Positions 1-64,000 of a DNA stretch of 64,000 bases are shown here, one piece after another. Numbering within the stretch: position 1 is the stretch's first letter; the number at the start of each line of letters is the position of its first letter. A program made the position numbers and the translations under genes. The stretch comes from Neocallimastix lanati (nom. inval.) (taxonomy: Eukaryota > Neocallimastigomycota > Neocallimastigomycetes > Neocallimastigales > Neocallimastigaceae). The DNA is taken from contig JACVTC010000092.1 in assembly GCA_016946835.1 (NCBI GenBank), positions 547,001-611,000 on the forward strand, written 5' to 3'. The notes under the pieces were generated by a model. It was not told where the DNA came from and did not search any database. It saw nothing but the letters and a program-made list of their open reading frames with translations.

Positions 1-30
1 AATACAAAGGAAAATACAAAAGATTCTGAA

Positions 31-3000
31 ATGAAAAATAATTCAGAAAACAATAATGGAAATAATAATGAAAGTAATAATGAAAATAATAAGAATAATG
101 TAATTAACATAATTGATGAACATAGAAAAATAAATAATGAAAATAATACCAAAGACGTTCTAACACATAGTCAATCTCTCAGTCAAACTAAACAAACCAG
201 AAAAAGAAGTATGACAGATATACAAATGTTAGAACCAGGTAATAAATTTAGTATAATTAAGGAAGCCAACAACTTGTTTCCGAAAATTAGTCTTGCACAA
301 TTACTTTCTATTAGTCCTACTCTTAGGAAGGAATTAGGACAAGGATGTAAGCCAAAAATAGATAATGTATTATGCTCTCTTTATAATATTCCTATTCCAA
401 TCTTTATTGGAAAAACGAAAGAAGTATTTTTAAAAATTCTTTACGATACAGGAGCAAATGTAAATGTTATAACAACAGGATGTTTAAATAAATTTAATGA
501 TGTGAAAATTGAAGAAGATATAATAGAACAAAATATTACTTTAGCAAATGGATCTACAGTACCTACTAAATACTATGTTCCATTGAAAATTAACATTAAT
601 GATTCTTGCAACATTTATGAAAAATTTTATATTATAAATCAAGATAATCCATACTTTGATATTATTTTTGGAAGAAGTATCCAAAAGAAATATAGATTAC
701 TTATTGATCCAGATGATGATTTCATATATCAGAAAACAAGAAAAGGTCTTAAAAAGATAATCCAGATAATTAACTCAAATAATACAAATAATATTCCCTT
801 AATGAATGCTATTTATGTATCTAAAGAAGATGAAGAAATTCGTGAATTTAACTCTACCTTAAACGAAATTCTCAATTCTGTTCCAGATAAAGTTAAATCA
901 AAATTTGAAAGTCTTATTAATCAATACAAAAATTGTATGGCAACATCACTAAGTCAGCTAACAACTGCTAACCTTGAACCACATTCAATAATTACTACTA
1001 CTGAAAAACCTATTAAGCTAAAACCTTATAAATTATCAAAAGAGCATTCTGATATTCTAAAAGAAGAAATTATATCCTTACTTAATAAAGGCTTAATTAT
1101 TCCCTCGCATTCCCCTTGGTCATTTCCTGTTTTATTAGTCAGAAAGAAAAATGGGAAATGGAGACTATGTATAGATTACAGAAGGCTTAATGAAATCACT
1201 ATTAAAGATTCATATGCACTTCCTTTCATCGATGAACTTGTCTCTTCAGTTAGAGGTGCTAAAATATTTTCAGCCCTTGACTTATATTCGGGTTATCACC
1301 AAATCCCAATGAATCCCAGAGATATCGAAAAAACTTCTTTCACAACAAAATTTGGAAACTATAATTTTGTTGTTATGCCTTTCGGTTTAACTAATGCTCC
1401 CGCTACCTTTCAAAGGGAGATGAACAGAATCCTTTTACCCCTCATTGGTAAATGCTTATTCGTTTACATCGATGACATAGTTGTATATTCTACTTCTATT
1501 GAAGAACATCTTGAACATTTAAAACAAGTATTTGAAATATTCTCCAAGTATAATCTCTCCCTCAATCTTCAAAAATGCAAATTTTTCCAAAAATCAATTG
1601 AAGTCTTAGGTCATGTTCTTACCCCTAATGGTTTAAAAACTGTTCCTTCTAAAGTTCAAAGTATAGCCCTTTGGGAAGCTCCCAAAAATGTTAATGAGCT
1701 CAGGTCCTTCCTTGGTCTTGCTAGTTATTACAGAAAATTTATACAAAATTTCTCTATAAGAGCTGACTCTCTTTTTAAACTACTTAAGAAAAATCAACCA
1801 TATATATGGACTTCTGATCGTAATGAAGCTTTTGAAGACATACGTCACTGTTTATTGTCTGACCCTATATTATGTTATCCTGACTTTGATAAAGAATTTA
1901 TTGTTAGAACAGACGCCTCTACTCAAGGTATCGGTGCTGTCCTCTTACAGGTGGAGGAAGACAAATTGGAACACCCAATTTGTTGTGTAAGTCGTACTTT
2001 ATCACCTCCAGAAAGAAATTACTCTGTAACTGATCTTGAAGGTTTGGCTATTAATTACGCAATCCAAAAATTCCGTCAGTACTTAATTAGTAACAAGAAA
2101 CCAACTACATTCATTACGGATCATAAACCACTCTTAGGATTTTACAAAAATACTATTCCAAATAAAGGAAGACACATGCGTTGGATAGAAGAATTTAACA
2201 AATATAAAATTGAACTAAAATATGAAAAAGGAAAGAAAAATGTTTTCGCAGACGCTCTTTCAAGACTACCTTCAAAAGACAGCGAAGATATTATAAAATG
2301 TATTAATACAATTTTAGCTGATCTTAATCCAAAAGATTTAAACCTACCAGAAGGAATAATCAAATACTTCACTAAGAATTATCAAGTTGTTGATAACACC
2401 TTATATTATAAGAAAGATGATACTTATTTAAAAGTTATCTACCGTGATGAAGACAAAAAGGATATAATTAATCGTGCTCATTCTGTAGGACATGAAGGAG
2501 CCGAAAAAACTGTAAACAGAATACTAAATTCATATTATTGGCCCGGCATTTGGAATGACGTTAGGATGTGGATCAAATCTTGCAGAAAATGTCAACTTTG
2601 TAGACCAAAACCAATCCCGAAAAACACTGCAGATAATGTAACACCAGTTGAACAACCATTTACTCGTGTTGGACTTGATACGATTGGTCCTCTTCCAATT
2701 ACTAAAAATGGAAATATGTATATTATTACATTGGTTGACTACTTCACAAAATGGGTTGAAGCTAAAGCCATTCCAAACACAAAGACTGAAGAAGTTATAA
2801 AATTTTTAACTGAAGTTATATCAAGACATGGTCCTCCAGAAATAATTGTTACAGATAATGGAAGTTCGTTCGCATCAGATATTACTAAAATGATGATCGA
2901 TCTTTATGGGTCATGGGTGCACTTTGTATCTCCACATCATCCAGAATCAAATGGTATGATTGAAAACCGTAATAGAGAAGTAGAGAAAATTCTAAGACTC

Positions 3001-3528
3001 TTAGTTGAAAACGAAAGTGAATGGGATGAATATTTACCATCCGCACTTTGGGCTCTTAGAACAACAAAAAATTCCAAAACAAAATTTAGCAGCTTTGAAT
3101 TACTTTATGGGAGAAAAGACACCTGGCCATTAGAAGTAATGTTTCCAGATATTTACAAAGATCCAAACGAAACAGATGAAGAATATATTTTTAGAAGATT
3201 CCTAAGACATCAGAATTGGGTGAAACAAGCAACAGAATATTCGGATTACGCAAATCAATATTGGGAACATCGCATTATACTATCGAAATCACTAAAGAAA
3301 AATTATAAACCCGGAGATTATGTGATGATAAGATTAATTGGAAGAAGTAAGTTAAATCCTTACTTTTATGGACCATATAAAGTAGTTAACAAACAAAAAT
3401 TCAATACAGTTGTCCTCGAAGATCCTCAAACAGGAAAACTTCTTGATCGAAATGTACATATTAAAAATGTTTTTCCTTATATCATTCCAGAAAAAGAATT
3501 AACTTCAAGGGACGAAGATCAATCTTAA
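31..3528 (+). CDS. pol: Element A Pol polyprotein (protease-RT-RNase H-integrase)
   Basis: A 1165-residue Ty3/gypsy Pol. The N-terminal 100 residues are Asn/Glu-rich and low in complexity, followed by a short domain around SLAQLLSISPTLRKEL (about 85-105) shared by all lineage 2 elements here. The aspartic protease has a canonical DTGA at about 139. Reverse transcriptase runs from about 330 to 560 with YIDD near 480. RNase H begins at RTDAS near 628. Integrase has an H-H-C-C zinc finger (HEGAEKT, then CRKCQLC) near 815-860, and the acidic triad near LDTIG (883), TDNGS (942) and the E of ENRN (about 975), then a GPY-type C-terminal module. No chromodomain follows. The first Met is used as start, but in this lineage Pol is probably entered by -1 recoding from gag, which lies upstream of the window, so the true start is likely further left. 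Confidence 0.93.
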   Translation: MKNNSENNNGNNNESNNENNKNNVINIIDEHRKINNENNTKDVLTHSQSLSQTKQTRKRSMTDIQMLEPGNKFSIIKEANNLFPKISLAQLLSISPTLRKELGQGCKPKIDNVLCSLYNIPIPIFIGKTKEVFLKILYDTGANVNVITTGCLNKFNDVKIEEDIIEQNITLANGSTVPTKYYVPLKININDSCNIYEKFYIINQDNPYFDIIFGRSIQKKYRLLIDPDDDFIYQKTRKGLKKIIQIINSNNTNNIPLMNAIYVSKEDEEIREFNSTLNEILNSVPDKVKSKFESLINQYKNCMATSLSQLTTANLEPHSIITTTEKPIKLKPYKLSKEHSDILKEEIISLLNKGLIIPSHSPWSFPVLLVRKKNGKWRLCIDYRRLNEITIKDSYALPFIDELVSSVRGAKIFSALDLYSGYHQIPMNPRDIEKTSFTTKFGNYNFVVMPFGLTNAPATFQREMNRILLPLIGKCLFVYIDDIVVYSTSIEEHLEHLKQVFEIFSKYNLSLNLQKCKFFQKSIEVLGHVLTPNGLKTVPSKVQSIALWEAPKNVNELRSFLGLASYYRKFIQNFSIRADSLFKLLKKNQPYIWTSDRNEAFEDIRHCLLSDPILCYPDFDKEFIVRTDASTQGIGAVLLQVEEDKLEHPICCVSRTLSPPERNYSVTDLEGLAINYAIQKFRQYLISNKKPTTFITDHKPLLGFYKNTIPNKGRHMRWIEEFNKYKIELKYEKGKKNVFADALSRLPSKDSEDIIKCINTILADLNPKDLNLPEGIIKYFTKNYQVVDNTLYYKKDDTYLKVIYRDEDKKDIINRAHSVGHEGAEKTVNRILNSYYWPGIWNDVRMWIKSCRKCQLCRPKPIPKNTADNVTPVEQPFTRVGLDTIGPLPITKNGNMYIITLVDYFTKWVEAKAIPNTKTEEVIKFLTEVISRHGPPEIIVTDNGSSFASDITKMMIDLYGSWVHFVSPHHPESNGMIENRNREVEKILRLLVENESEWDEYLPSALWALRTTKNSKTKFSSFELLYGRKDTWPLEVMFPDIYKDPNETDEEYIFRRFLRHQNWVKQATEYSDYANQYWEHRIILSKSLKKNYKPGDYVMIRLIGRSKLNPYFYGPYKVVNKQKFNTVVLEDPQTGKLLDRNVHIKNVFPYIIPEKELTSRDEDQS

Positions 3529-3540
3529 CCGCCGAGGAAT

Positions 3541-4031
3541 TGATAAATAACAAAATTAATAAATCTTGAAAATTTATTATACATAAAATCAAAACTAACC
3601 TTAGCCAAGTTTAATAATAATTTAATAAAATAAAAAAAAATTAATTAATTAATTAATTAAAACAAATAAATTACACTTAAAAATTACATTAATACTCAGA
3701 TATGAAAGAAATATTATATATTTTTCAAAATAAAAATATTAAGATTAAATTTAAAATAAAATAATTAGTTTTAATAATTAGTTTTATAATAATTTTTATA
3801 ATTAATTTTATAATTAAATAATAATTTTATAATAACAAAATTTATTAATTTAAATAACAAAATATTTTTAATTATTTTTATAATAAACAAATTTATTTAT
3901 TTTATTATTAAATATTTATTTTATTATTAATTTTATTACTTTTATTTTATTTAATTATTCTTTTTATTTATAAATTATAAATAGTTTAATTTTAAAGAAA
4001 AATATAAATACTTGTAAATATTTCATGTAAA

Positions 4032-4068
<37 letters not shown>

Positions 4069-4302
4069 TAATTTTATAATTTTAATAATCACTTTAAATT
4101 TTGTAATGTTTAATAAATTTTAATAAAAGATTTATAAAATAAAATATTAGAAAACAAGTGTTCTAATAAACCAAATTTTTAGTGTTATTTTTAATAAAAC
4201 ATTTTTAATTCATAAATAACTTATACAGTTATTATTAAAATAAATTGAAATTATCACTTTTTAATTCTATATTAAAATTAAGATAATTTCTAAAATTTAT
4301 CA
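3541..4302 (+). repeat. 3' LTR of element A
   Basis: 762 bp, bounded by TGATAAAT and ATTTATCA, an 8-bp perfect terminal inverted repeat. It begins right after the purine-containing tract that follows pol. A TATA-like sequence (AAATATAAATA, about 4002-4012) lies in the middle, in the usual promoter position. An ATT microsatellite occurs near 4036-4065. The LTR is followed by GTTG and then the next LTR. Confidence 0.88.
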
Positions 4303-4306
4303 GTTG

Positions 4307-5143
4307 TGGTAAAGAACGAACATATAATGGATTATTAATTAGAATTTCAACTTACTTTAGAATCCATTATATTATTCTTTACTTAATATTACTTTACTAT
4401 ATTTTCTATACTAAAATATTTTCTAAATATATTTTTTTATTATATTTTTATTAAAAGTTTCTAAAATATTATCAATAATTTTATATTTTTATTATTAATA
4501 TCAATATCTATAATTTAACCTCAAATTTTATTATTTTATTAAAGTGTTTATTATCAATATTAATATTTTATTTTTATTTTCAAATATATTATTATATTAT
4601 TATTATATTGTATCAATATTAAACTTGTATTCTTTTTAGTATTTTATTTTATTTTTAAATTGATTATTTTATATTTTTATTCCCCACAAATAAAATCAAA
4701 TCTTAATTGATTAATAATAAATATTAAATATATTATAGTTTTTAAATTTATTTTATATAAAATATAAGAATATTATATTAACATTCTTGATTAAAATAAC
4801 TTTATTTTTCTGTAAAATCTTTTTAAATTTTGTTTGTTACTTTTCGTATATATTAAATAATTTAGTTTTAGTATATGAAAAATAATATAAAATTATATAA
4901 ACAAAATTTATTAAAATAAAAATACTTATGAATTAGTTAATTTAAATTAATATAAAATTTTAAGTAATTAGTAATAGTAAATATTTTTTTTTAAATATGA
5001 TAATAAAATGTAGAAAGCTTTACATATTTATTTTTTTTCAAAAAGTATAAATAAGTGAAGTTTTTCAATAATTAAAATGTAGACAGAAAAATATTAAAAG
5101 TAAATAATTAAATAAAAATTCTAATAAAACCCGAACCATAACA
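4307..5143 (+). repeat. Solo LTR 1 (TGGTAAAG type)
   Basis: 837 bp starting TGGTAAAGAACG and ending GAACCATAACA, flanked on both sides by GTTG (4303-4306 and 5144-5147), a clean 4-bp target duplication. No internal region, so this is a solo LTR. Its first 75 bp form an imperfect long hairpin (GTAAAGAA at the edge pairs with TTCTTTAC near 4373-4381). A TATA-like AAGTATAAATAAG lies near 5042-5055. Termini resemble the LTR of element J. Confidence 0.82.
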
Positions 5144-5147
5144 GTTG

Positions 5148-6127
5148 TGTGTAAGAAATAATAATTATTTACTAATAAATAATTATTATTTCTTAGTCTT
5201 TATAATTATTGATAATAATTATAAATTTATTTAAATTATAATTAATTCATACATTGAGATATTATTATCAAATTTATTATAATTGTAATTATTCATACAC
5301 TTAAATAATATTAGAAAATTTATTTAAATAATTATTATATGCACACTTATTAATATTATTAATTTTATTTAGTTATTCATTTAATTATCAAGTTAATGTA
5401 AACATTAGTTTTATTTATTTTTTACATTGTACATTTAAAAGAACAATTAATAAGTTTCTGTATTTTTTATAATTCTGTATTCTAGTTTAAAGATAGTTTT
5501 ATGTTAATAAGTTTAGATTAGATTTTAAAAATAATATTTAGAAAGATAGAATAGAATAATTTAGATCATTCCGGTTATTATTGATTTTTCCTTTTATTAG
5601 ATGATCTAAATTAAAATTTAGGAAATCGATATATTAAGGTTTTATCCAAATATAAAATAATATATTTGGTTTTACTTAATATATACGATGATCGATATGA
5701 ATAGAATATCGATCAAAAAACTTATCTAGTTTTTTCTTCTAATCTTTTTCTAGATAAGATATTTTTTAAGATTAGAAAACCTTTTTATTTAACCTTATTT
5801 CCATAAAAAAATATAAATAAGGCTCTTGATTTCCCTTTAAGAAATCAAGAGTTATTATTATAAAAATATAGTTATAATAATAGCAATTTTATATTTTAAA
5901 CTTTAATAAATTAATAAAACATTTTATTCAAAAACATATTTTTTAAAACCAAATTTATATAAATATTCCTTCTTTTACATTTTGTGTTGTTATTATAATT
6001 AATTTTATAATAAACTCTCTTTTTAGGTAATATTTTTATTTTTATTTTATTTCTCAACTTAATGAATTAGTCATTAAGTTGAAGTTAATAATCATATTTA
6101 GTGATAGAACTTAGTATGATTATTACA
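5148..6127 (+). repeat. Solo LTR 2 (family of element B)
   Basis: About 980 bp, starting TGTGTAAGAAAT and ending TTATTACA like the LTRs of B. It shares with B the blocks GATCGATATG, ATCGATCAAAAAACTTATCTAG, the TATA region and the CTCTTGA...AAGAGTTATTATTATA segment, with clear divergence, so it is an older relative. The edge carries a perfect 20-bp inverted repeat (5152-5171 with 5176-5195, 4-base loop). Left flank is GTTG; on the right only TTG separates it from the next LTR. The right end is set by similarity to B and is less certain than the left. Confidence 0.72.
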
Positions 6128-6130
6128 TTG

Positions 6131-6812
6131 TGATACGGAACTAACTAATAATTCGTATTATACTATTGGAAATTATAATTAAGTTTAATAACTTTATGTA
6201 TTAAATATTTTAAACTATTTTTATAATTCCAAAATTTTATTCTTAATTTAAAATAATTATATAAATTATCAAATTAAATTGATTAATGACTAATTATTAA
6301 AAAATTATTATTTAATTAAATTGATTAATGACTAATTAATAAAAAATCATTATTTAATTAAATTGATTAATGACTAATTATTAAATAATTATTATCTTAT
6401 ATTAATTAAATTGTTTTATTATTATATTTAATTATTATTAATATTAAATTGTTTCAAGAATTATATTATCAAAAATATTACCAATAATTTTATTGTTAAA
6501 TTTTTTAATTTTATCATTAATAATATTTGTCATTAAAGATAATATTAATTATATTAGTATTAATATTTTTATTATTAAAATAACTCTTAAAAAATATTAT
6601 TTAAAATCACATGTAATAATTATACTAATAAGAATTAAAATAATTTAAATTATTATAAAAATTCATGTAGTAAAAAAGTATAAAAGAAAAAGAAAATACT
6701 TAATAAAAAAATTAGGAGTTAAAAAAAATAAAAAAAACTGGAAATTGAAATTAAATTATTAACTAATATATTATTTTCATTTTTTTTTGAAGTTTATTGT
6801 GTACCTGCACCA
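6131..6812 (+). repeat. Solo LTR 2b (TGATAC type)
   Basis: 682 bp between TGATACGG and CCTGCACCA. Preceded by ATTG/TTG and followed by GTTG (6813-6816). It contains three tandem copies of a roughly 52-bp AT-rich unit (ATTAAATTGATTAATGACTAATTA...) around 6270-6390. No coding capacity. Boundaries come from the TG/CA ends and the spacing to its neighbours, so confidence is moderate. Confidence 0.6.
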
Positions 6813-6816
6813 GTTG

Positions 6817-7536
6817 TGATACAAGATGAAAAGAAAAATAATGATACTTTAAAATTATTATTAAATTATATTAATTATATAAAGTTTGTAAAATATATAT
6901 TATTATAAAATTAATTATATAAAAATGATGAATTATATTAATTATAAATCATATAAAATAATATTATTATAGTATAAAATTTAATTATTATAATATAAAC
7001 TTTTATATTAATGTTTATATAAAATATAATAATTATGATTTAATATAGAGATAATAATTATAAAAAAAAATATATAAAAATATTATTAAAAAAAAAAAAA
7101 AAAACTTGTTATAAATTATTGATATATGTTAATTAGTAATAGTTGATTTAATGTTAATAAATTATTGATATATGTTAATTAGTAATAGTTGATTTAATAT
7201 AAGAAAAATGTTTTAATTAGTTAAGATAGTAGTTTAGTTATTAGTTTTAATAAAATTAGTTGTTTAAGTAATTAATTGTAGAATATTATAATTAAATTAT
7301 AATTATTAATAGTTAATTAATATGATAAAAATAAAAATAAAAATAAAATAAAATAAAATAAAATAAAATAAAATAAAATAAAAATAAAATATTACAAAAC
7401 AAATATCCTAAAATAAAAATTTTAAATAATTAAATAAAATAATTAATATTATTATTAGAATATATAATTTAATACAATTCCCCAGTGTAGCGCCCAAAAC
7501 TATTGTAAATACGAATATTTAAAATATATCGTATCA
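6817..7536 (+). repeat. Solo LTR 3 (TGATAC type)
   Basis: 720 bp between TGATACAAG and TCGTATCA, a 6-bp terminal inverted repeat (TGATAC/GTATCA), flanked by GTTG on both sides (6813-6816, 7537-7540). It includes an internal duplication of about 50 bp (AAATTATTGATATATGTTAATTAG, near 7112-7200), an A run and an (AAAAT)n tract near 7326-7386. The end segment with ATTCCCCAGTGTAGCG resembles the sequence close to the right edge of the window. Confidence 0.75.
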
Positions 7537-7540
7537 GTTG

Positions 7541-8541
7541 TGTGTAAGAATCTATAATTATTTTTAACAAAATAATTATATTTTCTTAGTTAGGTTATAA
7601 TTAATATAACTTTTATTTAACTCATATTTCATTTATACAATTAATTATAATTAATAATGTATTTAATTATATATTAAAATTTTATTTAGTTTAATATTAA
7701 AAATTTATTTAATCAAATAATTTTTATACATTTAAAATAATATTAAATTTATTTAATTATTCACTTAATTATTAAATTTATTAGTTTTAGTTTTCTCTCA
7801 CTTATTAAATCATAAACTAAAACACTATTCTGTATTTTATCATGTATTCTGTATTCTATCATGTATTCTGTATTGTATTAATCATGTATTTTATTATTAA
7901 TGTATTGTTTTATATTTTTTATGTAAAGTTCTATAAAATAGAACTAAATAGATTAAATTTTAAATTTTATGATCGAAATAATTTTCATTATTTTATTCTT
8001 TTATTTTCGATCATTATATTAGATTAAGTAATCGGTTAATTAAGGTTTTTCCAATTACTTCTTAAAAGTAATCGGTTTTACTTAATTAACGCGACGATCG
8101 ATATGGATAGAATATCGATCAAAAAACTTATCTAGGTTTTTCTTCTAGTCTTTTCCTAGATAAGAGATTTGTTAAGATTAGAACCCCTTTTGATTTTAAC
8201 CTTATTTTGACAAAAAAGTATAAATAAGGCTCTTGAGTTCTCTTTGAGAAATCAAGAGTTATTATTATAACAATTATAATATAATAATAATAACAATAAG
8301 TTTTAACATTTAAAATTTTTAATAAATAATAAAACAAATTATTTTAATAAAACAAATTTTATAATTAAAACTTTTCCTTATCAATTTTAGTGTTTCGTCT
8401 ATTATAATTCGTTATAATAAACTCGATAATTAGAAAGAACCATAGGTAAGTATGATTCTTTTCTAAACCTTTAATATTAGCAGTTAGAGCTAATATTAAT
8501 GATTAATAATTTAATTATAAATTTTTAATTAAATTATTACA
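7541..8541 (+). repeat. 5' LTR of element B
   Basis: Starts TG(TG)TAAGAATC and ends AAATTATTACA. The first 50 bp form a hairpin (TATAATTATTTT pairing with AAAATAATTATA). The body has the TATA box at 8219 and a second hairpin, CTCTTGA...TCAAGAG, directly before the self-primer. A strong splice-donor-like ATAGGTAAGTATG occurs near 8451. The short reading frames that cross the LTR are AT-rich noise. Confidence 0.92.
8219..8265 (+). promoter_or_regulatory. TATA box and self-primer segment of element B
   Basis: TATAAATA (8219-8226) is followed about 28-35 bases later by AAGAGTTATTAT (8254-8265). This 12-mer is the exact reverse complement of the 12 bases just after the LTR (8542-8553). A transcript starting near 8250 would carry it at its 5' end, as in fission yeast Tf1, where the first bases of the mRNA anneal to the primer site. 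The position after the TATA box is seen; transcription start is inferred. Confidence 0.75.
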
Positions 8542-8553
8542 ATAATAACTCTT
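8542..8553 (+). other. Self-priming primer-binding site of element B
   Basis: ATAATAACTCTT directly follows the 5' LTR and pairs perfectly with 8254-8265. No TGG, the complement of tRNA CCA, is present at this spot, whereas the lineage 2 elements here have TGGTGGAGA at the equivalent position. Confidence 0.78.
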
Positions 8554-8924
8554 CTTAGTATAGTTTAATAGAATAGTTAATTAATTTAATAATATAATTA
8601 ATTTCTAGAATCAAGTAGTACAAAATAATTTAGTGTAGTACAATAAAAATTTTTATGATTAATAATAAATAAAATAATATAAATTATATAGAATAATCTA
8701 GAAATTAAAAAAATAAATTAATATATAGTAAATAAATTAAATATTAAAATATAAGTAGATAATATTAGTAAATCAGATCAAAAATCATCAATTAATAATT
8801 TAGTATAGAAATTATAAGAATAAATTAATATAAACCATAAATTAAATATTAAAAAATAAGTAAATAGTAATAATTAGTTGGATAAATAATTAAAATCATA
8901 AAAATTTAAAAGAATAGATATATA

Positions 8925-9192
8925 GTAATAAATAATAATAAATAATAATAAATAATAATAAATAATAATAAATAATAATAAATAATAATAAATAATACTA
9001 AATAATACTAAATAATAATAAATAATAATAAATAATAAATAATAATAAATAATAATAAATAATAATAAATAATAAATAATAATAAATAATAATAAATAAT
9101 AAATAATAATAAATAATAATAAATAATAATAAATAATAATAAATAATAATAGTAAATAATAAATGATAAATGATAAATGATAAATGATAAAT
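8925..9192 (+). repeat. AAT/AATA microsatellite in the leader of B
   Basis: About 270 bp of AATAATAATA and AATAATAAAT repeats ending in several AAATGAT units. It lies inside the untranslated leader between the LTR and gag, so it was probably carried or expanded after insertion. No coding role; the reading frames through it are repetitive Tyr/Ile strings. Confidence 0.9.
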
Positions 9193-9377
9193 AATAAAAA
9201 AAATTAAACAACAATAAATAGCAATAATAAAATAAATAATAACAATAATAAGAACACATAAATACACTAACATATGTTTACATGATTTTAGGGAAATAGA
9301 ACTGGAAGAAGTAGGCCAAGGAAACAATATAGAAGAACCAAGACTTAGTACAGACCTTAGAAGCAGAAGTGTGTTAG

Positions 9378-9600
9378 CATCTAGGTAACAGTTTCCGGAT
9401 TAAGTTTATCTGTCACAGGCAGCGATCTGGGCAGCTCTGGACTGGCCTATCCGATGTGTGGTAGGTTGCAATCGTGGTGTACGCGGGAACATGACACCAG
9501 TAATAGGCAAGCTGCTCCCGTCATTAAGTACATACTACTGTTTACTGCTAACGTGCTTCTGGAAAATCGTCTGGAAATGCTTGAGTATTTTCTTATTCAA
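9378..9600 (+). other. GC-rich leader RNA domain of element B
   Basis: A sharp island of balanced composition in an AT-rich leader, about 100-300 bases before gag. It contains TTTCCGGATTAAGTTTATC (9392-9410), CTCTGGACTG (9435-9444), ATGACACC (9491-9498), TAATAGGCAAGCTG and CTGGAAATGCT. The first three recur in the leader of element F and the last three, in similar form, in J. Shared sequence in the leaders of different lineages suggests a cis-acting RNA (packaging, translation or splicing). The function is not known to me. Confidence 0.7.
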
Positions 9601-9698
9601 CTGTTTTCTTTCGCCAAAACTTCCTAACTATGACCTTATAATCATAATAAACATATATATATATTTCATAGTTAATATAATTTATAATTTATGTAAAA

Positions 9699-12600
9699 AT
9701 GGAATCCAATAGTAATAACGCCCAAATTCCAAGTGAAGTTGAATCCTCAAAGCTTATAACAGCTTTAACAGAATTTATTCCTACCTTCTTTTCCGCCAAC
9801 GGAGTGTTATCCAAAGACTTAGCTGATAACAACAAACTTAACGTTAATGAGCTCCTGGAACAGAGTGAATTGTTTTTTAAAAAACATCCCAACTCTTTTT
9901 CCACGGACGACTTAAAAATTTCTTATGTTATCAGCATGTTACATGGACCTCCAAAGAAATGGGGACTTTCATTGAAGGCTGATGGGACTTTAAATTCGTT
10001 AAGCTATGACACCTTTAAAGATATTTTGATAAGCAATTTTGGGGATACTAAAGAACAGAAGGATGTTCTTATTGAACAACTTCTAAACTTAAAACAACTT
10101 CATTTAGGAAGAGCCGCATTATATACTATTGAATTTCGAAGGTTAGCTGGACGTATTGGATGGCCGGACGATGTATTCATTGACCTAATCAAAAGAGGTC
10201 TTCTTGAGGATGTTAAAACAGAGTTCAATAAATTAGACAAACCTAAAAGTTTATTTGAGGCAACAAATTCTATTATCAATATTGATAGAAAATGTTTACT
10301 TAAGCAAAAAGTTAAGACCAATGACTACAAGCCAAAGAGTAGTAAATCTTTCAAACGAAAAAGAAACGAAACTAACATGACCGAAAACAAATTTAAACGC
10401 AATAAGCACCATAAGGGACGAGACAATGGAAGTATTTTATCAGCAAATTACACCCCAAGTCATAATAATAAAATGACTACAACTTTCTTGTTAACCGTTA
10501 ATAACAAAAAGATTAAAACCAGAATCCTTATTGACTCGGGCTCTGCTAGAAGTTATCTCTGCAAAAGCTTCGTAACAGCAAACAAAATTCCTTATTCAAA
10601 CCTCTCAAATACGATCAATGTAAAACTTCCTAATGAAAAGAATATGGCTATAAAACAAGTTACAAAACGTCTTAAGCTTACTTTCATGGACCATACGGAA
10701 ACATTTGAATTCTTTATAGCCAATTTACAACTTCAAGATGTATCTGCAATCCTTGGAAGAGATTGGTTAAGCCTTCATTCACCTTACATTGATTACAAAA
10801 ATAATAAAATTTACTTCTTGGAAAGCTACTGTAAAAACCATTGCCCTTCTGCTAAGGGTAATAGGTTTGTTTTCCATTCATCAGATATTACTGCTTCTCT
10901 CTTACCCAATAATGAACAGAAGGAAGAAATTCCTCTTGACTCAATAATTCCAGATTCCATACCTGAAGACGAACTTAGCGATATGAACATTTGCGCTGCT
11001 TTAGTTCACAATAGTAAAATTAAGAATACCAAAAGAAATAAAAAAATAATTAAAAAATATTATTATGACCTTTGTATTGTATTTGAAAAGAAAGAAGCTG
11101 ATAAACTCCCTCCACACCGTGTTTATGATATATCCATTGATTTAGTTCCCGGTGCTCAACTTTATTTTGGACCAATTTATTCGTTGACTGTTGAAGAAAA
11201 GAAGGCACTTCGTGAATACATTAAGGAAAACCTTGCTAAAGGATTCATTAGAAAATCAAAATCTCCTGCTGGTGCCCCGGTGCTATTTGTTAGAAAACGT
11301 GACGGTTCTCTTAGACTTTGTGTTGACTATAGAAAGCTCAATTCTATCACCATTAGAAACAGTTATCCAATTCCTAGGATATCTGATTTGATAGAATCAT
11401 TTAAAGGTGCTATTATTTTCTCTCGGCTTGACTTAAGATCTGCCTATAACTTAGTTCGTGTCAAGAAAGGCCATGAATACCTTACTGCTTTTCGTACTCC
11501 TTTTGGTCATTTTGAATACCGTGTAATGCCTTTTGGTTTACGTAATGCACCTTCGGTTTTTCAACGCTTTATCCAAGACATTTTTTCTGATGATATTGGC
11601 TTGTTTCTCTTTGTCTACTTAGATGACATTATAATATATTCGAAAAACCTTACTGAACATATTAAACATGTTCATCATGTCCTTTCCTTGTTAGTCAAAA
11701 ATGGTCTCTATGTAAAACTAGAAAAATGTGAATTTCACATTCCTGAAACTACTTTTTTAGGGTTTGTTGTATCAATAAATGGCCTTTCTATGGATAAAAA
11801 CAAAGTAAAATCAATTCTTGAATGGCCTACTCCAAAAAACATGAATGAACTTCAAAGTTTCCTCGGACTCTGTAACTACTATAGGAAATTCATAAAGAAT
11901 TTCGCCATAATTATGGAACCCTTAAGAATACTCCTCAAGAAGAATAACGAGTTCAAATGGAATGATGATGCTGAGAATGCCTTCAAAAAATTAAAACTTG
12001 CTTTTACCACAGACGAAATCCTTATCTACCCCGATCCAGATAAGGAATTCACTGTTGAAACTATGCCAGTGATTTTGCTGTGGGTTGCATTCTTTCTCAA
12101 ATCAGTGACAAGGATAACGAACTTCACCCTGTCGCTTTTCATTCTAGGTCTTTGTCATCTTCTGAATTAAATTATACAATATATGACAAGGAACTACTCG
12201 CTATTATCACCGCTTTTGAAACCTGGCGTCACCACCTTGAAGGGGCTAAGTTTCCTGTTCAAATCATTACCGATCACAGGAATTTATTATATTTTAAAAA
12301 GCCTCAACATTTAAACCAACGCCAGATAAGATGGAGCCTCTTTCTTTCTAAGTTTGACTTTAGGATTTCGTTCAGACCTGGATCAAGGAGTAGTGAACCA
12401 GATTCGTCGTCGAGACGTCCGGATTATAATTCCGTGGTTTCCCTCCACAACAAAGACCGTCCTTTATTGGATGATAATGCCTTATGTTGTGCAAACACTG
12501 ATAATATTAGTAGTTTGATTGATGCCCAAACAGCTGACACATATTGCAAATCTATTTTAGAAAAGATTAAAACTAAGTCAAACACAGTTAAAAGTTCTTT

Positions 12601-13732
12601 ATTTTCTTTAAATGAAGGGGTCTTACATTTCCAAAACAGAATCATCGTCCCATCCACTTTAAGAGCAAGAATTTTGAAATCTTTTCATGACTCACCCACC
12701 AACGGACACCAAGGTATTGACAAAACTCTTGATAAAATCAAGAGATACTACTGGTGGCCTAATATGAAGAAAGATATTCATAATTATGTACTTTCTTGTT
12801 CAACTTGTGCTAGGTGTAAAATTCGTAGACATAAACCCTACGGAAAAATTCAACCGTTGCCTGTTCCCAATAAACCATGGGAAATTATTGGGGTTGATTT
12901 TATAGTTTCGTTACCTAGTTCACAAGATTGCACATGTATTATGGTGGTTTCGGATCACTTAACAAAGATGATCCATTTAGTTCCTTGCTCCGACGTCCCT
13001 TCCGCTGACCTGACCGCCAAGATGCTCCTTTACAACGTTTTTCGGTATCATGGATTCCCTAAAATCATTGTCTCTGATCATGGCTCCCAGTTCTCTTCTG
13101 AATTTTGGACCTCACTCTGCTCAGCTCTAAATACTAAGCCAAGACTCGCTACTGCTCATCACCAACAAACAAATGGTCAAGTCGAAAGGGCTAATTCCGT
13201 AATCGAACAATATTTACGATGCTACTGTTCTACTGCCCAAAATGAATGGTGCTTTTATCTACCTCTTTGTGAAATGGCTTATAACAACTCATTTCACAAA
13301 TCTATAAACATGTCGCCTTTCTGTGCAAATTATGGTTTTAATCCAGTATGCAATATTGACTCTCCTCCTGTTCTTTTAAAATATAATGCCTCTGTACTTA
13401 CTAGGGATTGGTCTGCCCATTTTGATGCCCTTAAAAAGCACCTTATCAAAGCTAAAGAAGATTTCAAAAAGTTTGGTGACTCTAGGAAAGCTTCTGGTCC
13501 TACTTTCCATGTTAACGACATGGTTTGGTTGAAAAGGTATTACTTCTCCAATGAACCTGCAAAAAAGCTTTCTAACCAGTATCTTGGACCCTTTAAGGTC
13601 ATAGAAGTGAGGGAAAGAATGAACTACCGGATTGAATTACCAGAAAATCTTCATTTACACCCGGTATTTCATATCTCGCAGTTGGAGCCTTATACTGAAA
13701 GAGACATAGGATTAAAGGAACCATCACCATAA
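9699..13732 (+). pseudogene. gag-pol: Gag-Pol coding region of element B (nearly whole)
   Basis: Starts at ATG 9699 (MESNSNNAQIPSEVESS). Gag covers roughly the first 240 residues and ends in a basic stretch (KSFKRKRNE) without a CCHC knuckle. Aspartic protease has LIDSGS near 10530. Reverse transcriptase has the chromoviral wording LDLRSAYNLVRV and YLDD near 11617. RNase H follows. Integrase has the zinc finger HDSPTNGHQGIDKT...CSTCARC (12690-12820), then VDFIVS, SDHGSQF and HHQQTNGQVER, and a GPF module, ending HPVFHISQLEPY. Gag and pol are in one reading unit, as in Tf1. The region carries about one break and is otherwise open. The short tail after LEPY leaves no room for a chromodomain. 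Confidence 0.88.
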
Positions 13733-13741
13733 AGGGAGCAA

Positions 13742-14740
13742 TGTAAGAATCTATAATTATTTTTAACAAAATAATTATATTTTCTTAGTTAGGTTATAAT
13801 TAATATAACTTTTATTTAACTCATATTTCATTTATACAATTAATTATAATTAATAATGTATTTAATTATATATTAAAATTTTATTTAGTTTAATATTAAA
13901 AATTTATTTAATCAAATAATTTTTATACATTTAAAATAATATTAAATTTATTTAATTATTCACTTAATTATTAAATTTATTAGTTTTAGTTTTCTCTCAC
14001 TTATTAAATCATAAACTAAAACACTATTCTGTATTTTATCATGTATTCTGTATTCTATCATGTATTCTGTATTGTATTAATCATGTATTTTATTATTAAT
14101 GTATTGTTTTATATTTTTTATGTAAAGTTCTATAAAATAGAACTAAATAGATTAAATTTTAAATTTTATGATCGAAATAATTTTCATTATTTTATTCTTT
14201 TATTTTCGATCATTATATTAGATTAAGTAATCGGTTAATTAAGGTTTTTCCAATTACTTCTTAAAAGTAATCGGTTTTACTTAATTAACGCGACGATCGA
14301 TATGGATAGAATATCGATCAAAAAACTTATCTAGGTTTTTCTTCTAGTCTTTTCCTAGATAAGAGATTTGTTAAGATTAGAACCCCTTTTGATTTTAACC
14401 TTATTTTGACAAAAAAGTATAAATAAGGCTCTTGAGTTCTCTTTGAGAAATCAAGAGTTATTATTATAACAATTATAATATAATAATAATAACAATAAGT
14501 TTTAACATTTAAAATTTTTAATAAATAATAAAACAAATTATTTTAATAAAATAAATTTTATAATTAAAACTTTTCCTTATCAATTTTAGTGTTTCGTCTA
14601 TTATAATTCGTTATAATAAACTCGATAATTAGAAAGAACCATAGGTAAGTATGATTCTTTTCTAAACCTTTAATATTAGCAGTTAGAGCTAATATTAATG
14701 ATTAATAATTTAATTATAATATTTTAATTAAATTATTACA
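13742..14740 (+). repeat. 3' LTR of element B
   Basis: 999 bp, preceded by the polypurine tract AAAGGGAGCAA and nearly identical to the 5' LTR at a constant offset of 6199 bases. Ends TTATTACA and is followed by GGTG. Confidence 0.93.
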
Positions 14741-14744
14741 GGTG

Positions 14745-14891
14745 TGTTAGAAATTGAAATAAAAATTCTTTTATATCAATTTCTATTCTACAATTTTATA
14801 TTAATAATATTATTATTAACTAAAATTGAGAAATTTAAATTTGTTTTATTAAAATAAATCGAGTTTATTATAAGAAAATTTAAATAAATTT

Positions 14892-14931
<40 letters not shown>

Positions 14932-15639
14932 AAATAATAAATAAAATTTATTTTAAGATTAAAAAAGAATAAATTTGTTGTTATTAATTTATAAAATTTT
15001 ATTGTTATTATTATTTTTCTTATAATAATAACTCTTAATTTCTAAAGGAACTTAAGAGTCTCTATTTATACTTTTTCAAAATTTTAAATTAAATATTGTC
15101 TAATCTTAACAAATTTCTTATTTAGGAAAAGATTAGAAGAAAAACCTAAATAAGTTTCGATTAATATTCTAAACATATTAATCATCGGATCATTAAGTAA
15201 AACCGATACCAATCAGTATTCGGGAAAACCTTAAAGATCGATTTTCTAATTATTTTTATAATAAATAATTTTAATTAAATGTCCAAAATAATAAATAAAA
15301 AAAAATTAAAAATTGAAAAAATTTGTCCAAATTTAGAAAAAATTTTTTGTTATGAAAAAATTTAAATAATTTTTGATTATGTCTAAACATTTAAATAATA
15401 ATTATAACGAATAAATATTAACTAATATTAATAAAATTTTTAATTATTAAGTTTAACTAATAATTGGTTAACTACTCCTAATTTTTAAATAATTTTACAT
15501 GTAATAGTTATAGTACATTGTTACAAAATAAATAATGATAATGTAAAAATAATGTATTTCTAATTATTAAGTATTTAATATATTAATACATAATAAGAAA
15601 TAATAATTAAAATTTAAAAATTTATTATTATTTCTTACA
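14745..15639 (-). repeat. Inverted solo LTR M (B-like family)
   Basis: Read on the minus strand it starts TGTAAGAAATAATAAT and ends TTTCTAACA. The core matches B-type LTRs in reverse: ACCGAT...TTAAGTAAAACC, the AAGAAAAACCTAAATAAG block, and GACTCTTAAG...CTTAAGAGT..TTATTATAAG. A T run lies near 14889-14924. Four bases (GGTG) separate it from B. It is older than B judging by divergence. No internal sequence, so a solo LTR. Confidence 0.68.
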
Positions 15640-15642
15640 TGG

Positions 15643-16652
15643 TGGTAAAGAATGAATTAATAACCTTTATTTTATTATTAATAATTCTTTACTAAATTGT
15701 ACTTTCCTATATTCTTGATAACCTAAACTTAATAATAAAATTTAATTTATTTTGATATAAATTAATTTTAACTTGTAAATAATGTAAATAAATTTTAATT
15801 AATTACTTTATTGTTATATTATTAAAAATATGTATATTAAAATACAATTGTAAATATTAAAATTATACTTTTAAAATACTAAATTATTAAAAACTATTAA
15901 TTAAATATTATTATAAAAATTATTATAAAATTATTAAAATTATTAATTAAATATTATTATAAAAATTATTATAAATTATTAATATTATAAAATTATTAAA
16001 ATTATTAAATATTATTATAAAAATTTATTTATTATAACTATTAAATATTATTATAAAATTATTAAGATTATTAATTAAATTTATTATTAAAAATTATTAT
16101 TAAAAATTATTACTTATTATAAAAATTATTATTTAAATATTATCAAATTTATTAATTAAATATTATAAAAATTTTATTTTATTTTGAAAATAATTACAAG
16201 TATTATTTAAAATAATTAAAGATTATTAAATTTATTATATTAATCTTTAAAAACAATTTATTTAACTTAAAAATATCAAAGAAAATAGTAAAAACTATTT
16301 TCTATATATTTATTTTATAATTATTTTTAATTAAATTATATTTGAATATTATATTATTATATTTATAAAAATTAAAACAAAAATGAATTATTGATATAAA
16401 ATTAATTCAATAATTCTATAAAATTACTTAAATTATAAACAAATAATTATACCTTAAATTCAAAAAAAATTATAAATATTGTAAATATTTCTTAAAAATT
16501 AAATATGTGTACTTTAAATAATAAAATTTTATATTAATAAATAATAAACACTTTTAATAAAAAAAAAATTTTCTTTGTTAAAATCAAAGCAGGGTAATAC
16601 CCGTCCCCCCCTGCTTGATTTTAAATCAATAAGAATCACCCCGAGTCTACCA
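15643..16652 (+). repeat. LTR L, left copy
   Basis: 1010 bp from TGGTAAAGAATG to GAGTCTACCA. A near-identical copy (a dozen or so differences) lies at 30407-31415 in the same direction. The first 50 bp form a hairpin (GTAAAGAAT with ATTCTTTAC, 15645-15692). Just before the 3' end is a strong hairpin, AAAATCAAAGCAGGG (16580-16594) with CCCTGC TTGATTTT (16609-16622). TATA-like AATTATAAATATTG lies near 16467. The flanks ATGG (left) and ATGT (right of the other copy) differ by one base, so the two may be the ends of one element that later received C/D and E, or two separate solo LTRs. Confidence 0.78.
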
Positions 16653-16656
16653 TTGG

Positions 16657-17300
16657 TGTGTAAGAATCTATAATTATTTGTTAGCAAATAATTATATTTT
16701 CTTAGTTTGTCAAGGATTTGATACAAATTAATTTATATTTAATACTACAAAAATAACAATTTAATTATAAATATAATTTGTACTCCTTAAATCCTTGTAC
16801 CGTTCATAACCAAATTAATATTGTATTACATATTAATTAATATTATCCCTTTTATACATTATTGAACCCCTAATATATTAATTGATTAATATTGTATTAC
16901 ATATTAATTAATATTATCCCTTTTTATATTAATTAATATAATTGAATATTATTTATAAAAATTGTTTTTTTATTAATTATATTATTTTATATATTTTTAT
17001 TATCTTATATTATATATGTATTATTCTATTACTTTATATATTAAAATTATATTTTATATTGTTATCTTTAAATTAGTATTTATTAAAATATATTATTAAA
17101 TATTTTATATTGTTTTTCAAAAATATAAAAGAACTAAAAATATTCTTTTTTAAATCTTTGTAAGACTATTATTTACAAATAATCTAATAACTTTATAATA
17201 AAGCATATTAAATAAAAATATAGTTAATTAAAAGTTTAATAATAAAATAATATTTTATATTTGAATAAATCAATTTATAAAATAAAATAATATCAAAAGG
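16657..17300 (+). repeat. 5' LTR of element C (B-type start)
   Basis: Starts TGTGTAAGAATCTATAATTA like B, with the edge hairpin (TATAATTATTTG with CAAATAATTATA). Two 40-bp near-copies (ATTAATATTGTATTACATATTAATTAATATTATCCC) lie at about 16815-16920. TATA-like AAATATAAAAG is at 17122. The right end is set by the self-priming site; no second copy exists to confirm it. Confidence 0.68.
17180..17191 (+). promoter_or_regulatory. Self-primer segment in the LTR of C
   Basis: TAATCTAATAAC lies about 55 bases after the TATA-like box and is the exact reverse complement of GTTATTAGATTA at 17301-17312, just past the LTR. Same arrangement as in B and G. Confidence 0.68.
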
Positions 17301-17345
17301 TTATTAGATTAAAGGCTTCCAACCAAGTTTATCCTTTAATCTAAG
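17301..17345 (+). other. Self-priming site of C inside a perfect hairpin
   Basis: GTTATTAGATTA (17301-17312) pairs with 17180-17191. It overlaps the left arm of a separate perfect 12-bp stem: TTAGATTAAAGG (about 17304-17315) with CCTTTAATCTAA (about 17333-17344), 17-base loop. The two pairings compete. In Tf1-type elements a structured primer region is known to matter for priming. Confidence 0.68.
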
Positions 17346-17392
17346 TACCAACTTAACAATAATCTTACCGCTATTTTAGAAACTTCCTTGGA

Positions 17393-18616
17393 ATGCCTAA
17401 AATTGGCCTAAGACGCTCGGGAATGTATTCAGCTAGATCGGATGAAGAAATGGATATGAATAAAGAAGACTCAGTACAACAATTGCGATCCGAAGCCACT
17501 CAAGCTTGTACCACCTTAGCAGAAGGTGTTCAACAGTTAAGAAATGATACCTCACAAGCTTGTAATAGTATAGTTTCTGGGGTGAATGAAAACTTCGTTT
17601 CCAAAGAAGACTTACAAAATTACCATCAAGAGGTAATGAAACAATTCGGAGCTTATGATAAAATGAATAATGAAATATTGGCCTCTTTAGAATCTTTGAA
17701 AAAGGCTACCCTCTACTTTAAGCATGAATTATGTAATAAAACTCAAGTAGAAAATACTTCTTCTGGTGCTACCTCGTCGATACCGTTGACATCTGGAAAT
17801 CCTACGATAAACTTCCATTCTGTTTTCGATGATAATATCTCAACTACTACAAGATATGACAATGATCATGATGTTATCATGCAATCTGCTTACCCTATTA
17901 ATATTCCTCAAGTTCCCGATCCAGGTTTGTTTTCAGGTGATGTTTCTGAAACCGAACTTTTCTGTCAACTGTGTGGGGACACATTTAAAACCTATCCATG
18001 TAAGTCTTGGCCTGAAGATTCGAAAATCAACTTTGTGCAATCAAGATTAAGAGAAGCTGCTAGAAGTTGGTACCAAACAAAATATTCCAGTAGTCCTCCT
18101 GCTTCCCTAGAGGCTCTTCTTAATGAATTAAAAGAAGCATTTCCTGATGTTGTCAGCAAAAAGTTAAAGAAAATTAATTTAATAAATCTTAAACATTCTT
18201 ATGGTAATATTAAGGACTATATCGATTCTTTCCGTAAATTAACAGCTGATCTTGGTTGGCCTGAAGAACCATTAGTATTATTTTTCTATAATGGTCTTCA
18301 TCCAAAATTTAAAGAAGAAATTAATAAAATGGAGAAGTTTCCAGAGAAAATAGAAGAAATTACAACAAAGTGCATATTGTTTGAATCTTCTCAAGAAACT
18401 AAATTAAAGAAAAATCAATTAACCAGCAATAAAAATTATAAGAGAAAGAACTCTCATTCTTATCCCAATAGTGAAAACAAGAATAAGAATAATAACAATT
18501 ATTACAATCATAGTAAAAATAATAACTTCCATAATAATAAATCTAAGGTTAATTCCAGTTACAACAACCGAGAAAATTATGTTACCGAAGTCCAAAAAAT
18601 TAACTCAAAAAACTAG
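17393..18616 (+). CDS. gag: Element C Gag
   Basis: A 407-residue Gag. The N-terminal third has two near-repeats, VQQLRSEATQACTTLAEG and VQQLRNDTSQACNSIVSG, which look like a duplicated helix. The centre (about 185-340) is the retrotransposon Gag capsid-like domain (FSGDVSETELFCQLCGDTFKTYP..., AARSWYQTKYSSSPPASLEALLNELKEAFPD). The C-terminus is basic and Asn-rich (RKNSHSYPNSENKNKNNNNY) with no CCHC knuckle. It ends at a stop that overlaps a slippery heptamer and is followed by a hairpin, so Pol is likely made by -1 recoding. The frame is open throughout. Confidence 0.85.
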   Translation: MPKIGLRRSGMYSARSDEEMDMNKEDSVQQLRSEATQACTTLAEGVQQLRNDTSQACNSIVSGVNENFVSKEDLQNYHQEVMKQFGAYDKMNNEILASLESLKKATLYFKHELCNKTQVENTSSGATSSIPLTSGNPTINFHSVFDDNISTTTRYDNDHDVIMQSAYPINIPQVPDPGLFSGDVSETELFCQLCGDTFKTYPCKSWPEDSKINFVQSRLREAARSWYQTKYSSSPPASLEALLNELKEAFPDVVSKKLKKINLINLKHSYGNIKDYIDSFRKLTADLGWPEEPLVLFFYNGLHPKFKEEINKMEKFPEKIEEITTKCILFESSQETKLKKNQLTSNKNYKRKNSHSYPNSENKNKNNNNYYNHSKNNNFHNNKSKVNSSYNNRENYVTEVQKINSKN

Positions 18617-18639
18617 ATAATGGACTTCCCAAGAAGTCC
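18607..18639 (+). promoter_or_regulatory. -1 recoding signal at the gag-pol junction of C
   Basis: Slippery heptamer A AAA AAC (18607-18613) ends directly at the gag stop. Six to nine bases later comes the hairpin GGACTT (18622-18627) / AAGTCC (18634-18639). The -1 frame is open from here into pol. A AAA AAC is a known retroviral slippery heptamer (MMTV gag-pro). Same layout as E, F, H and J. Confidence 0.78.
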
Positions 18640-18705
18640 TCTCCGATTAAAACTATTCAATATAATTATCCAACTTTAAACCCTCCTCTTCCTAATTCTT
18701 TCTTT

Positions 18706-21700
18706 TTGTTTAAATCATTTATCCCAACAATAAACAAAAGGAACAAATACATTAAATTACAAACCAAATCAATGTTAGATTGTGGTTCTTACTGCAATTT
18801 TATTTCTACCAATTTAATCTCTCGGTTAAATCTTGTACCTCAAAAACTAAATAATAAAATATATATAAAAGGTATTAGTGGTGATACAGATTCCATTAAT
18901 GAATTTGTGTCTTTAAATTTTCAACTAAAAATCAAAATTAACAATACGTTTCATTTAATCAAATTTAAAGAAAAATTCCTTGTGTCAAAACATATTCCAG
19001 TGGATTTACTTCTTGGAAATCAATTTATGAAAAACTATAAAATACATTTTAGTTATGATAATCATTATCTTTACTCTACTTTTAAAATCTCAAAATTTAA
19101 ATCAAGAATTATAAAGAATTTTAAACAAAATGCGAATTCAATTAATTTTTATGACGGATTACCCTATAATTACAACTTTTTAATCTATTCTTTTCTTTCA
19201 AATAAGGTATCAGAGGATTCTGAAGAACCTGATATCGAACGTATTCCTGAACAGTATAAAGACCTTGCAATAGTCTTCAGTAAAAAGGAAGCAGTTAAGC
19301 TTCCTCCCCATCGTTTAACGGACTGTGAGATCAATCTTCAACCAGGTGCTACTTTACATTATGGACCAATCTACCCGCTTACATTGGAAGAATCAGAAGT
19401 TTTAAAAGATTACATAAAGGAAAACGAAAAGAAAGGATTTATTAGAGAATCTCACTCCCCAGCCGGCTATCCTGTTCTCTTTCAAAAAAAGAGTGATGGT
19501 TCTCTCCGACTCTGCGTTGACTACAAACGTTTAAATGCGGTTACTATTAGAAATTCCTATCCTTTACCGCTCATCAACGACATTATTGAACGAGTCAAAG
19601 GAGCCAAGTACTTTACTAAATTAGACTTGCGCTCCGCATATAATTTAATTCGTATAAAGGAAGGCGATGAATATAAAACAGCTTTCCGTACTAAGTATGG
19701 ACATTACGAATATTTAGTAATGCCATTTGGTCTTAAAAATGCACCTGCAATCTTCCAATCTTTTATTAACTCTGTCCTTCGTCCATTCTTAGAGAAATCG
19801 GTAATACTCTACCTAGATGACATTCTAATTTATTCTAATTCGTTAGATGATCATAGTTACATAAGTAAAAGTAATGAAGTAGCCGAAGAAGACTTAGCAA
19901 TGGTGGATGCAAGTGTTGACGGAGTACTAGGAAAACTTTTAATTGATTCTTGTAGTAACCTAAGCATCGTTACTAAGCAGTATTTTGATAAATTACCTGG
20001 TGAATATGAAACAGTTGGAAAAAGTCGTGGAAGAATCCAACTAGCAACACAAGATGAAGAATACTCGGAAGGAATTATTGTTCGATTACCAGTAAAAATT
20101 AATAATTATGAATTTAATGCGGACTTTAGAATTATTGAGAAAGAAGACTCTTTTTATGATATGTTAATAAACTTTAAAACTCAAATCGATCATTGTTTAT
20201 TTATTCATCCAACCTTAAACAGTCTATGTAAACTTTTGTCAGAAAGTGAATACGAAGAAATAGCTAAAATAAATAATCAATATTATGATGAAGAAAGTAT
20301 AATCTGCACTATTAGAAAAGTTAAAGAAACGAATAATGAAAAGGAAATTATAAAGGAATTAACTCCAATGGAATTTATTGAGAGTGATGAATTTTTAAGT
20401 ACCTTAAATAAAGATTATAAAGAACAAATTATTAAAATTCTCAAAGAAATGATTGACATAGTTGCCACTTCAACTGAAGAACTAACTCTTTCTAAACTTT
20501 CACCACATAAGATCCGTTTAAAAGCTAATGCAAAGCCAGTAAAATTAAGAAGTTATAGGTTAACTAAATTAAAATCAGATATCTTAAAAGAAGAACTTAC
20601 AAAGCTTATTAAGAAAGGATTGATAGAACTATCCTGTTCAGAATGGTCATCTCCAGTAGTACTTATTCTAAAACACAATGGAAAGTGGCGCTTGTGTATT
20701 GACTACCGAAAAGTCAATGATATGACAGAAAAAGATTCTTATTCAGTTCCATATATAGATGAAATTTTTGATAGTCTCGGAGGAGCTAAAATATTTACAA
20801 CTCTTGATTTATTTTCGAATTTTCACCAAATCTTAATGGATGAAGAAAGCGTTGAAGTAACCACTTTCACTACTAAGTTTGGAAATTATCAATTTAAGGT
20901 TATGCCTTTTGGACTTACTGGAGCTCCCTCAACCTTCCAAAGAGAAATGAATAAAATTTTATTCCCTTTTATTGGTGAATTTGTTTACGTATTTATTGAT
21001 GATGTTTTGATCTATTCAAAAAGTATCGAAGAACATTTAATTCATATTAAACAAGTATTAGAAGTATTTAAAGAAAACAAGTTAAAAATTAATATTGAAA
21101 AGTGCCATTTTCTTCAAACTGAAGTTGATGTATTAGGTCACAAACTTACTACTAAAGGATTAAGTCCAATGGAAAGTAAAATAACAGCTATTAAGAAGTG
21201 GGAAGCCCCTTCATCACTTCATGAATTAAGATCATTTCTAGGAGCAGTAGGATATTATCGTGACTTTATTCCTAAATATGCTCAAATTACTTCACCTTTA
21301 TGTAAATTATTGAAAAAGAATACTAAATATGAATGGAATAAAGAACAACAAGAAAGCTTTGAATTCCTAAAAGAAAAATTAATCAATGCACCTATTCTAA
21401 AATTTCCGTCATTTGACAAACCTTTTATCATTAGAACTGATGCTTCGTATAATGGAATTGGTGGAGTTCTTTTACAAAAAGAAGAAGAAACCGGTAAGGA
21501 GCATCCAATACACTTTATAAGTAGAAGTTTGAAGAAAGCTGAAAAGAATTATGGTATCACAGAATTGGAAGGAACCGCTTTGTTTTACTGTATGACTAAA
21601 TTTAAATCTTATATTGAAGGAAATCCATTACCTACAACTATTTACATAGATCATAAACCATTAGTTGGTTTATTTAAGAATAAAGAACCTTTGAATGCAA

Positions 21701-23022
21701 GGCAAACAAGATGGTGTCTAACCGCTAGTATGCTTGGAATTAATATAAAATATGAATCAGGCAAAAAGAATGTGTTAGCTGATGCTCTTTCAAGAATGAA
21801 AAGTAAGGAAGAGAGAAAGATATTATTAACAAAAATTACTAATGGAAATAATGAAGAATTATTATCTAAAGTTATAAAGGAATTTATTAATGAAAAGTTT
21901 ACTGTTATTGATGGTGAAGATTACTTTATCGACAATGGAAATTATAGAAAATTAATAACGGATGAAAATGAAAAATTTAAATTAATTTTAGAAGCTCATA
22001 ATATTGGCCACGAAGGATATTACAAAACATATCAAAGACTTAAGAAAAACTTTTATTGGAATCATATGATTAAAGATATCAAAAGAATTGTCAGTAATTG
22101 TGAAAAATGCCAGTTAAATCGTCCTCAACCATATCCAGAACCAACCGAAAACCATCCAACTAAAGTAGAGGGTCCCTTTGTGCATTTAGGATTAGATATT
22201 ATAGGACCGTTACCAAAAACAAGAAATAATAATCAATATATTATAGTAACTGTTGATTACTTTACCAAATGGGTTGAAGCCGAACCCACTGAAAACATAA
22301 CTTCCTCTGATATAATTAAATTTTTAATAAACGTTTTTGCAAGACATGGTGTACCTCAAGTTATTACTACTGATAATGGAGTCCAATTCACTTCTGATAT
22401 GACTAAAATCTTTCTTGATCTTTATAATGTATATGTTAAATTTGTAGCTACTTACCACCCTGAATCAAATGGCCTTACTGAAAATCGAAATAAAGAAATT
22501 GGAAAATTACTCCGTTTATTAGGAAGGAAAAATCAAGATTGGGATGAAGTTTTACCTTCTGCTTTATGGGCACTTCGAACTACCAAAAATACAGCTATTG
22601 GACATTCTAGTTTTGAATTAGTATATGGAAGAGAAGACCAACAGCCTTATGATATAGCCATAAGAACAATTGAAAATGCAGGTAAATCATATGATGAAAT
22701 TTTAATGGAAAAATTTGTTCGTCATTATCAATGGACTAGAGAAGCATGCGAAAATGTGAAGAATGCTAACAAGTATTGGGCAACAAGACGAGAAGAACAA
22801 ATAAGTATGAAAAAAGGAAAAGAATTAAAGGCTGGTGATCTTGTTCTTGTTAGAAACTTTAGCCGCACTAAGCTAGAACCATATTACAATGGACCATTTA
22901 AAATTTTAAAAATTCAATTCAACACGGCAACCCTAATCGATCAGAAGACTGGAAAGCAACTCGATAGGAATGTTCACTTTAAAAATTTAGTAAAGTTTAA
23001 CTCCGCTTACAGAGAAGCTTGA
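18706..23022 (+). CDS. pol: Chimeric Pol of composite C/D: partial chromoviral Pol fused to a lineage 2 Pol
   Basis: One open reading frame of 1438 residues holding parts of two different Pols. Residues 1-383: protease of element C with DCGS near 24, then reverse transcriptase with LDLRSAYNLIRI and YLDD near 371. Then the text changes to lineage 2: protease with DSCSNL near 413, a complete reverse transcriptase with FIDD near 764, RNase H (RTDAS near 911), and integrase with zinc finger HEGYYKT...CEKCQL (about 1100-1145), GLDIIGP (1163), TTDNGVQF (1222) and ENRNKE (1255), then a GPF module. No chromodomain. The first codon listed is TTG; translation would really enter from gag by -1 recoding. 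The join falls where both parents have a His codon. Whether this product ever worked is unknown. Confidence 0.87.
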   Translation: MFKSFIPTINKRNKYIKLQTKSMLDCGSYCNFISTNLISRLNLVPQKLNNKIYIKGISGDTDSINEFVSLNFQLKIKINNTFHLIKFKEKFLVSKHIPVDLLLGNQFMKNYKIHFSYDNHYLYSTFKISKFKSRIIKNFKQNANSINFYDGLPYNYNFLIYSFLSNKVSEDSEEPDIERIPEQYKDLAIVFSKKEAVKLPPHRLTDCEINLQPGATLHYGPIYPLTLEESEVLKDYIKENEKKGFIRESHSPAGYPVLFQKKSDGSLRLCVDYKRLNAVTIRNSYPLPLINDIIERVKGAKYFTKLDLRSAYNLIRIKEGDEYKTAFRTKYGHYEYLVMPFGLKNAPAIFQSFINSVLRPFLEKSVILYLDDILIYSNSLDDHSYISKSNEVAEEDLAMVDASVDGVLGKLLIDSCSNLSIVTKQYFDKLPGEYETVGKSRGRIQLATQDEEYSEGIIVRLPVKINNYEFNADFRIIEKEDSFYDMLINFKTQIDHCLFIHPTLNSLCKLLSESEYEEIAKINNQYYDEESIICTIRKVKETNNEKEIIKELTPMEFIESDEFLSTLNKDYKEQIIKILKEMIDIVATSTEELTLSKLSPHKIRLKANAKPVKLRSYRLTKLKSDILKEELTKLIKKGLIELSCSEWSSPVVLILKHNGKWRLCIDYRKVNDMTEKDSYSVPYIDEIFDSLGGAKIFTTLDLFSNFHQILMDEESVEVTTFTTKFGNYQFKVMPFGLTGAPSTFQREMNKILFPFIGEFVYVFIDDVLIYSKSIEEHLIHIKQVLEVFKENKLKINIEKCHFLQTEVDVLGHKLTTKGLSPMESKITAIKKWEAPSSLHELRSFLGAVGYYRDFIPKYAQITSPLCKLLKKNTKYEWNKEQQESFEFLKEKLINAPILKFPSFDKPFIIRTDASYNGIGGVLLQKEEETGKEHPIHFISRSLKKAEKNYGITELEGTALFYCMTKFKSYIEGNPLPTTIYIDHKPLVGLFKNKEPLNARQTRWCLTASMLGINIKYESGKKNVLADALSRMKSKEERKILLTKITNGNNEELLSKVIKEFINEKFTVIDGEDYFIDNGNYRKLITDENEKFKLILEAHNIGHEGYYKTYQRLKKNFYWNHMIKDIKRIVSNCEKCQLNRPQPYPEPTENHPTKVEGPFVHLGLDIIGPLPKTRNNNQYIIVTVDYFTKWVEAEPTENITSSDIIKFLINVFARHGVPQVITTDNGVQFTSDMTKIFLDLYNVYVKFVATYHPESNGLTENRNKEIGKLLRLLGRKNQDWDEVLPSALWALRTTKNTAIGHSSFELVYGREDQQPYDIAIRTIENAGKSYDEILMEKFVRHYQWTREACENVKNANKYWATRREEQISMKKGKELKAGDLVLVRNFSRTKLEPYYNGPFKILKIQFNTATLIDQKTGKQLDRNVHFKNLVKFNSAYREA

Positions 23023-23040
23023 GTCTTCGTCGGGGCATCT

Positions 23041-23523
23041 TGATAAGAATGTACTAAATAATGCATTCTTAATTAAATCTACGATTTATTTCTAATACAT
23101 TATGTGTACATTATTATTTTTGTACTTTAATAAATTTTTAAATCCAAAGATCAAAAATTAAATCAAAAATTATATTAAACTTTATATTTTTATATTAAAT
23201 CTTATATTAATAGTAATATTTTTATATATTTAAAACTTATATTAGCAATATTAATAATAAGTCATATTTTTTTTTTTATATTAATAATGAAAATTTGTAT
23301 TAATAATATTTTTATATATTGATGATTAAAAATTTATCTATTATATTTTAACTTTTATTATAAAATTTTATATCGAAATGTTTTATTTTATATTGAAAAA
23401 TATTTTATTTTATTAAAAACCTTTATATTAGAATAGTATTTTTATTTTTATTTGAATATTTTAACAGATTGTAATAAAAATTATAGCCAATTAAATAAAT
23501 TCTTATTAGTAATATTTTAGATA

Positions 23524-23556
<33 letters not shown>

Positions 23557-23850
23557 TTTTATTAATATTATAAATGTATTTTATTTATATTGTTATAATT
23601 AAATTTTATATAACTGATTATAAAATTCAATTTAAATTTAGTAGTTTTTTTTAAAAAAAAAAAAATAAATAAAATGTAATTTAGTGGCAAGAACAACTTT
23701 TATGCCTTGAAAAAAAGTATAAATAGTTGTAAATTTTGCTACCAATTTTTAAAAATAAAATCAAATAAATTTATAAATAAAAATAATAAATAAATAAATA
23801 AAATTTGTGTTTCTTACTTTATTTTTATTTAATTCTCTAAAACCTTAACA
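23041..23850 (+). repeat. 3' LTR of element D
   Basis: 810 bp from TGATAAGAATG to CCTTAACA, preceded by the purine-rich GTCGGGGCATCT that follows pol. The edge has an AAGAATG...CATTCTT inverted repeat. TATA-like GTATAAATAG is at about 23720. A long A run lies at 23530-23555. Followed by TTGG and element E. Confidence 0.75.
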
Positions 23851-23854
23851 TTGG

Positions 23855-24293
23855 TAATAAATCTTGGTTATAAATAGATTTTTATTTTATTATTTGATTA
23901 TATAGAAATTGTTTTATATACTTTATAAATATATATAAGTATATAAATCTTTATTAATTTATTGATTCATTTATTATTAAAAATTTATTTTATTCAAAAG
24001 AGAGAGATTAAAAATATTTTTTTTTAAATTATTATTTTTATATTCTAAAATTGGTGTAACAACAATATCCAATCAGTAATAATAATAAAATAATAATTAT
24101 AATTTTATAATAAAATATTCTTTAGAAATAATAGTAAAGTATTAAGAATTATTAATAATTTATATATAATACTAATAAAATAATCTATTATTATTTATAT
24201 CATAAATTTTATAATAAAATTAAAAATATTTTATATATATAAATATATATATATATTTTTAATAAATAACGTAATTATAGTTATTATTTATCA
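23855..24293 (-). repeat. 3' LTR of element E
   Basis: On the minus strand starts TGATAAATAATAAC and ends GATTTATTA. The edge contains ATAAATAATAAC facing GTTATTTAT. Next to it on the inner side is the polypurine tract CTTAGGGCGAGAAATCT. An A/T-only spacer with a T run (24349-24371) separates it from pol. Confidence 0.9.
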
Positions 24294-24347
24294 AGATTTC
24301 TCGCCCTAAGATAAAATTTTATCTGAATAATTAATATAAATAATAAC

Positions 24348-24378
<31 letters not shown>

Positions 24379-24387
24379 TTAAAACGA

Positions 24388-27300
24388 TTATATTGAAGCT
24401 AAGTAGGGTTTAACATTCTTAACATGGACGTTTCTTTCTAGTATTTTGTGAGTATCTATTGTTTCTAAAACAAGTGTGTTAAATTTAGAAGCCTTAATTA
24501 CTTTAAATGGTCCAATGAAAAATGGATGTAATTTCTTTCTTCCAATGTAGCGAACTAAAACTAAGTCACCAGGTTTATAGGTATGGTTCATACTATCAAC
24601 TGCTTTGCTTCTTTGAAGCCAGTAAGAATGAGCTTGCTTTATGTTTTCCACGGCTTCTTTTACCCATTTTTGGTGACGAATGAATCTTCTTAAATTATAT
24701 TCATCATCTGATTCATTTTTATTTTTGGCAATGTCAGGAATAACAACACTCAATGGCCATAGATCTTTCCTACCATATAGGAGTTCAAAACTACTGAAAC
24801 CGGTTACGCTAGACCTAGAAGTCCGAAGTGCCCATAGGGAAGCTGGAATATATTCATCCCAATTTGCTTGATAAAGACAGAGATGTCTTAATATTTTAAT
24901 GATTTCTCTGTTCCTGTTCTCGACCTGTCCATTAGCTTCTGGATGGTGAGGAGCAACAAACTGAATCCACGATCCATATAAATCAACCATTGTTTTAGTG
25001 ACATCCGACGAGAACTGCGTGCCATTATCTGTTATTATTAGTTCCGGCATACCATGTCTTGCAAAAACATCTTTAAGAAAGCTAATTACATCTTGACTTT
25101 CTATTTTCTTTAAAGGTGATGCCTCTACCCATTTAGTAGTGTAATCTACAAGTACGATTAAGTATTGATTTCCTTTATCTGTAATCGGTAGAGGACCTAC
25201 AATATCAAGGCCTACTCTAACGAATGGTCTTTCAACAGGAGTGGGAATATTCGAAAGGTTTTTACTTATAGGCTTCGGACGATAACATTGGCAACGTAAG
25301 CATGTTTTAACATGCTTATTTACATCGTTTCTCATGCCTGGCCAGTAGTACGCTTCTTTTAGTCTTTTGAATGTTTTCTCGGCACCTTCATGGCCCACAA
25401 GATGAGCCTTACGAATTAAAGAGGATTTAGTAGAATCGTCCTCTATCACTTTTAAAAATTTACCATTTTTGTCTTGAAAAACAAGTTGCCCATTATATAA
25501 AGAATAATTATTTTTAACATATTCAATGATTTGGGGAGGAGCGAAGGAAGAGGTGTCATCGCTATCGGTAAGGATAGACTTAATAGAACTAATACGCGAA
25601 GGTAAACGAGACAGAGCATCTGCAAAAACGTTATTTTTACCTTTTTCATAAATTAAATTAACTCTAAACTCATTAAAAATTGAAATCCACCTAAAATGAC
25701 GGTCTTTGCTGGGAATACTATTATAGAAAAAACCAACCAAAGGTTTGTGGTCAGTATAAATATTGACTGGAAAAGGAGAAGCGGCTATATAAGAACGAAA
25801 CTTCTTTAAAGCAAAGATAACCGCAATACCTTCTTTTTCGGTGACAGAGCAGCGGGTTTCAGCATCTTTTAAACAACGGCTTACACAATAAATGAGAAAT
25901 TCTATGTTAGATTCGTCTTGGACTTGTAACAAAACAGCACCAACAGCGTAAGAGGATGCATCAGTCCGTATGATCAGTGGGCGGTGTGGATCTGGGTATT
26001 TCAAGACCGAATTTGAACAAATGACATTTTTAAGATTGTTAAAGGCGTCAGTATGGATGTTTGTCCAGTGAAATGGCTTTTTTGGACTAGTAAGTTTATA
26101 TAAGCAGTTAGAGATACCTGCAAAATTTGGGATAAACTTCCGGTAATAGCTGATAAGGCCCAGAAAGGAACGAAGTTGAGTAACGTCTTTAGGAGTATTC
26201 CACGAGGCTATTGCAAGAACTTTAGAGGCCATAGGCTTAATGCCCTCTCTGGTGAGCATGTGGCCAAGAACTTCAACTGAACCTTTACAGAACGAACACT
26301 TTTCGAGGTTAATAGAAAATTTATTATCTCTCAAAATGATAAATAATTTTTCTAAGTCTTGGAGATGCTGTTCGAATGTCGGAGAATAGACGAGAATGTC
26401 ATCCATATATACGAAAAGACAAAAACCTATTAGTGGCATAAGAATACGATTCATCTCCCGTTGGAAGGTAGCAGGAGCATTAGTGAGTCCAAATGGCATT
26501 ACTAAGAAATTGAAATTTCCAAACTTTGTCGTAAATGCCGTTTTTTCAACATCTTTTGGGTTCATTGGAATTTGATGGAACCCTGAGAATAGATCAATAG
26601 CAGAGAAAAACCTAGCTCCGTGGACCGATTCCAAAAGTTCATCAATGAAGGGGAGAGCGTATGCATCTTTTATAGTAATTTGGTTAAGTCGACGGTAGTC
26701 GACACACATACGCCATTTACCATTTTTTTTGCGTACAAGTATGACTGGGAACGACCAAGGTGAATGTGACGGTTCAATTAATCCATGGTTTAATAACTTA
26801 ATAATTTCATCTTTGAGGGCCTTGGATTGTTCCAGTGAGATTTTGTAGGGTCTTAATTTGATCGGTTTTTCATTGGTAAGTTCTATTGTATGTGGTTCAG
26901 CTTTAGCAATGGATGCATCATCAATAGAATTTATAAGTACATCTTTATATTTGTCAATAAGATTATTAAGTTTTATGTTATCAATATCACTAAGTTCAAT
27001 ACCACCATCAGGAAGTTCAGAATAAGCGGGGAATTCATCTGGATTACTATAAATAGAGATTCTAAATAATCTATTTGATGTAGTGATATCGGTTGGATGC
27101 GCTACGAGTACTGGGTTGGTGTCGGTTTTCATATACAGGGCATCATCGTCTGGATCGACGAACAAACGATAATCTTTGTGAACCTGGCGACCTATGATAA
27201 TATCATAAAAAGGGTCGTCGTCATCCAATATATAGAAGGGGGCATTAATGACAAGATTTTCAAATTTTAAGCATAAATTAATAACTTGATTAGTGGAGGT

Positions 27301-28116
27301 CATATTCTTTCCAGGGACTTTAAAGTAGTTTCTTTCAAGAATGTGGACTTTATGATTTTTAGCAATTAATTCAAAAAAAGGCTTGTTAATGATGTTTACT
27401 TCTGCTCCTGTATCTACTAATACTTTCACGACATGTTTATCAATGGAACCAATCACAGCGGCGATATTTGCTTTATTTATTAGATTTATTCTTTTTGTGC
27501 TAAGGTCGTTTAAATTGGATTCAACTACTTTTTCACTTACAGGAGTAGTACTTTTGTAATCAGTGTTAATATTTTTAAAAACGTTTATAAGAAAATCGGA
27601 GTCATTTTCGTCTAGATTTGTATGGTGAACGGAATTGATTTTTCTAATATCTTTAGGGTTTAATTTTAAACCCTTAATGCATAAACGTCTTAATAGAGGA
27701 CTTACGGCAAATAGCTGAGCAAAGGTTATTCCGGCATTCGAATTGTTTAGGGCTTCAAAGAGGTCATATTCCTTCTTGTCATCTAACATAAGAATAGTTC
27801 TGAGGAAGTCATAATAATTTTTCTTTGTAGCGTTGTCGTTGATTTCCGTGTCTGGAACGTCTATTTCAACCTCCTCATTCTTATTAGTAGAATCCAGACC
27901 TATTCTTCTCTTATTTCTTTCTTCTTTATTCTTTTTCTTGGCTGAAGAAATATTTTTCCCGGCAATAACAGAAGTGTTTAAAATTTCTAATTTATTGGAG
28001 TTGTTCTTATGAAGAATTTTACCATTTTGGTTCCGTTGATACACTTCTTGATCTGATTTTTCTTGTTGAGCTTTCAGTTGAGTAGCTTTGGTATTTATAG
28101 GAGTAGCATTTTCCAT
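24388..28116 (-). CDS. pol: Element E Pol polyprotein
   Basis: 1242 residues, open. After a Lys/Asn/Glu-rich N-terminus (about 1-110) comes the lineage motif ITFAQLFAVSPLLRRLC (about 128-145). Protease has canonical DTGAEVNII near 236. Reverse transcriptase spans about 430-650 with YMDD near 573. RNase H begins RTDASSYAVG near 720. Integrase: zinc finger HLVGHEGAEKT...CLRCQC (about 905-950), GLDIVGP near 972, TDNGTQF near 1030, QVENRNRE near 1060, then a GPF module ending NVKPYLASI. No chromodomain. The -1 frame is open from the gag end into this frame and includes GIKRKH, matching IKRK in F and H, so the Met is probably not the real start. Confidence 0.93.
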   Translation of the reverse strand: MENATPINTKATQLKAQQEKSDQEVYQRNQNGKILHKNNSNKLEILNTSVIAGKNISSAKKKNKEERNKRRIGLDSTNKNEEVEIDVPDTEINDNATKKNYYDFLRTILMLDDKKEYDLFEALNNSNAGITFAQLFAVSPLLRRLCIKGLKLNPKDIRKINSVHHTNLDENDSDFLINVFKNINTDYKSTTPVSEKVVESNLNDLSTKRINLINKANIAAVIGSIDKHVVKVLVDTGAEVNIINKPFFELIAKNHKVHILERNYFKVPGKNMTSTNQVINLCLKFENLVINAPFYILDDDDPFYDIIIGRQVHKDYRLFVDPDDDALYMKTDTNPVLVAHPTDITTSNRLFRISIYSNPDEFPAYSELPDGGIELSDIDNIKLNNLIDKYKDVLINSIDDASIAKAEPHTIELTNEKPIKLRPYKISLEQSKALKDEIIKLLNHGLIEPSHSPWSFPVILVRKKNGKWRMCVDYRRLNQITIKDAYALPFIDELLESVHGARFFSAIDLFSGFHQIPMNPKDVEKTAFTTKFGNFNFLVMPFGLTNAPATFQREMNRILMPLIGFCLFVYMDDILVYSPTFEQHLQDLEKLFIILRDNKFSINLEKCSFCKGSVEVLGHMLTREGIKPMASKVLAIASWNTPKDVTQLRSFLGLISYYRKFIPNFAGISNCLYKLTSPKKPFHWTNIHTDAFNNLKNVICSNSVLKYPDPHRPLIIRTDASSYAVGAVLLQVQDESNIEFLIYCVSRCLKDAETRCSVTEKEGIAVIFALKKFRSYIAASPFPVNIYTDHKPLVGFFYNSIPSKDRHFRWISIFNEFRVNLIYEKGKNNVFADALSRLPSRISSIKSILTDSDDTSSFAPPQIIEYVKNNYSLYNGQLVFQDKNGKFLKVIEDDSTKSSLIRKAHLVGHEGAEKTFKRLKEAYYWPGMRNDVNKHVKTCLRCQCYRPKPISKNLSNIPTPVERPFVRVGLDIVGPLPITDKGNQYLIVLVDYTTKWVEASPLKKIESQDVISFLKDVFARHGMPELIITDNGTQFSSDVTKTMVDLYGSWIQFVAPHHPEANGQVENRNREIIKILRHLCLYQANWDEYIPASLWALRTSRSSVTGFSSFELLYGRKDLWPLSVVIPDIAKNKNESDDEYNLRRFIRHQKWVKEAVENIKQAHSYWLQRSKAVDSMNHTYKPGDLVLVRYIGRKKLHPFFIGPFKVIKASKFNTLVLETIDTHKILERNVHVKNVKPYLASI

Positions 28117-28437
28117 AAGTCTCTTTTTGGAAAAAGTATATTCATTTTTGTTTATTTTGTTAGTATCAGAGTGTTTTCGTTTGATACCGTATAAAAGATT
28201 ATTATTATCTTGGATGCTGGTTGAATTTACTAAATCTTCATGTGGGGAATTGTAATTATTTGATTTTTCTTCGGATTCGTCTGTAGATGATGTGGTATCA
28301 GACTCAGGGGCCTCTGGATAATTATGGTAATGGTTAACTTTGGATTTTTCACCGTGATGATATGCAGTTGCCTTATGATTATTATGTTCGTTTTTGTTTC
28401 TATATTCAAAAGCGCTATCAATTTTGTTTATACGTCT

Positions 28438-28470
28438 GGAAGATTGAGAACTTCCCTTTATTAATTTAAA
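28438..28470 (-). promoter_or_regulatory. -1 recoding signal at the gag-pol junction of E
   Basis: On the minus strand, slippery U UUA AAU (28464-28470) encodes the end of gag (His-Leu-Asn) directly before the stop, followed after a few bases by a 5-bp hairpin, GGAAG/CTTCC (28451-28455 with 28438-28442). Same order as in F, H and J, which also end gag in Leu-Asn. Confidence 0.72.
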
Positions 28471-29315
28471 TGCTTTTGATATTGGATTATTGTAGCTATT
28501 GCTTTGTTCAGATCGGACATTTCATTAGGGCAAAATCTTTCTTCATGTCCCTTTTCATGACATCTATGGCAAACGTGGATCTTCATTTCAGCGAAGCTTT
28601 TGGTCAAAGCTTATAGATCGGATTCTTGAATATCCTTATCTATTTTCTTTCGATCTTTCTCAACTTTATTGAATTTATCTTCTGATAAGTTATTCTGTTT
28701 CCTTCTGTTGAAGCTTCTTCTTTTAGGTATTCTGTTAAATTGTGTACTATCGTATTCATCATCGCTTACATAAGGTTCAATAGTTTCTTCGACCTTCAAT
28801 GCAATATCGTATGCATCTTTTAATGATTTTGGTTGCTTGGTCAATAGCGCGTTAAAAACAGGGGTTCTCTTCTTACAAGCTTTTTTATATAAGAATATCA
28901 ACCTTTCTTCATTTGGCTTGTCTCTTTCGGATATTTCTAATAATAGTTCTTTAAATATTTTATTAAACTCTTTAACGGAGTATTTACTAATTTTTAAAGC
29001 TTCGAGTTTATGTAAATTAGCGTTAGATATTTTGCTATTACTGAATGGTTCCCCTATTTTTGAAATAAAATCGGAGAGTGATAGGTCTTTATTTTCGTAA
29101 TATATATCAATACTACGATCTTTAGTTTTGCCATAGGTAGCTAGTATCACGATTTTCTTTTTTTCTTTTTCTGAAAGAGATAAATCTTCGAAGATATCTT
29201 CTACTTCCATCTTCCACCGAAAGAATTTAGTATCTCTTCTTCCTAGAGCGGCAATTTCTTTAGCCATGAGAGTGGCTTTTTCATAATCATTTTCTTTTAT
29301 TTTATTTGAAGACAT
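28461..29315 (-). pseudogene. gag: Gag region of element E (about one break)
   Basis: Starts at MSSNKIKENDYEK, about 85 bases after the primer site; an upstream in-frame Met lies inside the primer site and is unlikely to be used. The capsid-like domain follows (FFRWKMEVEDIFEDL, KISKYSVKEFNKIFKELL, SLKDAYDIALKVEE). A CCHC knuckle, CHRCHEKGHEERFC, is encoded near 28535-28580, and the region ends in His-Leu-Asn before the stop. It differs in sequence from the Gag of F, H and J. The region carries about one break. Confidence 0.78.
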
Positions 29316-29383
29316 AAAATAAAACGGTAGATAATTTAAGAATATGGGGAATTGTGTGTTATATAAAGTAGGCTTTCCGGGGT

Positions 29384-29401
29384 AAGAGTGGTTCTCCACC
29401 A
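29384..29401 (-). other. tRNA-type primer-binding site of E
   Basis: TGGTGGAGAACCACTC on the minus strand, three bases inside the 5' LTR. TGG pairs with tRNA CCA. It shares TGGTGGAGA with F, H, J and K but then differs, so the primer tRNA may not be the same. Confidence 0.7.
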
Positions 29402-29403
29402 CT

Positions 29404-29841
29404 TAATAAATCTTGGTTATAAATAGATTTTTATTTTATTATTTCATTATATAGAAATTGTTTTATATACTTTATAAATATATATAAGTATATAAATCTT
29501 TATTAATTTATTGATTCATTTATTATTAAAAATTTATTTTATTCAAAAGAGAGAGATTAAAAATATTTTTTTTAAATTATTATTTTTATATTCTAAAATT
29601 GGTGTAACAACAATATCCAATCAGTAATAATAATAAAATAATAATTATAATTTTATAATAAAATATTCTTTAGAAATAATAGTAAAGTATTAAGAATTAT
29701 TAATAATTTATATATAATACTAATAAAATAATCTATTATTATTTATATCATAAATTTTATAATAAAATTAAAAATATTTTATATATATAAATATATATAT
29801 ATATTTTTAATAAATAACGTAATTATAGTTATTATTTATCA
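29404..29841 (-). repeat. 5' LTR of element E
   Basis: 438 bp, matching 23855-24293 with about one substitution and one run-length difference. Followed on the plus strand by TTGG. Confidence 0.9.
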
Positions 29842-29842
29842 T

Positions 29843-30402
29843 TGGTACGTTACTCACTAAAATAGAATAAATTATTAAAAATATAAGAAAATAAATAATT
29901 CTTTAGTTATTTTATTATAATAGATATAAGGTTTAATTAGTATATAAAAATATAATATTAATAAAAATAATTTTAATTAATAGATAACCAATAAGAATTA
30001 AGATAAATTATAGTATAAAAATAAGTGAAAGATAAAATATTAACAGGGGAGGAACTTAATAATTTAATATCTTTAAAGAATATAATAGTTAGAATAGGAA
30101 TTATAAAATATTTATTCGGGTGAATAAATATTTAGGATATTTTGGTTAATATTATTATTAAAATATAAATTTAAAGATATAATAAAGTTATAATAAAATT
30201 AAATGTACTTATTTAAAGAACAAAACTTATAAATAAAATAAAGTCTTAAAAGTAACACATTATTATTTATTAAAAATTTATTATTAATTTTGTGTAATAA
30301 TTTTTCTATTTATTTCTTTTATTAGAATATATTATTTTATAATTTTACAACTTGCTTTCCCCAAATCATATAAAAGGTACAATATATAAAAATAATGTAC
30401 CA
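29843..30402. repeat. LTR-like block with TGGTAC/GTACCA ends
   Basis: 560 bp bounded by TGGTACG and TGTACCA, a 6-bp terminal inverted repeat. Its right end (ATTAGAATATATTATTT...TTCCCC) resembles the right end of LTR 3 and the sequence at the window end, so I take it as a solo LTR of the TGATAC type. An alternative is that it is the short interior of L: the first bases, TGGTACGTTACTCAC, could be a tRNA primer site, and a purine tract AGGGGAGGAAC occurs near 30043. No coding capacity. Confidence 0.5.
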
Positions 30403-30406
30403 AAAT

Positions 30407-31415
30407 TGGTAAAGAATGAATTAATAACCTTTATTTTATTATTAATAATTCTTTACTAAATTGTACTTTCCTATATTCTTGATAACCTAAACTTAATAAT
30501 AAAATTTAATTTATTTTGATATAAATTAATTTTAACTTGTAAATAATGTAAATAAATTTTAATTAATTACTTTATTGTTATATTATTAAATATATGTATA
30601 TATTAAAATACAATTGTAAATATTAAAATTATACTTTTAAGATACTAAATTATTAAAACTATTAATTAAATATTATTATAAAAATTATTATAAAATTATT
30701 AAAATTATTAATTAAATATTATTATAAAAATTATTATAAATTATTAATATTATAAAATTATTAAAATTATTAAATATTATTATAAAAATTTATTTATTAT
30801 AACTATTAAATATTATTATAAAATTATTAAGATTATTAATTAAATTTATTATTAAAAATTATTATTAAAAATTATTACTTATTATAAAAATTATTATTTA
30901 AATATTATCAAATTTATTAATTAAATATTATAAAAATTTTATTTTATTTTTGAAAATAATTACAAGTATTATTTAAAATAATTAAAGATTATTAAATTTA
31001 TTATATTAATCTTTAAAATCAATTTATTTAACTTAAAAATATCAAAGAAAATAGTAAAAACTATTTTCTATATATTTATTTTATAATTATTTTTAATTAA
31101 ATTATATTTGAATATTATATTATTATATTTATAAAAATTAAAACAAAAATGAATTATTGATATAAAATTAATTCAATAATTCTATAAAATTACTTAAATT
31201 ATAAACAACTAATTATACTTTAAATTCATAAAAAAATATAAATATTGTAAATATTTCTTAAAAATTAAATATGTGTAATTCAAAAATAAAATTTTATATT
31301 AATAAATAATAAATACTTTTTAATAAAAAAAAATTTTCTTTGTTAAAATCAAAGCAGGGTAATACCCGTCCCCCCTGCTTGATTTTAATCAATAAGAATC
31401 ACCCCGAGTCTACCA
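30407..31415 (+). repeat. LTR L, right copy
   Basis: 1009 bp, TGGTAAAG to GTCTACCA, about 1-2% different from 15643-16652 by eye. Has the same edge hairpin and the same GCAGGG/CCCTGC hairpin near the 3' end (about 31340-31385). Flanks are AAAT on the left and ATGT on the right. Confidence 0.8.
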
Positions 31416-31981
31416 ATGTAAAAGGTACGTTTATTATTAACTAAAATAACGAATAATAACTAAATCTAAAGGCTAAGATAACTTAACACCTCTCTATACG
31501 AGTTGTTAATAATAAACACTATATTAATTAATTCAATAATTATTACTTCTTAATTACACTAGAATATAGCGCAGCACTTTATAACTCTATTTGTTATCAG
31601 TTGCTGGGCTTACACTGCGTAATATATTTTATTCAATAATTATATTTTATTTATTAATATTAATATTTATAATAACAATTTACGTTAATAGTAACGCTAG
31701 TGCGTTACAGTTACAAGTTCAATTATTATTTATACATGTTAATAATACTATGATTGGTAAATAATTTAATTTAACTTAGTTTACTAATCACTAAATAAAA
31801 TATATTTAAAGAAGTATTTAACTATATAATTAATTATAAAATAATAAAATTTAATGTACGAAAATAACAAAAGATTTTATTTGATTAGCCGAAATTGCTA
31901 GCTGTTTGGAGATACGTTACGTAACCAAAGAACTATCATTGGATAGGCTTGAAGTTACCATGTATCTGTTACAGTTGAAGT
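31416..31981. other. Stretch with no recognised element or gene
   Basis: About 560 bp of more balanced sequence than the LTRs (for example around 31490-31620 and 31885-31980), without an open reading frame of note, without a tRNA-like cloverleaf that I can see, and without similarity to the other blocks here. It could be the original target DNA or a fragment of an unrecognised repeat (it can be read as TGTAAAAGG...CTGTTACA). It ends in AAGT, the first link of the second LTR chain. Confidence 0.4.
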
Positions 31982-32656
31982 TGATAAATAACCAAATTAT
32001 AAATTAAGAAAAATCAATAAAATGGAATAATAACCCTCTTCATTAGTTATTGATAATTATAAAATAATATTTTAATAAAAATAAATTAAAAGATTTAAAA
32101 TTATTAAATAAATATTATTTTAATTTAAAGAACAATGTATTTTATATTAAATTATTCTTTTATTTTACTTTAACGATTTTAAATTAAATCTCAGTTTAAA
32201 TTGATATTAATATTAATTAAAAAGAAACTTATTAATAATAACAAAATTGTTTATTTTATCTTAAAAGTGTTTACTTAAAATAATTATATAGTTTTATTTT
32301 AAATAATTTAAACTTAAAAGAAAAATATAAAAACATGTAAATATTTCTTTAAAAATAAAAAAATCAGAATTCAAGAATTAAAAATTTAAAATTTAAGTTT
32401 TAATAAATTATTTTCTTTTATTCTCATTTATTTTAAATACTTTTTATTAAGAATATAAATATTCAAAATAATAAAAAGTACAATTTTATATTGATAAATA
32501 AAGTTTTATTATAAAAAAAAAACAAATATTCTTTTCTTAGTTTAAACTTTAGTGTTTTAATTAACATTTTTGTGTTAATAACTACCTTTTTAATTGGCAC
32601 ATTATTATCACTTTTAGAAGTAAATTCTAAATTAAGATAATAATCAACATTTGTCA
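31982..32656 (+). repeat. Solo LTR, A-like (TGATAAAT type)
   Basis: 675 bp from TGATAAATAACC to AACATTTGTCA with AAGT on both sides (31978-31981, 32657-32660). Resembles the LTR of A at its start and in its TATA region (AAATATAAAAACATGTAAATATTT near 32324). No internal sequence. Confidence 0.75.
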
Positions 32657-32660
32657 AAGT

Positions 32661-32912
32661 TGCTAAAGAATAAAATAAAAATATGATAAACTTAATTATT
32701 TTCAAATAATTAAGTAAAATATTACTTTATTTAATTTTTAGATTTTTAACCTTAATAAACTTTTCAATTAAACTTTTTAATAATTAAATTAATATTAATT
32801 AAAATAAAATAAATTATTAATTGTTTATTCTTAATATTTTAAAAAAAAAAAAAAAATAATAATAATAAAACAATAAAATAAAATTATTATTATTATTCCC
32901 TGAACCTTACCA
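32661..32912 (+). repeat. 5' LTR of element H
   Basis: TGCTAAAGAATA to GAACCTTACCA, 252 bp, much shorter than the other LTRs here. Contains a perfect 12-bp hairpin, ACTTAATTATTT with AAATAATTAAGT, near the left edge (about 32691-32718). No clear TATA box of the type seen in the other LTRs. Confidence 0.88.
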
Positions 32913-32917
32913 TAATT

Positions 32918-32935
32918 TGGTGGAGATATCGGGGA
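32918..32935 (+). other. tRNA-type primer-binding site of H
   Basis: TGGTGGAGATATCGGGGA, five bases after the LTR. The identical 18-mer is found in F (minus, 40426-40443) and J (53943-53960). As a tRNA 3' end it would give an acceptor strand TATCTCC, discriminator A and CCA. I do not assign the tRNA. Confidence 0.82.
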
Positions 32936-33115
32936 TAATAATAATAATAATAATAATAGTAATAATAATAAAAGTATATATTATTTTTATTAAATTATAT
33001 TAAAAGAAAAATTAATTTTGAAGAAAAGAATTTCTTAAAATTACAAAAACTAATTTCTACCGTGTTTGTTATTACTACCTCTGGATTTTATAATTTTAAA
33101 ACTACCGGAACAATA

Positions 33116-33955
33116 ATGGATTTCAAAGAATTAAAAAAACAACTTAAGGATATTACAAAAATTGGTAATTGCAACCAGGATGTTCAAGGATGGGCTACTG
33201 ACATGGGTTTATGGATAAAACTACAAAATGTGCAGGACCCCAGAACTATTTTTTATGGATGTTTACTCACTTCCCAAGGTGATGCTCAGCGATTTTTAGA
33301 AGACTTGCAAGAGTTGCAAGAAGAAGAAGAAGAATCGGACAGTGATATCGACAGTGAGGATGATGACTCTTCTGAGGAAGCAGATATTGAGGATAAAGAA
33401 AAGGAACAACCCTACCCTTCTTTTGAAAAAATTGTTTCTTCCCTGAAGATTTTTTATGGCATATCCGAGGACCAGAATTCTTTATTAAGAGAAATTCGTT
33501 CCCTACGAATAGACAAAAACGAAAAGGTAAAAGACTTCAACATAAGATATAGATCCTTATATACAAAACTTGATAAAAAAAGAAGAAAGACTATTGGCAT
33601 ATTGGAGTATACGGACTCTCTTAGACCTAATTACGAAGCCTGGAAACGTGTGTCCTTAAAGGGTGATGTTATAACCTTAGAGAAAGCGTATTTGTTAGCC
33701 GAAAAAGTGGATCGTTTGTCAAGTCAAAAACCTGACGATTCAAGGAAAAACAACCAAAGTAATTTTTCAAGACAATCTTTTGCTAAAACAAATAGTAAGT
33801 CCACCCTAAGTGAAGAAAATCATTCTAAGAAAGTTAAACAGATGATATGTTTTTACTGTACGGAACAAGGACATTTTCAATCTGAATGTCCTAAATTAAA
33901 AAAAATTATTGAAGATAATAAACGGAGTATTTTCAATTCAAAATCTTTAAATTAG
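33116..33955 (+). CDS. gag: Element H Gag
   Basis: About 279 residues from MDFKELKKQLKDI; an upstream in-frame Met at 33062 is less likely because the homologous Gags of F and J begin close to the FxELKKxLKD motif. The capsid-like domain includes WATDMGLWIKLQNVQDPRTIFYGCLL and, after an acidic stretch, SLLREIRSLRIDKNEKVKDFNIRYRSLYTKLDKKRRK. A CCHC knuckle, CFYCTEQGHFQSEC, lies near the C-terminus. It ends Ser-Leu-Asn at a slippery heptamer. Gag forms the particle and binds RNA. The frame is open. Confidence 0.87.
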   Translation: MDFKELKKQLKDITKIGNCNQDVQGWATDMGLWIKLQNVQDPRTIFYGCLLTSQGDAQRFLEDLQELQEEEEESDSDIDSEDDDSSEEADIEDKEKEQPYPSFEKIVSSLKIFYGISEDQNSLLREIRSLRIDKNEKVKDFNIRYRSLYTKLDKKRRKTIGILEYTDSLRPNYEAWKRVSLKGDVITLEKAYLLAEKVDRLSSQKPDDSRKNNQSNFSRQSFAKTNSKSTLSEENHSKKVKQMICFYCTEQGHFQSECPKLKKIIEDNKRSIFNSKSLN

Positions 33956-33979
33956 ATAATGGGAGAAGAAGCACTCCCA
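33946..33979 (+). promoter_or_regulatory. -1 recoding signal at the gag-pol junction of H
   Basis: Slippery U UUA AAU (33946-33952) precedes the gag stop; after a spacer comes the hairpin TGGGAG (33960-33965) / CTCCCA (33974-33979) with an AAGAAGCA loop. The -1 frame then reads on into pol and includes INAIKRKAEDEN, like IKRKANPKDEE in F, until the G insertion. Confidence 0.8.
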
Positions 33980-34138
33980 GTAAAATATTAACTGCTTCTA
34001 CAGAAATTCTATTCCCTAGTGAGTCTATCATCAATGCTATCAAAAGAAAGGCAGAAGATGAGAACACCAATAAAGGCACAAGGATAAAATTTAAAGATTT
34101 AAGAACCCCTAGTGTTCCTATTAACACTCCTGCTATGC

Positions 34139-34223
34139 TATAACAGAATTAATAATTACAATTATTTTATTATTTTAATATTTAGTATTATTTTTCAATA
34201 AAGTTTTAAAACAAATAATTAAA
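34139..34223 (+). repeat. 5' LTR of element G, first segment
   Basis: First 85 bp of the G LTR, matching 47380-47464. It carries the edge hairpin AATAATTACAATTATT. Element F follows, with TAAA duplicated on both sides (34220-34223, 41242-41245). Confidence 0.9.
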
Positions 34224-35012
34224 TGGTATGGTTCATATAATTTTAGGAATATAATAATAATTAACACAAATAATAAAATTACAATAATAAAAAAAAAAAA
34301 TAATTTGTTTTAAAATCAATATTTATTTATTTAAATTTAAAAAAATAATAATATAATTATTTATTTAATAAAAAGAAAGTTATTGATTATATTTTATTTC
34401 ACTAAAATTACATGTATTTATATTTTTTTATCAAATTAAAATTTGTAAAGCCTAACTATTTTTTTAATAAACTAATTACTAATTATTTTTATAAATAAAA
34501 CATTTAAATTGAAATTGAATTATTATTTTAGTTAATAATATTATTGTTATAAATAGTAGTTATATATTATTGAATTATTAATTATTTAATAATAGTTTAA
34601 TACTAATATATATAAAATAAAAATAAAGAGATTATACAGAATATTTTATTGTGGTTTAGTTAAATTTAGTAATTAAAAATAAATTTAAATTGATAACGAA
34701 AATTTTAATAACTAATTAAATAGATTTGATTATTTTCAATATAACATAATACAAAAGAAATATAATATTAATATATTAAGTGGGCAAGGACAATATTCTT
34801 GGCTAAAGATTTTTAATACATTATAATGGAATCGGATCGATAATTCAAAAAGGAATTATAAGTTAATTAGTGATTTATTAACTTAAGATTTCTATTTAGT
34901 AATATTTGAAGAATATTGGAAAGTTCCAATTATATAGAATAGAATAATCTATAAGGTTAGAATAATTTATATTATTCTAGCACAATTAGTATTATTTGTT
35001 CATTCTGTATTA
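34224..35012 (-). repeat. 3' LTR of element F
   Basis: On the minus strand starts TAATACAGAATG and ends GAACCATACCA. The start is TA rather than TG but otherwise matches the AGAATG start of the other LTRs. The TATA region (AAATATAAATACATG on the minus strand) is at about 34407-34425. Confidence 0.9.
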
Positions 35013-35035
35013 AGATGCCCCCGCTAAGACTCAAG

Positions 35036-38000
35036 CTAGGTAGAAGCTGAGTTAAACTTGACAATATTTTTCAAATGAACATTACGATTCATTTGTATAT
35101 TAGTAGCAGGATCAGCTAAAGTGACTGTATTGAATTGTTTCTTTACCACTTTCATAGGTCCAACAAAGTAAGGTTCTAATTTAGTTCGATTAAAGTTTCT
35201 TACTAGTACTAAATCACCTGGTTTTATTCTTTTAGCTTGATTCATACTGGTCTTTTCTTCTCTCCTAGTAGCCCAATACTTCGAAGCATTTTTGATATTA
35301 GATGCGGCCTCCATTACCCATTGGTAGTGTGATACAAATTTTTCCAGTAGAATTTCGTCAGAAGACTTATTTATACCCTTAGTTGGTCTGACAGCAATGT
35401 CAAAAGGTTGTTGGTCCTCCCTTCCATAAACTAATTCAAAGCTTGAATGGTTGGTAATTGAGTTTTTAGTAGTTCTTAAAGCCCAAAGTGCAGATGGTAA
35501 AATTTCATCCCATTCTTTGTGTTGTTGTCCTAGTAATCGTAATAATTTTCCAATTTCTTTATTACGATTCTCAACTAAACCATTGCTTTCAGGATGATAT
35601 GGAGTGATAAATTTAACATATACATCATATAAATCAAGGAAGATTTTTGTCATATCTGATGTAAATTGTGTTCCATTATCAGTAGTGATAATTTGAGGTA
35701 CACCGTGTCGAGCAAATACATTAATTAAAAATTTTATCACATCCTGAGAAGTAACATTTTCAGTGGGCTCTGCCTCAACCCATTTAGTAAAATAATCAAC
35801 CACAACGATTATATATTGATTATTATTTCTGGTTTTACTTAGAGGTCCTATAATGTCCAATCCTAAGTGTGTAAATGGTCCTTCCACTTCAGTTGGTTTA
35901 TCTTCCGTTGGTTCAGGGTATGGTTGAGATTTATTTAATTGACATTTTTCACATTTACCTATAATTCGCTTAATGTCATTAACCATATTGTTCCAATAGT
36001 AGCTCTTTTTCAAACGTTGATATGTCTTGTAATAGCCTTCGTGTCCTATACTGTGCGCTTGAAAAATTAATTGAAGTTTTTCTTTTGTATCTGTAACTAA
36101 TTTTCTATAATTATTGCCATCAACAAAGTAGTCCACACCATCAATTGTCGTAAATTTTTCTTCAATAAATTCCTTAATGGTTCTTGAAAGCAGGTTTTCA
36201 TCTTGTTCTTTGATAATTTGTGTTGTTAAGACAACTTTTTCTTTTTCATTTTTCATTCTTGATAAAGCATCTGCGACAACATTATTCTTTCCAGTTTCAT
36301 ATCGTAAATCAATTCCTAACATACTGACAGTCAAACACCATCTAGTATGACGAGAATTTTGTGGTTCCTTACTTTTAAGTAATCCGATTAATGGTCTATG
36401 ATCTGTATATACTATAGTTTGCTTAGGATTTCCCATAATATAAGATTTTAATTTATTGATACAGTAAATTAGAGCAGCACCTTCTAGATCCGTAATTCCA
36501 TAATTCTTTTCCGATTTAGATAGACTTCTACTAATATAATGAACCGGATGCTCCTTTCCAGTTTCATCATCCTTTTGTAAAAGCACACCGCCTATACCAT
36601 CATAGGAAGCATCTGTTCTTATAATAAATTCTCTATCGAATCTAGGAAATCTTAATATTGGGGCATTGATTAATCTTTCCTTAAGAATTTTAAAACTTTC
36701 TTCTTGTTCCTTTTTCCATTCAAACTTAACACCTTTTCTTAATAGAGTGCATAGAGGTGCAGTAACTTTTGCAAAGTCCTTAATGAAATTTCTATAATAT
36801 CCAATGGCTCCTAAAAATGATCGAAGTTCATGAATGTTAGAGGGAGCCTTCCATTCTCTAATAGCTTTAACTTTGTTTTCCAATGGACTTAAACCTTCTG
36901 AGGATACTTTATGTCCAAGTACTTCTACTTCAGTTTGCATGAAAGAACATTTTTCAATATTGATTTTTAACTTATGTTCCTTGAATATTTCTAAGACTTG
37001 TTTAAGATGTTCTAGATGTTCTTCTTCAGTTCTTGAGTAGATTAAAATATCATCGATAAAGTTATAGACGCATTTTCCTATTAAGGGAAATAGTATACGG
37101 TTCATTTCTCTTTGGAATGTAGCTGGAGCACCTGTTAAACCGAAGGGCATTACCTTGAATTGGTAGTTTCCGAACTTAGTTGTAAAGGTAGTGATTTCAA
37201 CACTATCATCATCTATTAATATTTGATGATAACCGGAATAAAGATCTAATGTTGAGAAGATTTTTGCTCCATCTAAGCTATCAAAAATTTCCTCAATATT
37301 TGGTAAAGAATAAGAATCCTTCTTAGTTGCTTCATTTACTTTCCTATAGTCAATACACAGGCGCCATTTACCGTTCTTTTTAGGCACAAGTACTACTGGT
37401 GATGACCATTCTGAACATGAAGGTTCAATTAATCGTTTATATATGAGTTTGGTTAATTCTTCTTTTAAGATATCTGTTTTTAATTTACTAAGTCGATAAA
37501 ATTTTTGTTTAATAGGTTTAACTCCTTCCTTAAAAATAATTTTGTGTGGTGATAAATCTGAAGGTGTTAATTCTTCAGAAGAAGTTGCAATTATATCAAT
37601 ATATTCTTCAAGTAATTTAGTAATAGCTTCTCTATAATTTGAATTAATTGTACTTTGAAAAACTGTGTCATATATATATTTTATGGGTGGTAATCCTTCA
37701 ATCGTTTTCAATTGTTGCTTAGCTTCTTGGTGATTCAATGCTTTGATTACACATAATAATTTTTCTTCGTCATCATATTCATTATTAATAGGTGCAATTT
37801 CTTCAATTAAACCTTGATCATTAAATCGACAAAGACTATATCTAATTGGATGTATAAATAACTGGTTATCAATTTGAGTTTTGAGGTTGATTAATATATC
37901 ATAGAATGGATCCTCCTTGTCTATAATTCTACACGTAACAAGTAGTTCTAGTTCATTAATTTTTACGGGAACTTTGATTAACACATCTTCTGAGTAATCA

Positions 38001-38854
38001 TCATTCATCGTTGCTAAACGTATTCGTCCTGCACTAACTCCTATAGGTTCATACTGATAAGGTAATTTATCTAAAAATTGCTTTGTGATAATACTTAAGT
38101 TGCTACATGAATCTATTAAAGCCTTACCACGAACTCCATCTACTATTACATCAACCATAGCAATATCATCTTCTTGTGGTTCATGATGTTTACTTTTATA
38201 TGTATGATCTATATTGTTCGTTATTATTGTAGTAGCACACATATTATCCACTGCACCTGAAATTTTAGTATTATTCTTTTCTAATTTAAGTCCTTGTGAT
38301 ACTTGAGACCGTATCTTTGGAGCAACGTCCAATAATTGTCCAAATGTAATATTGCAATTACTGGAGTTTAAATCTTTGATCACGTCATAACTATCACAAT
38401 CAGTTTGCATTTGTATTCTTCTTGGAATTCTAGTTGGCATAATTTCAGTTGACTTTTCTGATGATTTTTCTTGAATTAATTTATTTAAAGTTTGTTTAGA
38501 ATTATTTTCTTCCTGAGAAGTTTCTTCATTAATAACATTAACAATACTATTTTTATTATTTTCCACAGAAGTACTAGTACTAGCTCTTTCCTTATCTCTT
38601 AGCTCTTTCTCAATCCTCTTTTCTTTCTCTATTCTGGGTTGAGCCATAATCGAAGGATGTAATTGAGTTGTTGGCTTTTTGACTGGTCGCGATGTTCCCC
38701 TTAATTGATTTTCTTTTTGTTTTCGTAAACCTGGAGTAACTATTGGCTTAGGATCATCTCTTAGACTACGGTGAACCCTCTTTCCTCTTTGGTCACTAGT
38801 CTCTTCATCTTTAGGATTTGCCTTTCTCTTTATAACGTTTACTAAGTAATCCAA
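35036..38854 (-). CDS. pol: Element F Pol polyprotein
   Basis: 1272 residues, open. N-terminal 150 residues are basic and low-complexity, then ITFGQLLDVAPKIRSQVSQGLKLEKN (about 170-195). The protease carries ALIDSCSNLSIIT near 250, with Cys where the DSG/DTG triplet has Gly; D, H and J share this. Reverse transcriptase spans about 430-660 with FIDD near 600. RNase H starts RTDASYDGIG near 750. Integrase: zinc finger HSIGHEGYYKT...CEKCQLN (about 935-980), GLDIIGP near 1000, TTDNGTQF near 1060, NRNKEIGK near 1095, GPMKVV near 1235. No chromodomain. The -1 frame from gag is open into pol, so translation likely enters upstream of the first Met. Confidence 0.94.
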   Translation of the reverse strand: MDYLVNVIKRKANPKDEETSDQRGKRVHRSLRDDPKPIVTPGLRKQKENQLRGTSRPVKKPTTQLHPSIMAQPRIEKEKRIEKELRDKERASTSTSVENNKNSIVNVINEETSQEENNSKQTLNKLIQEKSSEKSTEIMPTRIPRRIQMQTDCDSYDVIKDLNSSNCNITFGQLLDVAPKIRSQVSQGLKLEKNNTKISGAVDNMCATTIITNNIDHTYKSKHHEPQEDDIAMVDVIVDGVRGKALIDSCSNLSIITKQFLDKLPYQYEPIGVSAGRIRLATMNDDYSEDVLIKVPVKINELELLVTCRIIDKEDPFYDILINLKTQIDNQLFIHPIRYSLCRFNDQGLIEEIAPINNEYDDEEKLLCVIKALNHQEAKQQLKTIEGLPPIKYIYDTVFQSTINSNYREAITKLLEEYIDIIATSSEELTPSDLSPHKIIFKEGVKPIKQKFYRLSKLKTDILKEELTKLIYKRLIEPSCSEWSSPVVLVPKKNGKWRLCIDYRKVNEATKKDSYSLPNIEEIFDSLDGAKIFSTLDLYSGYHQILIDDDSVEITTFTTKFGNYQFKVMPFGLTGAPATFQREMNRILFPLIGKCVYNFIDDILIYSRTEEEHLEHLKQVLEIFKEHKLKINIEKCSFMQTEVEVLGHKVSSEGLSPLENKVKAIREWKAPSNIHELRSFLGAIGYYRNFIKDFAKVTAPLCTLLRKGVKFEWKKEQEESFKILKERLINAPILRFPRFDREFIIRTDASYDGIGGVLLQKDDETGKEHPVHYISRSLSKSEKNYGITDLEGAALIYCINKLKSYIMGNPKQTIVYTDHRPLIGLLKSKEPQNSRHTRWCLTVSMLGIDLRYETGKNNVVADALSRMKNEKEKVVLTTQIIKEQDENLLSRTIKEFIEEKFTTIDGVDYFVDGNNYRKLVTDTKEKLQLIFQAHSIGHEGYYKTYQRLKKSYYWNNMVNDIKRIIGKCEKCQLNKSQPYPEPTEDKPTEVEGPFTHLGLDIIGPLSKTRNNNQYIIVVVDYFTKWVEAEPTENVTSQDVIKFLINVFARHGVPQIITTDNGTQFTSDMTKIFLDLYDVYVKFITPYHPESNGLVENRNKEIGKLLRLLGQQHKEWDEILPSALWALRTTKNSITNHSSFELVYGREDQQPFDIAVRPTKGINKSSDEILLEKFVSHYQWVMEAASNIKNASKYWATRREEKTSMNQAKRIKPGDLVLVRNFNRTKLEPYFVGPMKVVKKQFNTVTLADPATNIQMNRNVHLKNIVKFNSAST

Positions 38855-39004
38855 TTCTTTGGAACCATCCGACTCATCATCAAAATCTTCGTAATAATCC
38901 GTAGTAGTACCTTCTTGGAAATCAGCAATTTCTTCATAATCATCATCTTCTTTTAAGTCAACTGTTTTGGGACGATGGCAGACTGAAGCAATTTTTTTGA
39001 CGAT

Positions 39005-39037
39005 GGGAGTGCTTCTACTCCCTTTTAGTGGTTTAAA
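39005..39037 (-). promoter_or_regulatory. -1 recoding signal at the gag-pol junction of F
   Basis: On the minus strand: slippery U UUA AAC (39031-39037), a His codon, the gag stop (39025-39027), then the hairpin GGGAGT/ACTCCC (39017-39022 with 39005-39010) with a six-base loop. U UUA AAC is the coronavirus-type heptamer. The pol frame is exactly -1 to gag here. Confidence 0.85.
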
Positions 39038-39942
39038 TAATTTTCATAAAACTTCTTGCGGTTATTTTCCAATATAGAATTTAATTTAGGACAGTTTCGT
39101 TTGGTATGTCCTTCATTGCTACAAAACCAGCAAGTACTAATTTTCATTTCTTTCATCTTGTTAGTGAGATTTTCTATAGATACATTTTTGTGGGTTTTTG
39201 GTTTGTTAAAATCATTTGAAATGTTCTTATTAAAATTACTTTTAGAGTTAAGGAGATTGTAACGAGTCTTATCATAATATTCAGTACTATTTTTAATAGA
39301 TAAACGATCAACTTTTTCAGCTATAGCGAATGCTTTGGTAATAGAAATATTGTCTTTAAGCATAACCTTTCTCCATGCGTCAGGATTATTGGTTAAGGAA
39401 TCTGCATAATCTAAAACACTAATTTTTCTTCTTCTCTTTTTATCCAATTTATGGTACAAAGATCTATAACGGACATTAAAATCTTTAACTTTCTCGTTCT
39501 TCTTTATTTTCATGGAACGCAATTCTCGTAACAAGTTGGTTTGATCTTCTTTAAGTCCATAGAAAGTCTTCAGATGATTTATGATTTCATCAAGGCTTGG
39601 GTAGGTGGTAGTAGATTCACTTTCTTCATCATCTTCTCCTTCACTATCGCTATCGAAATCAGAATCTTCATCTTCAGTAAGGTCATTTCCATCTTCTAGT
39701 TCTTGGATAATTTCTCTTGGTTCTCCAGAAGCCGTTAATATACAAGCAGTAAAAATAGTTTCAGGATCCTTGATATGTTGGTATTTTATCCATGCCTTTA
39801 ACTCATTTGCCCAGGAGTTGATGTCAAGGTTTTGTTTAGTAAGCTTTTCAAAATCTTTTAATTCTTTCTTTAATTCTCTGAAGCTAAGCTTACTTTCTGG
39901 AGTACTCTCTGTTGGAGTACTGGAAGTACTGGATGTTCTCAT
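39025..39942 (-). CDS. gag: Element F Gag
   Basis: 305 residues, starting MRTSSTSSTPTESTPESK. Capsid-like domain: LSFRELKKELKDFEKL, INSWANELKAWIKYQHIKDPETIFTACIL, an acidic linker (DEDSDFDSDSEGEDDEE), then NLLRELRSMKIKKNEKVKDFNVRYRSLYHKLDKKRRRK. One CCHC knuckle, CWFCSNEGHTKRNC, near 270. Ends YLNH at the slippery site. Homologous to Gag of H and J over its whole length. The frame is open. Confidence 0.92.
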   Translation of the reverse strand: MRTSSTSSTPTESTPESKLSFRELKKELKDFEKLTKQNLDINSWANELKAWIKYQHIKDPETIFTACILTASGEPREIIQELEDGNDLTEDEDSDFDSDSEGEDDEESESTTTYPSLDEIINHLKTFYGLKEDQTNLLRELRSMKIKKNEKVKDFNVRYRSLYHKLDKKRRRKISVLDYADSLTNNPDAWRKVMLKDNISITKAFAIAEKVDRLSIKNSTEYYDKTRYNLLNSKSNFNKNISNDFNKPKTHKNVSIENLTNKMKEMKISTCWFCSNEGHTKRNCPKLNSILENNRKKFYENYLNH

Positions 39943-40099
39943 AAAATAAAATTTATTGTATCTATAGAATGCTAAACCTCGTAATGTATAAATTGTTATA
40001 AAAAAGTAAAAATAAAAAAAATTAAAAAAAATAAATCTTTTAACTAATAAAATTATTAATTATTTATTATTATTAATCACTTATTAAATTATAATAATC

Positions 40100-40256
40100 G
40101 TGCAATCTGATAGTACACACTGTCTGACGTGCAGCTTACCTCTTGAAAGGTGTCATGCCACGCGTGTGCCACGGTTACTATTTTCAATATAAAAAATAGC
40201 AGTCCAGAGCCTACTAGCCCAATTACTATGTAGGATAAACTTAACCCGGAAATCTA
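40100..40256 (-). other. Leader RNA domain of F shared with B
   Basis: On the minus strand: TTTCCGGGTTAAGTTTATC (about 40235-40253), CTCTGGACTG (40200-40209), a CACACGCGTGGCATGACACC block (about 40149-40168) and AGAGGTAAGCTG. Compare B on the plus strand at 9392, 9435 and 9491. The block is much richer in G/C than its surroundings. Confidence 0.7.
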
Positions 40257-40425
40257 TGCACGAATATTAGTTTAATTTAATATTAATTAATATTTTTAAC
40301 AATTAATAATAATTAGTTAAAAATATAAAAATTGTTTTCTTTTTTAAAAAAAATATTTGTTTTATTAGAAAAATTATTTATTAATATTATAATTTTATCC
40401 CCAATGTATTAATTTATTATTATAT

Positions 40426-40443
40426 TCCCCGATATCTCCACCA
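40426..40443 (-). other. tRNA-type primer-binding site of F
   Basis: TGGTGGAGATATCGGGGA on the minus strand, eight bases after the 5' LTR. Identical to those of H and J. Confidence 0.82.
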
Positions 40444-40451
40444 ATTTTTCA

Positions 40452-41241
40452 TGGTATGGTTCATATAATTTTAGGAATATAATAATAATTAACACAAATA
40501 ATAAAATTACAATAATAAAAAAAAAAAAATAATTTGTTTTAAAATCAATATTTATTTATTTAAATTTAAAAAAATAATAATATAATTATTTATTTAATAA
40601 AAAGAAAGTTATTGATTATATTTTATTTCACTAAAATTACATGTATTTATATTTTTTTATCAAATTAAAATTTGTAAAGCCTAACTATTTTTTTAATAAA
40701 CTAATTACTAATTATTTTTATAAATAAAACATTTAAATTGAAATTGAATTATTATTTTAGTTAATAATATTATTGTTATAAATAGTAGTTATATATTATT
40801 GAATTATTAATTATTTAATAATAGTTTAATACTAATATATATAAAATAAAAATAAAGAGATTATACAGAATATTTTATTGTGGTTTAGTTAAATTTAGTA
40901 ATTAAAAATAAATTTAAATTGATAACGAAAATTTTAATAACTAATTAAATAGATTTGATTATTTTCAATATAACATAATACAAAAGAAATATAATATTAA
41001 TATATTAAGTGGGCAAGGACAATATTCTTGGCTAAAGATTTTTAATACATTATAATGGAATCGGATCGATAATTCAAAAAGGAATTATAAGTTAATTAGT
41101 GATTTATTAACTTAAGATTTCTATTTAGTAATATTTGAAGAATATTGGAAAGTTCCAATTATATAGAATAGAATAATCTATAAGGTTAGAATAATTTATA
41201 TTATTCTAGCACAATTAGTATTATTTGTTCATTCTGTATTA
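40452..41241 (-). repeat. 5' LTR of element F
   Basis: 790 bp, a copy of 34224-35012 with one A-run length difference. Followed on the plus strand by TAAA and the rest of the G LTR. Confidence 0.92.
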
Positions 41242-41790
41242 TAAATTTAAAAAATATTATTTCTGGTATAGTTGTTAGTAACTAATACCATGAATCAAAC
41301 TACTTAGGGTTCGATTCACATTTATTATTATTTTATAGTTTTATTCTAAAAAATATCTAGAAGATTCTTTATAGTTCAAGAAATTACTAGAATTTCTTGA
41401 TAATTCTTGTGTTTAATTAATTAAAATTTATTCTATTAAATTCTTAATTCTATTGTTTTCTATTTTTTCTAAATTTTTCGATTTTTAAGAACTTTTTAGA
41501 AACTTTTATTTTTATTTTTTAATAACTTTAACTTTTGAAAAAAAATATAAATATGAGTAAAATTCTTATTAACAAATATTCTTTTCTTTGTGTTTTTTAT
41601 TTTAATTTTGTTTAGTTAATAAAACTTAATTTTTTAATAAAACTTTTTTTAATATTAATACTATATCAACCCTTGCGGCTTATAGTATTATAATAAATAT
41701 AATTAATAAAATAATTATAATAAAAGAAAAAAAATAAAATAATTTTTGTTTTTTTGAGTGTTATTATATTTATTATAATATTTTGTTATA
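41242..41790 (+). repeat. 5' LTR of element G, second segment
   Basis: Matches 47461-48009 after the TAAA duplication. Contains TATA-like AAATATAAATATG (41544-41556), a TACTATA...TTATAGTA hairpin around 41660-41690 and the self-primer. Ends TTTTGTTATA. Confidence 0.9.
41590..41600 (+). promoter_or_regulatory. Self-primer segment in the LTR of G
   Basis: GTGTTTTTTAT, about 45 bases after the TATA box, is the exact reverse complement of ATAAAAAACAC (41791-41801), the first 11 bases after the LTR. Third case in this window of Tf1-like self-priming geometry. Confidence 0.72.
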
Positions 41791-41801
41791 ATAAAAAACA
41801 C
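41791..41801 (+). other. Self-priming primer-binding site of G
   Basis: ATAAAAAACAC directly abuts the 5' LTR and pairs with 41590-41600. No tRNA-type TGG is present. Confidence 0.72.
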
Positions 41802-41899
41802 CCAAGATTTAGACGCCGTGCCTTGATATATCTACCCTTTTGTTTGGTTTGAAGCTTTCTTTTGGAATTAGTGTCTACTGCCTTTTTGTTTTCTTTTTG

Positions 41900-42195
41900 G
41901 ACTTTATTTTTTGAATCTCTCGGATTTTCTGTTTCCTTTGTTTTTTGGTTTCTGTTTGGCTACTTATCTTATTGGCTTCAGGTTTCCACTTTTGGTTAGA
42001 TTCTTTCTGTTTGCCTTGGATTTCTTATTTTTGGTCTTGGTTTTTGTTTCCATTGGTTTCAGATTTCTTAGTTTTGGACTTGGTTTTTGTTTCCATTGGT
42101 TTCGGGTTTCTGATTCTTGGTTTCTACTTTTGGACAAAATCTCTTCTTCTCTTAGTCTCTGATATCTTCTTTGGGTTCAGCCTTGCTTCTTGAAT
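41900..42195 (+). repeat. T/G-rich leader tract of G with a 43-bp tandem repeat
   Basis: Strongly strand-biased T+G sequence. CTTGGTTTTTGTTTCCATTG occurs twice, 43-44 bp apart (about 42036 and 42080), followed each time by GTTTC and a related TTTCT stretch. Overlapping hydrophobic reading frames through it are a result of T-richness and have no family resemblance, so I do not call them genes. The tract is followed by A runs at about 42281-42328. Confidence 0.7.
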
Positions 42196-42379
42196 CTACT
42201 TTTTTTTTTTTAAAAAATAAAATTCTCGGTTTTTGGTATTAATAGCAAACTCACAATAATACCAAAATCTATCTAGGCGAAAAAAAAAAAAAAAAATTTT
42301 GATATAAAAAAAAAAAAAAAAAAAAAAAATTCTTTAAGAAGTTCTACAGTTCTTGAGACTTTTTAAAGAATATTACAGG

Positions 42380-42665
42380 TAAATATAATATTTAAATATA
42401 CTAGGAGCGATTAGAGCTCATAAACAGAGTTTCGGCGGTTAGTAACTAGTTTCAGTAGGTTAGAAACTATAGCCGTTAATTATTCGAATATAAACGGGCT
42501 TCAAAACCCTAGGGCGTGAAGAGCGTGTGGATTAAACGAAAGCCACATCCTACCAACCAACTTCAACAGTTCGGTGGTTGCTCTATTCGAATAAGCTCTG
42601 GCGAATAAGGAACTATAGTCACCGAAGGCTATAGGTTGGTCGTGAAGGTAAAGCGACTTTAAAAT
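42380..42665 (+). other. Structured leader RNA of element G
   Basis: A GC-rich island of about 280 bp. Visible stems: TAGTTTC with GAAACTA (about 42445-42468), GTGG with CCAC around ATTAAACGAAAG (about 42525-42548), CAACCA with TGGTTG (about 42557-42580), CTATAG with CTATAG (about 42612-42634), GTCG with CGAC (about 42639-42657). TATTCGAATA occurs at about 42481 and 42583. A donor-like CAG/GTAAAT lies at its left edge near 42378. It is unlike the B/F/J leader. No hammerhead core was found. Confidence 0.55.
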
Positions 42666-42791
42666 ATATAGTTTATAATTTTTTATTTTGAGGTCTAGTA
42701 TATACCTCTAGTTAGTAACTCTTGCCGGTTTTTTATTTTGTTGTAAGGCATAAAAGAGTGAAATTTAGTCTAGTTATTATATTTACCAAAT

Positions 42792-42796
<5 letters not shown>

Positions 42797-42841
<45 letters not shown>

Positions 42842-42918
42842 AAATCAGCAATTAAACTAAACGCCTAGTAAAATAATAATTTATAATTCTTTATCATTAC
42901 AATTTTCATTCGGGAGCA

Positions 42919-42956
<38 letters not shown>
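42797..42956 (+). repeat. Two long A runs before gag of G
   Basis: Runs of roughly 40 A (42799-42838) and roughly 36 A (42920-42956) flank a short mixed segment, then an AAT repeat. They lie 80-240 bases before the gag start. Lengths may be affected by sequencing or assembly. Confidence 0.85.
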
Positions 42957-42958
<2 letters not shown>

Positions 42959-43040
42959 ATAATAATAATAATAGTGATAATATTAAATAAATCTTCCTAT
43001 TGCAATTCTTAAACTTGTTTATAATTTAATAATTCTTTCA

Positions 43041-46000
43041 ATGTCTTCTTCATCTAACGATTTTCATTTTAATGGCGATTCAGCTAAGCTCAAGGGATTT
43101 TTAGCTTATGTTGGGTTAGCCATTGCTCTTCGTCCTGAATATTTCACCAATGATCCGTTAAAAGTAGCTTATACCATCACTTTGTTAAGAGATGAAGCTA
43201 TGGATTGGGCTGCAGACTTGATGAATGAAAATAACCCAGTCCTTGACGATTTTAACGCTTTCATTGAACTTATGAAGGATAGATTCAGTGACGTAGATGC
43301 AGTTTTTAATTGTAATCAAGCTCTTATGCATATTAAGCAAAAAGCATATGGTAAAGTCACTGATTACAATAATGAATTCCGTAGGCTTTCGGAAAAAACG
43401 GACTGGAATGAATTTGCCTTAATGGATGTTTATATTGAAGGATTGCTACCAAGACTTCAAGAAAGAGTAATTAGTTTGTTCCCTCCTCCTGCCAAATTAA
43501 GTGAACTAATGCGAATTACCAATCGTATAGATCATCAAATGACTCGATTCGCAACGATCAACAATTACAATTCTAGAAATAACAGTAATAATAATAATAA
43601 TTCTCGTAATAATAGGAAGTATTTTAGATTTAACTCTAGTAATAATAGAAACGCCAATTCTAATTCTTTTTTCAAATCAAATAATGATTCAAATTACTCT
43701 CATTTATCCCCTGAAGAAAGAGCAAGAAGAATTAAAGAAGGGCTTTGTCTATATTGTGGACAATCAGGCCATAAGTTAATAAATTGTCCAAAGCGAGCAA
43801 ATAAACCTGGCTCCTCCCATATGGCTAGATCTAATTCTTCTAAGAAATTTAATAAAGATTGTATTATTAAGTGTTCCTTTAACTACAAAAATAAATGGAT
43901 TAAAGCTAAGGCTCTTATAGATTCCGGCTCCGACTTGAATCTTATGGATAGTAATTTTGCTAAAATTAATAATTTTAAGCTTGTACATGATAATTTAGAA
44001 GCTGATAACATTACTGGTATTGGTGGTGGCAAAGACGTTGTTGGTAAAACTATACCAATATTATTTAAAGTTAGTAACCTTCAGGTCTTAACAGAATTTT
44101 TTGTTATTGATTTGAACGACAAATTTGAGTGCTTAATTGGTTCTAGATTTCTTAAAGAAAATAAATCATCAATTGATTTCAACAATAATATTTTAAGCTT
44201 TTGCAATAGTAATAACAATGCGTCAGATTCTTCCTTTGTTGAATCAGTACCTTCGACCTCGGTTAACTCTACTTCACTTTCTCTTACTTCGAATACTTCC
44301 GACTCTATCTCTTCGAAACCAGCCTATTCCAGTTCATGCACCCCTAATAATTCTTTGTTTGATAATTCTTCTATTTCTCCTTCAGTGTTGAAGAATTCAA
44401 TTGCCTCTTCCCCAAACATGGATACTCCAAATAAAACACTTCCCGCCATTTATCTAGAATTCTCTGATGTATTTAGTGAAGAAGAAGCTAAAATCTTACC
44501 TCCTCATTCTAGTTTTGATTGTGCTATTGACCTTAAACCTAATACTAAGTTATATTATAGTGCAATTTATCCCCTTACAATTCCCGAAGAAATAGCTTTA
44601 GAAAAAATTATTAAAGACTATTTAAAATACGGTTTTATTGTTAGGTCAAAATCAGAAGCTGGTCATCCAATTTTATTTGCTCCAAAAGATAATGGTGAGT
44701 TACGTATGTGTATTGATCTTAGGAAACTTAATGAAATCACCATTAGAGATAGTTATCCTATGCCTTTAACAACTGTTATTTTTAATAAAGCTCCTGGTCA
44801 TAAGTATTACTCAAAGCTTGATTTAAAATCTGCTTACTTCCAAATTCGTATCAGGTCTGGAGATGAATACAAAACAGCTTTTGTATGTAGCTTAGGACAC
44901 TTTGAATTTAGAGTTATGCCTTTCGGTTTCAAGAATGCACCTGCCTGTTTTCAAAGAATGATTGATACTTCATTAAGTGACTATTTAGGTAAATTTTGTT
45001 ATGCCTATATTGATGATATTATCATTTTTTCTGATGATCTTTCTGAACATCATTTACACGTTAAAAAAGTACTATTACAACTTAGGAAATTTCATTTACA
45101 TGTTAACCTTGAAAAATGTGAGTTTGATAAGTTCGAAGTTAAATTTTTAGGATATTATGTATCTTCAGATGGTCTTAAGATGGATATTAAGAAAGTCTCA
45201 GCTATTTTAGATTGGCCTGCTCCAACTACAGTTAAAGAAGTTCAATCGTTTCTTGGCCTAGCCAATTTCTACAGACGCTTTATAAAAAAATTTGCTAAAA
45301 TTGCTTATCCTCTTAATAAACTTACAAGAAAAAATGTTCCTTTTGTTTGGTCAAAAGATGCTAATGACTCCTTTGAACTTCTTAAACGTTCTTTTACTTC
45401 TGCTCCCATCCTTATTCCTGCTGATCCTAATTCTCAATTTTTTGTTGAAACGGATGCAAGTAATTTTGCGCTTGGATGTATTTTATCCCAAGTTAGCTCT
45501 AAAGATAATAAGTTTCATCCAATTGCTTTCTATTCTAGAGCTTTTACCTCTGCTGAATGCAATTATCAAATTTATGATAAAGAGTTACTTGCTATTAAGA
45601 CTGCTTTTGAATCTTGGAGGTACTATTTAGAAGGTGCTAAGAATACTATTAAAGTTCTTACTGATCATAGAAATCTACTCTACTTTAAGAAACCAGAACA
45701 GCTTTCACAACGTTTAATTAGATGGTCAATGTTCTTTACTCGATTTGACTTTCAAATTGAGTATCGTCCAGGTTCTCGCGGTGGTAAGCCTGATGCTTTA
45801 TCTCGCCGTCCTGATTATGATAATCATGAACCTGCTAAACCTTACCAAGTACTTAAACCGGAAAATTTTTGTTTTACTTCAAGTATCTCTATTGAATCAA
45901 ATCTACAAGATGAAATTAAAAAGTGTTACTCCAAGGATCCTTTCTTTAATAATGTTAAGATATATTTTGAAAAGCCTTCTACTAATGAGAAACCCATTGC

Positions 46001-47369
46001 TTCGGTTGATCTCCTTTCGTTCTCCAATGGTATTCTTTTATATGACAATCTTATTTATATTCCTGAATGCCTTAGATTTAAAATTCTTTGTTCTTGTCAC
46101 GATTCTCCTACTGCTGGCCACTTTGGCATAAATAAAACCTCTGACTTAGTTTCTAGAAATTATTGGTGGCCTGGTATGCATAAGGATATTAAAAAATATA
46201 TTCGTACTTGTAATGTGTGCTGCGCTTCAAAAGCTCCTCGTCATAAACCTTACGGTTTACTTAAATCTTTACCCATTAGCAATAATCCTTGGGAATCAAT
46301 TTCAATGGATTTTATAACAGATCTTCCCTCTTCCAATGGTATGTCTTGTATTCTTGTCGTAGTTGATCGCTTTACGAAGATGGCTCATTTTGTTCCCTTT
46401 AAATCAGTTCCCTCTGCTGAGGATTGTGCTGAACAATTTCTTAATTCTATTTTCAAACTTCATGGTCTGCCAAAGGATATTGTGTCGGATAGAGGTACTC
46501 AGTTTACTTCTAAATTTTGGAATAGATTATTTAATTTACTTCATGTTGATCTTTGTTTATCATCTGCTCATCATCAGCAAACTAATGGTCAAACGGAGAG
46601 GGTAAACGCAATACTTGAACAATACTTAAGATGTTATGTTAATTATCAACAAAATAATTGGATGGAATATTTATCTCTTGCAGAATTTGCTTACAATAAC
46701 ACAATACAAGAATCTGCAAATGCTACTCCTTTCTTTCTTAATTATGGGTTCAATCCTAAATTTGATCCTTCTACTCCAGATGTTTCTATTGTCCCTCGTG
46801 CTGAAATTATTGCTAAAGACCTAAAAGAATTAAGAAATGTACTTAAAGAAAATCTTCAAAGTGCAGTTAATTTTCAAAAAAAATATTATGATGATAAACA
46901 TATGTCTCCGCCTGAGTTTAAAGTTGGCTCAAAAGTTTGGCTGTTAAGGAATGATTTAATAAATAATAAAAAAGGTAAACTTGCTCCTAAGAAATCTGGT
47001 CCATTTACTATTTTAAAGAAAATTTCAGATGTAAGTTATAAATTAAAGTTACCAAACTCTTTTAGGGTCTTTCCAGTTTTCCACGTTTCACTTCTTGAGC
47101 CAGCCTATGAAAATGAATTTACAGAAAGAAATATCCCAACTCCAAAACCTATTATACTTAATGGAGAAAAAGAATATGAGGTTGAATCTATTCTTGATTC
47201 AAAGAAATTTCATAACAAAATTAAATATTTAATTCATTGGAAAGGTTATGATGATTCTGAAAACTCATGGGAACCTTTTGAGAATCTTCATTGCAATAAA
47301 CTTCTTGCCGAATTCCACAAGAAGTTTCCAAATAAACCAAAACCTAAGACGTCTGGAATCCGTCTCTAA
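43041..47369 (+). CDS. gag-pol: Element G Gag-Pol polyprotein with chromodomain
   Basis: 1442 residues in a single open frame, start MSSSSNDFHFNGDSAKLKGFL. Gag about 1-270 with the capsid-like domain (EAMDWAADLMNENNPVLDDFNAFIELMKDRF) and CCHC knuckle CLYCGQSGHKLINC near 236-249. Protease LIDSGSDLNLMD near 294. A Ser/Asn-rich linker (about 390-470). Reverse transcriptase about 500-700 with LDLKSAYFQIRI and YIDD near 657. RNase H with VETDASNFALG near 808. Integrase: zinc finger HDSPTAGHFGINKT...CNVC (about 1020-1065), MDFITDLP, SDRGTQF, HHQQTNGQTERVN, and KSGPFTIL near 1318. A C-terminal chromodomain (YEVESILDSKKFHNKIKYLIHWKGYDDSENSWEPFENL, about 1375-1415) with the aromatic and WKGY features of chromatin-reading domains, which in chromoviruses direct integration. 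Length and order match a full-length family member. Confidence 0.96.
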   Translation: MSSSSNDFHFNGDSAKLKGFLAYVGLAIALRPEYFTNDPLKVAYTITLLRDEAMDWAADLMNENNPVLDDFNAFIELMKDRFSDVDAVFNCNQALMHIKQKAYGKVTDYNNEFRRLSEKTDWNEFALMDVYIEGLLPRLQERVISLFPPPAKLSELMRITNRIDHQMTRFATINNYNSRNNSNNNNNSRNNRKYFRFNSSNNRNANSNSFFKSNNDSNYSHLSPEERARRIKEGLCLYCGQSGHKLINCPKRANKPGSSHMARSNSSKKFNKDCIIKCSFNYKNKWIKAKALIDSGSDLNLMDSNFAKINNFKLVHDNLEADNITGIGGGKDVVGKTIPILFKVSNLQVLTEFFVIDLNDKFECLIGSRFLKENKSSIDFNNNILSFCNSNNNASDSSFVESVPSTSVNSTSLSLTSNTSDSISSKPAYSSSCTPNNSLFDNSSISPSVLKNSIASSPNMDTPNKTLPAIYLEFSDVFSEEEAKILPPHSSFDCAIDLKPNTKLYYSAIYPLTIPEEIALEKIIKDYLKYGFIVRSKSEAGHPILFAPKDNGELRMCIDLRKLNEITIRDSYPMPLTTVIFNKAPGHKYYSKLDLKSAYFQIRIRSGDEYKTAFVCSLGHFEFRVMPFGFKNAPACFQRMIDTSLSDYLGKFCYAYIDDIIIFSDDLSEHHLHVKKVLLQLRKFHLHVNLEKCEFDKFEVKFLGYYVSSDGLKMDIKKVSAILDWPAPTTVKEVQSFLGLANFYRRFIKKFAKIAYPLNKLTRKNVPFVWSKDANDSFELLKRSFTSAPILIPADPNSQFFVETDASNFALGCILSQVSSKDNKFHPIAFYSRAFTSAECNYQIYDKELLAIKTAFESWRYYLEGAKNTIKVLTDHRNLLYFKKPEQLSQRLIRWSMFFTRFDFQIEYRPGSRGGKPDALSRRPDYDNHEPAKPYQVLKPENFCFTSSISIESNLQDEIKKCYSKDPFFNNVKIYFEKPSTNEKPIASVDLLSFSNGILLYDNLIYIPECLRFKILCSCHDSPTAGHFGINKTSDLVSRNYWWPGMHKDIKKYIRTCNVCCASKAPRHKPYGLLKSLPISNNPWESISMDFITDLPSSNGMSCILVVVDRFTKMAHFVPFKSVPSAEDCAEQFLNSIFKLHGLPKDIVSDRGTQFTSKFWNRLFNLLHVDLCLSSAHHQQTNGQTERVNAILEQYLRCYVNYQQNNWMEYLSLAEFAYNNTIQESANATPFFLNYGFNPKFDPSTPDVSIVPRAEIIAKDLKELRNVLKENLQSAVNFQKKYYDDKHMSPPEFKVGSKVWLLRNDLINNKKGKLAPKKSGPFTILKKISDVSYKLKLPNSFRVFPVFHVSLLEPAYENEFTERNIPTPKPIILNGEKEYEVESILDSKKFHNKIKYLIHWKGYDDSENSWEPFENLHCNKLLAEFHKKFPNKPKPKTSGIRL

Positions 47370-47379
47370 GGGAGAGAGT

Positions 47380-48009
47380 TATAACAGAATTAATAATTAC
47401 AATTATTTTATTATTTTAATATTTAGTATTATTTTTCAATAAAGTTTTAAAACAAATAATTAAATTTAAAAAATATTATTTCTGGTATAGTTGTTAGTAA
47501 CTAATACCATGAATCAAACTACTTAGGGTTCGATTCACATTTATTATTATTTTATAGTTTTATTCTAAAAAATATCTAGAAGATTCTTTATAGTTCAAGA
47601 AATTACTAGAATTTCTTGATAATTCTTGTGTTTAATTAATTAAAATTTATTCTATTAAATTCTTAATTCTATTGTTTTCTATTTTTTCTAAATTTTTCGA
47701 TTTTTAAGAACTTTTTAGAAACTTTTATTTTTATTTTTTAATAACTTTAACTTTTGAAAAAAAATATAAATATGAGTAAAATTCTTATTAACAAATATTC
47801 TTTTCTTTGTGTTTTTTATTTTAATTTTGTTTAGTTAATAAAACTTAATTTTTTAATAAAACTTTTTTTAATATTAATACTATATCAACCCTTGCGGCTT
47901 ATAGTATTATAATAAATATAATTAATAAAATAATTATAATAAAAGAAAAAAAATAAAATAATTTTTGTTTTTTTGAGTGTTATTATATTTATTATAATAT
48001 TTTGTTATA
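47380..48009 (+). repeat. 3' LTR of element G
   Basis: 630 bp, TATAACA to TGTTATA, preceded by a purine tract. No difference from the two-part 5' LTR was noticed. Followed by TATGC and the continuation of H pol. Confidence 0.93.
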
Positions 48010-51000
48010 TATGCAAAGGGCAAACGCCCAAAACCACCAAAATGGAGAAACTTATCATCAACTACATCCCTCTTTCATGGCGAATTCCAATATTAGAAGA
48101 GAGAAGGAGAAAAATACGGCTGCCAGAGAACAAGAAATTCGGACCTCAATTACAAATAAAATAGATGAAGGTAAGAAATTAAATGATAAAAACAATGCTA
48201 CTAATCCATCTACTTTTAATAATAATAATATGAATATTAGGAATAGAGGAAATAACATGAATAAGAAGGAAACGTTTAATAAAGAATCTAAGAATAATGT
48301 GGAAGAAGTCGAGGAATTAAATACTAACTCATTACTTGATTCTAAAAATAATGATAAACATATTAAACTTGCAGTAAATCAAGAAAGGTTCAGCATTGGT
48401 GAGGAATTAAATTCGACTCTTTGCAATATTACTCTTGGGCAACTCTTGGATATTAGTCCCAAAATTAGAAGTGAGCTTTCTAAACTATTGAAAATAGAGA
48501 AGAATAGTATAGTTAGTGCTACCTCAAACTTAAATCCATCTATAACTCTGGTTAATAATATTTCACACAACTATGAATCCCACTCAAAAGAAATAACAGA
48601 AGATGAACTAGCAATGGTAACGGCCACGGTTGAATATAAACCCGCTCGACTGCTTATCGACACCTGCAGTAATATTAATGTAATTACTAGTGAGTTCCAA
48701 GCAAAATTAAAGAATTATAAGAAAGTTGGATTCTGTTCCAGTAGAATCCGACAAGCTGCTGTAGATTGTGATCCCAATAAAAATTTATTAGTTCAACTAC
48801 CTTTAACAATTGGTCACTTAACTATTTCATTGACATTTAGAGTAATTGAAAATTCAGATACGTTTTATGACTTGCAAGCTGATAATAGGTTAATTGTAAT
48901 CCCTTACAAAAAAATCTTAGTTCATTCGTTAGAAAATGGTTCTTATGATACCTTAGCAGTTTTAAATCAGAACATCCCTGAGGAAAAATATATATGTTTC
49001 ATAGAGAAAGTAAATGATAATAAATTTAACGAAAATGGTGATTCTACGGTGTGTGCAGTTAACAACATTACGAAACCTCCTTACAATTCTCCGGATCTTC
49101 CTCCCACTTCTTCTAACTATCCTTCCGCTAACAACCTTTCTCCAACTGAATATATTCACCTTGCAGAATTCGTCAACAATCTTGATGAAGAATACGCTTC
49201 TGATCTGGTATCGATGTTGGAAAATAATCTGGAAGTCTTGGCTACCTCTTCAGAAGAGTTATCGCCTTCTTTATTGACTCCTCACCATATTGATTTAAAA
49301 CCTGATGCCACTCCAATAAAGCAAAGAGCTTACCGTCTCTCCAAAGCTAAATCTGACATTCTTAAAAGTGAAATATGTAAACTTATTGAGAAAAATCTTA
49401 TTACCCCGTCCAATTCCCCATGGTCAAGTCCTGTGGTGCTGGTTCCAAAACATAATGGCAAGTGGAGAATTTGTGTTGACTATCGAAAGGTCAACCAAGT
49501 AACTATTAAGGACGCATATTCCCTCCCCCTGATTGATAAAATTTTCGACAGTTTAGATGGTGCTACCATTTTTACTACATTAGACCTCTTTAGTGGGTAT
49601 CACCAAATACCCATGGATCCGGAAAGTATACCTGTCACTAGTTTCACAACTCTTTACGGTAATTATAGTTTTAGAGTTATGCCTTTCGGGCTGACTAATG
49701 CTCCCGCGGCGTTCCAGCGGGAGATGAATCGGATTCTTTTCCCTCTTATTGGTCGATGCGTATATATATTCTTGGATGATATTTTGATTTTTTCCAAAAA
49801 TAAAGTTGATCATATTAAACACATTAATGAAGTTCTAACAATCTTTAAATAATATAAATTAAAAATCAATCTGGAAAAGTGTACTTTTATGAAAACTGAA
49901 GTTCTTGTTTTAGGTCATCTATTAACTAGTAAAGGTCTGAAACCCCAAAGTAACATGGTAGAAGCTATTTTAAATTGGCAACCACCTAAAAATATTTCTG
50001 AATTAAGATCATTTCTTGGAGCTGTTGGTTACTATAGACAGTTTATTCCGAACTATTCTTCTATGTCTGAACCCTTGTGTAGGCTTTTGAAGAAAAACGC
50101 TAAGTTTATTTGGTCTTCTGATCAAGATTTATCTTTTAAGTTTTTAAAACAAAAATTAATGGAATCACCAGTCCTTACATTTCCTAACTTCAATAAACCA
50201 TTCCTTGTCAGAACGGATGCTTCCTATACTGGCTTAGGCGGAGTTCTTCTTCAGATGGAGGAAGAGACTGGGATGGAGTTACCCATCCACTATATTAGTC
50301 GTTCCTTGAATAAGGCAGAGAGACACTATAGCGTTACAGACTTAGAAGGTGCTGCCTTGTTCTATTGTATTTCAAAATTTAAGCAATACATTCTAGGTAA
50401 TAAAATTCCAACAAAAGTAATAACAGATCATAAACCTCTTATTGGTCTATTACAGAATAAAGAACCAGCTAATGCCAGACATGCAATATGGTGTCTTTTA
50501 GTAAGTTCTTTAAATATTATCTTGGAGTATGAAAAAGGTAAAAACAACGTTGTAGCTGATGCGCTTTCCCGTTTAAAATCTAAAGAAGATAAAATATTGG
50601 CTAACCGAAATGAAAACGAAGAAGAAGAAAATTCTTTAGAAGAAGTCAATACTGATTTAATTAACAAATTTTTAAAAGAAAAATTTTTCAAAATTGAAGG
50701 AGTTAGCTACTTTAAGGACAAAGATAACTACAGACAGGTAATTGACGATGACAGTAAAAAGATGGAATTAATTTTAAAGGCCCACAAAATCGGTCACGAA
50801 AGAATAGAAAAAACATATGAAAGATTAAAAAAGAAATTTTATTGGAAAAATATGTTTGCCGATGTAAAAAGAGTAATTGGAAATTGTCATACCTGTATTA
50901 TTAACAGAAGTCAAAAGTATCCAGAACCAACAGAACAGTATCCTTCAAAAGTGGAAGGCCCCTTCACTCACATGGGTTTAGACATCGTAGGTCCGCTTCC

Positions 51001-51844
51001 GGTCACAAAAAAGGGTAATCAATACATAATTGTTACAGTAGATTACTTTACGAAATGGGTGGAAGCCGAGCCACTCCAAACGATTACCTCCCAAGATGTT
51101 GCCGCCTTTTTAAGTAATGTTTTTGCTAGACACGGTGCCCCAGAAGTCATTACAACAGATAATGGTGTTCAGTTTTCCTCCGATTTTACAAAATTATTTT
51201 TGGATCTTTATGATGTTTACGTAAGATTCACTTCCACTTATCACCCGGAGTCAAATGGGTTAACTGAGAATCGAAACAAAGAGATTGGGAAATATCTTCG
51301 CTTGCTGGCAAATAAATACCAAGAATGGGATGAATTACTTCCTGCTGCACTTTGGGCCTTACGTACAGCTAACAATTCGACTACTAAGTTTTCAAGCTTT
51401 CAGTTAGTTTATGGCAGAACCGATCATCAGCCCTTTGAATTACTCATTAGTTCTCCGCAGTTAGAAGACAAAAATCGATCTAAAGATGAAATCTTAATGG
51501 AAAAATTCGTAAGGCATGCCCAGTGGATTAAGGAAGCCTGCAATAACGTTAAAAATGCTAACAAATACTGGTCTATAAGAAGAAACGAAAAACTTTCAAT
51601 GGACAAAAGCCAAGAACTGAATCCTGGCGACAAAGTTTATGTTCGGAATTTCTCAAGAACCAAATTAGAACCCTACCTCGTTGGTCCATTCGAAGTAGTA
51701 AAGGTACAATTCAACACTGTGACTTTGGCTGATCCTAACTCAGGTGAACTATTAAAAAGAAATGTTCACTTTAAAAATTTAATTAAGGTAAAAATTAATT
51801 TTACTTTTCCAGAGAAAAGTCTTAAAGGGAGGAGATCATGCTAA
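48010..51844 (+). pseudogene. pol: Pol region of element H (about one break, beyond the G insertion)
   Basis: Continuation of H pol after G. An N-terminal basic, Asn-rich part, then ITLGQLLDISPKIRSELSKLLKIEKN. Protease with LIDTCSNINVIT (Cys in place of Gly, as in D, F, J). Reverse transcriptase with LDLFSGYHQIPM and FLDD. RNase H with RTDASYTGLGGVLLQ. Integrase with HKIGHERIEKT...CHTCIINRSQ, GLDIVGP, TTDNGVQF, ENRNKE and a GPF module; no chromodomain. The stop codon lies in the first bases of the 3' LTR. Apart from the insertion of G the region has about one break, so this copy is not functional as it stands. Confidence 0.88.
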
Positions 51845-52086
51845 AGAATAAAATAAAAATATGATAAACTTAATTATTTTCAAATAATTAAGTAAAATAT
51901 TACTTTATTTAATTTTTAGATTTTTAACCTTAATAAACTTTTCAATTAAACTTTTTAATAATTAAATTAATATTAATTAAAATAAAATAAATTATTAATT
52001 GTTTATTCTTAATATTTTAAAAAAAAAAAAAAAAAAATAATAAAACAATAAAATAAAATATTATTATTATTCCCTGAACCTTACCA
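51839..52086 (+). repeat. 3' LTR of element H
   Basis: 248 bp, TGCTAAAGAATA to ACCTTACCA, preceded by the purine tract AAAGGGAGGAGATCA. Differs from the 5' LTR only in A-run and AAT-run lengths, as far as I can see. Followed by AAGT. Confidence 0.9.
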
Positions 52087-52090
52087 AAGT

Positions 52091-52876
52091 TAATACAGAA
52101 TGAACAAATAATACTAATTGTGCTAGAATAATATAAATTATTCTAACCTTATAGATTATTCTATTCTATATAATTGGAACTTTCCAATATTCTTCAAATA
52201 TTACTAAATAGAAATCTTAAGTTAATAAATCACTAATTAACTTATAATTCCTTTTTGAATTATCGATCCGATTCCATTATAATGTATTAAAAATCTTTAG
52301 CAAAGAATATTGTCCTTGCCCACTTAATATATTAATATTATATTTCTTTTGTATTATGTTATATTGAAAATAATCAAATCTATTTAATTAGTTATTAAAA
52401 TTTTCGTTATCAATTTAAATTTATTTTTAATTACTAAATTTAACTAAACCACAATAAAATATTCTGTATAATCTCTTTATTTTTATTTTATATATATTAG
52501 TATTAAACTATTATTAAATAATTAATAATTCAATAATATATAACTACTATTTATAACAATAATATTATTAACTAAAATAATAATTCAATTTCAATTTAAA
52601 TGTTTTATTTATAAAAATAATTAGTAATTAGTTTATTAAAAAAAATAGTTAGGCTTTACAAATTTTAATTTGATAAAAAAATATAAATACATGTAATTTT
52701 TAGTGAAATAAAATATAATCAATAACTTACTTTTATTAAATAAATAATTATATTATTATTTTTCTTTTATAAATTTAAATAAATAAACATTGATTTTAAA
52801 ACAAAATTATTTTTATTGTAATTTTATTATTTGTGTTAATTATTATTATATTCCTAAAACTATATGAACCATACCA
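52091..52876 (+). repeat. Solo LTR of the F family
   Basis: 786 bp, TAATACAGAATG to GAACCATACCA, the plus-strand counterpart of the F LTR with a small number of differences (about 1-2% by eye). AAGT lies to its left (52087-52090), AGTT to its right (52877-52880). No interior. Confidence 0.87.
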
Positions 52877-52880
52877 AGTT

Positions 52881-53645
52881 TGGTAAAGAATGACTATAAA
52901 TTACTTATTTTGTTATGTTTAGACATAACTTAACCATAATTAAGTTTATATTCTTTACTAATGGAACTTTCTTATATTCTTCCCTGAATTAAATTAAAAA
53001 TTTTATTATATAATATTATAAATTAATTAAAATTATTATAATATTAATTAAAATCTTTATAAAAATATTTTTTATAAAATCATTACTGAATCTTAATTAA
53101 ATTAATATTAAAATACATATAAACTCTTCAAAAATTTATATTAACAAATTCTTTATTGAATCTATATTAAAATTATTTTATATTTTTATTATATTTTTAT
53201 CAAATTAATTATTATTAACTTTCAATAACATTATAAATTAATATTAATTTTTATTAAACTTAAAATAAATTATCATTAAATAATTTATTATCTTTTACAA
53301 AATTCAATTAATATTTTTGTAAACTTTTAATTAAAAATTTTATTAAAAACTTTTTAATTATTTACTCCAGATATTATTTAATTAAAATCTTTATAATATC
53401 TTTTTAAATAATAATTTTTTATTCCTTTATGGAATTTATATTAAACATATTATTAATAATTTTATTTAACATTTAATTAAGAATGAATTAATAATTCTTT
53501 TAATTAAATACTTAAATTCTTTTTCATTTCCAAGATATTAAACTTTAAAAATGAAATCGAATATAAATATCTGAAGAAAATAACTTCTTCTAAATATAAA
53601 TAAAATAGCAAAAAAAAAAAAAAAACAATAATAAAAATAATAAAA

Positions 53646-53709
<64 letters not shown>

Positions 53710-53936
53710 TAAAAATAGTAATAATATTAGTAATAATATAAGTAATAGTATTAATATTAATATTAGGAATAGTAATAATTTAGCTAATAAAATTTAATTA
53801 GTTTAATAAATAATGTAATTACTTTAAAAATTAAATAAACAAATAAATTATAAAATTGTTATTGTGTAAATAAATATTTTAAATCTTTATCTTTTGTGTA
53901 TAAAAAAAATTTTGTTTTTCCCAATGAACCATAACA
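52881..53936 (+). repeat. 5' LTR of element J
   Basis: 1056 bp, TGGTAAAGAATG to GAACCATAACA. The edge folds: GTAAAGAAT pairs with ATTCTTTAC about 80 bp away, with GTTATG/CATAAC and AACTTAA/TTAAGTT inside. TATA-like GAATATAAATATC is at about 53558. A TAA microsatellite lies at 53638-53707. Related at its ends to solo LTR 1. Confidence 0.78.
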
Positions 53937-53942
53937 TAAGTT

Positions 53943-53960
53943 TGGTGGAGATATCGGGGA
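53943..53960 (+). other. tRNA-type primer-binding site of J
   Basis: TGGTGGAGATATCGGGGA, six bases after the LTR, identical to H and F. Confidence 0.82.
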
Positions 53961-54204
53961 AAAACAAAATTTTAATATTACATTAGATAATTATTTAAAA
54001 AATTAGTTATTAATTTAAAATTTTTTTTTATGAAATAGTTTTTTTTTTTATAAAACATATTTTTTTTTTTTGCCTAAAACTTTTTTTTAAAAATTAAAGT
54101 GATAGATAAATTTTTTTTTAAAATTTATTAATGAAGCTTTAATTAAATAACTTTTGATTAAGTTATTTTATTTTAATTGTTATAATTAAATTAAATTGAA
54201 TTAG

Positions 54205-54432
54205 TACGCTTCAGAAGCAGTACTATTGTTGGGATTGTAGGAGTAAAAATTATCGACGTAAGTATATCCTTAACAATTTTTATATTGTAAGGCAATGTGC
54301 TACAATATTCGTTTGAGAATAATTGTACTCTGTGCGTTTTATCCATGACACCGTAATAGGTAAGCTGTGTAAAACGTAAACGATTTTTACTAATCCTAAC
54401 AATACTATTAGAAAGTAGCTGGAAATGCTATT
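54205..54432 (+). other. Leader RNA domain of J, related to that of B
   Basis: Contains ATGACACC (about 54345-54352), GTAATAGGTAAGCTG, ACTAATCCTAAC and GCTGGAAATGCT in the same order and nearly the same spacing as in B (9491-9581). AGGTAAG resembles a splice donor, and a T9AG acceptor-like tract stands at about 54588-54598. More diverged than the B-F pair in its first half. Confidence 0.62.
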
Positions 54433-54954
54433 TGATTATAATAATTAATTTTAAAATATTTAATTTTTAAGTTATTAGTATATATTAAAATTGTTATTAA
54501 TTATAAATTATACAAAAAAAAATTTTTTTTTTTAAAAATATACGCATTAAAATATTTTTCTTTGAGTAAATATTTATTCCAACAAAATTTTTTTTTAGGT
54601 ATCCGGCGTAATTATATACCTGCATATAGTATCTAGATAACGATATACGTAGTAGAGGTTATAAAGATATAAAAATAATTTTAAATTTGCAAAGTAAAAC
54701 AGAGTGAGGTTGCATTGAAGTGGGGTAGTAGAGGTTTTAAAGATAAGGTTACGATATATCAAGAGTATCTAACTGACGGTCTTTAGAACGAGGTCGAACG
54801 ACGCAGTAACTTCACTTGGGGGTTTGAAAAACGATTTAAATTTATAATATATGCATATGAAATAATTATTGATTCTCCGGGTATAGTACTTATATTATTT
54901 ACTCAATAAAAAAAAAATATATAATAATTTTTTTTGAACAAAAGTTTTCTTTCT

Positions 54955-55101
54955 TTATTGTCGAACAGAGTGTTTGAAATAAAGTAAATATTAATATTAT
55001 TAACAATAATTTTATTTATTCGTCAAACAGAGTGTTTGGAATAAAGGATTAATTAATAATATAACAATATTATTTTTTTTATCTGTTAAACGGAGTGTTT
55101 G

Positions 55102-55140
<39 letters not shown>
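54955..55140 (+). repeat. Three tandem leader hairpins of J
   Basis: The block AACAGAGTGTTTG (once AACGGAGTGTTTG) plus AATAAAG-like bases occurs at about 54965, 55026 and 55087, spaced about 61 bp. Each can form AAAC/GTTT-type short stems around AGAG. A run of about 39 A follows the third copy, then an AT-rich spacer to gag. Confidence 0.75.
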
Positions 55141-55306
55141 AATTATACTATTTACAATTAATATATTTAATATATATATATAAATTTTTTTTTTACGAAT
55201 ACTTGGTAGTTTTGTTACTTTTCTTTAATCAAACTACTTAAAATAAAATATTAATTAATAAATAAATTAAATTCAAATTAGTTAAATACTAAAAATTCTG
55301 GTAAAA

Positions 55307-56222
55307 ATGAGTGACATTCATTTCAGAGAACTAAAGAAAGAATTAAAGGATATCGAAAAATTGTCTAAGGACAATTTAGATATCAAGACCTGGTGTTCTG
55401 ATCTTGAACTTTGGGTAGAACTTGGTGAAGTGACAGATGAAAGAAAAATTTTCTTGGCTTGCGTTTTAACTTCAACAGGAGAACCGAGACAAATTATTCA
55501 AGAACTCGGAAATCAAATTAATACCAATGATAGTTCAATTGACAATGATGAAGAAGATAGCTCTTCAGGCTCGGAATCTTCATCTGAAAAGTATTATCCT
55601 TCCTTACAAGAGATAACTAATGCATTAGAAGAATTTTATGGCACTAAAGAAGACCAAAATAATTTATTAAGGGAATTACGGTCTTTAAAAATAAAAAGAA
55701 ATGAAAGGGTAAAGGATTTTAATGTCAAATTTAAAACCTTATACTTAACTAGATAAAAAGAGAAAAAGACATGTCAGTGTATTAGATTATGTTGATGCTT
55801 TAGAAAACAACCAAGAAGTTTGGAAACGAGTAGCATTGGAAGATGATTTAACTCTCTCAAAAGCTTATCAAATCGCTGAAAAGGTAGACCGTTTGCAAAA
55901 TAGGTCAACTCAAGGAAGTACCCAACCAAGGCAAAATTTTACATCTAATAATTCTTTTTCTAATAACTATTCTCGTTCTAATCTTAGAAGTAGTAATACT
56001 AACAATTATAATAACCAAAAAAGTTTTGATAAATTAAGAATAGAAAGGTCTAAAGAAGGAAAAGAAATGGAGGATTTAACAAGAAAAATGAAAAATCTAA
56101 CTATCAAAGCATGTTATTTCTGTAAAGAACAAGGCCATTTTCAGAGTAACTGTCCCAAACTTCGTAAAATTATACAGAAAAACCGGGAAGAATTAATTCA
56201 AGATGATCATTTAAATCAGTAA
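55307..56222 (+). pseudogene. gag: Gag region of element J (about one break)
   Basis: Starts MSDIHFRELKKELKDIEKLSKDNLDIKTW, aligned with the starts of Gag in F and H. Same capsid-like text (KIFLACVLTSTGEPRQIIQEL, NNLLRELRSLKIKRNERVKDFNVKF), an acidic linker, an Asn/Ser-rich tail and a CCHC knuckle, CYFCKEQGHFQSNC. Ends HLNQ at a slippery heptamer. The region carries about one break. Confidence 0.85.
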
Positions 56223-56242
56223 GAGGGAGAAGAAGCTCTCCC
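56210..56242 (+). promoter_or_regulatory. -1 recoding signal at the gag-pol junction of J
   Basis: Slippery U UUA AAU (56210-56216), stop at 56220-56222, then hairpin GGGAGA (56225-56230) / TCTCCC (56237-56242) with loop AGAAGC. The -1 frame is open and joins the pol frame. Confidence 0.82.
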
Positions 56243-56362
56243 ATTGTCAATAAAACAGCTTCATTAAAATACCATCAAGAATCAATTAATAAAGAGTTTA
56301 GTAATATTAAAGAAATATTAGATTCAGAAAATTTTAAAAATTCCAACCATTTAATAGCGGCT

Positions 56363-59300
56363 ATGACTAGGAATTCAAAGAGAAAAAGTGACCAAGTGGA
56401 TAGCATTACACATGAAAGTGGAAGGAAGAGAAGTCATAGAAGCTTAAAGGACAATCCTATTACTATTTTAACTCCTGCCTTAAGGAAGAAACAAGAAGAA
56501 GAAATGACTAGTAAAACTCCACAAGAAAAGTATAAAAATCAAGTCAGCCCTTCTATACTAACTGAGCCTAGGATTGAAAAAGAAAAGATGAAAGAAAAAG
56601 CAATTCGTGATAAAGAACGAGCAGAGACAAATCAAATCTTAGATTCCGATTTCACTAAAGAAAATGTTACTGAAGGAAATAAGAGTGACCAAAATCTTGG
56701 AAACCATATCTCCTTGACAAGACTTATTAATGATCAACTTCCTAAAGACAATATTCCGGAAAACAAAAATATAAGAATATCCAGAAAAATACAAATGCAA
56801 ATAAATAAAGAACCTTACGATGTAATTGAAGATTTAAATAAGACTCAATGTAATATTACGTTTGGACAACTTCTAGATGTATCACCTAAAATACGTACGC
56901 AAGTGTCTCATGGTCTTAGATTAGAAAGGAATCAAACTAAGGTTACTGGTGTAGTGGATAACTTATCTGCAACCACTGTTATGGTAAATAACATAGAACA
57001 TACTTATAAAAGTCGAAGTCGTGAAGCACAAGAAGATGATGTGGCTATGGTAGATATTACGGTAGATGGTGTTAAAGGAAAAGCATTAGTTGATTCTTGT
57101 AGTAATTTAAGCATAATTACTAAACAGTTTCTAGATAAACTTCCTAATAAATATGAACCTATTGGAATTAGTTGTGGTAGGATTCGACTAGCTACCAGGA
57201 ATGATGATTATTCTGAAAGCTATATTCTAAAAATTCCTATACAAATTAATAAATTCAAAATGATTGTTAACTGTAGATTAGTTGAAAAAGAAGATCCATT
57301 TTATGATGTTCTTATTAATCTGAAAACTCAAATTGATCACCAATTATTTATTCATCCTATACTATATAGCCTATGCCAGTTTACTCCTACTGGGTTGATT
57401 AATGTTATCACACCCATTAATAATGATATAGAAGAAGAAGAAAAATTGGTATGTGTAGTAAGAGCTATTAATTCTAATAGTGAACTAGAAAAGAAGAACT
57501 TAGAAAAGTTAGAAGGTTTACCTCCTATAGAATACATTCATCACGAAAAGTTTAAAAATACTCTTAATAAAAATTATGTTGATGAAATTATTCTTCTACT
57601 TGAAGATAATATTGAAATAATTGCTACATCTACTGAAGAACTTACTCCTTCTAAATTATCTCCTCACAAAATTAAATTAAAAGCCGGAGTAAGACCTATT
57701 AAACAAAGATTCTACCGTTTAACCAAATTAAAATCTGATATTTTAAAAGAAGAACTAACCAAATTGATTGAAAAGAAACTTATTGAACCTTCGTACTCTG
57801 AATGGTCTTCACCAGTAGTCCTTGTACCGAAGCCTAACGGTAAATGGAGATTTTGTATAGACTATCGCAAGGTTAATGATGTCACTGAAAAAGACTCCTA
57901 TTCCTTACCAAATATAGATGAAATTTTTGATAGCCTCGATGGTGCTAAAATATTTACTACACTTGACCTTTATTCTGGCTATCACCAAATCTTAATGGAC
58001 GAAGAAAGCGTTGAGATAACTAGCTTTACAACCAAGTTTGGAAACTATCAGTTCAAAGTCATGCCTTTTGGATTAACTGGAGCACTTGCTACATTCCAAA
58101 GAGAAATGAACAAGATCCTATTTCCACTTATCGGAAAGTGTGTGTATAACTTTATTGATGATATTTTAATTTATTCTCGTACCATCGAAGAACATCTAGA
58201 GCATATTAAAGAAGTTCTTAAGATTTTTAAAAAGTATCATTTAAAAATTAATATTGAAAAATGTAAATTTATGCAAACTGAAGTAGAAGTACTTGGCCAT
58301 AAATTAACTACAGAGGGTTTAAGTCCCATGGATAGTAAAGTTGAAGCTATTAGAAACTGGAAATATCCTACTAATGTTCATGAGCTCAGATCTTTTCTGG
58401 GAGCAGTTGGTTACTATCGTAATTTTGTTAATAAATATTCACAAATTTCAGCACCTTTATGCAAACTTTTAAAGAAAGGGGAAAAATATATTTGGAATAA
58501 AGAACAAGAAGAAAGCTTTAAATCACTTAAAGAGGGTTTAATTAATGCACCTATATTAAAGTTTCCGCAATTTGACAAAGAATTTATAATAAGAACTGAT
58601 GCCTCTTACAATGGAATAGGCGGAGTACTCCTGCAAAAAGATGAAGAAACAAAGATTGAGCATCCGGTTCACTATATTAGTAGAACCTTAACTAAATCGG
58701 AGAAGAATTATGGAATTACTGATTTAGAAGGTGCTGCACTATATTATTGTTTAACTAAATTGAAACCTTACATTATAGGTAATCCCATTAAAACCATCAT
58801 TTATACGGATCATAAACCATTAATAGGTTTATTTAAAAATAAAGAACCACATGATGCAAGACAAACTCGTTGGTGTCTAACTGCAAGTATGCTAGGAGTT
58901 GAGATAAAGTATGAAAGTGGCAAGAAAAATGTCGTTGCTGATGCTCTCTCCAGAATGAAAAATGAAAGTAATAAAGTTGTTTTAGCTACCAATATTAATT
59001 CTGAAATTGATGAAACCCTGTTATCTAAAGTAATCAAGGAATTTCTTGAAGAAAAATTTACTGTTATTGATGGAGTTGAATATTTTATCGATGGAAATAA
59101 TTATCGTAAATTAATAACCAATACTGAAGAAAAATTAAAACTTATTTTTTCAGCACATAACGTAGGTCATGAAGGATACTACAAGACATATCAAAGGTTA
59201 AAAAGATGTTATTATTGGAATAATATGATCAGCGATGTCAAGAGGGTAGTTAGTAAATGTGAGAAATGTCAACTGAACCGCCCTCAACCATATCCTAATC

Positions 59301-59818
59301 CAACTGAAGGAATTCCAACCCAAGTTGAAGGACCATTTGTACATATGGGTCTGGATATCATAGGTCCATTGGTTCAAACGAGAAATAAAAATCAATATTT
59401 AATAGTAATGGTAGACTATTTCACTAAGTGGGTGGAAGCCGAACCTACAGAAACCATCACTGCAATGGATGTAATAAAATTTCTTATTAATGTATTTTCG
59501 AGGCATGGGATTCCACAGGTGATTACTACTGATAATGGAGTACAATTTACTGCGGACATGACTAAAATATTTCTTGATCTTTATGATGTCTATGTTAAGT
59601 TTACCTCAACCTATCATCCTGAGAGCAATGGCTTAGTAGAAAACAGAAATAAGGAGATAGGCAAATTATTGAGATTGCTAGGAACTAAATATAAGGATTG
59701 GGATGAAATCCTCCCTTCTGCTTTATGGGCTTTACATACTACTAAAAACAATGTAACAAAATATTCTAGCTTTGAACTTGTGTATGGTCGTGAAGATCAG
59801 CAACCCTTTGATAATTAA
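56363..59818 (+). CDS. pol: Element J Pol polyprotein, C-terminal end not present
   Basis: 1151 residues from MTRNSKRKSDQV; the frame is open further upstream to the recoding site. Order: basic N-terminus, ITFGQLLDVSPKIRTQVSHGLRLERN (about 165-190), protease with ALVDSCSNLSIIT near 240, reverse transcriptase with FIDD near 597, RNase H with RTDASYNGIG near 745, integrase zinc finger HNVGHEGYYKT...CEKCQLN (about 930-975), GLDIIGP near 998, TTDNGVQF near 1055, ENRNKE near 1090. The text then leaves the family shortly after the YGREDQQPFD motif, so the GPF module seen in D and F is absent. Closest to F and D. Confidence 0.9.
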   Translation: MTRNSKRKSDQVDSITHESGRKRSHRSLKDNPITILTPALRKKQEEEMTSKTPQEKYKNQVSPSILTEPRIEKEKMKEKAIRDKERAETNQILDSDFTKENVTEGNKSDQNLGNHISLTRLINDQLPKDNIPENKNIRISRKIQMQINKEPYDVIEDLNKTQCNITFGQLLDVSPKIRTQVSHGLRLERNQTKVTGVVDNLSATTVMVNNIEHTYKSRSREAQEDDVAMVDITVDGVKGKALVDSCSNLSIITKQFLDKLPNKYEPIGISCGRIRLATRNDDYSESYILKIPIQINKFKMIVNCRLVEKEDPFYDVLINLKTQIDHQLFIHPILYSLCQFTPTGLINVITPINNDIEEEEKLVCVVRAINSNSELEKKNLEKLEGLPPIEYIHHEKFKNTLNKNYVDEIILLLEDNIEIIATSTEELTPSKLSPHKIKLKAGVRPIKQRFYRLTKLKSDILKEELTKLIEKKLIEPSYSEWSSPVVLVPKPNGKWRFCIDYRKVNDVTEKDSYSLPNIDEIFDSLDGAKIFTTLDLYSGYHQILMDEESVEITSFTTKFGNYQFKVMPFGLTGALATFQREMNKILFPLIGKCVYNFIDDILIYSRTIEEHLEHIKEVLKIFKKYHLKINIEKCKFMQTEVEVLGHKLTTEGLSPMDSKVEAIRNWKYPTNVHELRSFLGAVGYYRNFVNKYSQISAPLCKLLKKGEKYIWNKEQEESFKSLKEGLINAPILKFPQFDKEFIIRTDASYNGIGGVLLQKDEETKIEHPVHYISRTLTKSEKNYGITDLEGAALYYCLTKLKPYIIGNPIKTIIYTDHKPLIGLFKNKEPHDARQTRWCLTASMLGVEIKYESGKKNVVADALSRMKNESNKVVLATNINSEIDETLLSKVIKEFLEEKFTVIDGVEYFIDGNNYRKLITNTEEKLKLIFSAHNVGHEGYYKTYQRLKRCYYWNNMISDVKRVVSKCEKCQLNRPQPYPNPTEGIPTQVEGPFVHMGLDIIGPLVQTRNKNQYLIVMVDYFTKWVEAEPTETITAMDVIKFLINVFSRHGIPQVITTDNGVQFTADMTKIFLDLYDVYVKFTSTYHPESNGLVENRNKEIGKLLRLLGTKYKDWDEILPSALWALHTTKNNVTKYSSFELVYGREDQQPFDN

Positions 59819-60092
59819 TATTTTAATAATTAATTATTTTATATAAATACATGTTTAAATCTTTTGATTAATCCTTTGTAGGATTATTGCAATTTAAATT
59901 ATAGTAATAATTATATAAAATAATAATGTAATAAAATATTATTAATATTAAATAAAACTTATATTTTAAATAAAAGACTTATTTATAATAATAATATGTT
60001 TTAAATAAGAATAAAATTAAATTATTAATTAATTACTATAATTTGGCATCTTGACCTAATCGTTAAGACCAAATTATCACATAACTTTGACG
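59819..60092. other. AT-rich spacer between J and K
   Basis: No gene. It contains a near-palindrome, AATTTGG (60040-60046) with CCAAATT (60069-60075), around GCATCTTGACCTAATCGTTAAGA. GGCATCTTGA resembles the polypurine tract and LTR start of D and F (GGGGCATCT then T), so it may be a remnant of a lineage 2 3' end. Confidence 0.45.
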
Positions 60093-60279
60093 TTAAAAAT
60101 AATAAATAATTAAATTATAATAAAGTAATTAATTTTTAGATTATAAACATTTAAATTATAAAAATATTAAATATTTAAATAATACACAATTAATAATAAT
60201 TAGATTAAAATAATATAAAATAAACAATAATTGTTTATTTAATTGTTTATTATTAATAGTTAATTTATTATTTATAAAC

Positions 60280-60983
60280 TGTAAAGATGTGATTATCCCA
60301 ATCACATTTTAAATTAAAAATTTTTCTTGTGTAATTCAAAAATGTAAATTATTCTTTGATTTATAAAATAATCAACAAAGTAAATAAATCATATGAACTA
60401 AATTTTTGAATTATATTCTTTAAGCCACAAGATAAATTTTTAATGTAATAATTTTTATAAAATTTAATTCTGAGAAAATTATTGTTGTAAAATAATTTAA
60501 ATGAATTAATTAAAGTTTAAAACAAAATAAATTAATAATTTATTTTGTGAAAATTAAGTTTCAAAATTTAATCATGACTCCTTTAACATTGTTTTTAAAT
60601 CGAAAATTAATAAAGACTTTACTTATAATATTAAAATAATAAATAGATAATAAATGTACTTAATTTTAATTATTTAGTATTTAGTTTAATTAATAATTAT
60701 ATTTTTCTAAATTTAGTTATAGTTTATAAATTTATTATTTAATAAAATTCATTAGGATAGTTTTATATTAAAATATATGTAATTTAAATAAAATAATATA
60801 TTATCAATGTATTTAGGAAAAGTATAAATAGAAGATACTTTTCACATTTTTTCTCGATGTAATTGTTATTTTTAACAAATAAATATTAAATATTAATAAA
60901 ATATATTTTAATAAAAAATTTTTTAATAAAATAAAATTTATTGTATTTTGTTATTGTAATCTATTTTTGTGTTTTCTTTTACA
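60280..60983 (+). repeat. Solo LTR inside the left LTR of K
   Basis: 704 bp, TGTAAAGATGTG to TCTTTTACA, with TAAAC duplicated on both sides (60275-60279, 60984-60988). The intact site is visible in the other K LTR near 63008-63013. The edge carries a perfect hairpin, ATGTGATT / AATCACAT (60286-60306). TATA-like AGTATAAATAGAAG is at about 60820. A 5-bp duplication, as with G, suggests a lineage 1 family. Confidence 0.88.
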
Positions 60984-61326
60984 TAAACAGAGTATAAATA
61001 TAAAAATTAATATAAATAGAAATAAAAATTAATAGTTTTAAAAATTGTTCCTAATTAACCATTATAAAAATTAGATAATATTAATAATAATATTTTAAAA
61101 TGATTATTTTTAATAAATTATAATTTTAATAGAACAAAATGTATTAATGAATCAATAACTAATTGATTTAATTATTTTAAGTTACTTAATAAAATATTAA
61201 AATAAAATTAAAATTACTTTTATCTTTTTTTTTTTATTAACTAGTATATCTAGTTATATTTGAACATGAGAATAAAGACTTTTAGTAAGAAATTACTAAA
61301 TTAACTTTATTTTCAATCTGTTTCAA

Positions 61327-62779
61327 TGGTGGAGAATCCAAATATATCTACTACTAGTAGCTAAACTTAAGGTCGGAGGGAAGTCTATAAGCTCTCTGTT
61401 CCCCAAGATTCACTTATAGTTTTAACCAAAATTGAATAAGTATAATAAAAATTATTAAATAAAATTGAATGACTATAAACTAACTAATAAATTACAATCA
61501 AACAATATATAAAAATGTCAATAATTAATAAAAATATTTTTATAAGAATTATAGAATTTATAAAAATTAATTATAATAGCAAATTGATATACAAAATAAA
61601 TATTATTAAAATTAAAAATATAAATGCAATAATCAATATTATTAAATGTGAAATACTCTATATATTCCCAACAGATTAATAATAGATTATTATATTAATT
61701 ATTAAATTATGATGTGAAATACCCTATATATTTCCAACAGCTTAATTATAATAATTATATATATATATTAATAATAAAAATAATATTTAAAAATTGATAG
61801 TATATTATAAAAAAAAAAAAATATTATAATTAAAAATTTAATAAATATTATAATATATAAAAATATAAAATTAAAATTATTACACTATATATTAGAATAT
61901 ATTGTAAAATATTATTAGTATATAATTTAATATATTTAAAATAACATATTATAAAAATTTAATTGAAAAGTAAAATTTTTCATGAACAATTTATAATAAA
62001 TATTTTTAATATATATATATTTTTTGAAAATAATTTAAAACATAAAAATTATAATATAAAGTAGTCTATACATAAAATATTATAATATCTCCATTTAGAA
62101 CAAATAATTATAATATAAATTTTATAATAAATAATTATAATATAATATATAATAAGTCTATATGTAGAATATTATATTATAAAATTTTATAAAAAAAAAA
62201 AAAAAAAAAATAAATATAAAAATAAAATCTACCAAAGAAAGTTATCTTTATAGCGGATATTAAAGAATTTTAATGAATTTTCTACTCAGAAATGATTTTT
62301 TACTTATAATAATCTTTTTGAAAGTGGATTAAAAAGATGTGGTTATCCTTTATTACGGAAAATTAAAGCAACTTTAAATTATAATAAAAAAAAAAAATTC
62401 TATTACGAACTGTGGATAGTCTTTAACCTTTAAAGCTAATTTAAATATTAATGGAATATAAAAATATATACCAAAATAGTGTAAATAATACTGTGGATAT
62501 TTTTGTGGATAAATCTAATAGAATAATAAATATTATAAGAGATTATGATGTAATATTAAATTAAAATCTATATTAATGGAGGACAAATCTAAAACAATAT
62601 TTGAATAAGAAGATTAATTAATTAAAAGTAAAACAAAAGAAAATCAATTACAATAAGAAAAATAATGAACCTATAAAAGACCTTTAGATATAGTAAAAAT
62701 ATATTTCATTCTTTATAAACTATTTTCTTTATCCATAATAACTTCAGGGGACGAAGTTATATCTTAAGGGGTGAGAAAT
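61327..62779 (+). other. Non-coding interior of K
   Basis: Begins with a primer site and about 90 bases of more balanced sequence (CTACTAGTAGCTAAACTTAAGG...), then AT-rich DNA. A 35-bp unit, GTGAAATAC(T/C)CTATATATT(C/T)CCAACAG, occurs twice (from 61648 and from 61714). CATTCTTTAT (62707-62716) is inverted as ATAAAGAATG (62782-62791) at the start of the right LTR, bracketing the polypurine tract. No reading frame of note. Confidence 0.65.
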
Positions 62780-63348
62780 TGATAAAGAATGAAAATTAAA
62801 AATTAAAAATAATTATAAAACGGAATTTAAAAATAATAAATAATTAAATTATAATAAAGTAATTAATTTTTAGATTATAAACATTTAAATTATAAAAATA
62901 TTAAATATTTAAATAATACACAATTAATAATAATTAGATTAAAATAATATAAAATAAACAATAATTGTTTATTTAATTGTTTATTATTAATAGTTAATTT
63001 ATTATTTATAAACAGAGTATAAATATAAAAATTAATATAAATAGAAATAAAAATTAATAGTTTTAAAAATTGTTCCTAATTAACCATTATAAAAATTAGA
63101 TAATATTAATAATAATATTTTAAAATGATTATTTTTAATAAATTATAATTTTAATAAAACAAAATGTATTAATGAATCAATAACTAATTGATTTAATTAT
63201 TTTAAGTTACTTAATAAAATATTAAAATAAAATTAAAATTACTTTTATCTTTTTTTTTTATTAACTAGTATATCTAGTTATATTTGAACATGAGAATAAA
63301 GACTTTTAGTAAGAAATTACTAAATTAACTTTATTTCAATCTGTTTCA
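62780..63348 (+). repeat. 3' LTR of K
   Basis: 569 bp, TGATAAAGAATG to CTGTTTCA. Matches the left LTR over most of its length. Followed by AAGTT and the next LTR start. Confidence 0.8.
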
Positions 63349-63353
63349 AAGTT

Positions 63354-64000
63354 TGATACGATACCACTATAAAAATAAGATTTAGGTAGGAAATTTAGGT
63401 TAGAAATATTGTATAAATATTATTGGTTATAATAATTAAAATAATTTATATATAGTTAATTCAAATAATTATTTTTAAAAGCATGGTTAATTCTTTTATC
63501 ATAATTAAAATAGATAAATTATATTATTAATGATTCTATTATTATGATAATAAATTAATTCATCATTATTATTAATAAGTTTTATTTTATATTTTAAATA
63601 TTATTTTGAGAAATTATATAGTTTTAGGAATTATATTATAAATATTGATAATTATATTTTATTTAGGAAATATATTTTAAATATTAATAGTTAAATATAT
63701 TTAATAATGAAATTGTAGTTTTAAATAAAGTTATTAGGAAATTAATAGTTTAAGAGATATGTTTAATAAAAATATAATATTAAATAATTATTTTAACAAT
63801 TATATAAAATTAAGAGAATGTAATAATAAATATTTATGTATATAAAAATAAAATTATAAAAATAAATAAAGAATAAAATATTATTATAAAACATTATTAT
63901 TATAAATTATTTTCTTATATTTATTAGAATATATTATCGTGTCATAATTCCCTAGAGAAACGACCAAATAAATAAATAACTAGATATGGAATATTTTAAA
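63354..64000 (+). repeat. LTR of the TGATAC type, running off the window
   Basis: Starts TGATACGATACCAC directly after AAGTT. Near its visible end, ATTAGAATATATTATCGTGTCATAATTCCCTAGAG resembles the last 90 bp of LTR 3 (ATTAGAATATATAATTT...ATTCCCCAGTGTAG). From the 720-bp length of LTR 3 its end should lie just beyond the window. Whether it is solo or the start of an element cannot be seen. Confidence 0.5.

Follow-up and report, generated by a model that had tools for sequence, protein, structure and literature searches.

Probable stacking of Ty3-like LTR retrotransposons upstream of a tRNA-Ser gene in Neocallimastix lanati

The stretch of Neocallimastix lanati DNA analysed here (64,000 nucleotides, the window) lies on contig JACVTC010000092.1, called C755 below, and C755 coordinates are positions on that contig. 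The window very probably belongs to a stack of Ty3-like LTR retrotransposons anchored at a tRNA gene and formed by Ty3-type integration at Pol III start sites that was repeated at one gene. Here we show a row of LTR-LTR junctions in a chain that starts, on its left, at a tRNA-Ser(CGA) gene, matching target duplications that can be followed stepwise outward from that gene, a fixed distance between LTR start and gene at other tRNA loci, and locus-specific flanks that match at most of the elements checked at those loci. According to the model, several families would share a single integration site some 14-18 bp upstream of the mature tRNA 5' end, with each integration yielding a 4- or 5-bp target duplication. 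The tRNA gene would be left intact at an unchanged distance, so that each later element would enter on the gene side of its predecessor, and the target duplication would be copied anew with every insertion to give a row of LTR ends sharing one short spacer. The newest layer would adjoin the tRNA gene, the order of the layers being presumed to follow their age, and some layers would have been reduced to solo LTRs, probably by recombination. If position is a guide, the elements may, like yeast Ty3, be recruited by TFIIIB, a Pol III factor.

A chain of LTR junctions and the tRNA-Ser gene at its left end

A preliminary description of this DNA had noted end-to-end junctions of unlike LTRs. We confirm them at 4302-7543, with GTTG as the spacer at four of the five and TTG at the other, which reads ACA-TTG-TG at 6125-6132 and was given there as '(A)TTG'. 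The + strand of the window has four copies of CAGTTGTG, at 4301, 5142, 6811 and 7535, every one of them at an LTR-LTR junction, and the minus strand has none. Borders were taken from LTR pairs for the full elements (A and B) and from TG...CA ends for all others (Table 1). The LTR borders proposed earlier stand, except that LTR 2 (L2) and element B start with TGTAAG, as the 3' LTR of B does, and not with TGTGTAAG. L2 and B belong to one family with this LTR start and a 5-bp duplication, TTGTG, which accounts for the extra TG and the 3-bp junction at L2.

The chain extends 19.5 kb leftward beyond the window. The 5' LTR of A abuts element Z, Z abuts X and X abuts E0, the 5' LTR of which starts 18 bp upstream of the tRNA-Ser(CGA) gene, where the chain stops. 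This gene is the sole tRNA found by ARAGORN in the 294-kb tile examined (C755:427001-721000, 17.5 kb of it N). BLAST of LTR pieces against the tile was rich in low-complexity matches, and a cut-off of 150 bits was therefore used for family placement; above it, matches to a library of 13 LTRs fall only in C755:527553-611805, on the 5' side of tRNA-Ser (among the matches listed, the rest lying inside this block). Piece Q gave matches of up to about 206 bits outside the LTR block, taken as low complexity. Elsewhere in the tile there are further LTR-like repeat pairs, of different sequence.

Peeling the elements away one by one from tRNA-Ser outward revealed perfect 4- or 5-bp duplications for eight of nine elements, at 15-18 bp from the tRNA (Table 1); in the ninth, B, the left flank GTTGTG and the right flank GGTGTG are one base apart. 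For two positions drawn at random from the 84-kb LTR block, the chance of sharing at least four flanking bases is 0.011, a figure to be read with the caution that the nine peeling tests are not independent because the same bases are copied each time. The earlier claim that each newcomer re-copies the target duplication is borne out by these eight matching duplications. Their length is 4 bp in A, LTR1, X, L2b and L3, as in F, n and K, and 5 bp only in E0 and the B/L2 family. As an age test, divergence within LTR pairs counts rather against the model, since it shows only a weak upward trend as one moves away from the tRNA (Spearman 0.65, n=7, p=0.11).

Table 1. Features of the chain and of the rest of the window, with target duplications and distances from tRNA-Ser(CGA) obtained by peeling. 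Positions are those of the window unless marked C755.
Feature	Position	Strand	Duplication on peeling	Distance from tRNA	Remarks
tRNA-Ser(CGA) gene	C755:527453-527534	-			ARAGORN
Element E0			TGTTG, perfect	18 bp	
Element X			TTGT, perfect	16 bp	ends at its CGTATCA according to its LTR pair and the CA rule
Element Z (LTR1 family)	C755:536530-544153		TTGT, perfect	16 bp	source of LTRs compared with the LTR1 solo LTR
Element A, whole	C755:544157 (left of window) to 4302	+	GTTG, perfect	15 bp	LTR pair
3' LTR of A (TGATAAATAAC...TTATCA)	3541..4302	+			LTR pair identical across 762 aligned bases
Spacer GTTG	4303..4306				right copy of A's target duplication, left flank of LTR1 solo
Solo LTR, family LTR1 (TGGTAAAG...CCATAACA)	4307..5143	+	GTTG, perfect	15 bp	97-98% to element Z LTRs
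GTTG + TG	5144..5149				GTTG, LTR1 duplication; TTGTG (5145-5149), left copy of L2's 5-bp duplication
Solo LTR L2, B family (TGTAAG...ATTATTACA)	5150..6127	+	TTGTG, perfect	17 bp	72% to B LTR; borders by analogy with B's LTR pair
TTGTG	6128..6132				right copy of L2 duplication; final TG doubles as first TG of next LTR
Solo LTR L2b (TGATACGG...TGCACCA)	6131..6812	+	GTTG, perfect	15 bp	TG..CA ends, flanks match after peeling; single copy, borders less firm
Spacer GTTG	6813..6816				
Solo LTR L3 (TGATACAAG...CGTATCA)	6817..7536	+	GTTG, perfect	15 bp	TG..CA ends, flanks match after peeling; single copy
GTTG + TG	7537..7542				left flank of B
Element B, full	7543..14740	+	one mismatch over six bases	17 bp	LTRs 7543-8541 and 13742-14740, 3 substitutions in 999
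pol ORFs of B	9699-12170 and 12080-13732				
Older solo LTR M (TGTTAGAA...TTTCTTACA)	14745..15639	+			from ends only; right flank TGG/TGGTG
LTR E1a (TGGTAAAG...CTACCA)	15643..16652	+			second copy 30407-31415, 98%
DG-family LTR	23041-23850				directly before element n
Element n, full	23855..29841	-			TTGG on both sides (23851-23854, 29842-29845)
A-like LTR	31982..32656	+			AAGT on both sides; opens second chain
Element K	32661..52086	+			AAGT on both sides; encloses g (nested, with chromodomain) and F
Element F	34224-41241				duplication TAAA; by eye within g's 5' LTR
F-family LTR	52091..52876	+			between AAGT and AGTT (52877-52880)
More Ty3/gypsy material	52881..63349	+			LTR-like start (TGGTAAAG) and LTR-like end
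LTR L3p (TGATACGATACC...)	63354..64000, on to C755:611013	+			AGTT and a further F-family LTR follow

Further layers and chains in the window

To the right of B, the solo LTR M would be the next layer outward; its duplication, TGGTG, was read by eye, as automatic peeling fails there with B's right flank standing in for M's left. The LTR E1a has ATGG on its left and, on its right, TTGG (16653-16656) followed by a B-like LTR start. Two further chains, one sharing TTGG (16653-29845) and one sharing AAGT/AGTT (31978 onward), adjoin neither a tRNA nor any other Rfam RNA. On both sides of the second chain, Rfam at a lax threshold returned weak matches to unrelated families only, and a search for B boxes gave no Pol III gene. 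The material at 52881-63349 is followed by AGTT, or by AAGTT if its last LTR ends in CA. The G+C content is 25%.

Some of these features count against a stack: the TTGG and AAGT/AGTT chains have no tRNA alongside, flanks differ by one base in B and read ATGG vs TTGG in E1a, and element F lies away from any tRNA or border.

LTR starts and junctions at other loci

A sample of tRNA places was drawn from two listings (20 of 63 and 20 of 40), mostly one per contig and not picked by flank. ARAGORN found a tRNA in 39 of these 40 places (none in L057), nearly all of them Arg, Asn or Ser genes, and removal of eight near-identical flanks left 31 non-redundant tRNA loci. A known LTR start lies upstream at 22 of the 31, in 21 cases at a distance of 14-17 bp and in one at 21 bp. 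Twelve of these starts were recognised by motifs from C755 and ten by motifs first found in these very flanks, and among the latter the TGATAAGAATG and TAATAAAG families were later found in the C755 block too. Nine loci have no known LTR start (L032, L034, L048, L049, L059, L060, L062, L063 and L065); a TG that matched no family stands at a fitting place in L032, L034, L048, L049 and L060, and four of the 31 loci have no LTR-like start of any kind. These elements thus behave like those targeted to Pol III start sites, whose insertions fall in a narrow zone, a few to about 20 bp ahead of the mature tRNA 5' end.

The far end of the LTR was sought at 13 tRNA-adjacent copies and reached in nine (not in L076, L077, L078 or L080). 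A primer-site-like TGG/TGA...GGAGA lies beyond it in eight of the nine and is absent in the E0-like L082, and those eight copies are therefore 5' LTRs with an interior. Both flanks carry the same bases in all six tRNA-adjacent elements at TGTTG (C755, E0), CAAA (C423), AAAA (C98), TTTT (C268), GTTG (C389) and ATTG (C235). The tRNA-adjacent elements among the LTR1 copies treated below agree in three cases (L098 AAAA, L107 TTAA, L112 ATTT) and disagree in two (L103, L111), so that overall the same locus-specific bases stand on both sides in 9 of the 11 tRNA-adjacent elements with both flanks read. Four tRNA-adjacent LTR1 elements are about 2.1 kb longer internally than Z. Next to each of the six lies an apparent further LTR start, which was traced further at C389 and C755 only and which at C98 departs from the family start in its first base. 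With an older LTR-like start or TG at their far ends, these elements alone cannot separate targeting of tRNA genes from targeting of LTR borders.

Genome-wide, the terminal 14-mer of LTR1 occurs 343 times, followed by a primer-binding site in 95 cases and by NNNN-TG in 110, where base composition would lead one to expect about 11 among the other 248; these junction counts are somewhat inflated because some contigs are near-duplicates. A narrower search with spacers of 3-6 bp gave 43 junctions, 35 of them with a 4-bp spacer, and its reversed control gave zero. By hand count the 100 junctions listed carry 37 kinds of spacer, TTTT being the commonest. Among the matches listed in these searches, 20 LTR1 elements with NNNN-TG directly after their right end were paired by eye. 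Left ends were obtained for 19, one being all N, and the start was located in 12 by script and in L112 by eye, giving 13 scorable elements (L099, L100, L108, L113, L114 and L115 being left out). Five of the 13 start 12-15 bp from an Rfam tRNA (Rfam was run on 16 of the 19 loci), and six start 3-4 bp from the end of another LTR, L104 by its CA alone; to the left of L106 and L109 Rfam gave no match, and a sequence resembling an A box was seen by eye in both. Left and right 4-bp flanks are identical in eight of the 13, the misses being L097, L103, L105, L110 and L111.

These loci bear on the mechanism proposed in the preliminary description, in which insertion is directed to the CA-NNNN-TG border of LTRs already in place. 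In a variant of it, a tRNA gene might have received the first insertion. Border recognition would likewise yield repeated spacers, and both the chains that exist without an adjoining tRNA and the LTRs found on both sides in 6 of the 13 scorable LTR1 elements speak in its favour. However, it does not predict the 14-17 bp spacing from the tRNA at 21 separate loci, nor does it fit the three junctions at which newcomers lie 1-2 bp inside older LTR ends, or the F element that sits within other element DNA and not at a border. Furthermore, the gene-nearest element is a 5' LTR with an interior in eight of nine cases, as the newest layer should be. A border-seeking integrase is unneeded and the poorer fit, and we consider it very unlikely.

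In a region that is repeat-rich and of low complexity, in a tile with the stretches of N given above, the junction row might be suspected of being an artefact of assembly or the product of segmental copying or LTR-LTR recombination. Such an origin is hardly credible when unlike LTR families alternate and the same architecture recurs, with other spacers, at tRNA genes on other contigs; recombination between unlike LTRs, moreover, cannot explain duplications that match layer by layer. A strong integrase preference for GTTG-like sites, suggested by the recurrence of GTTG in the chain and at C389, C52 and C57, can be dismissed as next to impossible given spacers as diverse and locus-specific as those listed, and CAAA, AAAA, TTTT and ATTG at other tRNA genes.

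Integrases of the elements and comparison with known systems

Judged by their domains, the eight pol frames examined, namely A, DG, n, F, g, 56363-59818 and the two of B, are without exception Ty3/gypsy (Metaviridae): RVT_1, RT_RNaseH, Integrase_H2C2 and rve follow in this order (Pfam) in the first six, and the same order is spread over the two ORFs of B. The PDB entry closest in sequence to the A polyprotein is Ty3 (7q5b). Relatives of the pol frames that carry names are 'Orpsp1_1' (44-49%) and, lower down, Cordylochernes scorpioides and Nannochloris. We take 'Orpsp1_1' to be Orpinomyces, a gut fungus.

A Chromo match is present in g, nested in K, and there is none in A, DG, n, F and B, the frames of which stop 183-194 residues past the rve match. 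In a model of the A integrase (pLDDT 74, pTM 0.42) the chain stops about 16 residues after the last strand; Foldseek with this model ranked a foamy-virus integrase first and Ty3 tenth, with low whole-length TM-scores. The integrases of these five elements thus seem to lack the chromodomain ruler of Ty3. Ty3's own chromodomain went unnoticed until the structure (passages of PMC8632968); the frames of A, DG, n, F and B, however, have scarcely any residues to spare for such a domain.

Taken together, it is conceivable, and we offer it tentatively, that the LTR block of about 84 kb is one stratified record in which layer order equals insertion order. Its spacers, AAGT/AGTT -> TTGG -> GGTG -> GTTG/TTGT/TGTTG, might then represent changing bases at one Pol III start site, and chromodomain-less integrases might reach Ty3-like precision via another contact. 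No molecular clock would be needed to read the relative insertion order of many retrotransposon families from such stacks, and their spacers may preserve older versions of the start region of the tRNA gene. They would also allow the genome to swell locally without harm to the target gene, strong family matches lying only 5' of the single tRNA in the tile. Five integrases that seem to be without Ty3's ruler raise the question of which part of an integrase suffices to find a Pol III start site.

Integration at Pol III start sites has been described before, as has stacking at one target (PMC5006619 and PMC3706591, in the parts available). The open-access literature, as far as its accessible text goes, yielded no long multi-family stacks with re-copied duplications and no tRNA targeting in gut fungi. 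Stacking is exemplified by Dada-U1 of zebrafish, in which two families stand in tandem at an identical U1 snRNA site with the target duplication between them (excerpts of PMC3706591). The logic of tandem insertion is the same as here; however, Dada-U1 elements are DNA transposons inside snRNA genes, and those excerpts describe pairs, not long stacks. Tj1 of Schizosaccharomyces japonicus is, like the elements described here, a Ty3/gypsy element upstream of tRNA genes; of its 17 sequenced inserts, 13 lie no more than 12 bp ahead of the gene (sections of PMC4600332). It differs in lying nearer to the gene, in its 5-bp duplication and in its one orientation, and stacks do not appear in those sections.

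Ty3 of Saccharomyces cerevisiae is also a Ty3/gypsy LTR retrotransposon that inserts just upstream of Pol III start sites; its chromodomain, which binds Brf1, serves as a ruler (passages of PMC8632968). Its duplication is 5 bp, whereas most families here have 4 bp (E0 and the B/L2 family 5), and its integrase carries the chromodomain behind the CTD, whereas little follows the CTD in the frames of A, B, DG, n and F. DGLT-A of dictyostelids is a Ty3/gypsy element without a chromodomain. In D. discoideum it lies upstream of tRNA genes at a distance of 13-33 bp (mean 15), and according to a table footnote an earlier insertion is displaced when another tRNA-specific one follows at that gene (PMC5006619, in part). 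The lack of a chromodomain and the position about 15 bp upstream of the tRNA are found here too, a likeness of behaviour only; DGLT-A has a low copy number, and the portions of PMC5006619 available do not describe end-to-end stacks with repeated spacers. The behaviour of the stacked elements is Ty3-like, yet their targeting contact may differ from that of Ty3, as is perhaps also the case in DGLT-A, which according to the same portions likewise has no chromodomain.

Element structure and priming in the chain

At the start of several LTRs of the end-to-end chain, an inverted repeat was seen by eye directly inside the TG end. Element Z, an LTR1-family member of the chain lying left of the window, lacks ~2.1 kb of interior found in other LTR1 copies and carries an insertion in its 5' LTR, near the LTR start, that is 99% like an LTR adjoining a tRNA-Arg gene elsewhere in the assembly (L038); the same 5' arrangement is also seen in two further copies (L099 and L100). 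Priming of E0, the chain element nearest the tRNA gene, may be unusual, because no TGG primer-binding site follows its 5' LTR end, where the sequence reads TTGCCTCTC..., or the LTR of the E0-like copy on contig C383 (L082).

Features and their coordinates
Feature	Location	Remark
LTR starts with inverted repeat	window 5150-5200, 7543-7600, other LTR starts	by eye
Element Z	C755 (the window's contig):536530-544153	LTR1-type copy with shortened interior
End of E0 5' LTR	C755:528397	
g, nested in K, together with F	window 34224-48009	g is a chromodomain element
tRNA genes	C555:170732-399007	~30, equal-scoring, all in the same direction

tRNA genes on other contigs

A tRNA-Ser gene recurs along several contigs (C188, C251, C304, C94, C353 and C252), mostly at a spacing of ~11 kb, perhaps reflecting its location within a long repeat unit. 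Both copies of this locus that were read (L059 and L061) hold a tRNA-Val(AAC)/tRNA-Ser(AGA) pair, and in neither is there an LTR upstream. The tRNA genes on C555, spaced in part by ~540 bp, are a tRNA array.

Nested elements within the window

Within element K, the 5' LTR of the nested g was seen by eye to contain a further element, F, flanked by TAAA. F is a member of a chain-type family inserted away from any tRNA or LTR border.
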